Shown here: positions 1-64,000 of the stretch, piece after piece | Layout of the letters: each line of letters begins with the position of its first letter | Numbering within the stretch: position 1 is the stretch's first letter | Source of the DNA: Candidatus Accumulibacter necessarius | GTDB taxonomy: Bacteria > Pseudomonadota > Gammaproteobacteria > Burkholderiales > Rhodocyclaceae | Length of the DNA stretch: 64,000 nucleotides | Assembly (NCBI GenBank): GCA_017302435.1 | Contig: JAFLDL010000022.1 | Coordinates: 1-64,000 of the forward strand | Direction of reading: 5' to 3' | Program-made: the position numbers and the translations under genes | Notes under the pieces: generated by a model | Seen by the model: the letters and a program-made list of their open reading frames with translations, nothing else | Told to the model about the DNA's origin: nothing | Databases searched by the model: none

Positions 1-177
1 GGCCGTGGCGTGCTGCTGGGGCGCGGCGGCCGCCGGCGCCGCGCTGGTTGCGCTACCGGCGGCGGCCACCGCGGTGGCTACTGGACCTGGTGATTGCGGT
101 GCCTGGCCGGCTGTCAGTTCGAGAACGGCTACATCGTATTCGCGTCCGTTGACCGTCACCTTGAATTGTCTGGGCAT
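1..177 (-). CDS. Biotin carrier subunit of decarboxylase (5' part, runs off window)
   Basis: Start of a small biotin/lipoyl-carrier protein of the oxaloacetate / methylmalonyl-CoA decarboxylase type. The visible protein begins MPRQFKVTVNGREYDVAV, the usual N-terminus of these carriers, and then enters the Ala/Pro-rich flexible linker that precedes the biotinyl domain. The biotin-attachment motif itself lies outside the window. An AGGAG box sits a few bases before the ATG. It is the third gene of a minus-strand operon after the carboxyltransferase and the OadG-like subunit. The beta (membrane decarboxylase) subunit would be expected further downstream. Family assignment is good; the exact substrate is inferred from the neighbours. 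Confidence 0.8.
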   Translation of the reverse strand, partial: MPRQFKVTVNGREYDVAVLELTAGQAPQSPGPVATAVAAAGSATSAAPAAAAPQQHATA

Positions 178-189
178 GTCTTGCTCCTG

Positions 190-522
190 TTATCGGGGGC
201 CACGGCCCGTGGGCCCCGGCGTATGGGATGAATGCTGGGCGGCACGTCCGCCACTTGCCCAGCCGTGGCTTGAGGGTGCGATGTGTAGTATGCGATGGGG
301 CCCCATCGCGGCGAAGATCGCCGCCGACAGCGCCGCGACGTCCTCGTCAGGAACGCCCGGTCCGATCGGGCAGACGGTTCCCGTCGGGACGTCAAGCGGC
401 CTGGTCTTTTCCATCCGGCCAGTCAGCGAAACCATGACCTTGATCACTACTGCAACCAGAACCGAGATCACGATGGCGATCCCGTACACCTGGAGTGCCT
501 GGTAAATGGCGACAGTTACCAT
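190..522 (-). CDS. OadG-family small membrane subunit of sodium-pump decarboxylase
   Basis: A 110-residue protein with one N-terminal membrane segment (about residues 13-34) and a Pro/Gly-rich cytoplasmic tail. This is the architecture of the gamma (OadG) subunit of oxaloacetate decarboxylase and the delta subunit of methylmalonyl-CoA decarboxylase. This subunit anchors and assembles the complex on the membrane. It lies 26 bp after the carboxyltransferase stop and 12 bp before the biotin-carrier start, so co-transcription is likely. Sequence conservation in this family is low, so the call rests on topology and context. An AAAGG box precedes the ATG. Confidence 0.75.
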   Translation of the reverse strand: MVTVAIYQALQVYGIAIVISVLVAVVIKVMVSLTGRMEKTRPLDVPTGTVCPIGPGVPDEDVAALSAAIFAAMGPHRILHIAPSSHGWASGGRAAQHSSHTPGPTGRGPR

Positions 523-548
523 TGGATTTCTTGCCTTTCGTTGGCAGG

Positions 549-2102
549 TTACATTGGGATATTGCCGTGCTTCTTGGCCGGCCTGAGTTCACGCTTGTCA
601 AGGATCTTGCGCAGCGCCAGGGCGACCATCCAGCGCGTGTCCTGCGGCTCGATGACGTCGGTGATGTAGAAGTTGCTGGCGGAAACGTAAGGCGAAGCAA
701 ACTCGTCACGGTATTCCTGCGCCAGCTCAGCCGCTCTCGCCTGACGATCCTCGGCCTGCTCGAGTTCCTTGCGATAGAGGATCTTGACTGCCGCTTCAGC
801 GCCCATCACCGCAATCTCTGCGGTCGGCCAGGCGTACACCATGTCCGCTCCCATTTCCTGGCTGCACATCGCGAGATACGACCCGCCGTAGGCCTTGCGC
901 AGGATGACCGTGATCTTCGGCGCGGTACACGAGCCGTAGGCGGAGAGCATTTTCGCGCCATGACGGATGATGCCGCCACGTTCCTGTTCGACTCCCGGCA
1001 GGAAGCCCGGAACATCGACCAGGGTGACCAACGGCACGTTGAAGATGTTGCAGGTCCGGACAAAGCGCGCCACCTTGTCAGCGGCATTGAGATCCAGCGC
1101 GCCGGCCATGACCATCGGCTGGTTGGCGACCAGGCCGACCACGACACCGCTGATGCGGGCGAAGCCGACAATGACATTGCGGGCAAAGCCGGCATGCACC
1201 TCGAGCAGCTCGCCGTTGTCCACTACCCGGCGAATGACCGCATACATGTCCAGCGGTTCGGATGGGCTGTCCGGGATGCAGTCGTTGATCCCGGGGTCTT
1301 CCATCTCCTCGATCGGCACTGACAGGTCATGCGGCGGGTCCTCGGTATTGTTTGCCGGCAGATAGGAGAGTATCTGCTTGACCAGTGTGATCGCGTGACG
1401 GTCGTCTTCGGCGACGAAGTGGGCGTTGCCGCTGACCGTTGAGTGCATCTCGGCGCTGCCGACTTCGGCCATCGTGGTCGCTCGGCCGGTCACCGCCTTG
1501 ATCACCTCCGGCCCGGTGAGGAACATGTGCGCGTTGTTGCGCGTCATGATCACGAAGTCCATCAGTGCCGGTGAGTAGGCTGCACCGCCCGCGCAGGGAC
1601 CACAGATCACGGCGATCTGCGGCACTACGCCGGACATCAGAACATTGGCGTAGAACACGTCGCCGTAGCCGGACAGGGCATCGACTCCCTCCTGAATGCG
1701 TGCGCCGCCGGAATCCTTGAAGGCGACCAGTGGCACGCCGGTCTTGAGGGCATGGCGCATGATTCGCGTGATCTTTCTCGCCTGCATCTTGCCGAGAGTG
1801 CCGGCAACGACGCTGAAGTCCTGGCTGAAAGCGGCCACCTGTCCCGGGCCCACGTAGCCGCTGCCAGCGATCACGCCGTCCGCCGGTAGAACGCGTCCCT
1901 CCATGCCGAAGGCGGTCGCCGCGTGCGCAGCGTAGAGGCCAAGTTCCTGGAAAGTGCCCTCGTCAAAGAGTGTGTGAAGCCGCTCGCGAGCCGACAACAA
2001 ACCTTTGGCGTGCAGCGCTTCCAGCTTCTCGGGACTGACGTTTTCGGTCAGCTTGGCGCGCTTGGCGCGCAGCTTTTCAATCAAATCCGGTCGTATCGTC
2101 AT
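549..2102 (-). CDS. mmdA: Acyl-CoA carboxyltransferase, methylmalonyl-CoA decarboxylase alpha type
   Basis: A 517-residue biotin-dependent carboxyltransferase of the MmdA / PccB / AccD5 family. It shows the early GLLSARERLHTLFDEGTF motif and the two crotonase-like halves with oxyanion glycines (GGARIQEG near residue 125 and GGAAYSPALMDF near 165; YGGSYLAM near 400). It moves carboxyl groups between (methyl)malonyl-CoA and carrier-bound biotin. Because OadG-like and separate biotin-carrier genes follow, a sodium-translocating methylmalonyl-CoA decarboxylase is more likely than a propionyl-CoA carboxylase, which would be paired with a biotin carboxylase. In propionate-cycling bacteria this enzyme links the methylmalonyl-CoA route to a sodium gradient. 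The substrate is inferred. Confidence 0.85.
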   Translation of the reverse strand: MTIRPDLIEKLRAKRAKLTENVSPEKLEALHAKGLLSARERLHTLFDEGTFQELGLYAAHAATAFGMEGRVLPADGVIAGSGYVGPGQVAAFSQDFSVVAGTLGKMQARKITRIMRHALKTGVPLVAFKDSGGARIQEGVDALSGYGDVFYANVLMSGVVPQIAVICGPCAGGAAYSPALMDFVIMTRNNAHMFLTGPEVIKAVTGRATTMAEVGSAEMHSTVSGNAHFVAEDDRHAITLVKQILSYLPANNTEDPPHDLSVPIEEMEDPGINDCIPDSPSEPLDMYAVIRRVVDNGELLEVHAGFARNVIVGFARISGVVVGLVANQPMVMAGALDLNAADKVARFVRTCNIFNVPLVTLVDVPGFLPGVEQERGGIIRHGAKMLSAYGSCTAPKITVILRKAYGGSYLAMCSQEMGADMVYAWPTAEIAVMGAEAAVKILYRKELEQAEDRQARAAELAQEYRDEFASPYVSASNFYITDVIEPQDTRWMVALALRKILDKRELRPAKKHGNIPM

Positions 2103-2538
2103 CGGGATTCCTAACAGTGTCTGAGGTAGAACTAATTCTCATTCTTGCACCAGGTCGCTGCTGGCGAGCTTCCGGCAGCGTAGTATCCATATTTTCGTGC
2201 GTGTTGGCTAGTGCCACGAAAATTGCTGGAATCGTTTCGCCGGTCGTAGTCGGTGCCTTTGGCGTCGCAGAAAGGACCGGCTGGTCCCGATCCTTTCCCG
2301 GACAGGCCGCGAGCATGGGCGGGCTGGCAGTTGTCGGGATCAAGGACCGCGCGCTGGCGTCTTCAGGGTGGGCGGTTTCGCAGGACGGGCCGCAGCGTGG
2401 CCGGGGCCGGGCAGCGACAGGCCGTGGGATGACAGATTGCCGGCAAGGCCCCGTCTGTTGGCGTACAATGGAGGCAGGCCGATCAAGGATCCGACGCTGC
2501 AGCGGTCGGTGCCTGAAGAAATTGACGAGTCGCGTGCG
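2103..2538. other. Intergenic region, no gene seen
   Basis: About 435 bp between the start of the decarboxylase operon and the tRNA terminator. The open frames here have no recognisable family and no convincing ribosome site. The promoter of the leftward mmdA operon must lie near 2103-2200. A partly symmetric AGAACTAATTCT lies at about 2128-2139, but I cannot assign a regulator to it. Confidence 0.4.
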
Positions 2539-2539
2539 G

Positions 2540-2571
2540 AAAAAGAAAAAGCCCTGATTAATCATCAGGGC
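2540..2571 (-). terminator. Rho-independent terminator of tRNA-Leu
   Basis: Read on the minus strand, the hairpin GCCCTGAT-GATTA-ATCAGGGC (2551-2571) is followed by a T-rich tract (TTTTTCTTTTT). It lies 15 bp beyond the 3' end of the tRNA. The plus strand also has a T-run after the hairpin, so it may work both ways. Confidence 0.9.
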
Positions 2572-2586
2572 ATTACTTTTTTTGCT

Positions 2587-2673
2587 TGGTGCCCAAGAGA
2601 GGAATCGAACCTCCACGGTGTTGCCACCACTAGGACCTGAACCTAGCGCGTCTACCAATTTCGCCACCTGGGC
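2587..2673 (-). tRNA. tRNA-Leu (anticodon CAG), CCA encoded
   Basis: On the minus strand the molecule is 87 nt. The acceptor stem GCCCAGG pairs with CTTGGGC, and the anticodon stem CTAGG/CCTAG encloses loop TTCAGGT with anticodon CAG. A long variable arm typical of class II tRNA-Leu, a T-arm GGTTCGATTCC and an encoded CCA are present. A terminator follows directly. The protein-like frame starting MAKLVDAL over this interval is only the translated tRNA. Confidence 0.97.
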
Positions 2674-2712
2674 ATTTCCAGCGAAGGCCGAATTCTATAG
2701 GAACATGAGGAA

Positions 2713-4884
2713 ATGTCAATCATCAAACTGTCGGCTATACGCCGGCGAGACCCGTACGTCGAGCGTGAGCTCAAGCGCTACGAGCAGCCCCTGCCGTCGC
2801 GCGAATACATCCTGCAGATTCTGCAGGAACAGGGCAAACCCGTCGCTTTCGACGATCTCTGCGTACTGCTTGATGTCCAGAAAATCGAGCTGGAGACGTT
2901 TCAGCGTCGCTTGCGGGCAATGGAGCGCGAGGCGCAGTTGCTGCGCAACCGCAAGGGCTCCTACATCCTGCCCGAGCGCGCCAGCTTGATCGCCGGGCGC
3001 ATCGAGGGCCATCCGGACGGCTATGGTTTTCTGATTCCCGACGACGGCAGCGAAGACCTGTCGCTCGAAGCCCGGCAGATGTCCAAGGTCCTGCATCGCG
3101 ATCGCGCGCTGGTGCGTGTCGTCGGTGTTGATCGCCGCGGGCGGCGTGAGGGGGTCATCGTCGAAGTGCTCGAGCGCGCGAACAGCCGGGTCGTTGGCCG
3201 CGTCCTGCTGGAGCACGGAATCACGGTTGTTGTACCTGAAAATCGGCGGATCAACCAGGACATTCTGGTCGCCCCGGGCGGGGCGGTCAGCGCTCGCGCG
3301 GGCGAGGTGGTGACCGTCGAGATCATCGAACAGCCGGACCGGCACTCAAAACCGATCGGGCGCATCGTCGAGGTGTTGGGCAACTACGCCGACCCCGGCA
3401 TGGAAATCGAAATTGCATTGCGCAAGCACGAGTTGCCGTTCGAGTTTTCCAGCGGTGCGCTGGCCGAGGCCGCTGTCCTGCCGGACATTCTCGATCCAGA
3501 GCAGTGGCAGGACCGCGCGGACCTACGGGCCTTGCCGCTGGTGACCATCGACGGCGAGACGGCGCGAGACTTCGACGACGCGGTTTTCGCCGAAAAGCAG
3601 GGCCATGGCTGGCGGCTGGTGGTGGCGATTGCCGACGTCAGTCACTACGTCCAGCCGGGAACGGCGCTCGATCGCGAGGCCCGGGAGCGTGGCAATTCGG
3701 TCTATTTCCCTCGCCGGGTGATACCGATGCTGCCGGAGAAGCTCTCTAACGGTCTGTGCTCTCTGAATCCGGATGTCGACCGCCTGGCGATGGTCTGTGA
3801 CATGACGGTCGACGATCATGGCGAGATCACCGACTACCGCTTTTATCCAGCGGTTTTCCGCTCGCATGCGCGGCTGACCTATGATCAGGTGTGGAGCTGG
3901 CTCTCAGGCGCCACGCCGCCGGAGAGAGAGGTCCACCGCAGGCTGCAACCGCAGGTGCAGACGCTCTACGACCTGTTCAAGGTGCTTGGCGAGGCACGCG
4001 GAAAACGCGGCGCCATCGACTTCGAAACGATCGAGACGATGATGCTGTTCAACGAGCAGGGGAAGATCGAGAACATCGTTCCGGTGTACCGCAACGACGC
4101 GCACCGTCTGATCGAGGAATGCATGCTGGCTGCCAATGTCTGTGCTTCGGATTTTCTCCGGAGCAGGCGGCAGCCGTGCCTGTACCGGATTCACGAAGGT
4201 CCGACCACGGAGAAGCTCGAGGCCCTGCGCAACTTCCTTAAGGAGTTCGGCCTCGGCCTCGGTGGCGGTGACGAACCGACCGCCAGGGATTATGCGCTGT
4301 TGCTGGACAGCATCAAGAGCCGTCCCGATGCCCAGCTGCTGCAGACGGTGATGCTTCGCTCCCTGCGCCAGGCCATGTACAGTCCGGACAACGTGGGACA
4401 TTTCGGACTGTCGTACGAACACTACACCCACTTCACGTCACCGATCCGTCGCTACCCTGATCTGCTGGTCCATCGCGCGATAAAGGCAGTGCTGACGGGG
4501 ACGCACTACGCGCCGGGCAAGTGGGACGACATTGGGCTGCACTGCTCGATGACCGAGCGGCGTGCAGACGAGGCGACGCGCGATGTCAGCAACTGGTTGA
4601 AGTGCTACTACATGCTTGACCGAATCGGTGAGACTTTTGCCGGAACCATCGCAGCGGTGGTGCCCTTTGGCATCTTCGTCGCACTCGACGAGGTGTATGT
4701 CGAGGGCCTGGTGCATGTTTCGGAACTTGGCGAGGAATACTTCGCGTTCGACAGCGTCAAGCACCTGATGCTCGGCGAGCGGACCGGCAGACGCTATCGC
4801 CTCGGTGACCGTTTGCAGGTAAGGCTGGTGCGGGCTAACCTTGAAACCGGGCGGATTGACTTCGTGCTGGCCGACCCAACCTGA
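2713..4884 (+). CDS. rnr: Ribonuclease R
   Basis: A 723-residue RNase II/RNB-family 3'-5' exoribonuclease that degrades structured RNA and helps in rRNA and tmRNA-linked mRNA turnover. An N-terminal winged-helix region and cold-shock-like OB domains precede the RNB catalytic core, which has the acidic motif DGETARDFDDAV at about residue 280 and HFTSPIRRYPDLLVHR at about 573. The S1 RNA-binding domain starts near residue 638 (FAGTIAAVVPFGIFVALDE). Length is at the short end for RNase R because the C-terminal basic tail is missing. A GAGGA box sits 2 bp before the ATG, closer than ideal. The gene stands alone just after the divergent tRNA. Confidence 0.95.
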   Translation: MSIIKLSAIRRRDPYVERELKRYEQPLPSREYILQILQEQGKPVAFDDLCVLLDVQKIELETFQRRLRAMEREAQLLRNRKGSYILPERASLIAGRIEGHPDGYGFLIPDDGSEDLSLEARQMSKVLHRDRALVRVVGVDRRGRREGVIVEVLERANSRVVGRVLLEHGITVVVPENRRINQDILVAPGGAVSARAGEVVTVEIIEQPDRHSKPIGRIVEVLGNYADPGMEIEIALRKHELPFEFSSGALAEAAVLPDILDPEQWQDRADLRALPLVTIDGETARDFDDAVFAEKQGHGWRLVVAIADVSHYVQPGTALDREARERGNSVYFPRRVIPMLPEKLSNGLCSLNPDVDRLAMVCDMTVDDHGEITDYRFYPAVFRSHARLTYDQVWSWLSGATPPEREVHRRLQPQVQTLYDLFKVLGEARGKRGAIDFETIETMMLFNEQGKIENIVPVYRNDAHRLIEECMLAANVCASDFLRSRRQPCLYRIHEGPTTEKLEALRNFLKEFGLGLGGGDEPTARDYALLLDSIKSRPDAQLLQTVMLRSLRQAMYSPDNVGHFGLSYEHYTHFTSPIRRYPDLLVHRAIKAVLTGTHYAPGKWDDIGLHCSMTERRADEATRDVSNWLKCYYMLDRIGETFAGTIAAVVPFGIFVALDEVYVEGLVHVSELGEEYFAFDSVKHLMLGERTGRRYRLGDRLQVRLVRANLETGRIDFVLADPT

Positions 4885-5036
4885 TTCGGATCTGGCGGTG
4901 ACAGACCTTGCTGAACGCAGCCGCCCAGCCAGGCTGAACCCTCGGCCCCGCGGTGCCATGTGTTTCCATGGGCGTCTTCTGCGAAGGACGTGCCTTGGTA
5001 CACGGGCCGTCGACCGGGACGCAGGGAGCCGGGTCC

Positions 5037-5308
5037 ATGGCTGATCGGGCCAGCCGCCGCAATTTTCTTCGCGGTCGCTTCTCGACGCCGAACGGTGCCT
5101 TCCGCCCCCCTTGGCCGCGGCCGAGGCTGCTTTGATGACGGCATGCACGCGTTGCGGCGATTGTCGCCGGGCGTGCCCGAAACGGATCATTGGCCAAGGT
5201 GATGGTGGTTTTCGCGCGCTTGATTTCTTGGTCCGCGAATGTACTTTCTGGGCCGCCCCCTGCCCGACTGCTGCGATCGACCTTGGTCAGAGCTCCGATG
5301 CGTCCTGA
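5037..5308 (+). pseudogene. napF-like ferredoxin relic, frameshifted and truncated
   Basis: Frame one starts at the ATG at 5037 and reads MADRASRRNFLRGRF...AFRPPW, the usual NapF N-terminus. It runs out of frame in the stretch CCCCCCTTGGCC (about 5106-5117). The second frame continues as AAAEAALMTACTRCGDCRRACP, with the first 4Fe-4S cysteine cluster, and then RALDFLVRECTF. The second cluster is eroded to ECTFWAAPCPTAAI with several residues and cysteines lost, and the protein stops at 5308. Intact NapF proteins carry more iron-sulfur motifs and are about 160 residues long. A lost base in the TTGG run would explain the shift. Non-functional with good confidence. Confidence 0.75.
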
Positions 5309-8129
5309 CGTCATCGCGCATCAGGCGGGCGCTGGCGAGCCGTCGCCGGAGATCCCGGGACGGCTGCTGCGCGTGGTGGCGGTGATGGTCGAGGAGACTC
5401 GCCCGGGGCGAGTCGGACGGGTGAGCATGTCCAGCCATCTGGAGCGGGATCTGGGTCTCGACAGTCTGGCACGGGTCGAACTCCTGCTGCGTGTCGGCAG
5501 CGAGTTCGGCAAGTCTCTGCCCGAGGCTGCGCTCGCCGAGGCCGAAACGCCACAGGATCTGCTGCGATTCATCGACCGTGCTGGTGCCGAGCGCTTTGCG
5601 GCGATTGACCCCGACCTCGGCATCAGCAGCGGCCCGATCAGCATTCCCGGACAGGCAGAGACGCTGGTCGAGGTTCTTGAGTGGCATGCGGAGCGTACCC
5701 CACAACGTCCGCATGTGCTGCTCTATGGCGGCGACCAGGAGGGCGAGTTTCGTGCCGATACCATCACTTATCGCCAGTTGCTGGACCAGGCGCGGCGTGT
5801 TGCCACCGGCCTGGTCTCGCGCGGCCTGCTGCCGCGGCAGGCCGTGGCCCTGATGCTGCCCACCGGCAGTGACTATCTGACCAGCTTTTTCGGCGTCATG
5901 CTCGCTGGTGGCATTCCCGTACCGATCTATCCTCCCGCGCGGCTGGCGCAGATTGAGGATCACCTGCGACGGCACGCGCGTATCCTGGCCAACGCCGAAA
6001 CGGTGTTCATCATTACCGTGCCGCAAGCGAAGGGTGTGGCCGCACTCCTGCGCGCCGAGGCGCCGACCCTGACCGAGGTGCTGACCCCCGAGGATCTCGC
6101 CAGCGAACCGATGACCCTGCTTTACCGGGCGGCGCCCGAGGACATCGCTTTCCTGCAATACACCTCGGGCAGTACCGGCGATCCCAAGGGCGTCGTGCTC
6201 ACCCACGCCAACCTGCTGGCCAATCTACGGGCGATGGGCGAGGCGGTCGGCGTTTGCAGCGACGACGTGTTTGTTTCCTGGCTACCGCTGTATCACGATA
6301 TGGGACTGATTGGCGCCTGGTTTGGCTCGCTTTACTTCGGCATGCGGCTGGTACTGATGTCACCGCTGGCCTTCCTGTCACGGCCGGCGCGCTGGCTGCG
6401 CGCCATCTCGCACCATCGAGGCACGCTCTCCCCGGCACCCAACTTTGCCTACGATCTGTGCGCGAGGAAGCTCGCCGACGCCGACCTCGAAGGTCTCGAT
6501 CTCTCGTCCTGGCGGCTGGCGCTCAACGGCGCCGAACCGGTGAGTCCGGCCACACTGCAGGCCTTTGCCGAGCGCTTTGCGCCCTACGGCCTGCGACCCG
6601 AGGCGATCACACCGGTCTATGGCCTTGCCGAGTGCTCGGTCGGGCTGGCCTTTCCGCCGCTTGGGCGTGGCCCGCGTATCGACCTGATCCAGCGCGAAGC
6701 CTTGGTCAACCGGAAATGTGCGCTGCCGGCGGCGAGCGGCGACGTCGATGCAATGCACGTTCCGGCCTGTGGTCGGGTTCTGCCACGGCACGAGATCCGT
6801 GTGGTTGACGAAGCCGGCGACGAGCTACCGGACCGGCGCGTCGGTCAGCTGCAGTTTCGCGGGCCGTCTGCCACCTCCGGCTACTATCGCAACCCGCTGG
6901 CGACGCAGGCCCTGTTTCGTGATGGCTGGCTGGACTCCGGCGATTTCGCCTATACCGTCGAAGGGGAGATCTACCTGACGGGCCGGGTCAAGGACTTGAT
7001 CATCCGCGGCGGCCGCAACCTCTATCCCTATGAACTTGAACAGGCGGTCGGCAACCTGGCCGGCGTGCGCAGGGGCTGTGTGGCGGTGTTCGCCAGCAGG
7101 GACCCGGTGAATGCCATGGAACGTCTGGTGGTTCTGGCGGAAACGCGCGAGGACGACCCGGCCCGACGCGAGTCGCTGCGGCAGAAGATCAATGAGGTGG
7201 CCGTCGAGGCCATCGGCATGCCGGCGGACGAGGTTGTGCTGGCGCCACCAAATTCCGTCCTCAAGACATCAAGCGGCAAGATTCGGCGCAATGCCTCGCG
7301 CGATGCCTTCGAGCGTGGCTTGATCGGTGCCCGTGTCATGCCGGACCGGCAGCAGATGTTGCGGCTTGTCGTGGCCGCCTGGCGCGCACGCCTTGCCGAC
7401 GCCGCGGCGCGTCTGGGCAGGCGGGTCTATGGGCTGTGGTGCTGGACCGCTTTCCTGCTTCTTGCCGTACCGGTGATGCTCCTCGTTATCGCCCTGCGCG
7501 CGCCGGCGATCGGTCGTCGCATTGTTCATCGTGCAGCGCGGCTCTTCCTCTGGCTGGCGGGCATGCCTGTACCGACGACAGCAGCGGGAGACTTGCCGGC
7601 CGTACCGCACCTGCTGCTGGTCAACCACTGCAGCTATTTTGACGCCCTGGTGCTGTGCGCTGCCTTGCCACCGAGCGAGGCGTACAGCTTTGTCGCCAAG
7701 CGCGAGTTCGTCGAGCAGGTGGTCGTGCACGTTTTCCTGCGTGCGCTTGGCACCTTGTTTGTGGAACGTTTCGAGGCTTCACGCAGTGTCGAGGACGTGG
7801 ACGAAATCGTCGCCGCTCTCCGGCGAGGTCAGAAGATGGTGATTTTCCCGGAGGGCACCTTTTCTCGGGAAGCCGGCCTCAAGCCGTTTCGCATGGGCGC
7901 CTTCGTCGCCTCGGCACGGGCCGGCGTGCCGGTGCTGGTGGGCGGCCTGCGCGGTACGCGTGCCGTACTGCGGGATCGCACCTGGATGCCGCGGCGGGGT
8001 GAAGTGAGCTTCGCACTCGGGTCGCCGCTTGACCCGACTGGTGACGACTGGGCTGCAGCGGTGCGGCTGCGCGATTCGACGCGCCAGGAGATGCTGCGGC
8101 TTTGCGGCGAGCACGATCTCGATCGGTGA
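5298..8129 (+). CDS. ACP - fatty acyl-AMP ligase - PlsC acyltransferase fusion
   Basis: A 943-residue multidomain protein. An acyl-carrier domain comes first (about 1-95; phosphopantetheine site DLGLDSL, Ser near residue 56). An AMP-binding fatty acyl ligase follows (about 110-690; P-loop YTSGSTGDPKG near 288, C-terminal SSGKIRRN). The C-terminus is a 1-acylglycerol-3-phosphate O-acyltransferase-like domain (NHCSYFD near 775, FPEGTFS near 850) after a membrane segment near 715-735. The protein could activate a fatty acid, hold it on its own carrier and pass it to a lysolipid or another acceptor. I chose the ATG at 5298 because the frame upstream of it overlaps the napF relic; an upstream start at 5190 is also open. 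Substrate unknown. Confidence 0.85.
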   Translation: MRPDVIAHQAGAGEPSPEIPGRLLRVVAVMVEETRPGRVGRVSMSSHLERDLGLDSLARVELLLRVGSEFGKSLPEAALAEAETPQDLLRFIDRAGAERFAAIDPDLGISSGPISIPGQAETLVEVLEWHAERTPQRPHVLLYGGDQEGEFRADTITYRQLLDQARRVATGLVSRGLLPRQAVALMLPTGSDYLTSFFGVMLAGGIPVPIYPPARLAQIEDHLRRHARILANAETVFIITVPQAKGVAALLRAEAPTLTEVLTPEDLASEPMTLLYRAAPEDIAFLQYTSGSTGDPKGVVLTHANLLANLRAMGEAVGVCSDDVFVSWLPLYHDMGLIGAWFGSLYFGMRLVLMSPLAFLSRPARWLRAISHHRGTLSPAPNFAYDLCARKLADADLEGLDLSSWRLALNGAEPVSPATLQAFAERFAPYGLRPEAITPVYGLAECSVGLAFPPLGRGPRIDLIQREALVNRKCALPAASGDVDAMHVPACGRVLPRHEIRVVDEAGDELPDRRVGQLQFRGPSATSGYYRNPLATQALFRDGWLDSGDFAYTVEGEIYLTGRVKDLIIRGGRNLYPYELEQAVGNLAGVRRGCVAVFASRDPVNAMERLVVLAETREDDPARRESLRQKINEVAVEAIGMPADEVVLAPPNSVLKTSSGKIRRNASRDAFERGLIGARVMPDRQQMLRLVVAAWRARLADAAARLGRRVYGLWCWTAFLLLAVPVMLLVIALRAPAIGRRIVHRAARLFLWLAGMPVPTTAAGDLPAVPHLLLVNHCSYFDALVLCAALPPSEAYSFVAKREFVEQVVVHVFLRALGTLFVERFEASRSVEDVDEIVAALRRGQKMVIFPEGTFSREAGLKPFRMGAFVASARAGVPVLVGGLRGTRAVLRDRTWMPRRGEVSFALGSPLDPTGDDWAAAVRLRDSTRQEMLRLCGEHDLDR

Positions 8130-8147
8130 CCCCGGCATTAGCATTCC

Positions 8148-8167
8148 GGGGACAGTATATTTAACTC
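8148..8167 (+). repeat. Family-A repeat (outlying copy)
   Basis: GGGGACAGTATATTTAACTC lies just after the fusion gene. It is the same core as the many copies between 24 and 57 kb, and the only family-A copy seen left of 24 kb. Confidence 0.85.
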
Positions 8168-8345
8168 CCCGAGGTACCGGGAGGGTCGGCATCAACGGCC
8201 GCTCCCGGCCTGACGCTGCGGCACGCAGCCTTCATTATCGGCAAGCACTGCCTGGCTTGACACGGATTGCCGCTTCCGCGCATGCTGCGAGCGAAATGTC
8301 CCGGATCCCGATGCCAGCCAGTCTGCCGTCCCGCACGCCGTCGCC

Positions 8346-10094
8346 ATGGGCGCCGCGCTGACCCCGGCTCGTCGCTCGCCCCGTACCCGGGCGAGACCAG
8401 CCTCCGAACCCGCACAGCGCTTCGTCGATTTCTCCATCCGCGCGTGGCTGGAGGGGTATTCCGTCGGCGTCATCGCCCATTCATCCCCGGTCGGTGGCAT
8501 GCGCGCGCCGGCGTTCGTGCGCATTGGCGATTTTGACGCGCGTGCCTATCGCTTGCCCTTGCAGGCGGACTGGGCAGCGGCGGCGGCACTCGGCCGCGAA
8601 CTAGCGCGCTGGCTGCTGCCACCGCCGGTCTGGGCGCTGCTGGTCGACAGCCTGCGCGCCCTGGGCGCCTTGCCCGGCACAGGCCTGCGCCTGCGGCTGT
8701 GCCTCGCCGACGAGTTGATCGACCTGCCCTGGGAATATCTCTACCGCCCCGACGTGGCTGACGCGGCGCGGCCGCGCAGTGGCTTCCTGCTGATGGACAG
8801 CCGGCTGTCGCTGGTGCGCGAGCCACCGACGCTGCTTTCGCGCCCCGCGGCGGCGGCGCGAAAGCAGCGTGGCTTGTTCGTCGGCACACTGTGGAGCGAC
8901 CACACCGATGGCTGGGGCGTCAAGCAGGAGTTTCGCAGCCTCAAGCGCTCGCTCGCGCCGTTGTCCGACCTGGTCGAAATCGACTCGGTGTGGGCCGACG
9001 ATGCCGATGGCGTGCAAGCGCAACTGGCGCGCGGCTGCGACTTCTTCCACTACGCCGGTCATGTCGACATCGACGGCAGCCAGGCCAGCCTGGTCGCGCT
9101 GGTCAATCCAGCGGTCGCGCAAGCCACCGACGAGCAGATGCTCGGCGGCGGCTTCGAGGACAGCCCCTCGCCTGCCGGCTGGAACCGCGTCGAGCGCCTG
9201 GCGCCACTGCTCAAGCACGCCGGCGTCCGCTGCGTGATGCTCAACGCCTGCAACAGCGGCTACTGGCCGGTGGCACAGCATTTCCTGCGTGCCGGCATTG
9301 GCTGCCTGGTGGGCGTGCAAGGCCTGGTCAGCAACCTCGCCGCGCTGCACTTCGCCGAAAGGCTGTACCGTTCGCTGGCGCTTGGCTTGTCGGTAGACGA
9401 GGCGGTGTCGTGGGCGCGCCTGCACGTCATGGACGACTCGCGCAGCTGGTGGCCGTGCGACTGGGGCCGTTTCATGGTCTACATGCCGGCCGAGTCTTCG
9501 GTGCTGTTCCCGCCTGCGGCGCGCAGCGGCGGTGACGAGCGTCGCGAGGCCGCCGTAGCCGCGCATGCCGCAACCGCCCTGCGTACGCAGCGGCGTGCGT
9601 CCCGGCACGACGCGGAGTCCTACCAGCGCCAGCTCTCCGACATGGCGCAAGTCTGCGTTCTGATCCTCGGGCGCTTCACCGACGAGCGCAAGGCTGTGCT
9701 TGACGACATTCGCCGTGCTCTGACGCAACTCGACCGCGGCTACGTGCCCATCCTCTTCGATTTCGAGAAGGCTCCCGAGCGCGACCTGATCGAATCCGTG
9801 CTGCGCTTCGCCGGCGTCTCGCGGTTCATCATTGCTGACCTGTCCGACCCGAAGAGCGTCCCCGCCGAGTTGCAGGCCATTGTTCCGGCGCATCCGTCGG
9901 TACCGATCATTCCCCTGATCGAGGACTCACAGCGCGAGTACCCGGTGTCCGACCATATCCTCCGTCGTGAATCCGTGCTGCAGCCCGTCGTCCGCTACCG
10001 CGACCGGGCGCACCTGCAGCGCATCTTTGGCAGCGAGATCATCGAGCCGGCCGAACGCCTGGTCGCCCGGCTGCGGCCACCGCTGCTGGTCTGA
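8346..10094 (+). CDS. CHAT-domain protease with C-terminal TIR-like domain
   Basis: A 582-residue protein. The first 400 residues are a CHAT (caspase-like) domain: a beta-rich start, LIDLPWEYLY near 125, and the His/Cys dyad in HYAGH (His239) and LNACNSG (Cys302). After a variable linker, residues about 430-575 form a Rossmann-like domain (VCVLILGRFTDERKAVLDDI, FIIADLSDPKSVPAEL) that resembles TIR-like modules of bacterial conflict proteins. CHAT proteins often cleave a partner as part of stress or anti-phage programmes. No partner gene is obvious next door. No clear ribosome site precedes the ATG, so an internal start is possible. The protease fold is confident; the role is inferred. Confidence 0.8.
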   Translation: MGAALTPARRSPRTRARPASEPAQRFVDFSIRAWLEGYSVGVIAHSSPVGGMRAPAFVRIGDFDARAYRLPLQADWAAAAALGRELARWLLPPPVWALLVDSLRALGALPGTGLRLRLCLADELIDLPWEYLYRPDVADAARPRSGFLLMDSRLSLVREPPTLLSRPAAAARKQRGLFVGTLWSDHTDGWGVKQEFRSLKRSLAPLSDLVEIDSVWADDADGVQAQLARGCDFFHYAGHVDIDGSQASLVALVNPAVAQATDEQMLGGGFEDSPSPAGWNRVERLAPLLKHAGVRCVMLNACNSGYWPVAQHFLRAGIGCLVGVQGLVSNLAALHFAERLYRSLALGLSVDEAVSWARLHVMDDSRSWWPCDWGRFMVYMPAESSVLFPPAARSGGDERREAAVAAHAATALRTQRRASRHDAESYQRQLSDMAQVCVLILGRFTDERKAVLDDIRRALTQLDRGYVPILFDFEKAPERDLIESVLRFAGVSRFIIADLSDPKSVPAELQAIVPAHPSVPIIPLIEDSQREYPVSDHILRRESVLQPVVRYRDRAHLQRIFGSEIIEPAERLVARLRPPLLV

Positions 10095-10136
10095 GGGTGG
10101 CGCTGTCGGCCCGGGCCGGACCGACCGCGCCCGAGC

Positions 10137-10601
10137 TCACTGGTTGGCAAAGGTCTCCGGCATCTGCAGGGCAACGACTTCGCCCCGCGCCGTGGCGACG
10201 CCATCGGCGTAAACCGTCGCTTCGACGACGACCTTGCGGCCCTTGATTTCCTTCACCCTGCCGCGAATTTCAAGCACCGGGCCGAGCGGCGTCGGCTTCA
10301 GATAGCTGACCTGCAGCGACCCGGTGACGAAGCGGAAGGCCGGCAGGCTGTCCATTGACCGGTTCTCGGCGCGATACATCGCGGCAGCTGCGGTGCTGGT
10401 GCCATGGCAGTCGATCAGCGAGGCCAGCAGGCCGCCATAGACGAAGCCGGGAATCGCGGTGTGCTCGGGTCGGGGCTGGAAGCGGGTGACGGTCTCGTCG
10501 CCCTCCCAGTACGTCTTGATCTGGTGGCCGTGCTCATTGAGGCGGCCGCAGCCGTAGCAATGGGCGACATTCTCCGGGTAGTAGTCCTGAAAAGCCTGCA
10601 T
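10137..10601 (-). CDS. PaaI-family hotdog thioesterase
   Basis: A 154-residue single hotdog-fold protein. Visible elements are HCYGCGRLNEHGHQIK at the N-terminus, then GFVYGGLLASLIDCHGT, the PaaI-type helix-loop with the acidic residue, and a closing beta-strand block (SYLKPTPLGPVLEIRGRVKEI). It probably hydrolyses an acyl-CoA. The start at 10601 is preferred over one 13 residues earlier because AAGGAAAT precedes it at the right spacing. It stands alone, convergent with the CHAT gene. Confidence 0.85.
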   Translation of the reverse strand: MQAFQDYYPENVAHCYGCGRLNEHGHQIKTYWEGDETVTRFQPRPEHTAIPGFVYGGLLASLIDCHGTSTAAAAMYRAENRSMDSLPAFRFVTGSLQVSYLKPTPLGPVLEIRGRVKEIKGRKVVVEATVYADGVATARGEVVALQMPETFANQ

Positions 10602-10732
10602 GCGATTTCCTTGTGCTCGGGTTGGCGGAGGATACTGCAATCATCAATTCAACAAAGTGGCTTGCCGCTGGCGCGGATGTCGCCAGCCGGACGGACGTCA
10701 AGCAGGAAACCACAATTTCGCGGGCGCCGCCG

Positions 10733-11254
10733 CTACAAAGCCTCGAGTTCGCGCTGATAGCGCTGCCAGTTGGCGACATAGTGTTCGGCGCTGTGCAGCA
10801 GGCGGGCCACCTCTTCCTCGCTGAGCTGGCGAACCACCTTGCCCGGCGAGCCGACGATCAGCGAGTGGTCGGCAAACACCTTGCCCTCGGGGATCAGCGT
10901 GTTGGCGCCGACGATGCAGCCCTTGCCGATGACTGCGCGGTTGAGCAGCACCGAGCCGATGCCAATCAGCGAACCGTCGCCGACCGTGCAGCCGTGCAGC
11001 ATCACCAGATGACCGACGGTGACGTCGCGGCCGATCGACAGCGGTACGCCCTCGTCGGTATGCAGGACGCAGTTGTCCTGGATATTGCTGTTCTCGCCGA
11101 TGCTGATCGGGTCGTTGTCACCGCGCAGCGTCGTGTTCCACCAGATCGAAGCGTTTCTGGCCAGGCGCACGTCGCCGATGACAATCGCGTTCGGGGCGAC
11201 CCAGCTTTGCGGGTCGAGCTGTGGGCGCCGGGCGCCGAGGGCGTAAAGGGGCAT
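10733..11254 (-). CDS. Gamma-carbonic anhydrase family protein
   Basis: A 173-residue left-handed beta-helix protein with hexapeptide repeats. The zinc-ligand histidines of the gamma-CA/YrdA family appear in DNCVLHTDEG and TVGHLVMLHG. The C-terminal helix (EEEVARLLHSAEHYVANWQR) is typical. Such proteins bind zinc or iron; some hydrate CO2, but many have no proven activity. It is a single minus-strand gene, 51 bp downstream of the export operon's last stop, so it could be read through from that operon. Confidence 0.9.
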   Translation of the reverse strand: MPLYALGARRPQLDPQSWVAPNAIVIGDVRLARNASIWWNTTLRGDNDPISIGENSNIQDNCVLHTDEGVPLSIGRDVTVGHLVMLHGCTVGDGSLIGIGSVLLNRAVIGKGCIVGANTLIPEGKVFADHSLIVGSPGKVVRQLSEEEVARLLHSAEHYVANWQRYQRELEAL

Positions 11255-11304
11255 GGGATGGGTCCTCGCGGGGGGTGGCGGAAGGGAGATTGTAGCCTGT
11301 CCGG

Positions 11305-12518
<1,214 letters not shown>

Positions 12519-12525
<7 letters not shown>

Positions 12526-13235
12526 GTCGCTGCGGCCAGAGCTGGCGCCGGCGTCGGCAGATCGCTAACGATCAGGCCGTCGCGGAAACGCACCTGTCGC
12601 CGGGCGTAAGCGGCGATGTCGGCCTCGTGGGTCACCAGCACGATGGTGATCCCCTCGCGGTTGAGTTCAGCGAACAGGGCCATGATCTCGTCGCTGGTAT
12701 GGCTGTCCAGGTTCCCGGTGGGTTCGTCGGCGAGGATCAGTCGTGGCGAGTTGACCAGTGCGCGCGCGATCGCCACCCGTTGCTGCTGGCCGCCCGAGAT
12801 GCGGCTCGGCAGCGATGCCGTGTAATCGCCGAGGCCGACCCGGCCCAGTTCCAGCCGTGCCCGTGCCCGCCGCGCCTCGCGCTCGAAGCCGGCATAGACC
12901 AGCGGCAGGGCGACGTTGTCTTCGAGCGTCATCCGCGGCAACAGGTTGAAGCCCTGGAAGACGAAGCCGATGGTCAGGTTGCGCAGCGCCGCCAGTTCGT
13001 CCTTGCCAAGTTGGGCGGCGTTGCGACCGACCAGGAAGTAGTCGCCGCTACTCGGCGTATCGAGGCAGCCGAGCAGGTTCATGAAGGTCGACTTGCCGGA
13101 CCCCGAGGGCCCCATGATGGCGACGAATTCGCCGGCCTCGATCTCCAGATCGACCCCTCGCAGTGCCGGAAATGGCCCGGCGGCGGTGAGGTAGGATTTG
13201 CCGAGGCCGGCGACGCGAATGATCGCCTCGGGCAT
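12519..13235 (-). CDS. MacB/LolD-type ABC transporter ATPase
   Basis: A 238-residue nucleotide-binding subunit with Walker [11 protein letters not shown]-loop [14 protein letters not shown], signature [15 protein letters not shown], Walker [13 protein letters not shown] and switch VTHEAD. It is of the LolD/MacB/FtsE class that drives mechanotransmission rather than translocation through the membrane domain. It overlaps the permease start by 7 bp, and its own start abuts the MacA stop, so the cluster is tightly co-translated. Confidence 0.95.
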
Positions 13236-14476
13236 CAGAACAATCTCATCCCGACGCTGCTCGGCTTGCCGCTGCTGCTGGCAATGTTCTCGCCGATGAC
13301 GACCTTGTCGCCGGCCTTCAGCTCGCCGCCGACTACCTCCGTATTGCGGCTGTCGGTGATCCCGAGCTGAACACTCACCGGCTTCAGCTCACCCTGGTCG
13401 ATCACGTAGACCGTGCCGCTGGCGGTGTCGCGCTTCTTGCCCTTGCCCCTCGCCTCGCCGGCGCCGCCGCTGCCACTCGTCGCACTCGGGCCGCCAGCTG
13501 GCGGCGCACCGCTGGCCGGCTTGTCGCCGTTGCCGCCACCGCTGCCGTTGGTCTCGCTGGGCTTGAAACGCAGCGCCGCGTTGGGCACCAGCAAGGCGTC
13601 CTCGCGGCTGGCGACACCGATGCTGACGTAGGCGGTCATGCCGGGCAGCAGAAGATGGTCGGGGTTCGAAAGCGAGACCCGCACGTTGTAGGTGACGACG
13701 TTCTGCTGCGTCGTCGGGTTGAGGCGAATCTGCTGCACCTGCCCCTGGAAACTGCGATTCGGGAAAGCGTCGACGGTAAAGCGCACCTTCTGTCCTTCGC
13801 GGATGCTGCCGATGTCGGCCTCGGCAAAGCTTGAATCGATGCGCATCTCCGAGAGATCCTGCGCGATCTTGATCAGCGTCGGCGTTTGCAGGGTGGCAGC
13901 GACGGTCTGCCCGAGATCGACCACGCGGTCGATGACGGTGCCCGAAACCGGCGAACGGATCGTCGTGTAACGCAGGTTGACCTGATCCTTCTCGGCCGCC
14001 GCCCTTGCCTGCGCGAGTTGCGCCTCGGTCGAGCGGCGCGTCTGGATCGCCTGTTCGAGTTCCTGCCGCGAGATATATTCCTGTTCGAAAAGGGCCTTCA
14101 TGCGCGCTTCCGTGGCCCGCGCCAGATCGAGCGCGGCGCTCACATTGACCACGTTGGCTTCCGACTGCCGCGCTTGCGCGGCGAGCAGCCGGTCGTCGAG
14201 TTCGAGCAGCGCCTGGCCCTTCTCGACCTGGTCGTTGAAGTCGACATACAGCCGGGTCACCGTTCCGGAAACCTGCGTGCCGACATTGACCAGCACCACC
14301 GGGTTGAGCGTCCCGTTGGCCGAGACGGTCTGCGTCAGGTCACCCCGTTCGATGGCCTGCACCTTGTAGCGCTGCTCCAGTGACTGTTCGCTGCTCTGGC
14401 GGTACCAATAGGCACCGCCGGCAGCCAGGGCGATCAGGAGGAGGGCGAGAGCGGATTTCTGGCGCGGGATTTTCAT
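13235..14476 (-). CDS. MacA-type periplasmic adaptor (membrane fusion protein)
   Basis: A 413-residue HlyD/MacA adaptor. The N-terminal anchor is ALALLLIALAAGGAYWY, followed by barrel-sandwich lipoyl halves (GTQVSGTVTRLYVDFNDQVEKG) and an alpha-hairpin coiled coil (about 95-165). The second lipoyl half (TTIRSPVSGTVIDRVVDLGQ) and the beta-barrel come next. A Gly/Ser/Pro/Ala-rich insert near 315-345 is unusual and probably a disordered surface loop. It links the ABC pump in the inner membrane to the TolC channel. Its ATG overlaps the TolC stop. Confidence 0.93.
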   Translation of the reverse strand: MKIPRQKSALALLLIALAAGGAYWYRQSSEQSLEQRYKVQAIERGDLTQTVSANGTLNPVVLVNVGTQVSGTVTRLYVDFNDQVEKGQALLELDDRLLAAQARQSEANVVNVSAALDLARATEARMKALFEQEYISRQELEQAIQTRRSTEAQLAQARAAAEKDQVNLRYTTIRSPVSGTVIDRVVDLGQTVAATLQTPTLIKIAQDLSEMRIDSSFAEADIGSIREGQKVRFTVDAFPNRSFQGQVQQIRLNPTTQQNVVTYNVRVSLSNPDHLLLPGMTAYVSIGVASREDALLVPNAALRFKPSETNGSGGGNGDKPASGAPPAGGPSATSGSGGAGEARGKGKKRDTASGTVYVIDQGELKPVSVQLGITDSRNTEVVGGELKAGDKVVIGENIASSSGKPSSVGMRLF

Positions 14477-15912
14477 GGTTTGCGGGCTTTCTGGCCAGCG
14501 CTGAGCGACAGCAGCCGGCTATCGAGGGTGCCGATTGCCCTGGCCAGCGCGGCGCGCGAGACATACCACTCGAGCACTGCCTGGATGCGTTGCAGGCGGG
14601 CGTTGGCGAGCGCGCTCTGGGCGTTGAGGACGTCGAGGATGTTGCCGACGCCAGCCTTGTAGCGGCCGAGCGCGACGCGTTCGGACTGCTCCGCGCTGGC
14701 CAGCAGGTCGGCAGTGGTGCGTATCGTCTGGGTGGCCGTGGTCAGGTTCTGGTAGGCCTCCCAGACGTCGAGTGCCACCTGCTGGCGGACGTTGTCGCGA
14801 CGGGCCGCCTGTACCTCGGTGCGGGCCTCGGCGGCGCGCACGCTGTAGGTGGTGCTGAAGCCCGAAAAAAACGGCAGGTTAACCACCAGCCCGATCGAAT
14901 TGCTGTTGGCCGAGGCGCCGCCGAGGTCTTCCCATTTCGGGCCGGCGCTCAGCGACAGCGTCGGCAGACCGGCGGCGCGCGCGTAGTCGACGCCGGACTG
15001 TGCCGCTCTCAGTTCGGCTTCTGCGGCCTGGAGGTCAGGGCGGCGCTCGCGTGCTTCGGCGATCAGTGCCGCGACGTCGCCCTCGAAGCTCGCTTCCGGG
15101 CTGGCCGCGGGGATGTCGTCGAGTGGCAGCGGCTGGTTGGCGTCCAGGCCCATGACGTTGGCCAGCCGGCCGAGCGTGTTGCGTTGCACGCCCTCGGCCC
15201 TGATGCGGGTGAGCGTCGCCTGCGACCAGGCGGTCTGTGCCTGCAGCCGGTCGGCCGGGGTGCCGGTGCCGACCTGGTAGCGGACCTCGGCCGCCGAGAG
15301 ACTTTCCCGGCTGGCTCTTTCCGATTCGCGGGCGGCGGTGACGGCCGCACGGGCCGCCTGGGCATTGTAGTAGGCCCGCAGCGCCTCGAGGAAGACATTC
15401 TGGACGGTCGCGTCGAGCGTCGAAACGGCAGCGCTCATCAACTGTCGCGCGACTTCGAGGTTGGCCGAACGGGCGCCGAAGTCGAACAGCAGCCAGGAGA
15501 GCGTCAGCGCGGCGTTGCTCTGGTTGGCGCTGCGCGAATCGACCCTCACCCGGCTGCCAGCGACGCGGCCGTCAAGGGCGGGCAGGAAATCGGCTTGCGC
15601 CAGACCGACCTGTGCCGCCTGCAGCCGCGTCGCGGACCAGACCTCGCGCGTGGTCGGATTGCGGCACAGCGCGAGGTCGACCACTTCCAGCAGGCCGTAA
15701 GGGACGTCGGCCGCCAGCGGCTGGCAGGGCAGGGCGGCGCCATCGATGATCAGGGCTGGTGGCGGCGGGGTGAGCGCACCGGTGGCGAAGGGATCGCCCA
15801 GTTCGAAGGCCTGCAGCTCGCCGGCAAGTGCCGCCAGGAGCGTAGCGATGGCGAGTCGGCGGGGGGGCGTCCGGGTGCGCAACGAAAGTGCTGGAGGTGT
15901 CGTGTAAGCCAT
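14473..15912 (-). CDS. TolC-family outer-membrane efflux channel
   Basis: A 479-residue TolC/OEP protein with a cleavable signal peptide (about 1-35, LAIATLLAALAGELQA). Two OEP repeats of long amphipathic helices follow, for example ALDATVQNVFLEALRAYYNAQAA and its counterpart VALDVWEAYQNLTTATQTI. It is the first gene of the four-gene export operon, so the promoter should lie in 15913-16000. It forms the trimeric outer-membrane and periplasmic tunnel docking onto the MacA adaptor. Confidence 0.93.
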   Translation of the reverse strand: MAYTTPPALSLRTRTPPRRLAIATLLAALAGELQAFELGDPFATGALTPPPPALIIDGAALPCQPLAADVPYGLLEVVDLALCRNPTTREVWSATRLQAAQVGLAQADFLPALDGRVAGSRVRVDSRSANQSNAALTLSWLLFDFGARSANLEVARQLMSAAVSTLDATVQNVFLEALRAYYNAQAARAAVTAARESERASRESLSAAEVRYQVGTGTPADRLQAQTAWSQATLTRIRAEGVQRNTLGRLANVMGLDANQPLPLDDIPAASPEASFEGDVAALIAEARERRPDLQAAEAELRAAQSGVDYARAAGLPTLSLSAGPKWEDLGGASANSNSIGLVVNLPFFSGFSTTYSVRAAEARTEVQAARRDNVRQQVALDVWEAYQNLTTATQTIRTTADLLASAEQSERVALGRYKAGVGNILDVLNAQSALANARLQRIQAVLEWYVSRAALARAIGTLDSRLLSLSAGQKARKP

Positions 15913-16154
15913 TTTTCGCTAGTATAGCCAGCCTGGCAGCGATCTCGTGCGACCCGGGCACCCGGAAACGCATTTGCCGCTCGCGATTGCGTTAGCAAAT
16001 GTTACAGGCCGCGGTGCTGATCCGGTCGCGAGAGAACGGACGGAGCGAAGACAGCCGACGCCCCTGGTGCATCGCTGCCTCACTGCTAGCTGCCTGCGTC
16101 AGCCAGGTGCAGCGCTGGTGCCGGTCTGGCTGACTGGCCATTGGGGAACACGTC

Positions 16155-16508
16155 ATGCCGTGGATGGAAACGATCAGCCTGCTCTTTCTGCTTGCCCTCG
16201 CCTGGTTCTGGTTCGACAGCTTCCAGGCACGTGCGGCGGGGATGGCCGCTGCGCGTGCCGCCTGCGCGGCTGAAAACCTGCTGCTGCTCGATGACACAGT
16301 CGCGCTCGGCGGGTTGCGGCCGGCGCGCGATGACGATGGCCGCCTGCGCCTGCGGCGCGTCTATCACTTCGAGTACAGCGATACCGGAGACAATCGCCGG
16401 CAGGGTTACGTCACCCTGCTCGGCAGCGATTTGCTGATGCTGCACCTGCCGCATGCCCCAGCCCCCCGGCTACGGGTGGTGGCCAGCGGCAGCGACGAAC
16501 TCCATTGA
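16155..16508 (+). CDS. DUF3301 family protein
   Basis: A 117-residue protein with one N-terminal membrane segment (about 4-20, METISLLFLLALAWFWFDS) and a cytoplasmic domain with RLRRVYHFEYSDTGDNRRQGYVTLLG, the hallmark of DUF3301. Members are widespread in beta- and gammaproteobacteria and of unknown function. It lies 28 bp before the NusG-like gene, which may be co-transcribed. Confidence 0.85.
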   Translation: MPWMETISLLFLLALAWFWFDSFQARAAGMAAARAACAAENLLLLDDTVALGGLRPARDDDGRLRLRRVYHFEYSDTGDNRRQGYVTLLGSDLLMLHLPHAPAPRLRVVASGSDELH

Positions 16509-16536
16509 CGGCGGCGACGGGATCCGGGGATACTGA

Positions 16537-17061
16537 GTGGCCGTGTCCCCCATCCCGCCCCCATCGATAGCGTGGTACGTCTGCCTCACCAAGCCGCGGC
16601 GGGAAGCGTTCGCGGTGCGCAAGCTCGAGGAGCAGGGGTACGAGGTTTTCCTGCCCCTGCTGACGCAATGGCAGAAGAACAAGGATGGCTGGACGAAAAA
16701 GCAGCAGGTGATGTTCCCGCGCTATGGCTTTGTCCGTTGCAGCCGCCCCGGGCAAAGCATCGCGCCCATCCGCAGCACTCCCGGCGTGACCGGCCTGGTG
16801 ACCTTCGGTAACGTTCCCGCGACGCTCGATGAAGCCACTCTGGCGGCGATTCGCTCGCTGGCTGAACACCAGGCAAGGGCGCTGGATGAGAAGCAGCTTC
16901 CCTTTCAGGCCGGTGACAGCGTGGCAATCGCCGACGGCCCCCTCAAGGGCATGTCCGGCATCGTTTCCGCCGTTGCCGAAGAACGGGTGACCGTGATGCT
17001 CAGCCTCCTGGGCCGCGAAAAGCCCGTAGCCGTACCGACCGGCCACCTGACCCTGGCCTGA
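16537..17061 (+). CDS. rfaH: RfaH-type specialised NusG paralogue
   Basis: A 174-residue NusG-family elongation factor. The NGN domain starts WYVCLTKPRREAFAVRKLEEQGYEVFLP and includes PRYGFVRC. The C-terminal KOW segment is near 122-160 (AGDSVAIADGPLKGMSGIV). Compared with housekeeping NusG the start and the HTT-like region fit RfaH/TaA-type factors, which bind RNA polymerase at an ops element and prevent premature termination in long surface-polysaccharide operons. An exact ops sequence occurs 2.8 kb downstream, ahead of gmd. The GTG start at 16537 is followed by a second GTG two codons later. No housekeeping NusG neighbours (secE, rplK) are present, which supports the specialised role. Confidence 0.88.
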   Translation: MAVSPIPPPSIAWYVCLTKPRREAFAVRKLEEQGYEVFLPLLTQWQKNKDGWTKKQQVMFPRYGFVRCSRPGQSIAPIRSTPGVTGLVTFGNVPATLDEATLAAIRSLAEHQARALDEKQLPFQAGDSVAIADGPLKGMSGIVSAVAEERVTVMLSLLGREKPVAVPTGHLTLA

Positions 17062-17161
17062 GCCGCCGTGCATGCACCCGCGCAGACCGCCGCTCGCCTC
17101 CTGACTGCCTTGCCGTCCGGCAGGCAGCACGTTCACCTGTCTCCCACTGCCGATAACGACC

Positions 17162-18571
17162 ATGACCTCGACCCTTGCAGCCAGAATAAGCCATCACGGC
17201 GCCGTTGACGGCGTCACCGGCTCCTGCCACCAGCTCAGCCTGCCCGACGGGCAATCCGTGCTGGTGGACTGCGGTCTTTTTCAGGGCGCGGAAACCTCAC
17301 GCGAAGGCGCCGGGGCCGAACGACTGGACATCACCTTCCTGATCGATCGGGTGCGCGCGCTGGTCGTCAGCCACGTGCACATCGACCATGTCGGGCGCAT
17401 CCCCAGGTTGCTGGCGGCCGGTTACCGCGGGCCGATCGTTTGCAGCCAGGCCTCTGCGGTGCTGCTGCCGCTGGTCCTCGAAGATGCCCTGAAGGTCGGA
17501 TTCACCCGCGACCAGGCGCTGATCAGCGGCTTTCTCAAGCAAATCCGCCAGCAGACCATCGCCGTACCGTACAAACAATGGCGCACGATCATCAGCGGCG
17601 AAGTGGCGCTGCGCGTCAGGCTGTCGCCGGCGGGCCACATCCTCGGCTCGGCCTACGTCGAATTCGATCTCAAGCGGGGCCAGGAGACACAGCGCGTCGT
17701 CTTCTCCGGTGACCTCGGCGCCCCCTACACCCCCTTGCTGCCAGCGCCCCGATCGCCCTACGGCGCCGACGTCGTCGTCCTCGAAAGCACCTACGGCGAC
17801 CGCACCCATGAAAGCCGCAAGGATCGCCGTCAGCGCCTGCAGGCCCTCTGCGAACGCTGCTTTGGCAACAAGGGCAGCCTGCTCATCCCGGCCTTCAGCA
17901 TCGGCCGCACGCAGGAACTGCTCTACGAACTGGAAGAAATCATCCACCGCAACCGCCAGCGTCCCGCCGCGCCGGGCGTCACCTGGGACGACCTCGACAT
18001 CATCGTCGACTCCCCGCTGGCGGCGGATTTCACCGCCGGCTATGGCCAACTGCGCGAGCACTGGGACAGCGAAGCGCGGCGCAAAGTGGCCGCCGGGCGC
18101 CACCCGCTGGCCTTCGAACAGCTCACCACCATCGACGACCACGCCACCCACCTCGGGGCCGTCGAGTACCTGGCGCGCACCGCGCGCCCGGCGATCGTCA
18201 TCGCCGCCAGTGGCATGTGCAGTGGCGGCCGCATCGTCAACTACCTCAAGGCGATGCTCGGCGATCCGCGCCACGATGTCCTGCTCATCGGCTACCAGGC
18301 GGCCGGCACGCCGGGCAGGCAAATCCAGCAGTATGGCCCGAAGGGTGGCCATGTCGACCTCGATGGTCAGCGCTACCCGATTCGCGCCGGCATCCACACC
18401 CTCGGCGGCTACTCCGCCCATGCTGACCAGAAGGACCTCCTCAACTTCATCGGCCGCATGCGCCAAAAGCCACGGCAGGTCCGCCTGGTGCACGGCGATG
18501 CCGGTGCCAAACAGTCCCTCGCCGCCGCGATCAGGCAACGCCACCCGAACACCGAAGTCATCATCCCCTGA
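17162..18571 (+). CDS. Metallo-beta-lactamase / beta-CASP RNA-processing family nuclease
   Basis: A 469-residue protein with an MBL fold, metal motif SHVHIDHVGRIP near residue 65, a beta-CASP insertion (IPAFSIGRTQELLYELEEII) and a C-terminal RMMBL segment (GGYSAHADQKDLLNFI). This is the architecture of bacterial Ysh1/CPSF73-like proteins. Several are RNases; others have unproven substrates. It has its own upstream gap and is followed by a repeat-flanked transposase. Confidence 0.9.
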   Translation: MTSTLAARISHHGAVDGVTGSCHQLSLPDGQSVLVDCGLFQGAETSREGAGAERLDITFLIDRVRALVVSHVHIDHVGRIPRLLAAGYRGPIVCSQASAVLLPLVLEDALKVGFTRDQALISGFLKQIRQQTIAVPYKQWRTIISGEVALRVRLSPAGHILGSAYVEFDLKRGQETQRVVFSGDLGAPYTPLLPAPRSPYGADVVVLESTYGDRTHESRKDRRQRLQALCERCFGNKGSLLIPAFSIGRTQELLYELEEIIHRNRQRPAAPGVTWDDLDIIVDSPLAADFTAGYGQLREHWDSEARRKVAAGRHPLAFEQLTTIDDHATHLGAVEYLARTARPAIVIAASGMCSGGRIVNYLKAMLGDPRHDVLLIGYQAAGTPGRQIQQYGPKGGHVDLDGQRYPIRAGIHTLGGYSAHADQKDLLNFIGRMRQKPRQVRLVHGDAGAKQSLAAAIRQRHPNTEVIIP

Positions 18572-18583
18572 CCGATTTCCCAT

Positions 18584-18607
18584 GTAGGAGCCCGATTCAT
18601 CGGGCGA
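18584..18607 (+). repeat. Family-B REP, left flank of RAYT-B
   Basis: GTAG followed by the palindrome GCCCGATTCATCGGGC (separated by GA bases), 24 bp in all. The copy at 19081-19104 is its perfect inverted match, so the two bracket the transposase gene. Confidence 0.95.
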
Positions 18608-18625
18608 CTTCTTCGCTAACGAACC

Positions 18626-19072
18626 GTGCAACCCGCTCAACCCCATGCCCGGAATCTGCGACAGGGGCGGTATTCTCAGGCCGGACAGATCTATCTGCTG
18701 ACCCTGGTGACCGCCGGACGAGAACGCGTCTTCCAGGATTTCAGCGCAGCGCGCAGGGCGGTCCGGGCCTTTGGTGAGCAAGCGGTACGCGACTACGGCA
18801 CCACCCTGGCGTTTGTGGTCATGCCCGATCACGTCCATTGGCTGCTCGAGCTTGGGTCAGAGGGAGGGGTCAGCGCGGCCGTGCGCGTCTATCGTGCCAA
18901 GGTCAGCCTGGCCCTCGGCCGGCGAATCTGGCAGAAGGGATTCTATGATCGCGCACTGCGCCGCGACGAAGATCTGGTTGCCGTCGCCCGCTATGTCGTC
19001 GGCAACCCGGTGCGTGCCGGGATCGTTGACCGTGTGGGCGATTACCCGCATTGGGATGCGGTGTGGATTTAG
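18626..19072 (+). CDS. REP-associated tyrosine transposase (RAYT-B)
   Basis: A 148-residue Y1/HUH transposase of the RAYT group. The HUH metal motif is MPDHVHWLLE near residue 66 and the catalytic Tyr is in VARYVVGNPVRAG near 124. The start region (LRQGRYSQAGQIYLLTLVTAGR) is typical of REP-associated members. It is bounded 18 bp upstream and 8 bp downstream by perfect inverted copies of family B, giving a 521-bp unit. GTAG-plus-hairpin is the known recognition form for RAYTs. A GTG start is used. The frame is intact. Confidence 0.92.
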   Translation: MQPAQPHARNLRQGRYSQAGQIYLLTLVTAGRERVFQDFSAARRAVRAFGEQAVRDYGTTLAFVVMPDHVHWLLELGSEGGVSAAVRVYRAKVSLALGRRIWQKGFYDRALRRDEDLVAVARYVVGNPVRAGIVDRVGDYPHWDAVWI

Positions 19073-19080
19073 AAAGACGA

Positions 19081-19104
19081 TCGCCCGATGAATCGGGCTC
19101 CTAC
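19081..19104 (-). repeat. Family-B REP, right flank of RAYT-B
   Basis: Inverted 24/24 match to the copy at 18584. Confidence 0.95.
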
Positions 19105-19162
19105 ATTGTCTGCTACCCGTTTCGGGATGCGGCGAGGATCTGCGCGGTCGGACGTCACGGGA

Positions 19163-19186
19163 TCGCCCGATGAATCGGGCTCCTAC
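19163..19186 (-). repeat. Family-B REP
   Basis: Third copy, same orientation as the 19081 copy. The bases following both copies (ATTG(T/C)CTGCTACCCGTTTCG) are also alike, so about 50 bp was duplicated with the REP. Confidence 0.92.
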
Positions 19187-19232
19187 ATTGCCTGCTACCC
19201 GTTTCGCGATGCGGTGATTTGGACCGCACACC

Positions 19233-19256
19233 GTAGGAGCCCGATTCATCGGGCGA
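19233..19256 (+). repeat. Family-B REP
   Basis: Fourth copy, inverted relative to 19163. The pair forms a BIME-like inverted doublet ahead of the EPS regulator gene. Confidence 0.92.
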
Positions 19257-19346
19257 TCGTCCTTCCCCGATCGCGTATGGCGCCTCCAACATTGCCGCTG
19301 CCGGGGACTTCCCGTATCATTTGCGTTCACGATTTGAACGAACACC

Positions 19347-19685
19347 ATGACCCCGGCAGAACAGGCGCACCTGCGCATCCTCAGAATCGTCGAAGAAGCA
19401 CCGCAGATCAGCCAGCGGCAGCTCGCCGAACGTCTCGGCGTCAGCCTGGGCAAGGCCAACTACCTGCTCAAGGCGCTGCTCGACCAGGGCTATATCAAGG
19501 CCGGCAACTTTCTTCGCGCCGAGGACAAGCTGAAATACGCTTACCTGCTGACGCCTGAAGGAATCCGCGCCAAGCTGCGCTTGACCCGCGACTACCTGGC
19601 CCGGAAAGAACAGGAGTACGTGGCGATGCAGGTCGAGATCGAAGACATGCGCGCCGAACTGGCCGCGCAGGAACACACTGGATGA
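19347..19685 (+). CDS. MarR-family EPS-associated transcriptional regulator
   Basis: A 112-residue winged-helix protein (helix-turn-helix in QISQRQLAERLGVSLGKANY, wing KLKYAYLLTPEGI) with a C-terminal helix (EQEYVAMQVEIEDMRAELAA). It matches the small MarR type that regularly sits at the head of exopolysaccharide loci. It lies 332 bp upstream of gmd and 200 bp before the ops element, so it is placed to regulate the EPS operon or itself. Its DNA site is not evident. Confidence 0.85.
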   Translation: MTPAEQAHLRILRIVEEAPQISQRQLAERLGVSLGKANYLLKALLDQGYIKAGNFLRAEDKLKYAYLLTPEGIRAKLRLTRDYLARKEQEYVAMQVEIEDMRAELAAQEHTG

Positions 19686-20016
19686 AGCGCGTCGCGCAGC
19701 CCCGCGGATGACCCGTGCCGGGCAACCGCTCTGACCTGACGAAGGCCATCGCCGGCTGCGGCCTGCCAACTGCGACCGGCAACAAGAAGCACGATTCCGG
19801 CGCTGCACGGGAACCCGCCGCCGCCAGTGGGAGGGAGACCGCCAGCGGCCAAGCCTTACCAAGTGCTGAATGCGCAAGCATTCGGGCATGGCGGTAGCGT
19901 GCCTGACCCCCGGCTCTGACGTGACCCCCCGACGCTGACGACCTTCACGTTGCCCCTACAGCCGCTGGTCCAGCCACCAGGCCACTTTCACCCACTCTCA
20001 CCGAGTCCCGAGCCAC
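19686..20016 (+). other. EPS leader region
   Basis: A 331-bp non-coding leader between the MarR-type gene and gmd. It holds the GNRA hairpin and ops element described separately. No credible short gene is seen. Confidence 0.6.
19868..19901 (+). promoter_or_regulatory. ops / JUMPstart-like element for RfaH
   Basis: GGCGGTAGCGTG at 19890-19901 is identical to the E. coli ops core, the pausing and RfaH-recruitment site of JUMPstart leaders. A perfect hairpin GAATGC-GCAA-GCATTC (19868-19883, GNRA tetraloop) lies 6 bp upstream. The surrounding AAGTGCT ... GGGCATGGCGGTAG also resembles JUMPstart. It lies 116 bp before gmd in the sense orientation, where an RfaH-type factor would load. The cognate protein is encoded at 16537. 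Confidence 0.85.
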
Positions 20017-21162
20017 ATGCCCATGACCCAGCCCGCCCACACCCCCCAACGAAAAGTCGCCCTGATCACCGGTGTCACCGGCCAGGACGGTGCCTACCTG
20101 GCTGAACTCCTGCTCGAGAAGGGTTACGAGGTGCATGGCATCAAGCGCCGCTCGTCGCTGTTCAACACCGATCGCATCGACCACCTGTACCAGGACCCGC
20201 ACGAGAAGGATCGCCGCTTCATCCTCCACCACGGCGACCTCACCGACTCGACCAGCCTGATCCGCATCATCCAGCAGGTCCAGCCGGACGAAATCTACAA
20301 CCTCGCCGCGCAAAGCCACGTCGCCGTCAGCTTCGAAGAGCCCGAGTACACCGCCAACGCCGACGGCGTCGGCGCCCTGCGCATGCTCGAAGCGATCCGC
20401 ATCCTTGGCCTGGAGAAGAAAAGCCGCTTCTACCAGGCCAGCACCTCGGAACTCTACGGTCTCGTCCAGGAAAGCCCGCAGAAGGAAACCACCCCCTTCT
20501 ACCCGCGCAGCCCCTATGCCGTCGCCAAGCTCTACGCCTACTGGATCACCGTCAACTACCGCGAGGCCTACGGCATCTACGCCTGCAACGGAATCCTCTT
20601 CAACCACGAAAGCCCGGTTCGCGGCGAAACCTTCGTCACCCGCAAGATCACCCGTGCCATCGCCCGCATTGCCCTCGGCCTGCAGGACTGCCTCTACCTC
20701 GGCAACCTCAGCGCCCTGCGCGACTGGGGCCACGCCCGCGATTACGTCGAAATGCAGTGGCTGATGCTGCAGCAGGACCATCCCGAAGACTTCGTCATCG
20801 CCACCGGCGTGCAATACAGCGTCCGCCAGTTCGTCGAGTTCGCCGCGGCCGAACTCGGCATCAGCCTGCGCTTCACGGGTGAGGGCGTCGATGAAGTCGG
20901 CATCGTCGACAGCGTCAGCGGCAACCAGGCCAAGGTCAAGCCGGGCGATGTCATCGTTCGCGTAGACCCGCGCTACTTCCGCCCGACCGAGGTCGAAACA
21001 CTGCTCGGCGACCCGACCAAGGCGCGCGAGAAACTCGGCTGGACGCCGACCACCAGCCTGCACGAGCTGGTCAAGGAAATGGTCCTCGCCGATTACAGCT
21101 CGGCCCGGCGCGACGCCCTGGTCAAGCTCGCCGGCTTCCAGACCTTCGACCACCACGAATGA
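20017..21162 (+). CDS. gmd: GDP-mannose 4,6-dehydratase
   Basis: A 381-residue SDR enzyme making GDP-4-keto-6-deoxy-mannose from GDP-mannose. The NADP motif is [38 protein letters not shown] and the catalytic [12 protein letters not shown] (YxxxK) are present, and the C-terminal [23 protein letters not shown] is characteristic. It is the first structural gene after the ops site, and the next gene (fcl) converts its product to GDP-L-fucose. Most members are about 350-375 residues; the first ten residues are extra, and a second ATG two codons in is an alternative start. Confidence 0.96.
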
Positions 21163-21174
21163 GTGGCGGCCAGC

Positions 21175-22254
21175 ATGCCTGAACCCCGGATCTACGTCGC
21201 CGGCCATCGCGGCATGGTCGGTTCGGCCATCGTTCGGCAACTGCGCAATCCGCAAACGCGGGGCCTCGCCGCCGGCAACCCTGGCTCCATGCCCGAGATC
21301 GTCACTCGCAGCCACGCCGAACTCGACCTCACCAACCAGTCGGCCGTCAATGCCTTCTTTGCCAAGGAACGGCCCGACCAGGTCTACCTGGCCGCCGCCA
21401 AAGTCGGCGGCATTCACGCCAACAACAGCTACCCGGCCGAGTTCATCTACCAAAACCTGATGATCGAGGGCAACATCATTCACGCCGCCTACACCCACGG
21501 CGTGCCGAAGCTGCTCTTCCTCGGCTCCAGCTGCATCTACCCTCGGCTCGCGCCGCAGCCGTTAGCGGAAGACGCATTGCTCACCGGCACCCTGGAACCG
21601 ACCAACGAAGCCTACGCCATCGCCAAGATCGCCGGCATCAAACTCTGCGAGAGCTACAACCGCCAGTACGGCACCGACTACCGCAGCGTCATGCCGACCA
21701 ACCTCTACGGCCCCGGCGACAACTACGACCTGCAGAACAGCCACGTCATTCCGGCGATGATCCGCAAGCTGCACCTGGCCAGACTCGCCGCCGAACACGA
21801 CTGGCCGGCGATCGAAAGCGACGAAGCCAGGCACGGCCCCATCCCCGAAGACCTCAGACGCCAGCTCCACGACACCTGCACCGGGCAGCTCGATCCCCAT
21901 CTCACGCTCTGGGGCACGGGCACGCCCAGACGCGAATTCCTCTACGTCGACGACATGGCCGCCGCCAGCGTGCACGTCATGAACCTCGACCCGGCCACCT
22001 ATGCCGCCCACACCCAGCCGATGCTCTCGCACATCAACGTCGGCACCGGCGAGGACATCACGATCCGCGAACTCGCGACCACCGTCGCCAGCGTCATCGG
22101 CTATTGCGGTCGCATCGACTTCGACGCCAGCAAACCGGACGGCACGCCAAGAAAACTGATGGATGTCTCCCGCCTCCATGCCCTTGGCTGTTGCGCCACC
22201 GTCGGCCTCGCCGTGGGGCTGGCCAGGGCCTACGCTGATTTCCGCGCCGCCTGA
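21175..22254 (+). CDS. fcl: GDP-L-fucose synthase
   Basis: A 359-residue epimerase-reductase that converts the Gmd product to GDP-L-fucose. The NADP site is [10 protein letters not shown], the catalytic motifs [12 protein letters not shown] and [10 protein letters not shown], and [14 protein letters not shown] is the typical mid-region. A longer loop near 205-235 is found in a subset of the family. I chose the ATG at 21175; a GTG at 21163 directly after the gmd stop is also in frame. Tight spacing indicates one operon with gmd. Confidence 0.95.
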
Positions 22255-22378
22255 AGCAGGTTGGCCCCGTGACCCCACAACCGTGCTCCAGGGCGGAATC
22301 GCTCCGGCGCCAGCCAGCGCCCCCTCAGCGTCAAGCGACGCAACCCACTTAACTCACACTGTCCGCTGCGAGTCATTG

Positions 22379-23284
22379 ATGACCACTCCTTCCTCATCGC
22401 ATGTCAATCGCCGCCAACGCAAGGGAATCATCCTCGCGGGGGGCTCCGGGACGCGCCTCTATCCCGCCACCCTGGCGGTTTCGAAGCAGCTGCTGCCGAT
22501 CTACGACAAGCCGATGATCTATTACCCGCTGACCACACTGATGCTGGCGGGAATCCGCGACATCCTGATCATCTCCACCCCGCAGGACACCCCTCGCTTC
22601 GAGCAATTGCTCGGCGATGGCCAGCAGTGGGGGCTGAGCATCCGCTACGCGGTGCAAGCCAGTCCCGACGGCCTGGCGCAGGCGTTCATCATCGGCGCCG
22701 ACTTCATCGGCAACGGAACGTCGGCCTTGGTGCTCGGGGACAACATCTTCTATGGCCACGAAATCGCCAACGATCTGCAGTCGGCCAACGCCCGGGAGAG
22801 CGGCGCCACCGTCTTCGCCTACCGTGTCCATGACCCCGAGCGCTACGGCGTCGTCGAGTTCGACAAGTCCGGCTGCGCGATCAGTCTTGAGGAGAAGCCG
22901 GCGGCGCCAAAATCCCACTACGCAGTCACCGGACTTTATTTCTACGACAACCGGGTGGTCGATGTGGCCCGCAACCTCAAGCCTTCAGCCCGGGGCGAGC
23001 TCGAAATCACCGATGTCAACCGCCAGTACCTGCGGTGGGGTGAGCTCAGTGTCTCCATGATGGGCCGCGGCCACGCCTGGCTGGACACCGGCACCCACGA
23101 ATCCCTGCTGGCAGCGAGCATGTTCATCGAAACCATCGAGAAGCGGCAGGGGCTCAAGATCGCCTGCCCCGAGGAGATTGCCTTCAGGGAGGAATACATC
23201 AGCGCCGCGCAGCTGGAAGCGCTCGCCGAGCCGATGAAGAAGAACCTCTACGGGCAGTACCTGCTCGGATTGCTCAGGGAATGA
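22379..23284 (+). CDS. rfbA: Glucose-1-phosphate thymidylyltransferase
   Basis: A 301-residue Rml[21 protein letters not shown] (nucleotide binding) is followed by [16 protein letters not shown], then [19 protein letters not shown] and [10 protein letters not shown]. It makes dTDP-glucose, the entry to dTDP-rhamnose. The open frame extends 72 codons upstream, but the ATG at 22379 gives the normal family length. rfbC follows, whereas rfbB and rfbD are not in the window and must be elsewhere if rhamnose is made. Confidence 0.95.
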
Positions 23285-23375
23285 CGCGCTCGGCGAGTCG
23301 TCATCGCTGAGGCAAAGAGACCTTCTTGCCGAATGCTGCCCTTTAAACGTCCCTTTTCCCACATCGGCCCAGCCC

Positions 23376-23915
23376 ATGAAACTTGTCCCGACCTCAATCC
23401 CGGACGTCCTGATCATCGAACCCAGGGTCTTTGGCGACTCCCGTGGCTTCTTTCTGGAAAGCTGGAACCGCAGGAGCTTTGCCGATCTTGGCCTGCATCT
23501 GGATTTCGTACAGGACAACCAGTCCCGTTCCGCGAAAGGTGTGCTGCGCGGCCTGCATTACCAGTTGCGGCAGCCCCAGGGCAAGCTCGTGCGGGTGACC
23601 CAGGGTGCCGTCTTTGATGTTGCAGTGGATATCCGCCGCTCGTCGCTCACTTTCGGGCGTTGGGAAGGGGTCGAGTTGTCGGCAGAAAATCAGCGCATGC
23701 TGTGGATACCGCCTGGTTTCGCGCATGGCTTTCTCGTGCTGTCCGACCTGGCAGACTTCTGCTACAAGGCCACGGCCTATTACTCCCCGGACGACGAGCG
23801 CTGCATCCAGTGGAACGATCCCGAAATCGGCATCCGCTGGCCGCTCGACGGCGAACCGACCCTATCGCCAAAAGACCGCGCAGGAACGCCGCTGCTGGCC
23901 GCCCAGGTGTACTGA
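23376..23915 (+). CDS. rfbC: dTDP-4-dehydrorhamnose 3,5-epimerase
   Basis: A 179-residue cupin-fold epimerase. DVLIIEPRVFGDSRGFFLESW opens the protein, the catalytic His is in LRGLHYQLRQPQGKL, and IPPGFAHGFLVLSD and YKATAYYSPDDERC are typical. It converts dTDP-4-keto-6-deoxyglucose to the rhamnose precursor. It is 91 bp after rfbA and probably the last gene of the ops-controlled leading part; family-B and A repeats begin 65 bp later. Confidence 0.95.
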   Translation: MKLVPTSIPDVLIIEPRVFGDSRGFFLESWNRRSFADLGLHLDFVQDNQSRSAKGVLRGLHYQLRQPQGKLVRVTQGAVFDVAVDIRRSSLTFGRWEGVELSAENQRMLWIPPGFAHGFLVLSDLADFCYKATAYYSPDDERCIQWNDPEIGIRWPLDGEPTLSPKDRAGTPLLAAQVY

Positions 23916-23979
23916 TTCACCGACGCACGCCAGCCAAAGGTCACCTAGGCAATCGTGCTGCCATGCCCCGCCATATCCC

Positions 23980-24003
23980 GTAGGAGCCCGATTCATCGGG
24001 CGA
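23980..24003 (+). repeat. Family-B REP
   Basis: A full 24-bp copy. A nucleotidyltransferase relic starts immediately after it, so this repeat marks the truncation point. Confidence 0.93.
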
Positions 24004-24222
24004 TTCCAACTGGCAGCGGGTACGGCTCGGCCGGACAGCGACCTCGATCTGGCGGTGGCGGATGACAAGTCGTTGAGCGCCGATGCCAGGATGGCATTGA
24101 TTGCCGATCTCGCGGAGCATGTGGGCCGGCCAGTCGATCTGATTGACCTGGCTCGCGCCTGGTCGACCGCCTGGTGCAGGTCGCGACGCGGGCCGGGCGG
24201 CCTCGATGGGCTCTTCTCTTGA
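24004..24222 (+). pseudogene. MNT-type nucleotidyltransferase fragment
   Basis: In frame after the REP: GTARPDSDLDLAVADDKSL, then ARMALIADLAEHVGRPVDLIDL. This is the metal-binding DxD core of small minimal nucleotidyltransferases that pair with HEPN toxins. The N-terminus, including the GS(R/A)ARG part of the active site, is replaced by the REP. The C-terminus drifts out of frame after VDLIDL. No HEPN partner follows. Clearly a remnant. Confidence 0.7.
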
Positions 24223-24231
24223 GGAAATGCC

Positions 24232-24243
24232 GATACTGTCCCC
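24232..24243 (-). repeat. Family-A repeat, short copy
   Basis: GATACTGTCCCC on the plus strand, an inverse-oriented and shortened family-A core 25 bp before the Rpn gene. Confidence 0.6.
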
Positions 24244-24267
24244 TCATTTCAACCTGACGCCTTCACC

Positions 24268-25275
24268 TTGAACCCGCCATCCGAAACCGCCGTCGCCAAC
24301 GACGATTACGACACCCCCTGGAAAGACGCCGTCACGCGCTACTTTCCTGAGTTCATCGAGTTCTACTTTCCCGACGCGCATCGGCAGATCGACTGGAACG
24401 GCGGTTACACCTTCCTTGATCAGGAACTTGCCCAGATCGTCAAAGATGCCGAACTCGGCAAGCGTCTCCTCGACAAACTCGTCCAGGTTGCCACCCACGA
24501 CGGCGGCGAACACTGGGTGTACGTCCACATCGAAGTGCAAGGTGGCCAGGAAGGTGACTTCGCCGAACGCCTCTTCACCTACAACTACCGCCTCTACGAC
24601 AAATATCGCCGCCCCATCGCCAGCCTCGCCGTTCTTGCGGACGATCGCCAACACTGGAAGCCGCAGACTTATGGCTATGAGCTCTTCGGTTGCCGGCACT
24701 ACCTCGAATTCCCCACCGTAAAGCTACTCGACTACCAGCCGCAAACGCAGGCCCTGCTGGTCGACCCCAACCCTTTCGCTCTGGTTACTGCCGCTCATCT
24801 GCTCACCCAGCAAACCAAAGGCGACGACCGGCAAAGGCTGGCTGCAAAATGGCGGCTAGCTAAACTGCTCTACGAACGTAACTGGGACAAGCAACGCATC
24901 ATTGACCTGTTCAGCGTCATAGACTGGATGATGCAAGTGCCCAAAGACCTGCAAAATCAACTCTGGCAAGACATCGAACAACTGGAGAGGAACCGAACCA
25001 TGCCCTACATCACCTCGGTAGAACGCATCGGCATTGAGAAAGGCATGCAGCAAGGCATGCAACAAGGCATTCAACAAGGCATGCAGCAAGGCATGCAGCA
25101 AGGCATACGGCAAGGGGAGTCAGCCCTCCTCGAGCGCCAACTCACCCGCCGTTTTGGCCCGCCCAGCGCGGAGACAGTGGCTCGGCTGCAGGCGGGCACC
25201 GTCGAACAACTGGAACAGTGGGCCGAAAACATCCTTGACGCCACGACGCTGGAAGATGTCTTCAAGGATCACTGA
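24268..25275 (+). CDS. Rpn/PD-(D/E)XK family nuclease with DUF4351 tail
   Basis: A 335-residue protein of the recombination-promoting nuclease / DUF4351 group. The N-terminal PD-(D/E)XK core includes GYTFLDQELAQI and the acidic VHIEVQGGQEGDFAERLF. A coiled stretch of four-residue units (GMQQ/GIQQ, about 257-285) follows, and then the DUF4351 module ending ENILDATTLEDVF. The four-residue units are encoded by an imperfect 12-bp tandem repeat at 25044-25110, which can change copy number without frameshift. The start is a TTG, as no ATG is near. Such genes are scattered as multi-copy families; DNA breakage activity is known for E. coli RpnA. Confidence 0.85.
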   Translation: MNPPSETAVANDDYDTPWKDAVTRYFPEFIEFYFPDAHRQIDWNGGYTFLDQELAQIVKDAELGKRLLDKLVQVATHDGGEHWVYVHIEVQGGQEGDFAERLFTYNYRLYDKYRRPIASLAVLADDRQHWKPQTYGYELFGCRHYLEFPTVKLLDYQPQTQALLVDPNPFALVTAAHLLTQQTKGDDRQRLAAKWRLAKLLYERNWDKQRIIDLFSVIDWMMQVPKDLQNQLWQDIEQLERNRTMPYITSVERIGIEKGMQQGMQQGIQQGMQQGMQQGIRQGESALLERQLTRRFGPPSAETVARLQAGTVEQLEQWAENILDATTLEDVFKDH

Positions 25276-25379
25276 CCATTTGACGCACTGGACAAGCAGG
25301 GCCGGTTCCGGTTATCGAGCACGCTTGTCTGTCGTAGGGCGCAATACGCGGCGCATCGCGCCATCGGCAACCGCGCACC

Positions 25380-26069
25380 ATGATCATTCAACGGTTCGCG
25401 TCCGACGGACAGCGATTCGGCTTCATCTGGAGGAGACACTGTGGCGGGAAAAATGGCCTGTCGCGGTGGGTGTGGGTATGCAACGTCGTCACCACGGTGG
25501 TGTACTTCATTGGCAACCGCAGCGCGGAGATCCTCATCGATGCCCTGCCGGGCAGCCTGAAGTGCTATCGCCCGACGAACCGCTACTTTCTGCTCGAGGA
25601 AGCGAGCGTCGGGGAAGCGCAACTGGCCGACGAGTCGAACACGGTCGGCGGCATCATCCGGATCGAGAAGAGTGGTACGCCCGCGGACATCCGTCGAGCC
25701 GTCGCGCGGCTTCACCAGCGGCTGCAGGGTGCGCAGTACGACAGCCCGCGCCGGGCGCTGGTGGGATGGATCAACCGGGTCGTACTCCGCCGGCTGATGC
25801 CCGGCCAGGCGATCCCGGAAGTCAACGAACTACAGGAGATCGACGCCATGCTGGCGGAAGCCGTAGATAGCTGGACAAGGCAGTGGAAGGAAGAAGGCGG
25901 CCTCGAAGGCGAGAGCACGCTGCTGCAGAAGCTTTTTGAGCGCCGTTTCGGGCCGCTGCCGGAGTGGGCACGCCAACGGCTCGCGGAGGCGACGGGCGAG
26001 CAACTGGAGGCCTGGGCGCTCGAAGTCCTCGACGCCGACACACTCGAGGGCGTGTTCGAGAAACGGTAA
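25380..26069 (+). pseudogene. Rpn-family gene remnant lacking the nuclease core
   Basis: A 229-codon frame whose second half is a normal Rpn/DUF4351 tail (GIIRIEKSGTPADIRRAVAR, EIDAMLAEAVDSWTRQWKEE, LFERRFGPLPEWARQRL, EVLDADTLEGVFEK). The first 55 codons lack the PD-(D/E)XK start, and no catalytic acidic cluster is seen. It was probably cut down by deletion after duplication. Its DUF4351 module is related to, but clearly diverged from, the intact gene just upstream. Confidence 0.65.
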
Positions 26070-26093
26070 CGGTATGCTTTTCTTGCCTAGACG

Positions 26094-26378
26094 GTACGCT
26101 TCGGCGACTTCAACGGACGCCATGTTGCCGTCTGGGGACTGGCATTCAGGCCGAACACCGAAGACCTGCGCGAAGCGCCGAGCCGGACGCTGCTCTCCGA
26201 CCTTTTCGCCACGGGGGCGACCGCGACCGCGCACGCCCCGGTTGCCATGGAAGCGGCCCGGCGCGTCCGCGGCGACGAGGTCTGCCTGATCTACCTGAGC
26301 CATCCGCGGACAGCGCTCGAAGCGCTTGGTGAGCGGGCTGGTCTCTGGAAGGTATTTCATATACTGTCCCCTTATTAG
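26094..26378 (+). pseudogene. Divergent ugd C-terminal fragment
   Basis: The frame reads VRFGDFNGRHVAVWGLAFRP then NTEDLREAPSRTLL and APVAMEAARRVRGDE. This aligns with the UDP-glucose dehydrogenase segment [20 protein letters not shown] / [14 protein letters not shown] / [14 protein letters not shown] of the intact gene at 43515, but is much more diverged than the other fragments. The last part runs straight into a family-A repeat, which supplies the final residues (FHILSPY) and the stop. Confidence 0.8.
26351..26371 (-). repeat. Family-A repeat (GGTATTTCATATACTGTCCC form)
   Basis: A minus-oriented copy that ends the ugd fragment. The same extended form, with GGTATTTCAT on its outer side, recurs at 27588 and 31256. 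Confidence 0.9.
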
Positions 26379-26601
26379 CCGGGAAGTCTTCAATCAACGC
26401 CGACAGTAGCAAGGCACCGCACCCCCCAGCCGCTTGTCAGACCGAAATCTGCTGTTCCGAGGTCAGGGACCGTCGCGGAAAAAAATCTCGCCATGCTCCA
26501 CGTACAGCTCCGACCGCTTCGGAATTGAACGAGGATAGCAACCCGGAGGCCGGGAGCTGTGGCAAGGAGGCGTCAACGTGTTCTCGATGTCGAGAGAAAA
26601 C

Positions 26602-26613
26602 TATACTGTCCCC
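26602..26613 (-). repeat. Family-A repeat, core only
   Basis: TATACTGTCCCC on the plus strand, followed by a T-run, 16 bp before a family-B copy. Confidence 0.7.
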
Positions 26614-26629
26614 TTTTTTACCCACCCCT

Positions 26630-26653
26630 GTAGGAGCCCGATTCATCGGGCGA
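26630..26653 (+). repeat. Family-B REP
   Basis: Complete copy in plus orientation. Confidence 0.93.
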
Positions 26654-26757
26654 CTAAGGCCTACCCCCCATTTTTTGCCGAACCGACGTGTTGCTCTCGA
26701 AACCGGAGCTTCGGGTGGGTAGAACCGACTTGCAGGCCATTGTTGAGGGAGGTCGAT

Positions 26758-27195
26758 ATGAGCACCAGGTACGAAACCGATGTCGTGGCATGGGCCAACG
26801 AGCAGGCCAGCCTTCTTCGTGCCGGGCGGTTTGAGCTGCTCGACCGCGACCACATCGCGGAGGAAATTGAAGACGTGGGCAAGAGCGAACAGCGCGAACT
26901 TGCGAGCCGGATGTCGGTTCTTATGGCCCATCTGCTCAAGTGGCGACATCAGCCGGAGCGGCGGGGAGCCAGTTGGGAAAAGACCATCCTCGCACAGCGC
27001 AAGGAGATTGCCTATGGACTGAGTGACGCCCCAAGCCTGACCCCCAAGCTTCAGGAAACGCGATGGCTTGAGATGGTGTGGGCCAAGGCTGTCGCTCAGG
27101 CGGTTGGGGAAACCGGCCTTGATTGCTTTCCCGACACCTGTCCGTGGGCGATGGAAGAAGAAGTCCTCAATGATGACTGGCTACCGGATGCCTGA
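26758..27195 (+). CDS. DUF29 family protein
   Basis: A 145-residue, mostly helical DUF29 protein. YETDVVAWANEQASLLRAGRF is followed by DHIAEEIEDVGKSEQRELAS, then RMSVLMAHLLKWRHQPERRG and the C-terminal CPWAMEEEVLNDDWLPD. It is a common multi-copy family in cyanobacteria and betaproteobacteria with no established function. GGGAGG precedes the ATG. A 3' fragment of a second copy, with its downstream flank, lies at 29735. Confidence 0.9.
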   Translation: MSTRYETDVVAWANEQASLLRAGRFELLDRDHIAEEIEDVGKSEQRELASRMSVLMAHLLKWRHQPERRGASWEKTILAQRKEIAYGLSDAPSLTPKLQETRWLEMVWAKAVAQAVGETGLDCFPDTCPWAMEEEVLNDDWLPDA

Positions 27196-27587
27196 AGACA
27201 CGCATCGCTAGTAGCCGATCCCGGCGCCGGCACGTCACCAGGCGGACAAGGGCTTGCGCAGTACCAGCGGTGGTACGGCGTCGGTTGCAGGGCAATTGCT
27301 CAACCGTCGGCAAGGCAGGGATACACCAGCTGCAGGCGTCTTTTCGTGGTCAGGATAGTTGGCTGGTGCACGACTTCGATACGCTCATGACGATGGAGCG
27401 CTCAGCACTCGCGCGGCAATCCAAGTGGTTTATCTTTTTGTTCTTGAGGAATAACTGGTTGTACGAACTGCGTTTGCGCTTGCGCGGGAATGAGGGTTTG
27501 CTGGCGCCGCCCCAATTATTGCAGCCCCCGCGGCCGCGCGCCTTGACTGAGGTCAGCTGAGGTTATTGAGTGGGCGCGTCTCTGGAA
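27196..27587. other. DUF29 downstream flank, no gene recognised
   Basis: About the first 160 bp match, with many changes, the flank behind the DUF29 fragment at 29809-29985. They may derive from a decayed minus-strand gene, since both copies read DxEKTPxAGV ... LRKPL(A/S)AW on that strand. I do not recognise the family. Confidence 0.4.
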
Positions 27588-27608
27588 GGTATTTCATATA
27601 CTGTCCCC
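27588..27608 (-). repeat. Family-A repeat (GGTATTTCATATACTGTCCC form)
   Basis: Same extended form as at 26351 and 31256. The preceding bases (TCTCTGGAA) are also shared with the 26341 copy. Confidence 0.9.
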
Positions 27609-27649
27609 GTTTTTCCACCATCCTTCGCCCGGCGCCAACGAACGTGCCG

Positions 27650-27680
27650 GTATTTAGCATGATCATGCTAGTATTTAGCC
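27650..27680 (+). promoter_or_regulatory. Palindromic operator at the MNT/HEPN module
   Basis: A perfect 16-bp palindrome TAGCATGATCATGCTA (27655-27670) is embedded between two direct repeats GTATTTAGC (27650-27658 and 27671-27679), directly abutting the ATG at 27681. Since the first gene has a winged-helix domain, this is a good candidate autoregulatory site. Confidence 0.65.
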
Positions 27681-28248
27681 ATGTCACTCGCCAGCGCTCT
27701 ATTCACGGAAAGCCAGTCCCGCCTGTACCCCTGGCTGTTCGGCCAGCCCGAGCGCAACTTTCACCTGAGCGAACTGCGCCGCTTGACCGGGCTGGGCAGC
27801 GCCTCACTACAAAGGGAACTGAATCGACTCGCCGCAGCGGGCTTGGTGCACGCCGAGCGGGTTGGCAACCTTCGCCGTTTCCAGGCGAACTCTCTCAGTC
27901 CGGTCTACGACGAGCTGGTCAGTCTGACACGCAAGACACTGGGCGCCGAGCCCCTGTTGCGCGAGGCGTTGCAACCACTCGTCCCATCGCTGGAAGCAGC
28001 CTGGATATATGGCTCAGTCGCCAAGCGAACCGACACTGCGCAAAGCGACATCGACCTGATGCTGGTGGGCCACGACCTCCTGCTCAGCACCGTAATGGAA
28101 AAACTGCTTCCCCTCGAAGCCCAACTGGGGCGCAAGATCAACCCCTCCTGCTATACGCCGGCCGAATTCGACCGGCGGCGGGCCGAACCGGAGTCCTTCG
28201 TGAATCGTGTTCTGGCCCAGGACATCATCCCGCTGATCGGGCCGTCCC

Positions 28249-28271
<23 letters not shown>
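27681..28271 (+). CDS. HTH-MNT nucleotidyltransferase (antitoxin-like)
   Basis: A 196-residue protein. A winged helix comes first (about 1-90; FHLSELRRLTGLGSASLQRE). A minimal nucleotidyltransferase domain follows, with IYGSVAKRTDTAQSDIDLML (GS...DxD active site). Such MNT proteins act as antitoxins that modify and silence a HEPN RNase encoded next door, and here a HEPN-like gene overlaps by 23 bp. The fused DNA-binding domain suggests autoregulation through the palindrome touching the start codon. An alternative is a transcription factor with a nucleotide-sensing domain. Confidence 0.8.
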
Positions 28272-29080
<809 letters not shown>

Positions 29081-29081
<1 letters not shown>

Positions 29082-29104
29082 GAAGCTATTTTATATACTG
29101 TCCC
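29081..29104 (-). repeat. Family-A repeat (variant flank)
   Basis: GGAAGCTATTTTATATACTG followed by TCCC. It sits exactly where the gmd fragment ends and just before a PIN-domain fragment. Confidence 0.85.
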
Positions 29105-29137
29105 TTTTATTCCCACAATCGGCCTGGACCGCGCGTA

Positions 29138-29431
29138 TTGAAAGCTTCTGCCATTTCCTGCTTTGAAGTCGCCTGGTTGGCGCATCATGGCCGAATCGAC
29201 CTGCCATGTGCGGAAGAGGCATGGTTCGAAAAAGCCCTCGATGGTTCGGGCATCACGCTGTTGCCGATCACCGCACGCATTGCCCGCATTGCCGTTCAGC
29301 TACCTGAACACCATCGCGATCCCCAAGACCGACTGATTATCGCCACGGCACTGACGCACGGTGCCACACCCGTTTCCAGGCATGACAAGCTTCCACTGCA
29401 TGCCGAACTCGCCAGGCATCTGCTCCATTGA
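29138..29431 (+). pseudogene. VapC-type PIN-domain fragment, N-terminus missing
   Basis: The frame reads [17 protein letters not shown], then ITARIARIAVQLPEHHRDPQ and DRLIIATALTHGATPVSRHD. These are the middle and C-terminal acidic motifs of VapC RNases. The N-terminal DTN strand and the antitoxin gene are absent, apparently lost where the family-A repeat joined the gmd fragment. A TTG at 29138 could start translation, but the first catalytic Asp is gone. Confidence 0.8.
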
Positions 29432-29641
29432 GACCGCCAGTCGCGTCCTGGTCGCGGGCCTCACCAGCCAGAATCACCCGCCTGCCACACGCTCTATCCA
29501 CGTTGCAGAAAGACTCGAAGGCGGCCCAGCTGGCCCTTTCTTGCCAGCCATCTGCGACCATGTAGCCGGCCAGAGCAACGCGATTCGCGTCAGGGCTCGC
29601 GCAGCGCAAGCAGAGACCCCATGGACCACCCATCCACCCCC

Positions 29642-29665
29642 GTAGGAGCCCGATTCATCGGGCGA
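29642..29665 (+). repeat. Family-B REP
   Basis: Complete copy. Its GGGCGAATCAG edge is then reiterated in the tandem units that follow. Confidence 0.92.
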
Positions 29666-29725
29666 ATCAGGCCTCGGGCGAATCAGGCCTCTGGCGAGGC
29701 ATCAGGCGAGGCATCAGGCGAATGA
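29660..29725 (+). repeat. Short direct repeats growing out of a REP edge
   Basis: GGGCGAATCAGGCCTC occurs twice, then GGCGAGGCATCA twice, and then GGCGAATGAACC. The unit starts with the last bases of the family-B copy, suggesting slippage at the REP hairpin. Confidence 0.75.
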
Positions 29726-29734
29726 ACCAAATGA

Positions 29735-29808
29735 GAGGCCTCCCCGACGCCTGTCCCTCGGCGATGCCAGAACAAGCCCTCAATGATGCCTGGCGACCGG
29801 ATGCCTGA
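29735..29808 (+). pseudogene. DUF29 3' fragment
   Basis: The last 24 or so codons of a DUF29 gene. The text CTCAATGATG.CTGGC.ACC followed by GGATGCCTGA matches the end of the intact copy at 27160-27195, and homology continues about 170 bp beyond the stop. The 5' part is lost at the tandem repeats. Confidence 0.75.
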
Positions 29809-30183
29809 AGACACGCATAGCGACCAGCCGCCACCCGGCGCCGTCACTTCACCAGGCAGCCAAAGGCTTCCGCAGCCCCCCGCGGCGGTGTAGCGAGCCC
29901 GCACCGCAGGGCAATTGTCCAATCGTCTGCCAAGCCCGCAACACGCCAGCCTCAGGCGTTTTTTCCTGGTCGGCAACCATCGCCCAGAAAGCCCATGGGC
30001 GACCCTGTCTGCAGCGGCACACGAGGCTCGGCGCCGGCTCCACTGAGGGGACTGCTCGGCGCAACTGGCGACCCAGCCGCCCGGCGCCAGCAAGAAGCTC
30101 CCGATCGTGCTTAGCGTGTCGGCGCAAAAAGGAGAGCCGTCGTGGCCAGCGCAGGTTTTCAGGTCGTTGGTAGTCTGCGGGAA

Positions 30184-30200
30184 ATACCTATACTGTCCCC
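30184..30200 (-). repeat. Family-A repeat
   Basis: ATACCTATACTGTCCCC, followed by TTATTAGCC as at the 26351 copy; 32 bp before the UPF0175 gene. Confidence 0.8.
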
Positions 30201-30231
30201 TTATTAGCCTTATTAGCGGAGGCGGATTGCT

Positions 30232-30489
30232 ATGCAAAGCACCATTGAAATAGAGTGCCCACGGGAAATCTTGTTGGGTTTGCACCTGGACGCAGACCAA
30301 TTTGCCGAATTGGTCAAGGAGGAAGCCGCGATGGCCTTGTTTCGCGAGGGTCGCTTGTCGTCTGGCATGGCAGCAAACTGGCTTGGCATTCCGCGCGCCC
30401 ATTTCCTCTTGAAAGCGATGCAGACAGGTGGCGCAAACCTGTTGGAAGACAGCGATGACGACTTTCTCAGAGAGATTTCCTTGCTGTGA
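30232..30489 (+). CDS. UPF0175 family antitoxin-like protein
   Basis: An 85-residue UPF0175 protein. VKEEAAMALFREGRLSSGMA followed by WLGIPRAHFLL forms a helix-turn-helix-like region common to this family. It overlaps the downstream DUF3368 gene by 4 bp. UPF0175/DUF3368 pairs are recurrent two-gene modules treated as toxin-antitoxin systems, with UPF0175 as DNA-binding antitoxin. GGAGGCGGATTGCT precedes the ATG. Confidence 0.85.
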   Translation: MQSTIEIECPREILLGLHLDADQFAELVKEEAAMALFREGRLSSGMAANWLGIPRAHFLLKAMQTGGANLLEDSDDDFLREISLL

Positions 30490-30974
30490 TCGTTTTTTCC
30501 AATACCACGCCGTCTATTGCACTCGCCAGCATCGGGCAGTTGCATCTCCTGCCGCAGTTGTTCGCCAGGATGCGCGTTGCAGAATCGGTCATCGGCGAAT
30601 GCGCTGATGGCGGACGAATAGTTGTTCCCGCTTTGAGATCACTGGATTGGGTCATCCCCGTAGTAGATGAAGCGACATCGGGATTACCCGTCCTCCTCGA
30701 ACTGGATCGCCGAGAAAAGCAAACCATCATCCTGGCGAGGAAGTACGCCGCGCACAGAGTGATCATCGACGAGCGCCTGGGCCGCCGCATCGCCGAGTAT
30801 CTTGGATTGAACGTGACAGGCACGCTCGGTGTGCTTGCCAAAGCCAAGTCGGCTGGCCTGATCCCGCCATTCCATGAAGCCGCGCAAGCGATGCGACAAC
30901 AAGGCATCCACGACAATGCGGGGCTGATCAGTCGGGTTGCCCTGCACTTGGGCGAGGAACCCGGATCGAACTGA
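30486..30974 (+). CDS. DUF3368 PIN-like protein (putative toxin)
   Basis: A 162-residue PIN-like protein. The N-terminal VFSNTTPSIALASIGQLHLL has SNTTP where PIN RNases show the first Asp. The central DRREKQTIILARKY and VIIDERLGRRIAE carry acidic residues, and TGTLGVLAKAKSAGLIPP is typical of DUF3368. The first acidic residue is replaced (SNT), as is frequent in the family, so RNase activity is uncertain. A GTG start lies within the UPF0175 stop overlap. Confidence 0.82.
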   Translation: MIVFSNTTPSIALASIGQLHLLPQLFARMRVAESVIGECADGGRIVVPALRSLDWVIPVVDEATSGLPVLLELDRREKQTIILARKYAAHRVIIDERLGRRIAEYLGLNVTGTLGVLAKAKSAGLIPPFHEAAQAMRQQGIHDNAGLISRVALHLGEEPGSN

Positions 30975-31098
30975 ATGACCCGGGGGCCCCTTCTGTTGGC
31001 GCACTGCATGTAGGCCGCTGTTCGCTGCTGCTGTATCGATTTTCCAACCGCTTTCAACATGGCAGAATCACTCGCACCATTGAGATGAATCCAGCGAG

Positions 31099-31119
31099 GG
31101 TATTTCCTATACTCCCCCC
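31099..31119 (-). repeat. Degenerate family-A repeat
   Basis: GGTATTTCCTATACTCCCCC: the TGT of the core is lost into a C-run. Confidence 0.65.
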
Positions 31120-31255
31120 CCTATTTCCCCCAATGAAACGCGACTCACCATCGAGCCGCACGGCGGGATTCCGCACTTGCTCTGCTGAGCCATGCGCAGG
31201 CTGCAGGCAACATAACCCAGCTCCGTCGAGGTTCCCGAGGTGACTGTTCTCTCAA

Positions 31256-31276
31256 GGTATTTCATATACTGTCCCC
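31256..31276 (-). repeat. Family-A repeat (GGTATTTCATATACTGTCCC form)
   Basis: The last minus-oriented copy before the repeat-free EPS core. It abuts the broken IS66 transposase. Confidence 0.9.
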
Positions 31277-31330
31277 GTTTTTCCGGAGCGATGGCCCTTC
31301 CGACCACTCGGCCCAGCGACAGGCGCAGCC

Positions 31331-31681
31331 CTGGCGCAACTCAAGGCCTTGTGCGAACGCCACCAACACAGTCCCTTCGTCAAACTCGGCGAATTCTGCC
31401 GGGAGATGCTCAACGATTGGGAAGCGATCATCCGGCCGCTGCTCGACGCCAACCTGCCGCTCACCAACAATGCGGCCGAGCGTCTGTTGCGCCCCTTGGT
31501 CATTGCACGTAGCCTTAGCTTCGGTACCCGCAGCTAGCAAGGAACCCGAGCGTTTGCGCTGCCCGCCAGCATCGTCGATACTTGTCGCGCCGGGAAGGCG
31601 TCCGCCTGGGATTACCTCACCGCAGCCCTCCAGGCCGGCCGCACCGATGCCGCCTTTGCCCGCCATTTCAGTAGGGGGTGA
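31331..31681 (+). pseudogene. IS66-family transposase C-terminal remnant
   Basis: The frame gives LAQLKALCERHQHSPFVKLG, then NLPLTNNAAERLLRPLVIAR followed by SFGTRS, the conserved DDE C-terminus of IS66 TnpC. An in-frame TAG at about 31537 is followed by more of the same protein (TRAFALPASIVDTCRAG, SAWDYLTAALQAGR). The N-terminal two thirds and the tnpA/tnpB genes are missing; the left edge coincides with a family-A repeat. Confidence 0.85.
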
Positions 31682-31828
31682 TTGGTTACGTACCCACACC
31701 TTTCCAGCGGACTTGCGAACGGGTACGCAGATTTGAATTCCGCTGTAACACAGTCAACATGTCAAACCTAAAGCAACTCAAGGTTCAATTCTCCAAGATA
31801 CAAGAAAACAAGGTACGCCAGCGCAAGA

Positions 31829-33049
31829 ATGGTACGTAATATTCTATATCTGACCCTTTTCAATCTTGGTGGGCCTGTCATTATCTTTGTGTCGACGCCT
31901 CTCATCTCACGCGTATATACACCAGAGTCAATTGGCGAATATTACTATATCCTAACCGTAGCCACATTACTCTCCCTAGTAATTACCGGTTGTCTTTTTA
32001 ATGGCATATACGCAGAGAAAAGCTATCGTCGGGCCCAGCAAGTGTTTAGAGAGTGCGTTTCAATTAGCATTTCATTATCCCTAATGCTCCAACTTCTCTT
32101 ACTATGTGCAATAACAATACTTCTCATCCTTGGTTTGCCGACACCTGCGCTCGACTACATACTGCTAACACCGCTCGCTCTAGCTCTAGCTCTCACTCAA
32201 ACCGGCTATTCTCTACTATCTCGACTCCAACTCTACGATCTAAGTGGGAAACTATCCATTTTCCGTGCACTGGTCACAGTATCTGTTCAACTGGCTTTTG
32301 GAACGATACTAAGCGCGACGGCAACTACCCTAATCTTAACGACAATAGCCTGTGAGATACTTATATTTACACTGACGGCACGCCACGCACCGAGTTTCAT
32401 TACCGCACTTTCTAAAAAAAGGCATTTGTTGAGAGTTCCCAAGCGCTACAAGCAACACCTATCTTTTACAAAATATTTCCTTCCATCGCAACTGATTTCC
32501 GCGTCCGCTAACACACTCCCACTGGTGTTCCTGCGCGTATCCGAAAATATCAGCTTGCTTGGACTTTTCACCATGTTATTGCGTCTTACAATGGTGCCAG
32601 CAAACGCCGTAGGACAATCAATTCGATCTACCTACTGGAACTGGATACGCAGTCACGGCAAGAACCCATTCAATGCCGGCCTAATTTCATCACTTACGCT
32701 TCACCTAGCAGCCGCCATGCTGTCGATAGTCTATGCTCATTTATCTCCACACCTTCTGGAGGCATATCTCGGTCACAAATGGGCAGGCATCGACGCCCTA
32801 TTCCCTTTCGTTGCACTTTGGGTATTTTCCAGCCTCGCCAATGTGCCCCTAAGCGAATCAGTAAAATTTGGGCTTTCATCAAGACTGCTGCTAGTGGCAG
32901 AGCTATTTCTAGCAACTGGTAAGGCTGCGGTATTGGCTCTTACGCAAACCATTCCGCCTATTTCCTCCATTCAATTGTTTTGCATTGCTTCATGGAGCAT
33001 AAATATTATTATCTCAATTGCACTACTCATACAACTTAGAAGACTGTAG
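31829..33049 (+). CDS. Wzx-type oligosaccharide flippase
   Basis: A 406-residue hydrophobic protein with about 12 membrane segments and the MATE/PST-like start FNLGGPVIIFVSTPLISRVYTPESIG. It would flip lipid-linked repeat units across the inner membrane for Wzy polymerisation. It is the first gene of the AT-rich cassette. Base composition and codon use (many ATA, AGA, TTA codons) differ sharply from the GC-rich flanks, indicating acquisition from another source. Confidence 0.85.
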   Translation: MVRNILYLTLFNLGGPVIIFVSTPLISRVYTPESIGEYYYILTVATLLSLVITGCLFNGIYAEKSYRRAQQVFRECVSISISLSLMLQLLLLCAITILLILGLPTPALDYILLTPLALALALTQTGYSLLSRLQLYDLSGKLSIFRALVTVSVQLAFGTILSATATTLILTTIACEILIFTLTARHAPSFITALSKKRHLLRVPKRYKQHLSFTKYFLPSQLISASANTLPLVFLRVSENISLLGLFTMLLRLTMVPANAVGQSIRSTYWNWIRSHGKNPFNAGLISSLTLHLAAAMLSIVYAHLSPHLLEAYLGHKWAGIDALFPFVALWVFSSLANVPLSESVKFGLSSRLLLVAELFLATGKAAVLALTQTIPPISSIQLFCIASWSINIIISIALLIQLRRL

Positions 33050-33052
33050 ATC

Positions 33053-33577
33053 ATGCAGAGAATACACATGCTGTTTAACCTATTTGTCTTCTTCGCGTTT
33101 GGCGGCAATGCATATGCACGCCGAATTGGCGTACAGTTAGGATCGGATTGCCGGATCTATACCAGGCATTTCGGATCAGAACCCTATCTAATTAGTATTG
33201 GGAACCATGTAACAATCACACAGACTGTCCGCTTTGTAACGCATGATGGCGCAGCGTGGCTTGTATCCGATGCACATGGCCGTCGTTACCGCTATGGGCG
33301 GATATTTATAGGTTCTAACGTATTTGTCGGACTAGGCGCGATTCTTATGCCAGGAATCACAATCGGCGACAATTGCATCGTTGCCGCAGGCTCCGTGGTA
33401 ACAAAAGACGTTCCGCCAAACAGCATCGTAGCCGGAGTCCCTGCAAGGATAATATCCGACTTTAGAATTTACAGGGATCGCGCTCTATCAGAATATATCT
33501 CAGAAGACTACTTTAGTGCGCATGGCGGGTTGACTCGTCAATCAATCGAGAGAATTTGTCCAAAGCCCCCTGTATGA
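33053..33577 (+). CDS. Hexapeptide-repeat (LbetaH) acyltransferase
   Basis: A 174-residue left-handed beta-helix transferase. [20 protein letters not shown] contains the catalytic His region, and the C-terminal [20 protein letters not shown] plus [20 protein letters not shown] is the CoA-binding signature of the xenobiotic / WbbJ acetyltransferases. It probably O-acetylates a sugar of the EPS repeat unit. It overlaps the start of the following polymerase gene by 4 bp. Confidence 0.82.
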
Positions 33578-34752
33578 AGACATCTAATCTCATTAGATTT
33601 TTCCTAGTGGCTTACACTATAGTTGGCCTTTCTGCTAGCGCCAACCCGGCAATTTCATACTTAGCCGCACCATCCGCATTTGCTTGCGTCCTTCTCTTGC
33701 TTGCAACGTCACGCGTCCAGCATATATGGCTTAAACAATACGCAGTACTTATTATATTTATGGGCATGTCATGGGTCATGCCTCTCACCTTCGAATTTGG
33801 GCTAATAGGAAACTACATCACAGCTGTCTTCGGAGCTATGGCATTTGCACTCGCCTACAGTCACGGAATTATTCGTGAGCGAGAATTGCTTTTGCTCCTC
33901 TCCACTCCAGCCATTGCTAACCTCTTTGCGTACTTACTTGACATCAATCTAACGGAGACCGTTTACCAAATTGATTCCGAGCAAGCCAGCTCACGCTTTT
34001 CCGGCTTTCTCGGGAACAGCAACCTACTAGCGACCGCATTGGCACTGCCCCCATTTATTCATGTCCTCTTTACTTCGTCTAGGGCCCTACCCGTTTCCGC
34101 ATCTCACATCGTGACCAATATCGCCATTCTAGCCTTTGGAGTAGCCGTTACGGGCTCGAGAAAATCACTACTCTTTTTTGCGGTGTACTTTATTACGATC
34201 ACTCTTATATACATTTACTCTCGAATAGCTTCCAATCGCTCGCTCGTCACTTTGCTGCTATCGACCATAGGCATTTTAATTTTGTATTCCCAGATAGGGG
34301 AAATAGTGGATTTTGACGAAATTCATTCCATCAACAGGCTTGTTCTCGCCTTCGATAGGGGTGGTGAAGAATCACTGAACGAACGAAGGCTGCTGATTGA
34401 AAAGGGTCCAGATCTATTTCTCGATGCACCGATATTTGGCCATGGCATGGGCCAATTCAGGGAACTCTCGGGCATGGGAGTTTACTCACACAACAACTTC
34501 ATTGAAGTCTTGGTGAATCAGGGCCTGATTGGAATTTGTCTCTACTATGGATTATTGGCGCACGCGATATACATAATATTTCGACGTAGCAGAACCTTGC
34601 TACCAGTTTTTTGCTTACCGATTATTATTTTTTCCACCGACATGACAGGGGTTTCTTATCTAGATAGAAACTCGCAAATTGTATATTTACTAGTGTTGTG
34701 TGTTGCTTACGCAAGACGCGACAGAAGTCACTCAATAGCCAGAATGACTTAG
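33574..34752 (+). CDS. O-antigen ligase / Wzy-type polymerase
   Basis: A 392-residue membrane protein with about 10 segments. [20 protein letters not shown] and the large periplasmic loop ending [20 protein letters not shown] followed by [14 protein letters not shown] are typical of the O-antigen ligase / polymerase superfamily. Given wzx and glycosyltransferases alongside, Wzy polymerase is the likely role. ATGA overlaps the acetyltransferase stop. An IS inserted so close to the 3' end that the first IS base is the last base of the TAG stop; the original stop was also TAG. Confidence 0.82.
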
Positions 34753-35965
34753 GAACCACTGATTTAATCGCCGTATATCCGTATGGTATAATCTGGACAT
34801 CTCAACTCACCCCGAGTAGCGCGATGAAGCAGATCAGTTTTTCGCAAGTGGAGTTTGCGGGCAAGAAGCGGATGACGCGTCGAGAAGTGTTCCTTACTGA
34901 AATGGAGGAGGCGATTGCGTGGGGCGAGGTACCGGGGGTGATCGAACCGCACTATCCGAAAGGCAACAGTGTCCCCCGCCGGCGGGTCTGGAGCGGATGC
35001 TGAGGGTGTATCTGGTGCAGCAATGGTACAACCTTTCGGATGAGGGCGTGGCGGATGCGATCACCGACAGCCAGGCGTTGCGCGGGTTCGTCGGGATCGA
35101 CCTGTCGCGGGAAGCGGCACCGGATGCGACAACGCTACTGCAGTTCCGGCACCTGCTGGAGAAACATGAACTGACGAAGAAGGTATTCGGGGCGATCAAT
35201 GGCAAATTGTCTGCCACAGGCTTGATGATGCGGGAAGGGACGATCGCGGACGCCACGCTTCTTGCCGCAGCGCCGTCGGTCAAGAATGAGGCCCAGGCTC
35301 GCGACCCGAAGATGCACCAGACCAGGAAGGGTAACCAGTGGTACTTCGGCATGAAGGCTGATATTGGTGTTGATGCCGAAAGCGGATTGGTGCACACGGT
35401 GGTGGGCATGGCAGCGAACGTCGCGGACGTGACCCCGACCGGGGCGATTCTGCACGACGAAGAGAAGACGGCGTATCTGGATGCGGGCTATACCGGTGTC
35501 GAGAAGCGGGAAGAACTGAAGGAGCGGGACATTGACTGTGGCAGGTCGCCATGAAGCGTGGCAAGCTCAAGGCTGTGCCGGAAGACCGCGTGTTGAGTCA
35601 GCTGCTGCGCAAGCTGGAATCAGTGAAAGCCAGCATCCAGTCGAAAGTCGAGCACCCTTTCCACATCGTGAACAACCTGTTCCACTTCAGGAAGGTGCGT
35701 TACAAAGGCTTGGCCAAGAACACGGCGCAACTCCAAACCCTGTGGCCTGGCCAACCTGTTGATCGCCAAGCGGCGGCTCTTGGCGCTCAACAGCCAAGTT
35801 GCACCTTGATGAACGACCAACGCCCGGAAGCGGGTGAAACAAGGTCGAGAACCACACCGGATCGACCAAATCGGATGATGTAATCATGACCAGTCGGGTG
35901 TGGCACGGCCGCTGCCGGCTTCGGGTTGGCGGGTGTGTCGAAAAGGTGTGTTAATCAGCGGTTCC
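34752..35965 (+). mobile_element. IS5-type insertion sequence, decayed
   Basis: A 1214-bp element with ends GGAACCACTGATTTAA (left) and TTAATCAGCGGTTCC (right), imperfect inverted repeats, and a flanking TTA direct duplication (34749-34751 and 35966-35968). It inserted at the stop codon of the wzy gene. The transposase is frameshifted. Confidence 0.85.
34824..35809 (+). pseudogene. IS5-family transposase with several frameshifts
   Basis: Pieces in three frames: MKQISFSQVEFAGKKRMTRR ... VIEPHYPKG (from 34824), then PAGLERMLRVYLVQQWYNLS ... GTIADATLLAAAPSVKNEA and KADIGVDAESGLVHTV (to about 35545), then FHIVNNLFHFRKVRYKGLAK. The tail LIAKRRLLALNSQVAP is in yet another frame, ending at 35809. 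This is an IS5-group DDE transposase. At least three indels inactivate it. Confidence 0.88.
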
Positions 35966-36247
35966 TTAGCGATTTATTGTTTCCAATGCATTTTTCGAAG
36001 GAGCAAGTGCTATTAGCAGGGCCGTCAGCCGCAATACCAGGTGGTTGTATGTTACGCATTTAATTATACTAATCGGACTTGCCGGCCATTGCGAGCCGTA
36101 TCGCCATTTACAATCTACCCGAGACCAATTCAATCAACCTGTGCCGTTGCTGGCTGACACAGCTGGGCGGTTATTTTCCGGCCATCCAAACAGCGAACCT
36201 CGCCCGCGTGATGGATCGATTAAGCACTGTATATATTTGCTACTGGA
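35966..36247. other. AT-rich intergenic, no gene seen
   Basis: The original wzy-glycosyltransferase spacer. Short frames here show no family features. A promoter for the following genes may have been supplied here or by the IS. Confidence 0.4.
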
Positions 36248-37381
36248 ATGACTATGCTAAATCAATCTTTAAAGAGCGACACAATCCGAGTGCTTTGCTT
36301 TACAGATAATATGGGGTCCGGCGGCGCGCAAAGACAGCTTTCGTACCTTGCCATTCTCTTGAAGAGGAAAGGCTACGACGTCACCGTGGCAACTTACAGC
36401 GCTGGGAATTTCTTTCTTCCGACACTAACTGAACATGAAATACCCATAATTCAGATTTCTGCGAAATCCAAGCTTGCTAGAATTGTGTCCTTTCTTAGGA
36501 TTACAACTAGCATCAAGCCAAATGCTGTTATTGCATTCCAGGAAACACCTTCTTTCATGGCCGAAGTATCGTCGATTTTTTGCAAATCCTATACTCTTAT
36601 CGTAAGTGAGAGACAAACAATCCCCATTGAAAAGCTGCCTCGAATGCTTCGGTTTTTCAAGTTCTTTCATCGCTTCGCTGACTCCATCACATCTAACTCA
36701 CATACCAATCACGATCAACTGATATCTCTCCATCCCGAATATAAAAACAAGGTCACTGTTATTTATAACACCGTAGACCTGAAGCGATTTTATCCGAAAC
36801 TCCACGCAAAAATTGTTGGGCGTGTCATTCGCCTTGTAGTTCTCGCCAGCCATAAGCCGCAGAAAAACTTCGCGGCTCTTGCTTTAGCACTTAGTCACCT
36901 TCATCAAGAAGGAGGGCTACCTTCCTTCCACGTCGATTGGTACGGTGACGAGGCACCTGGCTGTCTCGCTGTCAATCTGGCATTGGCAGAAAAGCTCGGC
37001 CTCGAAAAAATTTTGACTCTCTATTCAGCAACGGAGGATGTGCCGCAAGTGCTAGGTGATTCGGACGCACTAATTCACCCAGCGCTGTGGGAAGGTCTTC
37101 CGAATTCGGTTTGTGAGGCATTGGCCAGTGGATGCCCTGTTCTGATGGGTGACGTTTGCGACGCGCGAGAACTAGTTACCGAGGGGGTCAATGGTTTTCT
37201 ATTTGATCCAACATCGTCGGAGAGTATTGCTTCGTCGATTCGCGGATTTTTGCTTTTGTCTCCAGAGCGTCTGGCTGATATGCGCGTTCAAGCCAGACTA
37301 CGCGCTGAACAACTTTTCGACGAATCTCGGTTTATATCTAGTTATGAGAACTTGTTGCGACAAGTAGAGACAACTCGATGA
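36248..37381 (+). CDS. GT4-family glycosyltransferase
   Basis: A 377-residue GT-B retaining transferase. The N-terminal donor-site loop is [20 protein letters not shown]. The C-terminal domain has [20 protein letters not shown] and the GT4 motif [20 protein letters not shown], with the E-x7-E pair for the nucleotide sugar. It adds one sugar of the EPS repeat; donor and linkage cannot be read. AT-rich like its neighbours. It overlaps the next gene by 4 bp. Confidence 0.88.
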
Positions 37382-37974
37382 AGGCTATCTACAACTATCT
37401 GTTTTATCTTTCAAGGATATTGAGGCGACTTCATCTATTAGTCGCACGTCCGCGCTTCGCATCCCATGGGGCTAACTTTATTTTTGACCCGGGCGGGACT
37501 TATACATTCGAGAGAATATATGTTGGGAACGATGTATATATCGGTCCCAATTGCACTCTCCTTGCAGCGGATTCATTCATTCATATTGGGGATAAGGTTA
37601 TGTTTGGACCAGGCGTTTGTGTTATTGCAGGAAATCATCGGATTGATTTGCCTGGACGCTTTATGAGAGACATCCAGCGCCACGAGAAGCTTGCCGCAAA
37701 TGATCGAGGAATCACTATCGCCGAAGATGTTTGGATAGGGGCGAACGCCATTATCCTGGACGGGGTGGAAGTGGGAAGAGGTGCGGTAATTGCCGCGGGC
37801 TCAGTAGTTACATCCTCTGTTCCGCCATATGCGATAACAGCCGGAGTTCCAGCGAAGCGAATTCGGTCGCGTTGGGACTTCAATACAATAATACAGCACG
37901 AACAGACACTCTATCCACCCAGCCTTCAGCTGGCCGAGGATGTTATTAGAAGGGCACAGACAGAAATTGATTAA
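37378..37974 (+). CDS. LbetaH acetyltransferase (maltose/serine acetyltransferase-like)
   Basis: A 198-residue hexapeptide-repeat protein. It shows [20 protein letters not shown] with the catalytic His, then [20 protein letters not shown] and [20 protein letters not shown] with the CoA-site VPAKRI. It is a probable O-acetyltransferase for the EPS. It overlaps genes on both sides by a few bases, typical for this cassette. Confidence 0.85.
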
Positions 37975-39070
37975 GGTCGGTCTAGTGTCCCCATTACCTC
38001 CGCCATCCGGGGGAATCGCCCAGTGGTCGTATCTTGTTTTGCAAGAGGCTGCTCATAAGAGGGCTATCAATTTCTCTCATATTGATAGCTCGCAACCTGG
38101 GCGGCATCTTTCAGGTACTGGTGCTATTCGTAGGGCAGTCGCTGGAATGGTAGTTTTGTTTCGAGTCGTTCCTAAAATATTCGCCGCGCTTTTTCGCCAG
38201 CTGGACGTACTACATCTAACTACTTCTGGGCATTTTGGACTAATTAGAGATCTCGTTATTATTTGGTTGGCTCGCCTATTCAGGTGCCCTGTCGTATACC
38301 ACTTGCACTACGGTCGCATACCAGCAATAGTGGATTCCCGCAACTGGGAATGGTATATCCAAAGACTCTGCGTTAAGCTGAGCAATGGAGTAATTGCAAT
38401 TGATATGATCACCAAGCAGTGTCTTGATGCCGCAATCAAGGATAGCGCACCGATATATTACATTCCAAATCCTGTCGACATCAGCGCTACAAATAGCGAA
38501 GCATCATCTTTTAAGGAACAACATCGTCTAGATTTTCGCTATGCCCTCTATTTAGGCTGGGTTATCCCGACCAAAGGTATTGAAGAGCTGATTCTAGCTT
38601 GGAATACAACGCACCATAGCAATATGCGTCTAGTTGTTGCGGGTCCTTTTGATCCAGCCTATTTAGCCAGACTTTCGGCCTTGGTTACAGATACCTCAAT
38701 CGATTTCATTGGGGAAGTTGATCATGATCGGGCGATGTTCATATTGTCGAAAGCTGAGTTCTTGATCCTGCCGAGCTATAGCGAAGGGTTTCCAAATGTA
38801 ATATTGGAAGCGATGGCTCTTCGACGTGCGGTTTTATCTACATCCGTCGGGGCAATTCCTGACATACTGTCCGGCGGTTGTGGATTAGTGGTGGAGCCGC
38901 GCAGCGCGGAAGCCCTAGGTCCACCGCTGCAAAAGCTTATCGACGATCCGATATACACAACTTTGCTCGGCCTGAATGGTTTTGAACGGTGCAAAAATAC
39001 GTACGACATTGATACGGTATTTGACATGTATCTCGACGTTTGGAATTCGCTAGCAAGTTGGAAGAGATAA
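37940..39070 (+). CDS. GT4-family glycosyltransferase
   Basis: A 376-residue GT-B transferase with [20 protein letters not shown] at the N-terminus, [20 protein letters not shown] and the GT4 C-terminal motif [20 protein letters not shown]. The ATG at 37940 overlaps the acetyltransferase by 35 bp. A TTG at 37967, nine codons later, would leave 8 bp of overlap and start closer to the conserved core. Donor sugar unknown. Confidence 0.86.
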
Positions 39071-39076
39071 CTAGCA

Positions 39077-39625
39077 GTGGCCGTTTACGCATATAAGCAG
39101 ATCACCGTCGGCAGTAAGCTATTGAGAGCAATGTGGCAGGTAACTTGGGCGGTACTATTCCGGCCAAGCCCAGTCCCCTTGCATGCTTGGCGATGCTTCC
39201 TGCTGCGTCTATTTGGCGCTAAGATCGATCGTGGCGTGCACCCCTATCCATCCGCGCGTATTTGGGCTCCATGGAACTTAACAATGGGTGAGCATAGTTG
39301 TCTTAGTCACAGAGTTGATTGCTACTGCGTAGATGTCATTAGCATTGGCGCATATTCAACGGTCAGCCAATACAGCTTTTTGTGTTCAGCCAGCCACGAC
39401 TACACAGTCGCCTCGATGCCCTTGGTAGCCGCTCCGATCACGATTGGCGAGCGGGTCTGGATTACCGCTGACGTGTTTGTGGGACCAGGAGTCACAATCG
39501 GCGATGGCGCGGTAATCACTGCCCGCTCCAGTGTTTTCAACGACATTCCGCCGTGGACGGTTGCGAGTGGAAACCCTGCAGTTCCTAAGACGAGGCGGCG
39601 CTTTGAGGGAGCATCAATTGAATAG
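39077..39625 (+). CDS. WcaF-like colanic-acid type acetyltransferase
   Basis: A 182-residue LbetaH protein of the WcaF group. HAWRCFLLRLFGAKIDRGVH and YPSARIWAPWNLTMGEHSCL are followed by YSFLCSASHDYTV and the helix end VWITADVFVGPGVTIGDGAV. It would acetylate a hydroxyl on a sugar residue. It starts with GTG, 6 bp after the preceding stop. Base composition begins to rise toward the GC-rich background after this gene. Confidence 0.86.
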   Translation: MAVYAYKQITVGSKLLRAMWQVTWAVLFRPSPVPLHAWRCFLLRLFGAKIDRGVHPYPSARIWAPWNLTMGEHSCLSHRVDCYCVDVISIGAYSTVSQYSFLCSASHDYTVASMPLVAAPITIGERVWITADVFVGPGVTIGDGAVITARSSVFNDIPPWTVASGNPAVPKTRRRFEGASIE

Positions 39626-40256
39626 GAACGAGATTTCTGGATACCGTTGGAATAGTGCTGCGCCGGAGGCTAGCCACGGATATCTACTACCTGCGGTCTT
39701 GAGCACACTCAAGGAACTGCGATCAGATCGGCCCGGGGTGCCATCCAAGATATTTGATCTAGGCTGTGGCAACGGCAGCGTGGCCAACGTACTCGCTCAA
39801 CAAGGATGGGATGTCACCGGGGTGGATCCGTCTGCGGAGGGAGTTGCTCAAGCGAACACCCAGTTTCCACACTTGAAACTCTACGAGGGCTCGGCCTATG
39901 ACGACCTGCCTCGACGTTACGGACAGTTCCCGGCGGTACTGAGTCTTGAGGTTGTCGAGCACGTCTACTTGCCGCGCTACTATGCCGCGACGTTGTTTGG
40001 GCTGGTTGAATCGGCTGGGATAGCAATCGTCTCCGCACCCTATCATGGCTACTGGAAGAACTTGGCGATGGCCGTCTCGGGGAAGATGGACGCCCACTTT
40101 ACCGCCCTGTGGGATTACGGGCACATAAAGTTCTGGTCAATAAGGACCTTGACGGAACTCTTGCGTGAGGCTGGATTCGTGGATATCAGATTCCTGCGCG
40201 TAGGTCGGATACCGGCATTCGCCAAGTCGATGATTGCCATCGCGAGAAAACCATGA
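39618..40256 (+). CDS. Class I SAM-dependent methyltransferase
   Basis: A 212-residue methyltransferase with motif I IFDLGCGNGSVANVLAQQGW and D(P) loop VTGVDPSAEGVAQA. The start is taken as TTG 39618 (TTGAATAGG overlaps the previous stop, GAGGGA at 39605). The open frame itself continues further upstream within the acetyltransferase gene. It may methylate a sugar or terminate the chain. It resembles the UbiG-like group; acceptor unknown. Confidence 0.8.
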   Translation: MNRNEISGYRWNSAAPEASHGYLLPAVLSTLKELRSDRPGVPSKIFDLGCGNGSVANVLAQQGWDVTGVDPSAEGVAQANTQFPHLKLYEGSAYDDLPRRYGQFPAVLSLEVVEHVYLPRYYAATLFGLVESAGIAIVSAPYHGYWKNLAMAVSGKMDAHFTALWDYGHIKFWSIRTLTELLREAGFVDIRFLRVGRIPAFAKSMIAIARKP

Positions 40257-41152
40257 AGTTGGTTGCCGTCATCCTGACCTTCAACGAAGAACTTCATTTG
40301 GCGCGCTGCATTGCCAGCGTGAAGGAGATCGCCAGCAGTATCGTGGTGGTGGACTGCTTTTCGACTGACAGCACTGTGGCGATTGCACAGGCAAACGGCG
40401 CTCGAGTGATTCACCGGCCGTGGGTCAATTACGCCAGCCAATTCAACTGGGCTCTTACCCAGCTTGATGGCGACGCTGAGTGGGTATTGCGCATCGACGC
40501 GGACGAGTACCTGACGTCCGATCTGATGGCGGAGATCAAGACCCGGTTGCCATCGGTCGGCGCGACTATCGACGGCGTCTATTGCAGCCGGCGCATGACC
40601 TTCCAGGGCACGCTGATTCGTTATGGCGGCCTGTTTCCGGTGCGGGTACTCAGGATCTTCCGCCACGGGCGGGGCGAGTGCGAAAACCGCTGGATGGACG
40701 AGCACATCAAGATCTCGGGCCCCACGGTTGATTTCGCAGGCGAGTTGATCGACGACAACCTCAACTCTCTGACTTGGTGGACCGACAAGCACAACAGGTA
40801 CGCCAGCCGCGAAGTGGTCGACATCCTGAACCTGGAATTCGGTTTCATGCCTCATGATTCTGTGGCCAGCCTGCGTGGCGGCAAGCAGGCCGGCGTCAAG
40901 CGCTGGCTGAAGGAGGTGGTGTATTCCCGTCTGCCTGGCGGGTTTCGGGCATTTGCCTATTTTTTGTACCGCTATGTCATCCGTCTCGGCTTTCTCGATG
41001 GCCAGGCGGGTACTTCGTTTCATTTCCTGCAAGGCTTCTGGTATCGCTATTTGGTGGATGCCAAGCTGGCCGAGGTGAAACGGTATATGCGGGAAAATGG
41101 GGTGGATGCCGTGGCAGCCATCGACCGAGTTCTGAGTATCAAGTTGCGCTGA
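40253..41152 (+). CDS. GT2-family glycosyltransferase (WaaE/KdtX-like)
   Basis: A 299-residue GT-A transferase. VILTFNEELHLARCIASVKE and IVVVDCFSTDSTVAIAQANG (nucleotide fold) precede the DXD-like WVLRIDADEYLTSDLMAEIK. A C-terminal amphipathic or membrane-associated part follows (FRAFAYFLYRYVIRLGFLDG). It is similar to LPS core beta-1,4-glucosyltransferase-like GT2 proteins. Composition is back to GC-rich, so it belongs to the native side of the locus. ATG overlaps the methyltransferase stop. Confidence 0.88.
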   Translation: MKLVAVILTFNEELHLARCIASVKEIASSIVVVDCFSTDSTVAIAQANGARVIHRPWVNYASQFNWALTQLDGDAEWVLRIDADEYLTSDLMAEIKTRLPSVGATIDGVYCSRRMTFQGTLIRYGGLFPVRVLRIFRHGRGECENRWMDEHIKISGPTVDFAGELIDDNLNSLTWWTDKHNRYASREVVDILNLEFGFMPHDSVASLRGGKQAGVKRWLKEVVYSRLPGGFRAFAYFLYRYVIRLGFLDGQAGTSFHFLQGFWYRYLVDAKLAEVKRYMRENGVDAVAAIDRVLSIKLR

Positions 41153-41154
41153 AA

Positions 41155-41895
41155 TTGAAAATCTCGGTCATTACCGCCGTCTATAACCGCGCCGCCTTGG
41201 TCGCCCAGGCGGTCGAAAGCGTTCAGACGCAAACCTGGGCAAACGTTGAGCATGTGGTTGTCGATGGGGCCTCCACTGATGGCACCTTGCAGGTGTTGCA
41301 GTCCTGTCTGGACGACCGAGCGATCTTGATCAGCGAGTCGGACCAAGGCATTTACGACGCGCTGAACAAAGGGCTGGCCCGCGCAACCGGCGATGTGGTG
41401 GGGCTGATGCACTCCGACGATTTTTATGCCGACGACCAGGTGCTCGACAGCGTGGCCCAAGCGTTTGCGGATCCGGCCGTGGGGGCGGTGTATGGAGACC
41501 TGGAGTATGTGGCTAGGGACGATACCAGGCAGGTGATCCGGCGTTGGCGATCGGGTGAGTATCACCCGCGCAAGCTAGCGTGGGGCTGGATGCCGCCGCA
41601 CCCGACGCTCTACCTGCGGCGCGGCGTTATCGAGCGCTGGGGCGGCTTCGACACCCGCTTCCGGATTGCTGCCGATTACGACGCGATACTGCGCTACTTC
41701 GGCCAAGGGCGGATTCACGCCGCCTATCTTCCCCGGGTATTGGTCAGGATGCGCGTCGGCGGGGAGAGCAATCGATCGCTGGCCAAGATGTGGCTGAAAT
41801 CCCGCGAAGATTACAGCGCGCTGAAGCGCAACGGGGTGGGCGGCGCAGGCGCGCTGGCGTGGAAGAACCTAAGCAAGCTGGGGCAGTTCTTCTGA
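41155..41895 (+). CDS. GT2-family glycosyltransferase (WcaA-like)
   Basis: A 246-residue inverting GT2. ISVITAVYNRAALVAQAVES and HVVVDGASTDGTL are followed by DQGIYDALNKGLARATGDVV and GLMHSDDFYAD (DXD metal site). RWGGFDTRFRIAADYDAILR is typical of WcaA / PGL-type enzymes. It starts with TTG 2 bp after the previous stop and is the last gene of the glycosyltransferase run before a 590-bp repeat region. Confidence 0.88.
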   Translation: MKISVITAVYNRAALVAQAVESVQTQTWANVEHVVVDGASTDGTLQVLQSCLDDRAILISESDQGIYDALNKGLARATGDVVGLMHSDDFYADDQVLDSVAQAFADPAVGAVYGDLEYVARDDTRQVIRRWRSGEYHPRKLAWGWMPPHPTLYLRRGVIERWGGFDTRFRIAADYDAILRYFGQGRIHAAYLPRVLVRMRVGGESNRSLAKMWLKSREDYSALKRNGVGGAGALAWKNLSKLGQFF

Positions 41896-42488
41896 TCCTC
41901 AGGAAGCTAGCAAAAATAAGTGGAACAGTTATTGCCGCGCGATGTCTCGATGCGGTCGGATTCGGTAGGTCCACTCGCCAAGGAGCTCGACGCGTTCGAT
42001 CGCGACACCAGCGCTAATTCGGGGCAATAAGTATTTCCGGGGCTTTTTGGCCGACCGTCCGCGGATTATTGCTCGCGGTCGAGGTGACCGGGAGGATCTC
42101 CACCTCACAGTCAGTTTCTTCTGCAAGCTTGGCGATCCACGAGCCGGGCCCTGTGAAACAAGGGACAGCCTCTCAATCGTCTCGCGAGTTCAAATCGCTA
42201 CAGCGTAATCCGGCGAGTCCGGGATGGGGTCAGCCCGTTCAGGAGGCCGTTCATCGGGCGGCACTTCGCTGTTGCCACATCGTCGTCGGCACTCGCACCG
42301 ACGTGCTCGCGACGGCGCCGAGGGGCCAATCGGAGCGCGTCGCTCGCTCATCTGCTGCGCTGGGACTGGAACGGTTGCCCGCGTGCCGCGTACTCCATGG
42401 CCGGGATATCGCGCCTGCACTTGCCGGTACAATGAGCGAAACGGCTTGGGGGCCAGCCGTGTGGTCCTGTTCCTGGGAGTCAACTGGC
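41896..42488. other. Repeat region between glycosyltransferase and epimerase genes
   Basis: Contains a degenerate composite element (42015-42209). The remaining stretch 42223-42480 shows no recognisable gene, although the epimerase frame stays open through it. Confidence 0.5.
42015..42209 (+). repeat. Composite A-B element, degenerate, lacking the B palindrome
   Basis: Starts TAATTCGGGGCAATAAGTAT (eroded family A) and continues with the shared core TTTTTGGCCGACCGTCCGCGG ... GAGGTGACCGGGAGGATCTC. It also has the long-form insert with GAAACAAGGGACAGCCTCTC. At the B position it reads CAAATCGC-TACAGCGTAAT where other copies have the REP palindrome in between: 17 bp are cleanly missing. Confidence 0.85.
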
Positions 42489-43496
42489 TTGAAAATCCTC
42501 ATCACCGGCGCGGCCGGTTTCATCGGCATGCACACCGCGCTGAGCCTCCTGCGTCGCGGTGACACGGTTGTCGGCATCGACAACCTCAACGACTACTACG
42601 ACGTTCGCCTTAAGCACGCCCGCCTGGCGTGCCTCGCAGGGCAGGGCGATTTTCGCTTCTTCGAGCGGGACATCGCCGACCGGGCGGCGATGGCGGCGTT
42701 GTTCGCCGGCGAAGGTTTCGAGCGGGTGATCCACCTGGCTGCCCAGGCCGGTGTGCGCTACTCGCTGCTCAACCCCAACGCCTACGTCGATAGCAATCTG
42801 GTCGGTTTCGTGAACGTGCTCGAAGGCTGCCGCCAGCACGCAGTTCAGCATCTGGTCTATGCCTCGAGTTCCAGCGTCTACGGCGGCAACACGCGTATGC
42901 CCTTCGCCGAAAGCGACAACGTCGATCACCCGGTGAGCCTCTACGCCGCGACCAAGAAGGCCAACGAGCTGATGGCCCACACCTACAGCCACCTCTATCG
43001 CCTGCCGACCACCGGTCTACGCTTCTTCACGGTCTATGGCCCGTGGGGCCGGCCCGACATGGCGCCCTTCCTGTTCACCCGGGCGATCCTCGAAGGTCGG
43101 CCGATCGACGTCTTCAACCACGGCCGCATGCAGCGCGACTTCACCTACGTGGACGACATCGTCGAAGCCGTGCTGCGGGTGAACGACCGGGTGCCGGCGC
43201 GCGACCCCGGGTACACGGCGGCCAACCCCGATCCGGCGACCAGCGATGCCCCCTACCGGGTGTTCAACATCGGCAACCATCAACCGGTCCCCTTGATGGA
43301 CTTCATCGGCTGTCTCGAGGAGCGGCTTGGGCGCCAGGCCGAGAAGCGCCTGCTGCCGATGCAGCCGGGCGACGTCGCGGCCACTTACGCCGACACCGCC
43401 GCCCTCGAAGAATGGATCGACTTCGCCCCAAGCACGCCACTGTCCGCAGGCATCGCGCGCTTCGTCGATTGGTATCGCCATTACTACCAGATCTGA
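42489..43496 (+). CDS. UDP-glucuronate 4-epimerase type NAD-dependent epimerase
   Basis: A 335-residue SDR epimerase. It shows ILITGAAGFIGMHTALSLLR, then DNLNDYYDVRLKHARLA (typical of UDP-GlcA 4-epimerases), YASSSSVYGGNTRMPFAESD and the catalytic YAATKKANELMAH. It would interconvert UDP-glucuronate and UDP-galacturonate, using the product of the adjacent ugd. The TTG start at 42489 gives the family length. A degenerate 3' copy with an internal deletion lies at 49600, again next to a ugd fragment, so the pair was duplicated together. Confidence 0.92.
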   Translation: MKILITGAAGFIGMHTALSLLRRGDTVVGIDNLNDYYDVRLKHARLACLAGQGDFRFFERDIADRAAMAALFAGEGFERVIHLAAQAGVRYSLLNPNAYVDSNLVGFVNVLEGCRQHAVQHLVYASSSSVYGGNTRMPFAESDNVDHPVSLYAATKKANELMAHTYSHLYRLPTTGLRFFTVYGPWGRPDMAPFLFTRAILEGRPIDVFNHGRMQRDFTYVDDIVEAVLRVNDRVPARDPGYTAANPDPATSDAPYRVFNIGNHQPVPLMDFIGCLEERLGRQAEKRLLPMQPGDVAATYADTAALEEWIDFAPSTPLSAGIARFVDWYRHYYQI

Positions 43497-43514
43497 AAGG
43501 AACGTTTTCCTCCC

Positions 43515-44843
43515 ATGAAAGTCACCGTTATTGGCACCGGCTATGTTGGCCTGGTCACCGGCGCATGCCTGTCGGAAATGGGCAACCACGTGCTCTGTCT
43601 GGATGTGGATGAGCGCAAGATCGAGATCCTCAACAGCGGCGGCATCCCGATCCATGAGCCGGGTCTGGAGCAGATGGTCAAGCGCAATGCCGCCGACGGC
43701 CGGCTGCAATTCACCACCGACGTCGTCGCCGCGGTGCATCACGGGACGCTGCAGTTCATCGGCGTCGGCACGCCGCCGGACGAGGACGGTTCGGCCGATC
43801 TCCAGTATGTGCTGGCCGCCGCGCGCAGCATCGGCCAGCACATGACCGATTACAAGGTGATCGTCGACAAGAGCACGGTGCCGGTCGGCACCGCCGACCG
43901 GGTGCGCGCGGCGGTGCAGGAGGTGCTGGCCGAACGCGGCGTCAGCGTGGACTTTGCCGTCGTCAGCAACCCGGAATTCCTCAAGGAAGGCGCCGCGGTC
44001 GACGACTTCATGCGCCCCGACCGCATCATCATCGGCGCCGACGACGAGCGCGCCCGGTTGCTGATGCGGGCGATCTACGCACCGTTCTCCCGCAACCGCG
44101 ACAAGCTGCTGCTGATGGATACGCGCAGCGCCGAACTCACCAAGTACGCGGCCAACGCCATGCTGGCGACGCGCATCAGCTTCATGAACGAACTGGCGCG
44201 GCTGGCCGAGCGCGTCGGCGCCGACATCGAGCTGGTGCGCCACGGCATCGGCAGCGATCCGCGCATCGGCACGCACTTTCTCTACGCCGGCACTGGCTAC
44301 GGCGGGTCGTGCTTTCCGAAGGATGTGAAGGCGCTGGTCCGCACCGGCCACGACCTGGGCGTCGACCTGCGGGTGCTGACGGCGGTCGAAGCGGCGAACG
44401 AAACCCAGAAGCGGGTGCTGGTCGACAAGGTCGTCGCCCGCTTTGGCGAGGATCTACAGGGACGCCGCTTCGCCCTCTGGGGCCTGGCCTTCAAGCCGGA
44501 CACCGACGACATGCGCGAAGCGCCGAGTCGGGTGATCGTGCACGAGTTGCTGCACCGCGGCGCGACGATCCAGGCCTACGACCCGGTGGCGATGGACGAA
44601 GCGCGGCGGGTGTTCGGCGACCTGCCAGGGCTGAGCTTCGCCAGCCACCAGGCGGACGCCCTGCGCGATGCCGATGCGCTGCTGATCGTCACCGAGTGGC
44701 GCGAGTTCAAGAGCCCGGACTTCGAGCAGATGCGGGCGCTGCTCAAAGAGCCGCTGATCTTCGACGGCCGCAACCTCTTCGACCCCGCCCTGGTCCGCAG
44801 CCTGGGGCTCGAGTATCACGCCATCGGGCGCGGGGAAGCTTAA
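43515..44843 (+). CDS. ugd: UDP-glucose 6-dehydrogenase (intact copy)
   Basis: A 442-residue two-step NAD-dependent dehydrogenase making UDP-glucuronate. [20 protein letters not shown] is the dinucleotide site, and the catalytic Cys266 is in [14 protein letters not shown]. The C-terminal UDP-binding domain has [20 protein letters not shown] and [12 protein letters not shown]. Spacing of 18 bp from the epimerase gene, with AAAGGA before the ATG, implies an operon. Its TAA stop is the first TAA of a composite repeat. It is the only complete ugd; fragments occur at 26094, 46465, 49980, 50674 and 54451. Confidence 0.96.
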
Positions 44844-44982
44844 TTTCGGGGACAGTATATGTATCTTGGCAGGCTTCTGGCCGACAGTGGGCGGATTGTT
44901 GTGGGCAGTTGAGGTGATCGGGAGGATCGTCACCTCACGGTCAGTTCAAATCGCCCGATGAATCGGGCTCCTACAGCGTAAT
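44841..44982 (+). repeat. Composite A-B element, short form
   Basis: TAATTTCGGGGACAGTATAT starts at the ugd stop codon. The common core (CTTCTGGCCGACAGT ... GATCGGGAGGATC) and a minus-oriented family-B REP (44951-44974) follow, ending ACAGCGTAAT. Confidence 0.92.
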
Positions 44983-45033
44983 GTGGGTAGAGGCTGCTTC
45001 AAGCCACCCCAGCGCGTTGTGCCGAGAATTCGA

Positions 45034-45123
45034 GAATTCGGGGACAGTATATTTATCTGGGGGTGCTTCTGGCCGAAAGTCGGCGGATTGTTGCTCGCGG
45101 TCGACGTGGCCGGGAGGATTTCC
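45034..45123 (+). repeat. Composite element, left part only
   Basis: GAATTCGGGGACAGTATATT then the core up to GTGGCCGGGAGGATTTCC. It is cut off where the next family-A end begins. Confidence 0.88.
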
Positions 45124-45126
45124 TAG

Positions 45127-45262
45127 GAATCGGGGACAGTATATATAACTCGAAGGGGTGCACCGCCAGTTCGCCGATTGTTGTTGGGGCGTTGGCGCTG
45201 GAGGGATAGCGGACGGTGGATGGTGAGCTGTGCGAGGTTGCAATCAGGGTGCTGTCACCTAG
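45127..45262 (+). repeat. Composite element, B-less variant
   Basis: Starts GAATCGGGGACAGTATATAT. It contains the right-hand part (TTGTTGGGGCGTTGGCGCTGGAGG ... GAGCTGTGCGAGGTTG, interrupted here) and ends at CTGTCACC, the family-A-like right end. Confidence 0.7.
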
Positions 45263-45324
45263 TCACGCTCGCAATGACGGCAGGGTTCGTCATCGCGAGC
45301 CCCAATGGGGGCGTGGCGATCCAG
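45262..45324. repeat. Inverted CGTCATCGCGAG-type repeat
   Basis: CACGCTCGCAATGACGG and GTCATCGCGAGCC ... GGCGTGGCGATCCAGG form a loose inverted pair of the widespread CGTCATTGCGAGC / GCGATCCAG dispersed repeat type. Different from families A and B. Confidence 0.55.
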
Positions 45325-45390
45325 GGTGTCGGGGATCAAGGTCTGGGGGCGAGAGGCAATAATGAACGTGGGGTGGTACGTCCAATAACC

Positions 45391-45460
45391 CGTCGCACCG
45401 GCGAAGGCCGGTGCTCAGTTCGTTGACTTTTCTGGATTCCGGCCTTCTTCGGAATGACGG
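45391..45460. repeat. Palindromic CCGGCGAAGGCCGG-type repeat
   Basis: CACCGGCGAAGGCCGGTG is a hairpin. It is followed by CTGGATTCCGGCCTTCTTCGGAATGACGG, another hairpin. The pair resembles the common proteobacterial repeat of form GTCATTCCGGC...GGAATCCAG. Confidence 0.6.
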
Positions 45461-45547
45461 ACCCGGATTGTTGGATGTGCCCTTGCATGGTTGCTGTTGA
45501 TCATGTCTATGACTAACATGCAGTCATTGCTTGTATGAGGGGGGCGT

Positions 45548-45796
45548 ATGGCGACCATGACGATTCGCAACATCGATGACCAGCTCAAGGCAAGGTTGCG
45601 GGTACAAGCAGCCATGCACGGTCGCTCGATGGAGGACGAGGCGCGGAACATTCTGCGCACGGCGTTGTCCGCCGAGCCCGCCAGCGGGCAATCCCTGGTG
45701 GATGCAATTCGGGCCAGGATCGAGCCACTGGGTGAGGTCGATCTGGAACTGCCGGCGCGCGAGCCGATGCGCGCGGCCGTGGACTTGGGCGCATGA
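45548..45796 (+). CDS. FitA-like ribbon-helix-helix antitoxin
   Basis: An 82-residue protein. The N-terminal RHH domain is MTIRNIDDQLKARLRVQAAM followed by GRSMEDEARNILRTAL. The C-terminal tail (REPMRAAVDL) would insert into the toxin. It is the antitoxin and autorepressor of a VapBC/FitAB pair, overlapping the toxin by 4 bp. A run of G before the ATG (GAGGGGGGCGT) serves as ribosome site. Confidence 0.9.
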   Translation: MATMTIRNIDDQLKARLRVQAAMHGRSMEDEARNILRTALSAEPASGQSLVDAIRARIEPLGEVDLELPAREPMRAAVDLGA

Positions 45797-46212
45797 TCGT
45801 ATTGGATACCAATGTGGTGTCCGAATGCATGCGGCCGGCACCGCACGGGAGAGTGATCGGTTGGCTTGCTCTGCAGCCGCGTTCCGGGCTATTCACTACG
45901 ACCGTGGTGGAAGGTGAGATTCTCTATGGGGTCCGTGTGTTACCCGATGGTGCACGCCGGGATGCGCTGCTGCTGGCTGTGCGGGCCATCTTCGCCGAGG
46001 ATTTCGCCGGCCGGGTGCTCAGTTTTGACCGTGACGCGGCTGACGTCTACGCGGAGATTGCCGCAGTGAGGAAGAAGGCGGGAAAGCCCATCAGCCAGTT
46101 TGACGCGATGATTGCCGCTGTGGTCCGTTCTCGAGGGGCATGCCTGGCAACGCGCAACACCAGGGATTTCGTGGACTGCGGCATCGAATTGGTTGATCCG
46201 TGGTTGACCTGA
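45793..46212 (+). CDS. FitB-like PIN-domain toxin (VapC family)
   Basis: A 139-residue PIN RNase. Acidic residues are in MIVLDTNVVSECM (Asp5), VVEGEILYGVRVLP (Glu near 41), ISQFDAMIAAVVRSRGACLA (Asp near 104) and ATRNTRDF (Asp near 122), so the active site looks complete. It would cleave RNA, probably tRNA, when freed from FitA. The stop is followed at once by a GGTTGCA heptamer array and a composite repeat. Confidence 0.92.
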   Translation: MIVLDTNVVSECMRPAPHGRVIGWLALQPRSGLFTTTVVEGEILYGVRVLPDGARRDALLLAVRAIFAEDFAGRVLSFDRDAADVYAEIAAVRKKAGKPISQFDAMIAAVVRSRGACLATRNTRDFVDCGIELVDPWLT

Positions 46213-46235
46213 GGTTGCAGGTTGCAGGTTGCAGG
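46213..46235 (-). repeat. Heptamer array GGTTGCA (inverted TGCAACC)
   Basis: Three head-to-tail copies directly behind the FitB stop, ending at the TAATTCGGGG edge of a composite repeat. It is the inverse of the array at 28673, which also follows a toxin gene. Confidence 0.85.
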
Positions 46236-46450
46236 TAATTCGGGGACAGTACACATATCTCTAGGGGCTTTTGGCCGACGGTCGGCGGATCGTTGCTCGC
46301 GGTCGAGGTGACCGGGAGGATCTCCCTCTCACGGTCAGTTCTTTCTGCAAGCGTGCCGATCCACGCGCTGGGCCCTGTGAAACAAGGGACAGCCTCTCAA
46401 TCGTCCCGCGAGTTCAAATCGCCCGATGAATCGGGCTCCTACAGCGTAAT
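46236..46450 (+). repeat. Composite A-B element, long form
   Basis: TAATTCGGGGACAGTACACA, then the core, the extra segment (GCCGATCCACGCGCTGGGCCC ... AAACAAGGGACAGCCTCTC, interrupted here) and a minus-oriented family-B REP at 46419-46442, ending ACAGCGTAAT. Confidence 0.9.
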
Positions 46451-46464
46451 TTGGCGAGGCTAGG

Positions 46465-47097
46465 ATGGGGTCAGGCGACACTTCGCTGGTGCGCCGCGGC
46501 ATCGGCAGCGAACCGCGCATCGGCACGCACTTTCTCTACGCCGGTACCGGCTACGGCGGGTCGTGCTTTCCCAAGGATGTCAAGGCGCTGGTCCGCACCG
46601 GCCACGACATGGGCATCGACCTGCGCGTGCTGACTGCGGTCGAGGCGGCGAACGATAGCCAGAAGCGGGTGCTGGTCGACAAGGTCGTCGCGCGCTTCGG
46701 CGAGGATCTGCAGGGACGCCGCTTCGCCCTCTGGGGCTTGGCCTTCAAGCCGGACACCGACGACATGCGCGAAGCGCCGAGTCAGGTGATCGTGCACGAA
46801 CTGCTGCGCCGCGGCGCGGCGATCCGGGCGTACGACCCGGTGGCGATGGACGAAGCGCGGCGGGTGTTCGGCGACCTGCCGGGGCTGAGCTTCGCCAGCC
46901 ACCAGGCGGACGCGCTGCGCGATGCCGATGCACTGCTGATCGTCACCGAGTGGCGCGCGTTCAAGAGCCCGGACTTCGAGCAGATGCGGGCGCTGCTCAA
47001 GCAGCCGCTGATCTTCGACGGCCGCAACCTTTTCGACCCCGCCCTGGTCCGCGGCCTCGGGCTGGAGTATCACGCGATCGGGCGCGGGGAGGCGTAA
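46465..47097 (+). pseudogene. ugd 3' fragment, repeat-flanked copy 1
   Basis: A 210-codon frame opens MGSGDTS and joins ugd at [20 protein letters not shown]. It keeps the catalytic Cys motif GGSCFPKDV and the whole UDP-binding C-terminus. The N-terminal NAD domain is gone, so it cannot be a working dehydrogenase. It is nearly identical to the intact gene, so the duplication is recent. The join point is shared exactly with the fragment at 50674. Composite repeats lie immediately on both sides, and its TAA is part of the right one. Confidence 0.93.
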
Positions 47098-47430
47098 TTC
47101 GGGGACAGTATATTTATCTCTGGGTGCTTCTGGCCGCCAGTCGGCGGATTGTTGTGGGCAGTTGAGGTGATCGGGAGGATCGTCACCTCACGGTCAGTTC
47201 AAATCGCCCGATGAATCGGGCTCCTACAGCGTAATTGTGGGGCGTGCCCGCCAAGCGCTGCCCTGAGGTTGCTTCAATCCACCCCAGCCCGTCGTGTCAG
47301 CGGGGGGTATGACCAATTACCCCGCGGGTGGTTGTTGCGAAGGTGGCGCTGGAGGGGTGAGGGCGGCGGCGGGTGAGCTGTCCGAGCTTGCCATTGAGTA
47401 TACCGTCACCGAATTAGCGTCACCGAATTA
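47095..47430 (+). repeat. Composite A-B element, complete (both ends)
   Basis: A 336-bp copy. The left end TAATTCGGGGACAGTATATT is followed by the core and a family-B REP in minus orientation (47204-47227). The GCTTCAATCCACCCCAGCCC ... ACCCCGCGGGTGG block (interrupted here) comes next, and the right end GAGTATACCGTCACCGAATT is followed by a second CGTCACCGAATTA. The two ends are imperfect inverted repeats. Confidence 0.92.
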
Positions 47431-47531
47431 GCAATTCGCAAGGGTCACTGGTTACCCCATAGCCCAGTTGGCGTGATCCATTCGGGCCGCCGCGGACAGG
47501 AATGCGGTCGGCCCGTCGCAGCAGGGGGTGT

Positions 47532-48554
47532 TCAGGATCGCTCGACGAACACGGCGTCCAGGGTCTGTGCGTCGAGCACGTGCTTCGCCCACGCCTCCAG
47601 GCGCTCCGGTTCAGCGCCTGCGAGCTGGCTCTCAACCCAGGGCGGTAAGGCTCCGAAGCGCCAGGTCAACAACTGCTTCAGCAGCCGTGCTTCGCCTTGC
47701 TCGATTCCCTGCTCGATTCCCTTTTCAATTCCCCTTTCGATCCCTTTTTCGATCCCTTTTTCGATCCCTCTCTCCATCGCCTGTTGTTCCCATTGCTCGG
47801 CAATCGTCAGCATCAGTTCACCTCCACCACTCAAAGTTTCTGTCACTACCTGGCGCAACTCGTCACCGCTCAAGCGGTCGATGCTCGCCGCCTGCGCCAG
47901 GTACCGTAAAAGCGTACGGACATAGTCCAACCCGATTGAGCTCTGCGCGAGGTCCCGCAGCAGTCCCAGAATTTCCGGCAGCCGCTCGCTCAACTCGTTC
48001 CGGAAGATGTACTTCAGGGTCAGCAGCGCCGTATGCAGCATGACCGCACCCTGCAGCTCGTCGTCCCGGTATCCGCTCAAGTCGATCAGGTGATAGATAC
48101 AGGCCGGCACATAGGCGCGCAGGGCCGGAGCGTCTTCTACCTCATCGGCGAATTGCCGGCTGACGCGCCAGGTCGCCGTGCCGTGATAGACCACGACCGG
48201 TACGACAACGGGCAGGCGGCCGGAATTCCCGGCGTTCAGCCATTGTTCCCAGATCCGCACGCGGTAACGCAGGAGGTCCAGGCCGATTCGCGACTCGACG
48301 TAGCTCTTGTGTTCGAACAGCACGTGTACATAGCCGGTTCCGCCGCTGCAGAGATCAACGGTGTACAGCAGGTCCGCGGGATGCAGCGCAAGTTCCGGAT
48401 CGAGAAACGAATCCTTGGCCGTGCGCAAGGTCTTCCAGTCCAGTGCCTGTCCGGCTGCCGCCGGCAGATAACGTTCCAGGAACTCCGCCGCTACCTCGGT
48501 CCGCCCGAACACCGCCTTGAAAAAGCGGTCGTGAGGGCTATTCAACGCCGTCAT
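47532..48554 (-). CDS. Rpn family recombination-promoting nuclease / putative transposase
   Basis: A 340-residue PD-(D/E)XK protein of the RpnA / transposase_31 type. It shows SPHDRFFKAVFGRTEVAAEF, FLDPELALHPADLLYTVDL (Asp) and VLFEHKSYVESRIGLDLLRY, with the ExK catalytic motif intact. A coiled run of GIEK/GIEQ/GIER units (about 270-295) follows, encoded by 12-bp tandem repeats around 47700-47775. The DUF4351 tail ends KHVLDAQTLDAVFVE. E. coli RpnA is a DNA endonuclease that raises recA-independent recombination. It is a distant paralogue of the protein at 24268 with the same coiled-repeat design. Confidence 0.9.
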   Translation of the reverse strand: MTALNSPHDRFFKAVFGRTEVAAEFLERYLPAAAGQALDWKTLRTAKDSFLDPELALHPADLLYTVDLCSGGTGYVHVLFEHKSYVESRIGLDLLRYRVRIWEQWLNAGNSGRLPVVVPVVVYHGTATWRVSRQFADEVEDAPALRAYVPACIYHLIDLSGYRDDELQGAVMLHTALLTLKYIFRNELSERLPEILGLLRDLAQSSIGLDYVRTLLRYLAQAASIDRLSGDELRQVVTETLSGGGELMLTIAEQWEQQAMERGIEKGIEKGIERGIEKGIEQGIEQGEARLLKQLLTWRFGALPPWVESQLAGAEPERLEAWAKHVLDAQTLDAVFVERS

Positions 48555-48735
48555 GTGCGATCTCCGCCAACTCGCTGAAGCTTCATCCTATCACTGTCAG
48601 GACTGACGTCGCCACTCTGAACAAGAGAAAACTCGGGGCCGGTGCACTCAACTGACCACCAGCCCTCGCAACCTGGCCTACGCTTTGCGCCAGGGGGATA
48701 CGCTGTTATTCGCCACCGAATGAAGTGATTTCAAG

Positions 48736-48807
48736 GAATACCGTGACAGTATCCATAACTCTGGGAATACGGTGACAGTGGGAATACGGTGACAGTATCC
48801 ATAACTC
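48736..48807 (+). repeat. Three tandem family-A variants (GTGACAGTAT form)
   Basis: GAATACCGTGACAGTATCCA, then GGAATACGGTGACAGTG, then GGAATACGGTGACAGTATCC, each ending at or near ATAACTC. They have GTGACAG in place of GGGACAG, like the right ends of the composite elements. Confidence 0.8.
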
Positions 48808-49030
48808 GAAGTGGTGTGAAGCCCAGGCAGCGAGCGGTCGGCCGGCACCAAAGGCCAGATGCTTGATCTGCTCACCGACCCCCTGCAGCGGGCCGATGTA
48901 ATGGGAGTCGGTGATCAGATGGTCGAAGAGTCCCTCCAGCGGCGTGCGGCGAACCGCCCGCAGTTCAACCGGGCGTAGGGCGTCGAGACGGCTTTCCAGT
49001 GGCGTTCGGTCCACCCCCGCCGGCAAGCGG
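48807..49030 (-). pseudogene. DUF4338-like fragment
   Basis: On the minus strand: LESRLDALRPVELRAVRRTP, then LEGLFDHLITDSHYIGPLQG and VGEQIKHLAFGAGRPLAAWA. This resembles the DUF4338 domain found in transposon-associated proteins. It is cut at its 3' end by the family-A variant cluster and has no start. Assignment by eye only. Confidence 0.5.
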
Positions 49031-49149
49031 CCGGCGCCGAGCGATGGCGTTGTTCGGCGGGCGGTGGCGTACCGCGGGCAGGCGGATGTGTTCGGCCCGG
49101 TGGAGGACGAGCAGCAAACTGCAGCTGAGTTCGACGAAGGCTGGTGACT

Positions 49150-49262
49150 GCGGCGAGGTCCGCTCGCCTCCGGCCCGATCTCGATCTCCGATGTCAGCAC
49201 CTTGAAGCTGCGTCCGATGTCTGCGAGCGACCTGTAACTTGTGACCACCGCGTCGGGTGGCA
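49150..49262 (-). pseudogene. IS1634-like transposase fragment
   Basis: The minus-strand frame DAVVTSYRSLADIGRSFKVL then TSEIEIGP matches the C-terminal core of IS1634/IS4-type transposases (YKSLADIERGFRVLKSEIEI pattern). Only about 35 codons remain. Confidence 0.6.
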
Positions 49263-49346
49263 CTGGATTGCCACGTCGGCTGCGCCTCCTCGCCATGAGG
49301 GTGGGTATCGGTAATCGGAGCGGCGTGGCCCTGCCGGTGCTGTAGT

Positions 49347-49512
49347 CAGCCTTCGGCAACTTGGGTTGCCAGTTCGAGCAGTGAGACGGCCTGGATGTCG
49401 TGGGCCATTCGATAGCGTTCCTGGCCGGGATAGACGACGAACTTGCGCGCGGGGGCCAGGTCTTCACAGGCGGCATGAAAGCCGCGTTCGACTTTTGGAT
49501 TGAGGCTGAGGG
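49347..49512 (-). pseudogene. C-terminal fragment of AAA ATPase with DUF4143
   Basis: The minus-strand frame NPKVERGFHAACEDLAPARK then FVVYPGQERYRMAHDIQAVS, ending AEG-stop, matches the typical end of AAA/DUF4143 proteins. The upstream part is missing; the break lies at the family-A repeat at 49517. Confidence 0.7.
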
Positions 49513-49516
49513 AAAC

Positions 49517-49535
49517 GGGGACAGTATAGTTAACT
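49517..49535 (+). repeat. Family-A repeat (AGTTAACT form)
   Basis: GGGGACAGTATAGTTAACT: the same subtype as the copies flanking RAYT-A at 55922 and 56671. Confidence 0.9.
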
Positions 49536-49599
49536 GCCCCACCAGCCCTCGCAACTTCCCCGGCGTTGCGTTAGCCGGATACGCTGTTGATCGCCACTG

Positions 49600-49961
49600 A
49601 ATGCGTCTACAGCGGCATGCCCTTCGCCGAATGCGACAAGGTCGATCACCTGGTCAGCTGCGACCAGGAAGGTCAACGAGCTGATGGCGCACACCTACAG
49701 CCATCTCTGTCGCTTGCCGAACACTGGCCTGCGCTTCTTCACCGTAAACCGGTGCCCCTGATGGACTTCATCGGCTGTCTCGATGAGCGGGTTGGGCGCC
49801 AGGCTGCGAAGCGCATGCTGCCGATGGAGGCGGGCGACGTGGCGGCCACGTGCGCCGACACCGCCGCCCTTGAACCATGGATCGACTTCGCGCCGAGCAC
49901 ACCGCCGTCTGCGGGCATAGTGCGCTTGGTCGATTGGTCTCGCCACTACTACCAGGTCTGA
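49600..49961 (+). pseudogene. UDP-glucuronate epimerase remnant (second copy)
   Basis: Starts at the sequence for [19 protein letters not shown], shifts frame through [13 protein letters not shown], and jumps from TGLRFFT directly to [20 protein letters not shown]. It then reads on to DWSRHYYQV. Compared with the intact gene at 42489, the 5' half and about 240 bp in the middle are deleted. It lies 18 bp before a ugd fragment, repeating the intact gene order. Confidence 0.9.
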
Positions 49962-49979
49962 AAGGAAAGTTTTCCTCCG

Positions 49980-50518
49980 AGGAAAGTCACCGTTATTGTC
50001 ACCGGCCAGGTTGGTCTGGTCACCGGCGCTTGCCTGTCGGAAATGGGCAACCACGCGCTCTGTCTGGATGTGGACGAGCGCAAGAGCGAGATCCTCAACA
50101 ACGGCGGCATCCCGATCCATGAGCCCGGTCTGGAAGAGATGATCAAGCGCAATGCCGCCGATGGCCGGCTGCAATTCACCATCGACATTGCCGCCGCGGT
50201 GCATCACGGGACGCTGCAGTTCATCGGCGTCGGCACGCCGCCCGACGAGGACGGTTCGGCCGATCTCCAGTACGTGCTGGCCGCGGCGCGCAGCATCGGC
50301 CAGCACATGACCGACTACAAGGTGATCGTCGACAAGAGCACGGTGCCGGTCGGCACCGCCGACCGGGTGCGCGCCGCGGTGCAGGCGGTGCTGGCGGAAC
50401 GTGGCGTCAGCGTGGACTTCGCCGTCGTCAGCAACCCGGAGTTTCTCAAGGAAGGCGCCGCGGTCGACGACTTCATGCGCCCCGACCGCATCATCATCGG
50501 GGCGGACGACGAGGCATG
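49980..50518 (+). pseudogene. ugd 5' fragment (second copy), start codon lost
   Basis: The frame [20 protein letters not shown] corresponds to [20 protein letters not shown] of the intact gene: ATG became AGG and the dinucleotide motif GTGYVG became VTGQVG. Homology runs to [13 protein letters not shown], where a composite repeat begins; about 185 bp of ugd are replaced. The 3' part resumes at 50674. Confidence 0.93.
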
Positions 50519-50659
50519 TAATTCGGGGACAGTATATTTATCTCGGGGTGCTTCTGGCCGACAGTCGGCGGATTGTTGCTCGCGGTCGACGTGGCCGGGA
50601 GGATTTCCACCTCACGGTCAGTTCAAATCGCCCGATGAATCGGGCTCCTACAGCGTAAT
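50519..50659 (+). repeat. Composite A-B element, short form, inside ugd
   Basis: TAATTCGGGGACAGTATATT, core and a minus-oriented family-B REP (50629-50652). It splits the second ugd copy. Confidence 0.92.
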
Positions 50660-50673
50660 TTGGCGAGGCTAGG

Positions 50674-51269
50674 ATGAGGTCAGGCGACACTTCGCTGGTG
50701 CGCCACGGCATCGGCAGCGACCCGCGCATCGGCACGCACTTTCTCGACGCCGGCACCGGCTACGGCGGATCGTGCTTTCCCAAGGATGTCAAGGCGCTGG
50801 TCCGCACCGGCCACGATATGGGCGTTGATCTGCGGGTGCTGACTGCGGTCGAAACGGCGAACGATAGCCAGAAGCGGGTGCTGGTCGACAAGGTCGTCGC
50901 CCGTTTTGGGGAGAATCTGCAGGGGCGCAGCTTTGCCCTCTGGGGCCTGGCCTTCAAGCCGGACACCGACGACATGCGCGAAGCGCCGAGTCGGGTGATC
51001 GTACACGAACTGCTGCGCCGCGGCGCGGCGATCCGGGCGTACGACCCGGTGGCGATGGACGAAGCGCGGCGGGTGTTCGGCGACCTGCCGGGGCTGAGCT
51101 TCGCCAGCCACCAGGCGGACGCGCTGCGCGATGCCGATGCGCTGCTGATCGTCACCGAGTGGCGCGCGTTCAAGAGCCCGGACTTCGAGCAGATGCGGGC
51201 GCTGCTCAAAGAGCCGCTGATCTTCGACGGCCGCAACCTCTTCGACCCCGCCCTGGTCCGCGGCCTGCG
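50674..51269 (+). pseudogene. ugd 3' fragment, repeat-flanked copy 2
   Basis: Opens MRSGDTS and enters ugd at [17 protein letters not shown], the same junction as in the fragment at 46465. It keeps the catalytic Cys motif but stops matching at [11 protein letters not shown], where the next repeat begins; the final residues of ugd are lost. The frame then reads through the repeat. Near-identical to the intact gene. Confidence 0.92.
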
Positions 51270-51516
51270 TAATTCGGGGACGCGTAATTCGGGGACAGTA
51301 TATGTATCTCTGGGTGCTTCTGGCCGACAGTCGGCGGATTGTGGCTCGCGGTCGACGTGGCCGGGAGGATTTCCACCTCACGGTCAGTTCAAATCGCCCG
51401 ATTAATCGGGCTCCTACAGCGTGATATGGGGCGTGAATCGGGGACAGTATATGTAACTCGAAGGGCTGGGCGGTTCGGGCTTGCGGGCTTGCAATTGAGT
51501 ATACTGTCACCGAATT
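51270..51516 (+). repeat. Composite A-B element with doubled left end
   Basis: TAATTCGGGGACGCG precedes TAATTCGGGGACAGTATATG, so the left terminus is duplicated. The core and a variant family-B REP (51394-51417, ATTAATCG loop) follow. A second family-A copy lies at 51440, and the right end GAGTATACTGTCACCGAATT closes at 51516. Confidence 0.9.
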
Positions 51517-51551
51517 CCGTCCACCGTATTCGCTACCGCGGGCGGGAAAAA

Positions 51552-51571
51552 GGCGACAGTATACTTAATTT
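51552..51571 (+). repeat. Family-A variant
   Basis: AGGCGACAGTATACTTAATT: a diverged core (GCGACAG) 33 bp before the ISAs1 insertion. Confidence 0.65.
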
Positions 51572-51673
51572 CATCTTCGCCGAGCGCCAGGCATCCTCTC
51601 GCGCAGGGCAATCGCATGAATGCCATCGTCGTGAACCCTCCGAAATAATCGTTTACGCTCAACGAGTTACAAA

Positions 51674-51691
51674 GGGGCTGTTCACAGCCCC
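51674..51691 (+). promoter_or_regulatory. Hairpin in ISAs1 leader
   Basis: GGGGCTGTTCACAGCCCC is a perfect 8-bp stem 37 bp before the transposase ATG. It may dampen read-through transcription or translation into the transposase. Confidence 0.5.
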
Positions 51692-51728
51692 CTGATTTGT
51701 GTAGTTTTCTGTCTTTTTGGGGTTTTCC

Positions 51729-52859
51729 ATGAGGGCAGAAAGCAAGTTCCGGTTGGTTGACGTCTGGGTGGGCGTGCGCGATCCGAGGCAGAGTACGAAG
51801 GTCGAGCACGACCTGATCGAGTTGCTGGTGGTTGCAGTCAGTGCGGTCCTGTCAGGGGCCGACACCTTTGTCGAAATCGAGGCTTGGGCGAAAGAGAAGC
51901 TGGAGTGGTTGCGGGAGTATCTGAAACTCGAACAGGGCATCCCCTCGCACGACACCTTTGGCCGGGTCTTTGCGGCGATTGATCCCGACGAATTCGGGGC
52001 GGCCTTCGTGCGCTGGGTGGGCCAGGTGTTGCCCGTGCTGGCAAACGGCGACGTGGTGGCCATCGACGGCAAGACCAGTCGTCGGTCGGGAAAGGTGGGC
52101 GCCACCCCCCTTCACCTGGTCAGCGCCTTTGCGGCCCAAGCGGGTGTGGTGCTGGGGCAGCGCGCGACCGCCGAGAAGTCGAACGAGAAGACCGCCATCC
52201 CGGAACTGCTGGCGACCTTGGCACTGCAAGGCAGCATCGTCACCATCGATGCGATGGGCACGCAGCCGAACATTGCGCAGGCCATTCGGGACCGCGGCGC
52301 GGACTACCTCCTGGCCGTCAAGGACAATCAGCCCAGGCTGGCCGAATCGATCGACGACTTCTTCATCGCCTTCGAGGCGGCACCAGCCAAGACGCCCCAC
52401 CAGTTCCACGAAGTCGTCGAGAAGGATCATGGCCGGATCGAAGTGCGTCGCTGCTACGTCTTCAACCAGCTGGACTGTCTGCACGCCCCTGAGCGCTGGC
52501 CAGACCTGAAATCGTTTGTGGTGATCACCACCGAACGGACGATCAGAGGAAAAGCGACTTCGACTGAACGGCGCGTGTATCTCAGTAGCTTGCCACCTGA
52601 CGCTCAGCGCATGAATCAGAGCGTCCGCCAGCACTGGCGTGTCGAGAACAGTCTGCACTGGTGCATGGACGTGGTCTTTGGCGACGACCAGATGCGGGCC
52701 CGTATCGATCATGCCGCTCACAACCTCGCCGTCGTGCGCCAATTCGTCTTGAATCTCATCCGCCTCTCCCAGGTCAAGCGCAAGGGCGGCCTCAAGGTTC
52801 AGCGCCTCATCGCCGCCACCTCCGATACCTTCCGCGCGGAACTGCTCGGTCTTGTATAA
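51729..52859 (+). CDS. ISAs1-family transposase
   Basis: A 376-residue DDE transposase. The N-terminal DUF4338-free start RLVDVWVGVRDPRQSTKVEH and the H-repeat-associated DGKTSRRS are present. Catalytic Asp occurs in VAIDGKTS and IDAMGTQPNIAQAI, the Glu-bearing helix is RQHWRVENSLHWCMDVVFGD, and NLIRLSQVKRKGG is near the end. It is full length. A second IS inserted 2 bp after its TAA stop, so the protein is unaffected and the element may still transpose. Confidence 0.95.
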   Translation: MRAESKFRLVDVWVGVRDPRQSTKVEHDLIELLVVAVSAVLSGADTFVEIEAWAKEKLEWLREYLKLEQGIPSHDTFGRVFAAIDPDEFGAAFVRWVGQVLPVLANGDVVAIDGKTSRRSGKVGATPLHLVSAFAAQAGVVLGQRATAEKSNEKTAIPELLATLALQGSIVTIDAMGTQPNIAQAIRDRGADYLLAVKDNQPRLAESIDDFFIAFEAAPAKTPHQFHEVVEKDHGRIEVRRCYVFNQLDCLHAPERWPDLKSFVVITTERTIRGKATSTERRVYLSSLPPDAQRMNQSVRQHWRVENSLHWCMDVVFGDDQMRARIDHAAHNLAVVRQFVLNLIRLSQVKRKGGLKVQRLIAATSDTFRAELLGLV

Positions 52860-52861
52860 GA

Positions 52862-54355
52862 GAGCCTCTTGCAAAACTCGCTATCCAGCCGAATTTTTCC
52901 GTGCAAGGGGTTGGCAATGGGGGTGGCTGGCGGCCACTTCTGGCATGATTGGAGAGTGGAAACCCTGATCACGCCTGCCATGACGAACGATAGCATAGCT
53001 TGCCGGACGATGGATCGCTGGAATGTGGTGCAGCACGAACTGATCCCGGAACTTGAGGCGCGCTGGGGCGCGATGACGCCGAAGCTGGAACGGGTGATCC
53101 ACATTCTCGAGTGGGTGCGGATCGAGGAGTTCACGGCGGTGTCGTGGTGTGGTGTCGGCCGTCCGCCGTTTGAGCGGGCGTGGCTGGCGAACGCCTTTGT
53201 CGCCAAAGCGGTACTGGGGATGACGACGACCGTGGGGCTGATTGAGCGCCTGATGATCGACCGTGCGCTGCGCCGCATCTGTGGTTTCCCGCTACACAAG
53301 GCGCTGCCTTCCGAGGCCACCTTCTCGCGCGCCTTCGACGAGTTTGCCGGAGGGAGCCTGGGCCAACGAGTCCATGAATCCCTGATCAAGGAACATCTGG
53401 GAGATCAACTGATCGGGCATCTCAACCGCGACGGGACGGCCATCGAGGCCCGCGAACGCCCCGCGCGCAACGGCAAAGCCGCAGAGAAAGGAGCCGCCAC
53501 GACCCAGCCCACGCTGTTGGCGACCGAAGAGAGCCCTGCCGCGCCGACAAGCACGCTGGCACCGCCGGCGCTGGCGAGAAAGCGGGGCCGCCCGCGGCGG
53601 GGCGAAGCGCGTCCGGCGGCGAAGGCCTCCCCGATCGAGCGCCAGCGCGGGCAAACCTTGGCGCAAATGCTCCACGAGATTCCCACCGCGTGTGATCGCG
53701 GCACGAAGTGTAATGCGCAGGGCTACAAGAACAGTTGGACCGGCTACAAGCTGCATCTCGACACCGCCGACTGTGGTGTCCCCATCTCAGCGCTCCTTTC
53801 CAGTGCTTCGATGCATGACAGCCTCGCCGCCATTCCCCTGTCGTTGATCAGCGCCGAGCGCGTCACCAACCTCTATGACCTCATGGATGCGGCCTATTGC
53901 AGCACCGAGTTGCGCGCGCACAGCAAGAGCCTCGGGCACGTTCCCCTGATCGACCACAACCCGCGACGCGGTGAGAAGATCGAATTCTCCCCGGCCGAAG
54001 CGATCCGCTACAACGAGCGGAGCGCCGCCGAGCGGAGCAACGCCCGCCTCAAGGATGAGTTCGGTGGCCGGAACATCAGGGTCAAGGGCCACACCAAGGT
54101 GATGGCCCACCTGATGTTCGGCCTCCTCGCGCTGTCCGCTGACCAATTGATGCGATTACGACGATGACCCCCAGCCTTCGCTCTCTGAACGCGGTGCATT
54201 CGAGGAGTGCAGGAGGGGGTTCGCACCGGATTCCGAAAACGATGCCCTCAGGTTAGCCGCTCAGCCGGACAGGCTTCGCTCGCAACAAAAATCGCTCCCG
54301 GAGAGCGAATGCTGCGGCGCAGCAACTCGCACCGGGGGAGTTTTGCAAGAGGCTC
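52862..54355 (+). mobile_element. Insertion sequence nested in ISAs1
   Basis: A 1494-bp element with perfect 18-bp inverted ends GAGCCTCTTGCAAAACTC and GAGTTTTGCAAGAGGCTC. It is flanked by the direct duplication AAGA (52858-52861 and 54356-54359). The perfect ends and the intact gene show a recent arrival. Confidence 0.95.
52980..54167 (+). CDS. DDE transposase of the nested IS (IS1182/IS5-like)
   Basis: A 395-residue transposase. The DUF772-like N-terminus has RPPFERAWLANAFVAKAVLG and RALRRICGFPLHKALPSEAT. The catalytic Asp is in GHLNRDGTAIEARERP, a long basic and Ala/Pro-rich insert covers about 165-220, and the C-terminal LMDAAYCSTELRAHSKSLGH and RSAAERSNARLKDEFGGRNI carry the second Asp and the Glu. 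The Y-x2-R-x3-E-like end fits the IS4/IS5/IS1182 superfamily. An ATG at 52980 is chosen; the frame is open further upstream. Confidence 0.88.
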   Translation: MTNDSIACRTMDRWNVVQHELIPELEARWGAMTPKLERVIHILEWVRIEEFTAVSWCGVGRPPFERAWLANAFVAKAVLGMTTTVGLIERLMIDRALRRICGFPLHKALPSEATFSRAFDEFAGGSLGQRVHESLIKEHLGDQLIGHLNRDGTAIEARERPARNGKAAEKGAATTQPTLLATEESPAAPTSTLAPPALARKRGRPRRGEARPAAKASPIERQRGQTLAQMLHEIPTACDRGTKCNAQGYKNSWTGYKLHLDTADCGVPISALLSSASMHDSLAAIPLSLISAERVTNLYDLMDAAYCSTELRAHSKSLGHVPLIDHNPRRGEKIEFSPAEAIRYNERSAAERSNARLKDEFGGRNIRVKGHTKVMAHLMFGLLALSADQLMRLRR

Positions 54356-54450
54356 AAGATTCATGCAATTGCCCTGTCCTCTCGCGAGCTATCGTGGCGG
54401 CGTTTTCCTGTAACCGCGAGAAACCATTGCTCGCGGCTACGCGCACCGCC

Positions 54451-54534
54451 GAAGTCGAGCCGGTGATCCTGGATGATCGCGACCGCTTTGACCCGGTGCT
54501 GGTGCGCGAGCCGGGTGTGGAGTACCCCACGGGA
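54451..54534 (+). pseudogene. Degenerate ugd 3'-terminal fragment
   Basis: The frame EVEPVILDDRDRFDPVLVRE then PGVEYPTGG matches [25 protein letters not shown] of ugd at about half the positions. It lies next to the ISAs1 insertion and 70 bp before family-A ends. It is older and more eroded than the 46-51 kb fragments. Confidence 0.6.
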
Positions 54535-54607
54535 GGGTGTGGGGCGTGGTTTCCGGGGGGGCGCAGCAGCGGCTGGGCGGTCGAAGTGGGCCATCGCTAT
54601 TGGTATT

Positions 54608-54646
54608 GAATATACTGTCACCGTATTAGGGCGTCACCGTAATAGG
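54608..54646 (-). repeat. Family-A right-end variant, doubled
   Basis: GAATATACTGTCACCGTATT followed by GGGCGTCACCGTAATAGG: the same doubled-terminus pattern as at 47396 and 55859. Confidence 0.8.
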
Positions 54647-54733
54647 GCTGATGGTCCGCCATCGTTCCAAGGTGGCCTCGGCAACGCTCCAGCGCTTGGC
54701 CAGTTCTTTCTGGGTCATCAACTTCTCTTGCAT
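54626..54733 (-). pseudogene. AlpA/excisionase-like HTH fragment
   Basis: The minus-strand frame MQEKLMTQKELAKRWSVAEA then TLERWRTISPITVTP-stop is the start of a small MerR/AlpA-type DNA-binding protein. The family-A right end truncates it after 35 codons and supplies the stop. Confidence 0.7.
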
Positions 54734-54865
54734 GTCAGCGTCTCTTCAGGAGTGTCGTCATGTCCCGGATTTACGCGCTGCAAGCCCAAGAAGCCAAGCG
54801 ACATGATGCTGGTGGTTCGCAACGTGGTCTTTACGGCTGCCAGCGATTGACTCAAGCCGTCAGGG

Positions 54866-54882
54866 TTGGCATAATATGCCAA
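54866..54882 (+). promoter_or_regulatory. Palindromic operator upstream of parDE
   Basis: TTGGCATAATATGCCAA is a perfect 17-bp inverted repeat 22 bp before the parD ATG, overlapping a TATAAT-like stretch. A likely ParD autoregulation site. Confidence 0.7.
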
Positions 54883-54904
54883 TAGACATGAGATGGAGGT
54901 TGGC

Positions 54905-55186
54905 ATGCCTACGCGCAATGTTGTGCTCACCGAGCACCAAGCCTCGCTGGTCGAGCAGTTGGTCACCAGCGGTCGTTACCAAAACGCCAGTGAAGTTCTG
55001 CGTGAGGGTCTTCGTCTCGTTGAGCAACGCGAGGCCGAAGATGCTTGCCGTCTTGAGGCCCTTCGGTCTGCTGTGCAAATGGGGATTGCAGACATTGAGG
55101 CTGGCCGATTCAAGACCTTTGAAGCCAAAGAATCGCTGCGGGGCCAACTCAAATTCATCACCGACAAAGCGATCGCTGCTGCATGA
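54905..55186 (+). CDS. parD: ParD/CC2985-type antitoxin
   Basis: A 93-residue protein. The RHH DNA-binding part is NVVLTEHQASLVEQLVTSGR followed by YQNASEVLREGLRLVEQREA, and the C-terminal tail runs IADIEAGRFKTFEAKESLRG. It neutralises ParE and represses its own operon through the upstream palindrome. The ATG at 54905 follows GGAGG at the right spacing, preferred over the in-frame ATG four codons earlier. It overlaps parE by 4 bp. Confidence 0.9.
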   Translation: MPTRNVVLTEHQASLVEQLVTSGRYQNASEVLREGLRLVEQREAEDACRLEALRSAVQMGIADIEAGRFKTFEAKESLRGQLKFITDKAIAAA

Positions 55187-55524
55187 GCTTTGTCTGGCAG
55201 ATTCGGTTGGCAGAGCGAGCCGAACTGGATTTTCTCGACATCGCCGCATGGACTGCTGAGAACTTCGGCGCTCGCCAGGCAGAGTACTACGCCGAGACTG
55301 TGACGCTGGCGATTGAGGCCTTGCATGATGGGCCAGAAATTCTGGGGGCCCAAGCGCGGGACGATATTGGATCAGGCATCCGCACCTTGCATGTGGCTCG
55401 GCAAGGCAGAAAAGGTCGCCATTTTGTGGTTTTCAAGGAAGCGGAAGGTCGAAGCATCGATGTCCTCCGATTGCTTCATGACAGCATGGACTTGGCCAGG
55501 CATGTTCCTGTGGCCGGTCGGTAA
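55183..55524 (+). CDS. parE: ParE-type toxin (RelE/ParE superfamily)
   Basis: A 113-residue toxin. WQIRLAERAELDFLDIAAWT and the closing beta hairpin (IRTLHVARQGRKGRHFVVFK followed by SIDVLRLLHDSMDL) are typical of ParE, which poisons DNA gyrase. The last codon before the stop is CGG and the TAA is the first TAA of a composite repeat, so the repeat inserted at or created the 3' end. The last residues (ARHVPVAGR) look normal for the family. Confidence 0.9.
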   Translation: MSFVWQIRLAERAELDFLDIAAWTAENFGARQAEYYAETVTLAIEALHDGPEILGAQARDDIGSGIRTLHVARQGRKGRHFVVFKEAEGRSIDVLRLLHDSMDLARHVPVAGR

Positions 55525-55896
55525 TTCGGGGACAGTATATTTATATCTGGGTTCTTTTGGCCGACAGTCGGTGGATTTTTGCTCACGGTCCAGGTGACAG
55601 GGAGGAGCCGCGCCTGACGATCAATTCGGTTGGCAAGCTTGCCGATCCACGAGCCGGACCCCGTGAAACGAGGGACAGCAAGGCAATCGTCCCGCGAGTT
55701 CAAATCGCCCAATGAATCGGGCTCCTACAGCGTATGCTTCAAGCCACCCCAGCCCATTGTGCGAGCGGGCGGTGTGATCGACTACCCCGCGGGTTGTTGT
55801 TGCGGAGGTGCGGCTGGAGGGGTAGAGGGCGGCTGCTGGGCTGTCCGAGCTTTCTATTGAGTATACTGTCACCCAATTAAGGTCACCAAATTAAGG
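55522..55896 (+). repeat. Composite A-B element, longest complete copy
   Basis: 375 bp. TAATTCGGGGACAGTATATT, the core, the long-form insert (GCCGATCCACGAGCCGGACC ... AAACGAGGGACAGCAAGGC, interrupted here) and a family-B REP (55704-55727, one mismatch). The block GCTTCAAGCCACCCCAGCCC ... CTACCCCGCGGG (interrupted here) and the right end GAGTATACTGTCACCCAATT, followed by GGTCACCAAATTAAGG, complete the copy. Confidence 0.92.
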
Positions 55897-55921
55897 CCAA
55901 GAACCACTTGTTTGTTAAAAA

Positions 55922-55942
55922 AGGGGACAGTATAGTTAACTC
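55922..55942 (+). repeat. Family-A repeat, left flank of RAYT-A
   Basis: GGGGACAGTATAGTTAACTC plus one C. Perfect inverted match (21/21) to the copy at 56671. Confidence 0.95.
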
Positions 55943-55975
55943 CACGGGATCACACAGACGGCCAGGAGGACGACG

Positions 55976-56647
55976 GTGGCGAGAATTGCGAGGGTGGTGG
56001 CATCGGGCTGTCCGCATCACGTGACACAGCGGGGTAACCGGTGCCAGCAGACTTTTTTCTCCGAGGACGATTATCGCGAGTACTTGCGCCTGATGTCAGC
56101 TTCGTGCGCGCGTACCGGGACGGAGGTCTGGGCTTACTGCCTGATGCCGAACCATGTCCACCTGATCATGGTGCCGCAGCATTCCGATGGGCTGCGAAGT
56201 GCGGTCAGTGAGGCGCACCGGCGCTTTACGCTTCGGATCAACGTCCGCGAAGGATGGCGGGGCCACCTTTGGCAGGAGCGCTTCCACTCATTCCTGCTGG
56301 ATGAAACGCATTTGCTGGCTGCCGTTCGGTATGTCGAGAACAACCCGGTTCGTGCCGGGCTGTGCGCGCACGCCGAAGACTGGCCGTGGTCCAGTGCCCG
56401 CGCACACTTGCGGGGTGAGGACGACGGGCTGGCAAGGGTTGCGCCGATGCTGGCTATGGTTGCGAACTGGCCAGAGTACCTGAGCGAAGCGACGGATCAG
56501 TCTCTGGCCGAAAAAATCCATGCTCACACCCGGACCGGGCGGCCGTTGGGCGAAGAGGCCTTCGTCGGAGAACTGGAAGCGCGGCTCGAGCGCAGGCTGC
56601 GGCCGCAGAAACGCGGTCCAAAGCCGAGATCGGAGACCGGCGAGTAG
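55976..56647 (+). CDS. HUH/Y1 REP-associated-like transposase (RAYT-A)
   Basis: A 223-residue IS200/RAYT-like Y1 transposase. RIARVVASGCPHHVTQRGNR is the family start, the HUH motif is MPNHVHLIMVPQ near residue 57 and the catalytic Tyr is in VRYVENNPVRAG near 119. A basic C-terminal tail (LRPQKRGPKPRSETGE) is added. Perfect inverted family-A copies lie 33 bp upstream and 23 bp downstream, defining a 770-bp unit. It is likely the enzyme that moves family-A repeats and the composite elements. A GTG start is used; the frame is intact. It is much longer than RAYT-B and of a different subgroup. Confidence 0.92.
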   Translation: MARIARVVASGCPHHVTQRGNRCQQTFFSEDDYREYLRLMSASCARTGTEVWAYCLMPNHVHLIMVPQHSDGLRSAVSEAHRRFTLRINVREGWRGHLWQERFHSFLLDETHLLAAVRYVENNPVRAGLCAHAEDWPWSSARAHLRGEDDGLARVAPMLAMVANWPEYLSEATDQSLAEKIHAHTRTGRPLGEEAFVGELEARLERRLRPQKRGPKPRSETGE

Positions 56648-56670
56648 CGCGTTCTGATCGGTGCTGCGGT

Positions 56671-56691
56671 GGAGTTAACTATACTGTCCCC
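56671..56691 (-). repeat. Family-A repeat, right flank of RAYT-A
   Basis: GGAGTTAACTATACTGTCCC plus C: the inverted mate of 55922. It also encodes the last codons and the TAG stop of the minus-strand amidase gene. Confidence 0.95.
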
Positions 56692-57437
56692 GAATTGCGC
56701 TTCGCGATTACCAGGCATTGTAGGAGGCGGCGCTCTGCTTCGCTCGCTGCTCCCTCCGCGTCGATGCCGAGGTAATGCCGCCGGAACGCGGCCATGGCGG
56801 CTGCCGGGTTGGTGAGGTCGTAACCGATGGCCTGGAGTGCAACCAGGGGGTCGGAAACATCCGGGATCGGTGTCAGTGGGGGCTCGTCGCACCACAAGCC
56901 AAAGCCCGCGCTTGCCAGACGTTGCCAGGGGAAATAACGACTCGGATCGACTTTTCGGCCGGGGGCCACATCGCCGTGCCCGAGGAAATTGCCCGTCGGA
57001 ATCCGGTAACGTTCCTTCAAGCCCTTCAACAGCTCAAGGAGACGCACGATCTGTGCTTCCGGGTAGGGTTCGGCACCCGTATTGTCGAGCTCGATGCCGA
57101 TTGACGCTGAGTTCAGATCGGTGTTTCCTCCCCACCAGGAGGCCCCGGCGTGCCAGGCGCGCCTTTCTTCGTCGACCAGCTGGTAAAGGGTGCCGTCGCG
57201 CCCGATCAGGTAATGCGAGCTGACTTTGCGGGCCGGGTCGGTGAGTGTCCTGAGGGCAGGCTCGACGCTGTCGTTGGTGGTGTCGTGGATGATCACGAAA
57301 TTGGGCCGACGGGCATTGTGGTTTGGCGACGGAACCGCAATGGCGCCTTCCTCTGGGCCGGTCGGAAAGCCGCCGCATCCGGCCAGCAAGACGCATGCGA
57401 AACCGAGACAAACGCCCGGCGCAAGCCGGGAAATCAA
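56679..57437 (-). CDS. AmiD-like lipoprotein N-acetylmuramoyl-L-alanine amidase
   Basis: A 252-residue lipoprotein amidase. The signal has lipobox LLAG-C near residue 22. The amidase_2 domain shows zinc ligands in FVIIHDTTNDSVEPALRTL and LGHGDVAPGRKVDPSRYFPW, with SSHYLIGRDGTLYQLVDEER between them. It cleaves the MurNAc-L-Ala bond of peptidoglycan or muropeptides, outer-membrane anchored. The TTG at 57437 with GGGAG upstream is the best start; the open frame extends much further. The C-terminal NSGTV and the stop codon come from the RAYT-A flanking repeat, so the natural end was altered. Confidence 0.88.
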   Translation of the reverse strand: MISRLAPGVCLGFACVLLAGCGGFPTGPEEGAIAVPSPNHNARRPNFVIIHDTTNDSVEPALRTLTDPARKVSSHYLIGRDGTLYQLVDEERRAWHAGASWWGGNTDLNSASIGIELDNTGAEPYPEAQIVRLLELLKGLKERYRIPTGNFLGHGDVAPGRKVDPSRYFPWQRLASAGFGLWCDEPPLTPIPDVSDPLVALQAIGYDLTNPAAAMAAFRRHYLGIDAEGAASEAERRLLQCLVIAKRNSGTV

Positions 57438-57690
57438 CTCTGGCTCCCGGGGCCGGGGGGTCGCCGGCGAGGTGATTTGCCTCTGGCCACGTGCCGGGCT
57501 GCAGGTTGATCGACAAAAAAGGTCATCTGCTGGGCTCCCCTTTGATCCGTACCTGCTTGCTTGCCGTGCAGCGGCGTATCCTTTTCGCTGGCCGCCGCAC
57601 AGGCCCTGCAGTCCAGAATTGACGACGGCTGCCGTGGCCGGCGATACTTGGCGCACCCGGGTCGATTCCCCATTCTCTATCGCCACCTTG

Positions 57691-57957
57691 ATGATCAACC
57701 GCGCCCTGCTCCTTACTCTCCTGCTCTCCGGCTGCGCCGATACCATGCTTGTGGGCTATGGTGCCGACACAAACTACCTGACCTTCGATCACCCGAATTC
57801 CGAAAAGGCCATTGCGGACGTTCGTACGAGGGCCGAAAGACTGTGCCAACAGCGTAAGCAGGTGGCGATCAGGACGGCAAGCGTCTGCTCCCTGACAAAG
57901 TGCGTGACCGACTATCAGTGCGCTGATGAGACCGATGTGATCAGGTATGGGCTATAG
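57691..57957 (+). CDS. Small lipoprotein, unknown family
   Basis: An 88-residue protein with a short signal and lipobox (LLLTLLLSG-C, Cys15). A mature part follows with four further cysteines (AERLCQQRKQVAIRTASVCS, LTKCVTDYQC), likely two disulfides in the periplasm. The open frame continues upstream but the ATG at 57691 places the lipobox correctly. No family recognised. Confidence 0.7.
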   Translation: MINRALLLTLLLSGCADTMLVGYGADTNYLTFDHPNSEKAIADVRTRAERLCQQRKQVAIRTASVCSLTKCVTDYQCADETDVIRYGL

Positions 57958-58061
57958 CGCACGGCAACGTGACGCGACCCCGTCAATGGTCAGCGCCCGG
58001 ACTCGATTTGTCCGGGCCCTCGGTTGTTGGCGCTCGAGCTCTTCCATCCCCCCGCCGCTGT

Positions 58062-58787
58062 TCACTCGTCCATGACGACGCTGGTGTAGACCTCCTGCAC
58101 GTCGTCGAGGCTTTCGAGGACGTCGATCAGCTTCTGCATGCGCACTGCTTCGTCACCGCCGAGTTGCGTTTCGTTTTCCGGTTTCATCGTCACGCCACCA
58201 TACTCGGCCTTGAAGCCGGCGGCTTCGAGGGCATCCTTGACCGCCATGTAGTCATTCGGCGCGGTCATCACTTCGACCGAGCCATCATCGTTGCTCAAGA
58301 CGTCGTCGGCTCCGGCTTCGATCGCCGCATCCATCAGCGCGGCCTCGTCAGTCCCGGGGGCAAACAGCAGCTGCCCGCAATGCCTGAACTGGAAGGCGAC
58401 ACAGCCATCGGTGCCGAGGTTGCCGCCGTACTTGTTGAAGGCATGGCGGACGTCGGCGACGGTACGCGTCTTGTTGTCGGTCAGACAGTCGACGATCACG
58501 GCGGCGCCGCCGATGCCGTAGCCTTCGTAGCGGATCTCGACGTACTCGACGCCTTCGATCTCGCCGGTGCCCTTCTTGATCGCGTTGTCGATCTTGTCCC
58601 TGGGCATGTTGACGCCCTTGCCCTTGTCGATCGCCAGCCGCAGACGCGGGTTGAACGACGGGTCGCCGCCGCCCATCTTGGCCGATACGGTGATTTCCTT
58701 GGCGATCTTGGAAAAGGATGCGCTGCGCTTCTCATCCTGGCGACCCTTGCGGTGCTGGATATTGGCCCATTTCGAGTGTCCTGCCAT
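58062..58787 (-). CDS. YebC/PmpR-family DNA-binding / translation-associated protein
   Basis: A 241-residue YebC protein. [20 protein letters not shown] is the invariant start, followed by [20 protein letters not shown] and [20 protein letters not shown]. YebC proteins are described as transcription regulators and, more recently, as relieving ribosome stalling. A very long open frame continues upstream of the ATG but has no coding features. It is divergent from the HerA-like gene. Confidence 0.95.
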
Positions 58788-58928
58788 GCTGCCCTCTTGT
58801 GATTGCTCGTCTGCTACGGCTGTCGCCCGAGGCAACAAAACCGGCCGCAAATGGTTGATAATCAAGCACGGCATTTTAGCACTTCCCGTTCTGCCGCCCC
58901 TTGCTGTCATCACTTTCCGGAGTCGATC

Positions 58929-60452
58929 ATGGTCACACCCCTTGTCATCGCCAAACACGAAGAGACCGAACTGGCGCTGCTGCCGGCGCTCGCCAACCGG
59001 CACGGCCTGATCACCGGTGCCACCGGCACCGGCAAGACGATCACCCTGCAGCTGCTGGCCGAGCGGTTTTCCGCGATTGGCGTGCCGGTGTTCATGGCCG
59101 ACGTGAAAGGGGATCTTTCGGGTCTCGCTGCGCCGGGCAGCCTGAGCCCGAAGATGCAGTCGCGCCTTGATATGCTCGGCGTCACGGATTACGCGCCGGC
59201 GAAATGTCCGGTCGCTTTCTGGGATGTTTTCGGCGCGCAGGGGCATCCGGTGCGCGCGACGATTTCGGACATGGGGCCGGTGTTGCTGGCGCGGCTGCTG
59301 AATCTCAACGACACGCAGGCGGGTGTGCTGCAGCTGGTGTTCAGGATCGCCGACGACAACGGCCTGCTGCTGCTGGATCTGAAGGATCTGCGGGCAATGA
59401 TTCAATACGTCGGCGAGAACGCGAAGAGCTTCACGACGGAGTACGGCAATGTCTCGGCCGCCTCGGTCGGTGCCATCCAGCGCGGGTTGCTGAACCTGGG
59501 CGAGCAGGGGGGCGAAGTCTTCTTCGGCGAGCCGATGCTGGACATTGCCGACCTGATGCAGACCGACGATGGCAAGGGCGTGGTCAACATTCTCGCCGGC
59601 GACAAGCTGATGGCCTCGCCACGCCTGTACTCGACCTTCCTGCTCTGGCTGCTGTCCGAGTTGTTCGAGCAACTGCCGGAAGTTGGCGATCTTGACAAAC
59701 CCAAGCTGGTGTTCTTCTTTGACGAGGCGCACCTGCTGTTCAACGAAGCGCCGGCGGCGCTCCTGGAGAAGATCGAACAGGTGGTGCGCCTGATCCGTTC
59801 GAAGGGGGTCGGCATTTACTTCGTGACGCAGAATCCGCTCGACATCCCCGATACCGTTCTCGGTCAGCTCGGCAACCGGGTCCAGCATGCGCTGCGGGCG
59901 TTCACGCCACGTGACCAGAAGGCGGTGAAAGCGGCTGCCCAGACCTTGCGGGCGAATCCGCGCTTCGATGCCGAGACGGCGATCACCGAACTCGGCGTCG
60001 GCGAGGCGCTGGTTTCCTTTCTCGACGAGAAGGGCCGGCCCAACGTCGTCGAGCGCGCCTTCATCCTGCCGCCGGCGTCGCGTATCGGTCCGCAGACTGC
60101 CGAAGAGCGGCAGGCAGTGATCCGGAGTTCGGCGATCTACGGCCATTACGAGAAGGCGGTCGATCGCGAGTCGGCCTACGAGAAGCTGAAGGGCAGCAGC
60201 GCTGCCCAGGCGAATGGCGGGACGCAGCCGACTGCCGGCGAGCCGGCGCCGGCGGCTGCCGGTGGCGGCTGGCTGGGCGGTCTCGGCGACCTCTTCGGCG
60301 GCGGCGCCGCTGGCGGCCGGACACGGGGCGGCGATTCGGTGATCGAGACGGCCGCCAAGAGTGCTGCGCGGGCCATCGGCTCGCAGGTCGGCCGCGAGAT
60401 CATTCGTGGTGTGCTGGGGTCCATCCTCGGTGGCGGTTCGCGCCGGCGCTGA
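58929..60452 (+). CDS. HerA-like ATPase, DUF853/YjgR type
   Basis: A 507-residue P-loop ATPase. Walker [21 protein letters not shown] is near residue 27-40, Walker [18 protein letters not shown] near 258, and [20 protein letters not shown] and the arginine-rich end of the RecA fold follow. The C-terminus is Gly/Ala-rich ([20 protein letters not shown]) and ends with a basic GGGSRRR tail. It belongs to the HerA/FtsK-like DUF853 group of uncertain role, probably a hexameric DNA-dependent motor. It is 105 bp upstream of the TIR gene. Confidence 0.9.
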
Positions 60453-60557
60453 GCGGCCCTGACCTGGCGTGACTGATGGCCGGTCAGGCGTTGCCATGCT
60501 GCCGTTGGCCTGTCCATCGGCAGTCCCCGTTCTGCAATTGTTGTGCTTGGTGATTCC

Positions 60558-61838
60558 ATGGCTGATATCCCGCTGCGTGAACGTCCCTTCGACACTTTCC
60601 TGAGTCACGCCCACGCCGACAAGGCGGTGGTGGACCGCATACACGCGTGGCTGGAGCGCGCCGGGCTTAAGGTCTGGTACGACGCGACGCATCTGGGTGC
60701 CGGTACGAAGATTGCCAGCGAACTCGGCCAGGCGATCGCCCAGTGCCGCTCGGCGCTGGTGGTGATGTCCCGCGCTTCGGTCGAATCGGGTTGGGTCGAG
60801 GATGAATGGAACCTGGCATCGGTGGAACGTAACCGCAAGGCGACGCGTGACTTCCGGGTCATCCCGCTGCGCCTCGAGGACTGTGAGCTGCCCCGTTTTC
60901 TGGAGTCTACGAAATGGGTCGACCTGGTCGGTCGACTGGACGACGTGGCTGCCTGGGCCGAGGTTCTGGATGCGATGGCCGGTGACGACACCGACCTGGA
61001 TGCGGTGCGGCCGCTGGATGTGTATGTCAGTCGCAGCTGGCAGGTCGGCCGCGAGCAGACCCTGGCCGACCAGGTGCTGGCCCGCCTGGCGGCGCCCGAC
61101 CTGCGCCTGATTGGCGACTCGCCCGAATGGCCGAGCTTCAGCGGCGACCGTATTCGCTCGATCATGCGCAGTTGCGGCGGCGTCGTCTGCATCATTCCGA
61201 ACCGGCCGCGCAGTGCCGACAACGACCGGCTGAAGTACTTCATTCGCGAGGCCCGCACGGCAGGGCAACTCGGGCTGCCCCTGCTGGTGGTGGCCGAGGA
61301 CGGCGCTGACCTCCCGGCCGACCTGCCGGTGCGCCTGCGGGCCGGCGCCGACGGCGTCAATGCACATCCCGCTTTGGCCGCCGACCTCGCCGAGGGGGTG
61401 GAGGAGTTCCTTGAGCGCTGCCGCAGCCGGCCACGCGCCGGCCATGTGTTCCTGGCCACCGATTTCGACGAGGCCTCTCGCGCGCGCAACCACCTGCTGC
61501 GCCGGGTGATCCAGCGCTGCAGTGGTCTGCGCTGCGTGGTCGGCGAGCAGGTCGGCGGCGATAGCGTGCACAGCTCGATCATCAGCCTGATTCGCGACGC
61601 GGTGTGGGTGCTGGCCGACGTCAGCGGCAACAATCTGAACACCTGTATCGAGGCCGGCGCTGCTTGCGGTGCGGCGGTCGATTGCACGCTGGTGGCGCGC
61701 AAACCCTACCAGCAGCAGCCCTTCATGCTGCGCGGCATGGAACTCAAGACCTATGACGATGCGGTGGACCTGCTGGCCATCGCGCACCGGGCGGCGAGGG
61801 CTTATCGGCGCAAGGTGCTGCGCATTGGCAACGACTAA
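60558..61838 (+). CDS. TIR-domain protein with two extra Rossmann-like domains
   Basis: A 426-residue protein. The TIR domain (about 8-145) has [40 protein letters not shown] and the putative NAD-glycohydrolase Glu in SGWVEDEW near residue 83. A second module (about 153-285, [20 protein letters not shown] ... [11 protein letters not shown]) and a third (about 294-420, [20 protein letters not shown] ... [20 protein letters not shown]) look like nucleotide-sensing or deoxyribosyltransferase-like Rossmann folds. A TIR effector plus sensor in one chain suggests anti-phage or stress signalling, but no known system can be named. GTG 60543 is an alternative start. Confidence 0.82.
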
Positions 61839-61890
61839 GGAGTTGGCCACGTGCCGTCGCCGACTGCGCTGCGCCTGCTGGCTGGGCAGG

Positions 61891-62703
61891 TCAGCGACCT
61901 GCCGAGAGTCGCCGCAGCACGCCACTGAGCACCGCAAAAGCAACCAGCAGGAGGCCGCACAGGGGACTGAAAGGCTGGTCGAGCGAGAGCGCCAGGGCGA
62001 ATGCGAGGACGTAGATCGCGACGCCGGTCGCCGTCGCAAGGAGCAGGCATTGACGCCAGCCACCACCCCAGGCAAAGGCCACCAGCGGTGGCACGAAGAT
62101 CAGCGCGAAGGCACCCATTACGCCCAGGCTCATGGTCGCCAGCGCCAGCGCGCCGGCGACCAGCAGATCGAAGACGAGTTGCGCGCGTCTCCCGGACAGC
62201 CCGCGTGCGCGCAGGAAGTCGGGAAAGAAATGCGCCAGCAACAGGCGTTGCGAGAGCAGTCGCATGACGAACAGGGAAGCGAGCGCAAGGGCGGCGGCCG
62301 AGATCAGGTGGGACTGGTCGGTGAAGTAGAGCTGGCCGTCGAAGAGGGCTTGCCCGATACGTTCCGCCAGCGGCAGATTGCTCACCATGAGCACCGAGGC
62401 TGCCCAGCCAAGCAGGAGCAGCAAGCCATAGGCGGCCCCCTGCGTGGTGTGCGACGAGCCATCGAAGGCGTGTTTGAGACTGCCGGCCAGGCCGGCGGCA
62501 GCCAGCCCGCCGAACACCATCGGCAGGCCGGCGAGCATCGCCAGCAGCGAGCCGGCAGCCGCCGTCTGGGCAAAGGCCAGGGCGGCCAGCCACTCGCCGC
62601 GCAGGCGAAGGTAGCAGCCGAGCAGTGGCAGCAGCATGGCGAACATCAAGCCGGTCAGGAAAGGCCCGGCAAAGAGCGGGTCGAGTAGCAGGGCAGGGTT
62701 CAT
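61891..62703 (-). CDS. Metal (Zn/Mn-type) ABC transporter permease
   Basis: A 270-residue ABC-3 family permease with about eight membrane segments. [20 protein letters not shown] opens the protein. [20 protein letters not shown] near 205 matches the conserved LxVxxxGALLVxxxLxxPA loop region in degenerate form. It is the last gene of a minus-strand importer operon; its ATG overlaps the ATPase stop by 4 bp. Confidence 0.88.
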
Positions 62704-63266
62704 CCGAGGCTGATCTTCCGGTGGCAGACGGCATTGATGAAGCGTTGGTCGTGGCTGACCACGAGCAAGCCGCAGCCGGCGTCGGCGCGCCGCTGCAGCA
62801 CCCGCTCGAGAAAGATCGTGCCTTCGGGGTCGAGGTTGTTGGTCGGCTCGTCGAGCAGGACGACGTCAGCCGCTGCGAGCAGGCAGGACCAGAGGTAGAG
62901 AAACTGGAGCTGTCCTCCGGAGAGCCTGTCGAGCCGTTTGCCGAGCTGTGTCGAGAGCCAGGGTGGCAGCTCCTCCGGACTGGCGCCGGTCAGTGCCAGC
63001 AGGTCGGTGGCATTGATCGGGAGACCATCGATCGCCGGCGGCTGTTGCTGCTGCAGCGAGATCTGCAAGCCGGCCGCCTTGCCGATCTGGCCCGAGAAGA
63101 TCCTTGCCGATCCGGTCAGGGCAGCCAGCAGCGTCGACTTGCCGCAGGCATTGGGCCCGACGACGCCGAGGATCTCGCTGCGGGCGAGGCGAAACGAGAG
63201 CGGGCCAACCACCGGCCGGGTGTAGCCGGCGGTCAGCGCGTCGATGTCGAGCAGTGGCTTCGGCAC
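62700..63266 (-). CDS. Metal ABC transporter ATPase
   Basis: A 188-residue ATPase with Walker A GVVGPNACGKSTLLAALTGS, Q-loop in LQISLQQQQPPA, signature RLSGGQLQFLYLWSCLLAAA, Walker B VVLLDEPTNNLD and switch SHDQRF. The GTG at 63266 sits 1 bp after the substrate-binding protein's stop, and the frame upstream of it is an artefact. It is shorter than most ZnuC proteins (about 230-250), lacking the C-terminal extension. Confidence 0.9.
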   Translation of the reverse strand: MPKPLLDIDALTAGYTRPVVGPLSFRLARSEILGVVGPNACGKSTLLAALTGSARIFSGQIGKAAGLQISLQQQQPPAIDGLPINATDLLALTGASPEELPPWLSTQLGKRLDRLSGGQLQFLYLWSCLLAAADVVLLDEPTNNLDPEGTIFLERVLQRRADAGCGLLVVSHDQRFINAVCHRKISLG

Positions 63267-63267
63267 G

Positions 63268-64000
63268 CTACAGCGCCCTGAGGAGGCGGTTGATGGTGTC
63301 GTCGTAGAGCGAGAAGAGGTTGGTCGCCTCGGGCGTGCCGCCGATGGTGAACGGCAGTACGACGACCGGAATTCCCGTTCGCTCGGCGATCCAGAGTGAG
63401 GGCGCGGCATGTTGGTAGGCGGCGCGGAGGACCATTCTGGCTGGCTGAGCGGTCTGCTGGGCGACGATCCCGGCCAGCCACGAGCTGGTCGGTTCAAGCC
63501 CGGGTTTTGGTTCGAGCGTGCCGGTTTCCTTCAGGCCGAGCCAGTTCTGCAAATAGGGAAAGGCCTTGTGCTGAACCAGCACCGGTACGCCGCGCAGCGG
63601 CGCAGCTTGTTTCTCCCAGCGGACCAGCGCGGTTCGCAGGCGTTCGGCGAATGCCTGGTAGTTGGCGACGTAGGCGGTGGCATTGGCCGGGTCGAGCTCG
63701 ACCATGCGTCGGGCCAACGCCTCGCCGACCTTGAGCAGATTGCGCGGATCGGTCTGGATATGCGGGTTGCCTGCGGCATGCACGTCGCCGAGAGTCCGGT
63801 CGAGCACCGGGGGGATTTCCAGCATGCTGACGAAACGTGCGGCTTCGAAGTAGCCGGGTCGGCCGAACTGGATGGCGGCGTTGCCCGACTCGCGAACGAC
63901 CAACGGTAACCAGCCGATCTCGAGATCGGCGCCGGTCGCCACCACCAGCTGCGCTGTGCGCGCGCGGGCGATCAGCGAGGGTTTGGCCTCGATTCGGTGG
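63268..64000 (-). CDS. Metal ABC transporter substrate-binding protein (C-terminal part, runs off window)
   Basis: The frame is open to the window end. It contains LVVATGADLEIGWLPLVVRE, NPHIQTDPRNLLKVGEALAR (the NPH metal-ligand His) and VLVQHKAFPYLQNWLGLKET with the second His. The C-terminal TGIPVVVLPFTIGGTPEATN then LFSLYDDTINRLL replaces the usual DPLG end. This is the ZnuA/TroA-type cluster A-I solute-binding fold. Zinc or manganese import is likely. The N-terminal signal lies outside the window. Confidence 0.88.
   Translation of the reverse strand, partial: HRIEAKPSLIARARTAQLVVATGADLEIGWLPLVVRESGNAAIQFGRPGYFEAARFVSMLEIPPVLDRTLGDVHAAGNPHIQTDPRNLLKVGEALARRMVELDPANATAYVANYQAFAERLRTALVRWEKQAAPLRGVPVLVQHKAFPYLQNWLGLKETGTLEPKPGLEPTSSWLAGIVAQQTAQPARMVLRAAYQHAAPSLWIAERTGIPVVVLPFTIGGTPEATNLFSLYDDTINRLLRAL

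What the first reader, a model, noticed from the sequence alone, without database searches (positions are those of the whole stretch)
47095..55896. MITE-like composite element with family-A ends and an internal family-B REP
Copies at 47095-47430, 51270-51516 and 55522-55896 run from TAATTCGGGGACAGTATA to TATAC(T/C)GTCACC(G/C)AATTA, that is, with imperfect terminal inverted repeats. The interior is shared and has long and short forms. Others (42015, 44841, 46236, 50519) keep only the left part up to the B REP. It carries no gene, so it behaves like a non-autonomous mobile unit, plausibly moved by RAYT-A. I know of no description matching this exact structure.
Basis: partly seen in the sequence, partly recalled or inferred. 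Interest (0 to 1): 0.75.

Follow-up and report, generated by a model that had tools for sequence, protein, structure and literature searches.

The report
Gene-less hitchhiking DNA with transposon ends
A DNA unit of about 320-410 bases without genes, found in a few Accumulibacter sewage bacteria, carries the same ends as a nearby small transposon and seems to have been spread by it, with a palindromic repeat and a stretch matching the tail of a sugar-metabolism gene inside.

Summary
The A "REP" is not a REP. It is the terminal inverted repeat of a 769-bp element (55923-56691, perfect 23-bp TIR) encoding the Y1 transposase RAYT-A: a TIRtron/TIRYT in published terms (TIR motif GGGGWSAS; here GGGGACAG). 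An internally deleted copy lies elsewhere in this genome, its homology starting and ending at the A termini.

The unit is a gene-less element with the same ends. In the ten copies tested it starts abruptly at TAATTCGGGG against nine to ten left flanks. Six of 28 Accumulibacter genomes hold it, four with both ends; a 121-genome family sample shows at most a 43-bp piece outside the genus. Exact A motifs number 7-39 in six genomes with RAYT-A and 0-4 in the other 22.

The unit is layered: its right arm matches sequence directly downstream of ugd in relatives, and the GTAG-type REP is present in 9 copies, cleanly missing in 3. Some window copies reflect duplication or recombination at ugd.

Unexpected: 29 of 153 A ends carry an outer tandem duplication of flank+GGKGAC (inner side 0 of 153; random positions 1%), perhaps marking a cleavage site.

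Verdict: new variant of a known kind. Mobilisation by RAYT-A is inferred, not shown.

The parts
47095..47416 (+). Full short-form unit (322 bp) at the 3' end of a partial ugd copy: A-left, B REP, right arm, A-right
47417..47430 (+). Partial second copy of the A-right outer end (GCGTCACCGAATTA)
55522..55879 (+). Full long-form unit (358 bp) directly after parE; carries the ugd-tail-like right arm away from ugd
55880..55893 (+). Partial second copy of the A-right outer end (AGGTCACCAAATTA)
51285..51517 (+). Rearranged unit (233 bp): A-left to B REP, then a second A motif (51440), then A-right end
51270..51284 (+). Partial copy of the A-left end (TAATTCGGGGACGCG) outside the unit
44841..45018 (+). 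Left part of a unit at the stop codon of the intact ugd, cut by the next A-left copy
45035..45119 (+). Left part of a further unit, cut by another A motif at 45132
46236..46475 (+). Left part (long form, with B REP) joined to a 3' fragment of ugd
50519..50684 (+). Left part (short form, with B REP) inside a ugd copy, in place of about 180 bp of ugd
42015..42226 (+). Left part (long form) WITHOUT the B REP hairpin, upstream of the epimerase gene
47201..47228 (+). Internal B REP (CTAC-tagged, i.e. GTAG on the other strand) in unit 47095
55923..56691 (+). RAYT-A (TIRYT) element, 769 bp: perfect 23-bp TIR GGGGACAGTATAGTTAACTCCAC at both ends
55976..56647 (+). RAYT-A / TIRYT gene, 223 aa, PF01797; HVH and Y---NP motifs read from the sequence
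43515..44843 (+). Intact ugd (UDP-glucose 6-dehydrogenase), left neighbour of unit 44841
51500..51511 (-). A-right motif of unit 51285; G001 has the same right flank beside a ugd copy without A-left

Best explanation
The unit is a non-autonomous, MITE-like element whose ends are the terminal repeats of the RAYT-A (TIRYT) element. Shown by comparison: (i) the RAYT-A gene sits in a compact element bounded by inverted A ends, which has an internally deleted copy elsewhere in this genome; (ii) the unit has the same end motif and begins at the same base against unrelated flanks; (iii) A motifs are abundant only in the genomes that hold RAYT-A; (iv) the interior is layered: an A-left segment, an optional GTAG-type REP, and a right arm that matches sequence directly downstream of ugd in relatives, closed by an A-right end. 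Inferred: RAYT-A, a single-strand Y1 (HUH) nuclease, acts in trans on A ends, perhaps cutting near GGKGAC^AGTATA; a segment with an A-left end entered beside ugd, where an A-right end lay some 80 bp downstream, and the resulting A-to-A composite, ugd tail included, reached new sites. One-ended or failed events and homologous recombination between repeats produced the left-anchored truncated copies and the ugd/epimerase duplications around them.
For: Left boundary, 10 of 15 copies: mean pairwise identity 0.25 at -24 to -3, 0.38 at -2, 0.80 at -1, 1.0 over the first ten bases (left out: 44841 and G020, which share the ugd-stop flank, and 45035, G006C21a and G006C21b, whose ends differ). RAYT-A element: perfect 23-bp TIR; deleted copy at G000:C40:14734-15140, arms 94% and 87% identical, homology starting at the first G of GGGGAC and ending 6 bp past CCCC. 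RAYT-A hits of at least 78% identity in 6 of 28 genomes; 5 of the 6 have A motifs on both sides, G015 only downstream. Exact motifs in those six: 35, 39, 32, 24, 18, 7; in the other 22: 4, 3, 1, 1, 1 and 17 zeros (1/C(28,6) = 2.7e-6, ignoring phylogeny). Neighbouring motifs within 500 bp: 16 inward, 2 outward, 9 tandem. With/without: parE has the unit here and not in G009 or G003; of 10 ugd 3' ends, 3 have A-left, 6 the tail without A-left, 1 unclear; G001 10782 (no A-left) shares ugd on the left and 23 exact bases on the right with 51285. Unit right arms match the best ugd tail at 76-85%, E 2e-18 to 2e-12.
Against: No base-exact empty site with both flanks intact was found for a full unit; where both flanks are known (50519, 51285) target DNA is missing too. 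No consistent target duplication. Three full copies (47095, G007, G009) have rpn on the right, so their left flanks may have changed by recombination or adjacent deletion. Polarity of the ugd tail (captured, or left by deletion) is not settled. Beyond the GGKGACAGTATA core the unit's ends differ from those of RAYT-A. G007, G006 and G001 hold units or parts of them but no RAYT-A hit. Abundance versus RAYT-A is confounded by phylogeny. No excision or transposition data.
Confidence: 0.6

Rival explanations
1. Passive spread: the unit is old intergenic sequence of the ugd locus, multiplied by duplication, homologous recombination and gene conversion among ugd, epimerase, rpn and A repeats, without transposase action at its ends.
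For: 44841, 47095 and G020 share the ugd-stop junction; 46236 and 50519 share a right junction in ugd; unit, ugd, epimerase and rpn pieces recur together in several relatives; 9 of 15 aligned copies lack their own A-right end.
Against: It does not readily explain ten left junctions at the same base, left flanks at parE, S1, S3, vapC and the glycosyltransferase gene that are unrelated to each other, or A motifs on many contigs chiefly where RAYT-A exists.
Confidence: 0.28
2. A motifs are single REP-like insertions; inward pairs arise from two separate insertions beside native DNA, and the unit never moves as a whole.
For: Interiors of 13 inward pairs are mostly unrelated; the ugd tail exists beside ugd without A-left; many A motifs stand alone.
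Against: A-left, right arm and A-right recur together beyond unrelated left flanks in the window, G009 and G007; RAYT-A with both ends recurs at two sites in one genome; inward orientation predominates 16 to 2.
Confidence: 0.22
3. The unit is a transcribed 3'-UTR, terminator or attenuator of ugd kept for function, with other copies being decayed relatives.
For: Units lie at the stop codons of ugd and parE; the B REP folds as a hairpin.
Against: Probes for A-left and tail found neither downstream (up to 1.5 kb) of 20 of 24 ugd copies in the genus; units also lie inside ugd and epimerase copies.
Confidence: 0.05

Closest known systems
TIRtron / TIRYT (Di Nocera et al. 2013, PMC3733652; mostly subclass 2.1 of Quentin et al. 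2018, PMC6006769)
   Same: Y1 (HUH) transposase gene flanked by TIRs with GGGGWSAS; A. phosphatis is named as having two TIRYTs; TIRs can form modest repeat families with single, dimeric or grouped copies.
   Different: That paper reports no TIR repeats in A. phosphatis and, in the passages read, no composite unit, no REP inside a TIR element, no host gene tail, no deleted TIRtron copy and no outer end duplications. Subclass membership of this protein is untested.
REPIN / BIME (Bertels and Rainey 2011, PMC3116915, passages read)
   Same: Small non-autonomous element with inverted ends, thought to be moved in trans by a Y1 transposase.
   Different: Ends here are TIRs without GTAG tag or significant hairpin, the unit is about three times longer or more, and a single GTAG-type REP lies inside.
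Classical MITEs (as defined in passages of PMC3733652 and PMC3116915)
   Same: 318-412 bp, no gene, inverted ends matching an autonomous element in the same genome.
   Different: No target duplication found; the interior comes from other repeats and ugd-like sequence, not from RAYT-A; the transposase is Y1.
TIMEs / mosaic Tn3-derived elements (PMC4133298; search listing only)
   Same: Inverted-repeat mini-elements said to generate mosaic non-autonomous transposons.
   Different: Tn3 transposase; compared from title and start of abstract only.

Membership tests
TIRtron/TIRYT (applies to RAYT-A element 55923-56691) | RAYT-like Y1 transposase | tested here: met
   PF01797 E 1.6e-10; NF047646 77.8 bits, just under its cut-off of 80; HVH and Y---NP read from the sequence
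TIRtron/TIRYT (applies to RAYT-A element 55923-56691) | Gene flanked by TIRs rather than REPs, with GGGGWSAS | tested here: met
   Perfect 23-bp TIR starting GGGGACAG; end folds not significant
TIRYT subclass 2.1 | C-terminal HTH-like domain and subclass phylogeny | tested here: inconclusive
   Pfam found only Y1_Tnp at E 0.001; no protein tree built
MITE of the RAYT-A element | Inverted ends shared with an autonomous element in the genome | tested here: met
   GGKGACAGTATA core at both ends; sequence inside the core differs from RAYT-A
MITE of the RAYT-A element | Short, no coding capacity (70-300 bp in PMC3733652; about 100-400 bp in PMC3116915) | tested here: met
   No gene recognised in the unit; five full copies of 318-412 bp and one rearranged of 233 bp, above the narrower range
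MITE of the RAYT-A element | Target-site duplication (general MITE feature, recalled) | tested here: not met
   No consistent duplication by eye at six right and ten left junctions; not expected of Y1 elements (recalled)
MITE of the RAYT-A element | Mobilised in trans by that transposase | not testable with these tools
   Only correlation
REPIN | Two inverted GTAG-tagged REPs as ends | tested here: not met
   Ends are GGKGACAGTATA; a single REP lies inside
GTAG REP (applies to the internal B repeat) | GTAG tag plus palindrome, and a RAYT gene flanked by copies | tested here: met
   CTAC tag, fold z -2.1; RAYT-B 18626-19072 with B REPs at 18583, 19078, 19160, 19232

The most novel reading that the evidence does not exclude
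TIRYTs are active general-purpose movers: any two A ends facing each other can travel with whatever lies between them (their own gene, a foreign REP, a host gene's tail). The enzyme cuts A ends at GGKGAC^AG, and aborted cycles leave tandem duplications of flank+GGKGAC as a record of activity, visible in several phyla.
Probability: 0.3. Interest if true: 0.75.

Novelty: new variant of a known kind. Interest (0 to 1): 0.55.

Why it matters
REPtrons are reported not to appear to transpose as a unit (PMC6006769, passages read), and I saw no assay of a TIRYT in the passages read. Here a TIRtron has an end-to-end, internally deleted copy in the same genome and a set of non-autonomous followers, one of which holds a REP of a second RAYT system and ugd-like sequence. 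The outer end duplications give a testable guess at a cleavage site. If right, a widespread and little-studied class of Y1 enzymes moves host DNA between sites, which matters for genome plasticity in Accumulibacter, where ugd and an epimerase gene are repeatedly broken and duplicated at this locus.

Tried and rejected
- A as a REP: rejected; four end folds gave z -0.15 to 0.91 against -2.1 for B.
- All window copies as independent transpositions: rejected; ugd-linked copies share junctions.
- Fixed target tetranucleotide or target duplication: not found; only G at -1 in 9 of 10 copies.
- Empty site for 46236 via its vapBC flank: the flank matched only this genome among 28. Empty site for the deleted RAYT-A copy on C40: in other genomes only its RAYT-A part matched, not its flanks.
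- Site of an A element in G009 (C61): 25 of 28 genomes match the flanking genes, some by one half only. Of 16 loci given to, 14 yielded both flanks: G003, G020, G013 and G006 hold other inserts with A-like ends (in G013 and G006 decayed, judged by eye), ten have spacers of 58-139 bp. The two without a result were G004 (one half only) and G000 (halves about 1.6 kb apart). Spacers are too diverged to define the target.
- Unit outside the genus: 121 genomes drawn from the family; matches only in G000, G001 and a 43-bp piece in G119.
- G003 parE end: my string look-up failed; absence of the unit there rests on its match to 656 of 662 bases and its collinearity with G009 past parE.
- Papers: exact motif strings in PMC text gave 10 papers, none on this subject by title; Accumulibacter+RAYT gave 0; TIRYT gave 2; listings showed none describing this unit. 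Most subscription journals are not held, so absence is not proof.
- A tree of the shared left part (13 of 15 copies, about 100 bp) groups the ugd-stop copies (0.99) and little else with confidence; the three copies without the B REP do not group together on it, at weak support (0.64-0.79), so gain or loss of the REP stays open.
Full report
WHERE IT IS. The window is contig 15, bases 1-64000, of a 4.56-Mb genome in 88 contigs. This is inferred from the match, not a label given for the G handles.

THE OBSERVATION. GGKGACAGTATA occurs 26 times in the window with at most one mismatch, 20 times exactly, and 35 times exactly in the genome; read backwards it occurs 0 times there. Aligning 15 copies (8 from the window, 7 from G020, G009, G007, G006 and G001) shows one element: A-left and a shared segment of about 100 bp, an optional ~70-bp segment (long form), an optional B REP, a right arm, A-right. 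Both-ended copies: 47095 (322 bp), 55522 (358), 51285 (233, rearranged), G020 (321), G009 (318), G007 (412). The other 9 of 15 lack their own A-right end. Long form: 42015, 46236, 55522, G007, G006C100. The B REP hairpin is present in 9 copies, cleanly absent in 3 (42015, G007, G006C100: A(A/G)ATCG|CTACAGCG) and not assessable in 3 truncated ones.

DISTRIBUTION. In the genus 16 of 28 genomes match the unit at E 0.001, but many of the matches are only the 22-30 bp of the B REP. More than 40 bp of unit sequence is seen in G000, G020, G009, G007, G006 and G001, plus a decayed 59-bp left end in G013; G003 has a 37-bp right end. Among 121 genomes drawn from the family, only G000, G001 and a 43-bp piece in G119 match.

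BOUNDARIES. Ten of the 15 copies were compared (five left out, see evidence field). Mean pairwise identity is 0.25 at -24 to -3 and 1.0 over the first ten bases; the base at -1 is G in 9 of 10. Two of the ten (G007, G006C100) lie in the same region about 75 bp apart. Six right ends agree to GTCACC, keep a loose (G/C)(A/T)ATN, then diverge. By eye no consistent target duplication.

THE AUTONOMOUS PARTNER. RAYT-A (223 aa) is a Y1 transposase (PF01797, E 1.6e-10; NF047646 77.8 bits, cut-off 80) in a 769-bp element with a perfect 23-bp TIR starting GGGGACAG. Six genomes have a hit of at least 78% identity; five show A motifs on both sides, G015 only downstream. In this genome an internally deleted copy lies at C40:14734-15140: arms 94% and 87% identical, starting exactly at GGGGAC and ending 6 bp beyond CCCC. 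This is the clearest sign that an A-to-A segment was moved or copied as a unit. Its flanks had no match in other genomes.

A TRACKS RAYT-A. The six RAYT-A genomes hold 35, 39, 32, 24, 18 and 7 exact motifs; the other 22 hold 4, 3, 1, 1, 1 and seventeen zeros. G024 and G027 have distant Y1 relatives (49%, 37%) and count as without. Complete separation has probability 2.7e-6 if genomes were independent, which they are not. G007, G006 and G001 hold units or parts of them without a RAYT-A hit; in G007 and G006 several ends are altered, as expected if the partner was lost, but this is interpretation.

A ENDS AS TIRS. Of neighbouring exact motifs within 500 bp, 16 pairs face inward, 2 outward, 9 are tandem (positions copied from the cut list). 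Of 22 inward pairs within 1 kb, four are RAYT-A elements, three are units, and 13 others of 40-691 bp were read: their interiors are mostly unrelated (mutual matches at most 51 bp, mostly ends), and one is the deleted RAYT-A. Two were not read further.

THE UNIT IS LAYERED. Of ten ugd 3' ends, three carry A-left directly (44841, 47095, G020), six carry the tail without A-left (G006C11; G001 twice, the one at 8726 partial; G007 twice; G006C21), one is unclear. The tail is the same sequence as the unit's right arm (76-85% to the best tail; alignment). In three of the six it is closed by an A-right-like motif, about 80 bp from the junction in two and 24 bp in the partial one. Units at parE (55522), G009 and G007 carry this arm away from an adjoining ugd. 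Either the tail was captured from ugd, or tail-only copies are deletion products. The recurring (C)CTCGGG at tail-only junctions, and G006C11 (a tail-only ugd 95% identical in protein to the window's), mildly favour capture. Of 24 ugd loci probed downstream (up to 1.5 kb), A-left abuts 2, the tail probe hits 3 (two of them the same), G001 has A-left 870 bp on, and 20 have neither; the probe missed the partial tail of G001.

FILLED AND EMPTY. parE: unit here, none in G009 and G003 (97% and 96%); left-flank homology stops 6 bp before the unit. S1, the left flank of the G009 unit, carries a unit in G009, a unit-like fragment in G006, another A motif in G007 and the RAYT-A element in G003; in G020 it diverges. 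50519: A-left replaces about 180 bp of ugd, both sides matching intact ugd. 51285 and G001 10782 share ugd on the left and 23 exact bases on the right. G009:C61: an A element between two conserved genes, with other A-like inserts in four genomes and spacers of 58-139 bp in ten. These support insertion; none is base-exact on both sides.

AGAINST. 44841/47095 and 46236/50519 share junctions. 47095, G007 and G009 have rpn, a recombination-promoting-nuclease-like gene, on the right, so new left flanks may have come by adjacent deletion or recombination. Truncated copies are the majority (9 of 15).

AN UNEXPECTED REGULARITY. After removing near-duplicates, 153 A motifs with at most one mismatch (122 from Accumulibacter loci) were examined. 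In 29 the outer 6 bases plus GGKGAC recur (at most 2 of 12 mismatched) on the outer side within 30 bp; the mirror test on the inner side gives 0 of 153, random positions 203 of 20,000. In 23 of 29 the copy stops 0-2 bases after GGKGAC; in 3 the whole motif is repeated. As the varying outer bases are duplicated too, these look like duplications at each site rather than extra insertions. Four of the 29 are in Desulfocapsa and Rhodospirillales records. I read it, tentatively, as a repair scar of cleavage near GGKGAC^AG; replication slippage is the plain alternative.

KNOWN KIND. Di Nocera et al. 2013 (PMC3733652, passages read) named TIRtrons and TIRYTs, gave the motif GGGGWSAS, described modest TIR families, and said A. 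phosphatis has two TIRYTs but no TIR repeats. Quentin et al. 2018 (PMC6006769, passages read) place 20 of 26 TIRYTs in subclass 2.1, without REP-like structures. REPINs (PMC3116915, passages read) differ in their ends. I found no description of this unit in the searches.

JUDGEMENT. Best: TIRYT-associated non-autonomous element with a composite interior (0.6). Main rival: passive recombination at the ugd locus (0.28). The explanations overlap, since both processes appear to have acted, so the odds need not sum to one. Transposase action on the unit is inference.

Noticed in passing
window 47399, 48788, 54611, 55862 and 51270-51302; also L073, L100, L103, L146, L182, L208: Tandem partial duplications of flank+GGKGAC on the outer side of A ends: 29 of 153 distinct ends against 0 of 153 on the inner side.
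   Followed up: partly
window 42476-51270 and loci L104-L109: Epimerase and ugd genes are repeatedly duplicated and broken here and in several related genomes, next to rpn-like (PF04754) genes.
   Followed up: partly
window 18583-19257: Separate REPtron: a 148-aa RAYT (RAYT-B, 18626-19072) surrounded by four B REPs.
   Followed up: partly
window 26360, 27597, 31265 (- strand): A motifs sharing a different inner sequence (tgaaatacctt...), perhaps another A-ended family.
   Followed up: no
G009 contig C165, 303-7934: Seven exact A motifs in one orientation, about 0.9-1.7 kb apart: possibly a tandem array.
   Followed up: no
L090-L093, L096, L099-L103: The A motif followed by TNTATCTC occurs in Clostridiales, Elusimicrobia, Calditrichaeota, Salinisphaera, Desulfocapsa and Rhodospirillales records, with no match to this RAYT-A in the stretches held.
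   Followed up: no
window about 42198, L106, L109: The B REP hairpin is absent from three unit copies while the CTAC tag remains: a possible filled/empty site of a GTAG REP.
   Followed up: partly
window 47680-47800: In-frame short repeats in the rpn-like gene (GIEKGIEKGIERGIEKGIEQ).
   Followed up: no
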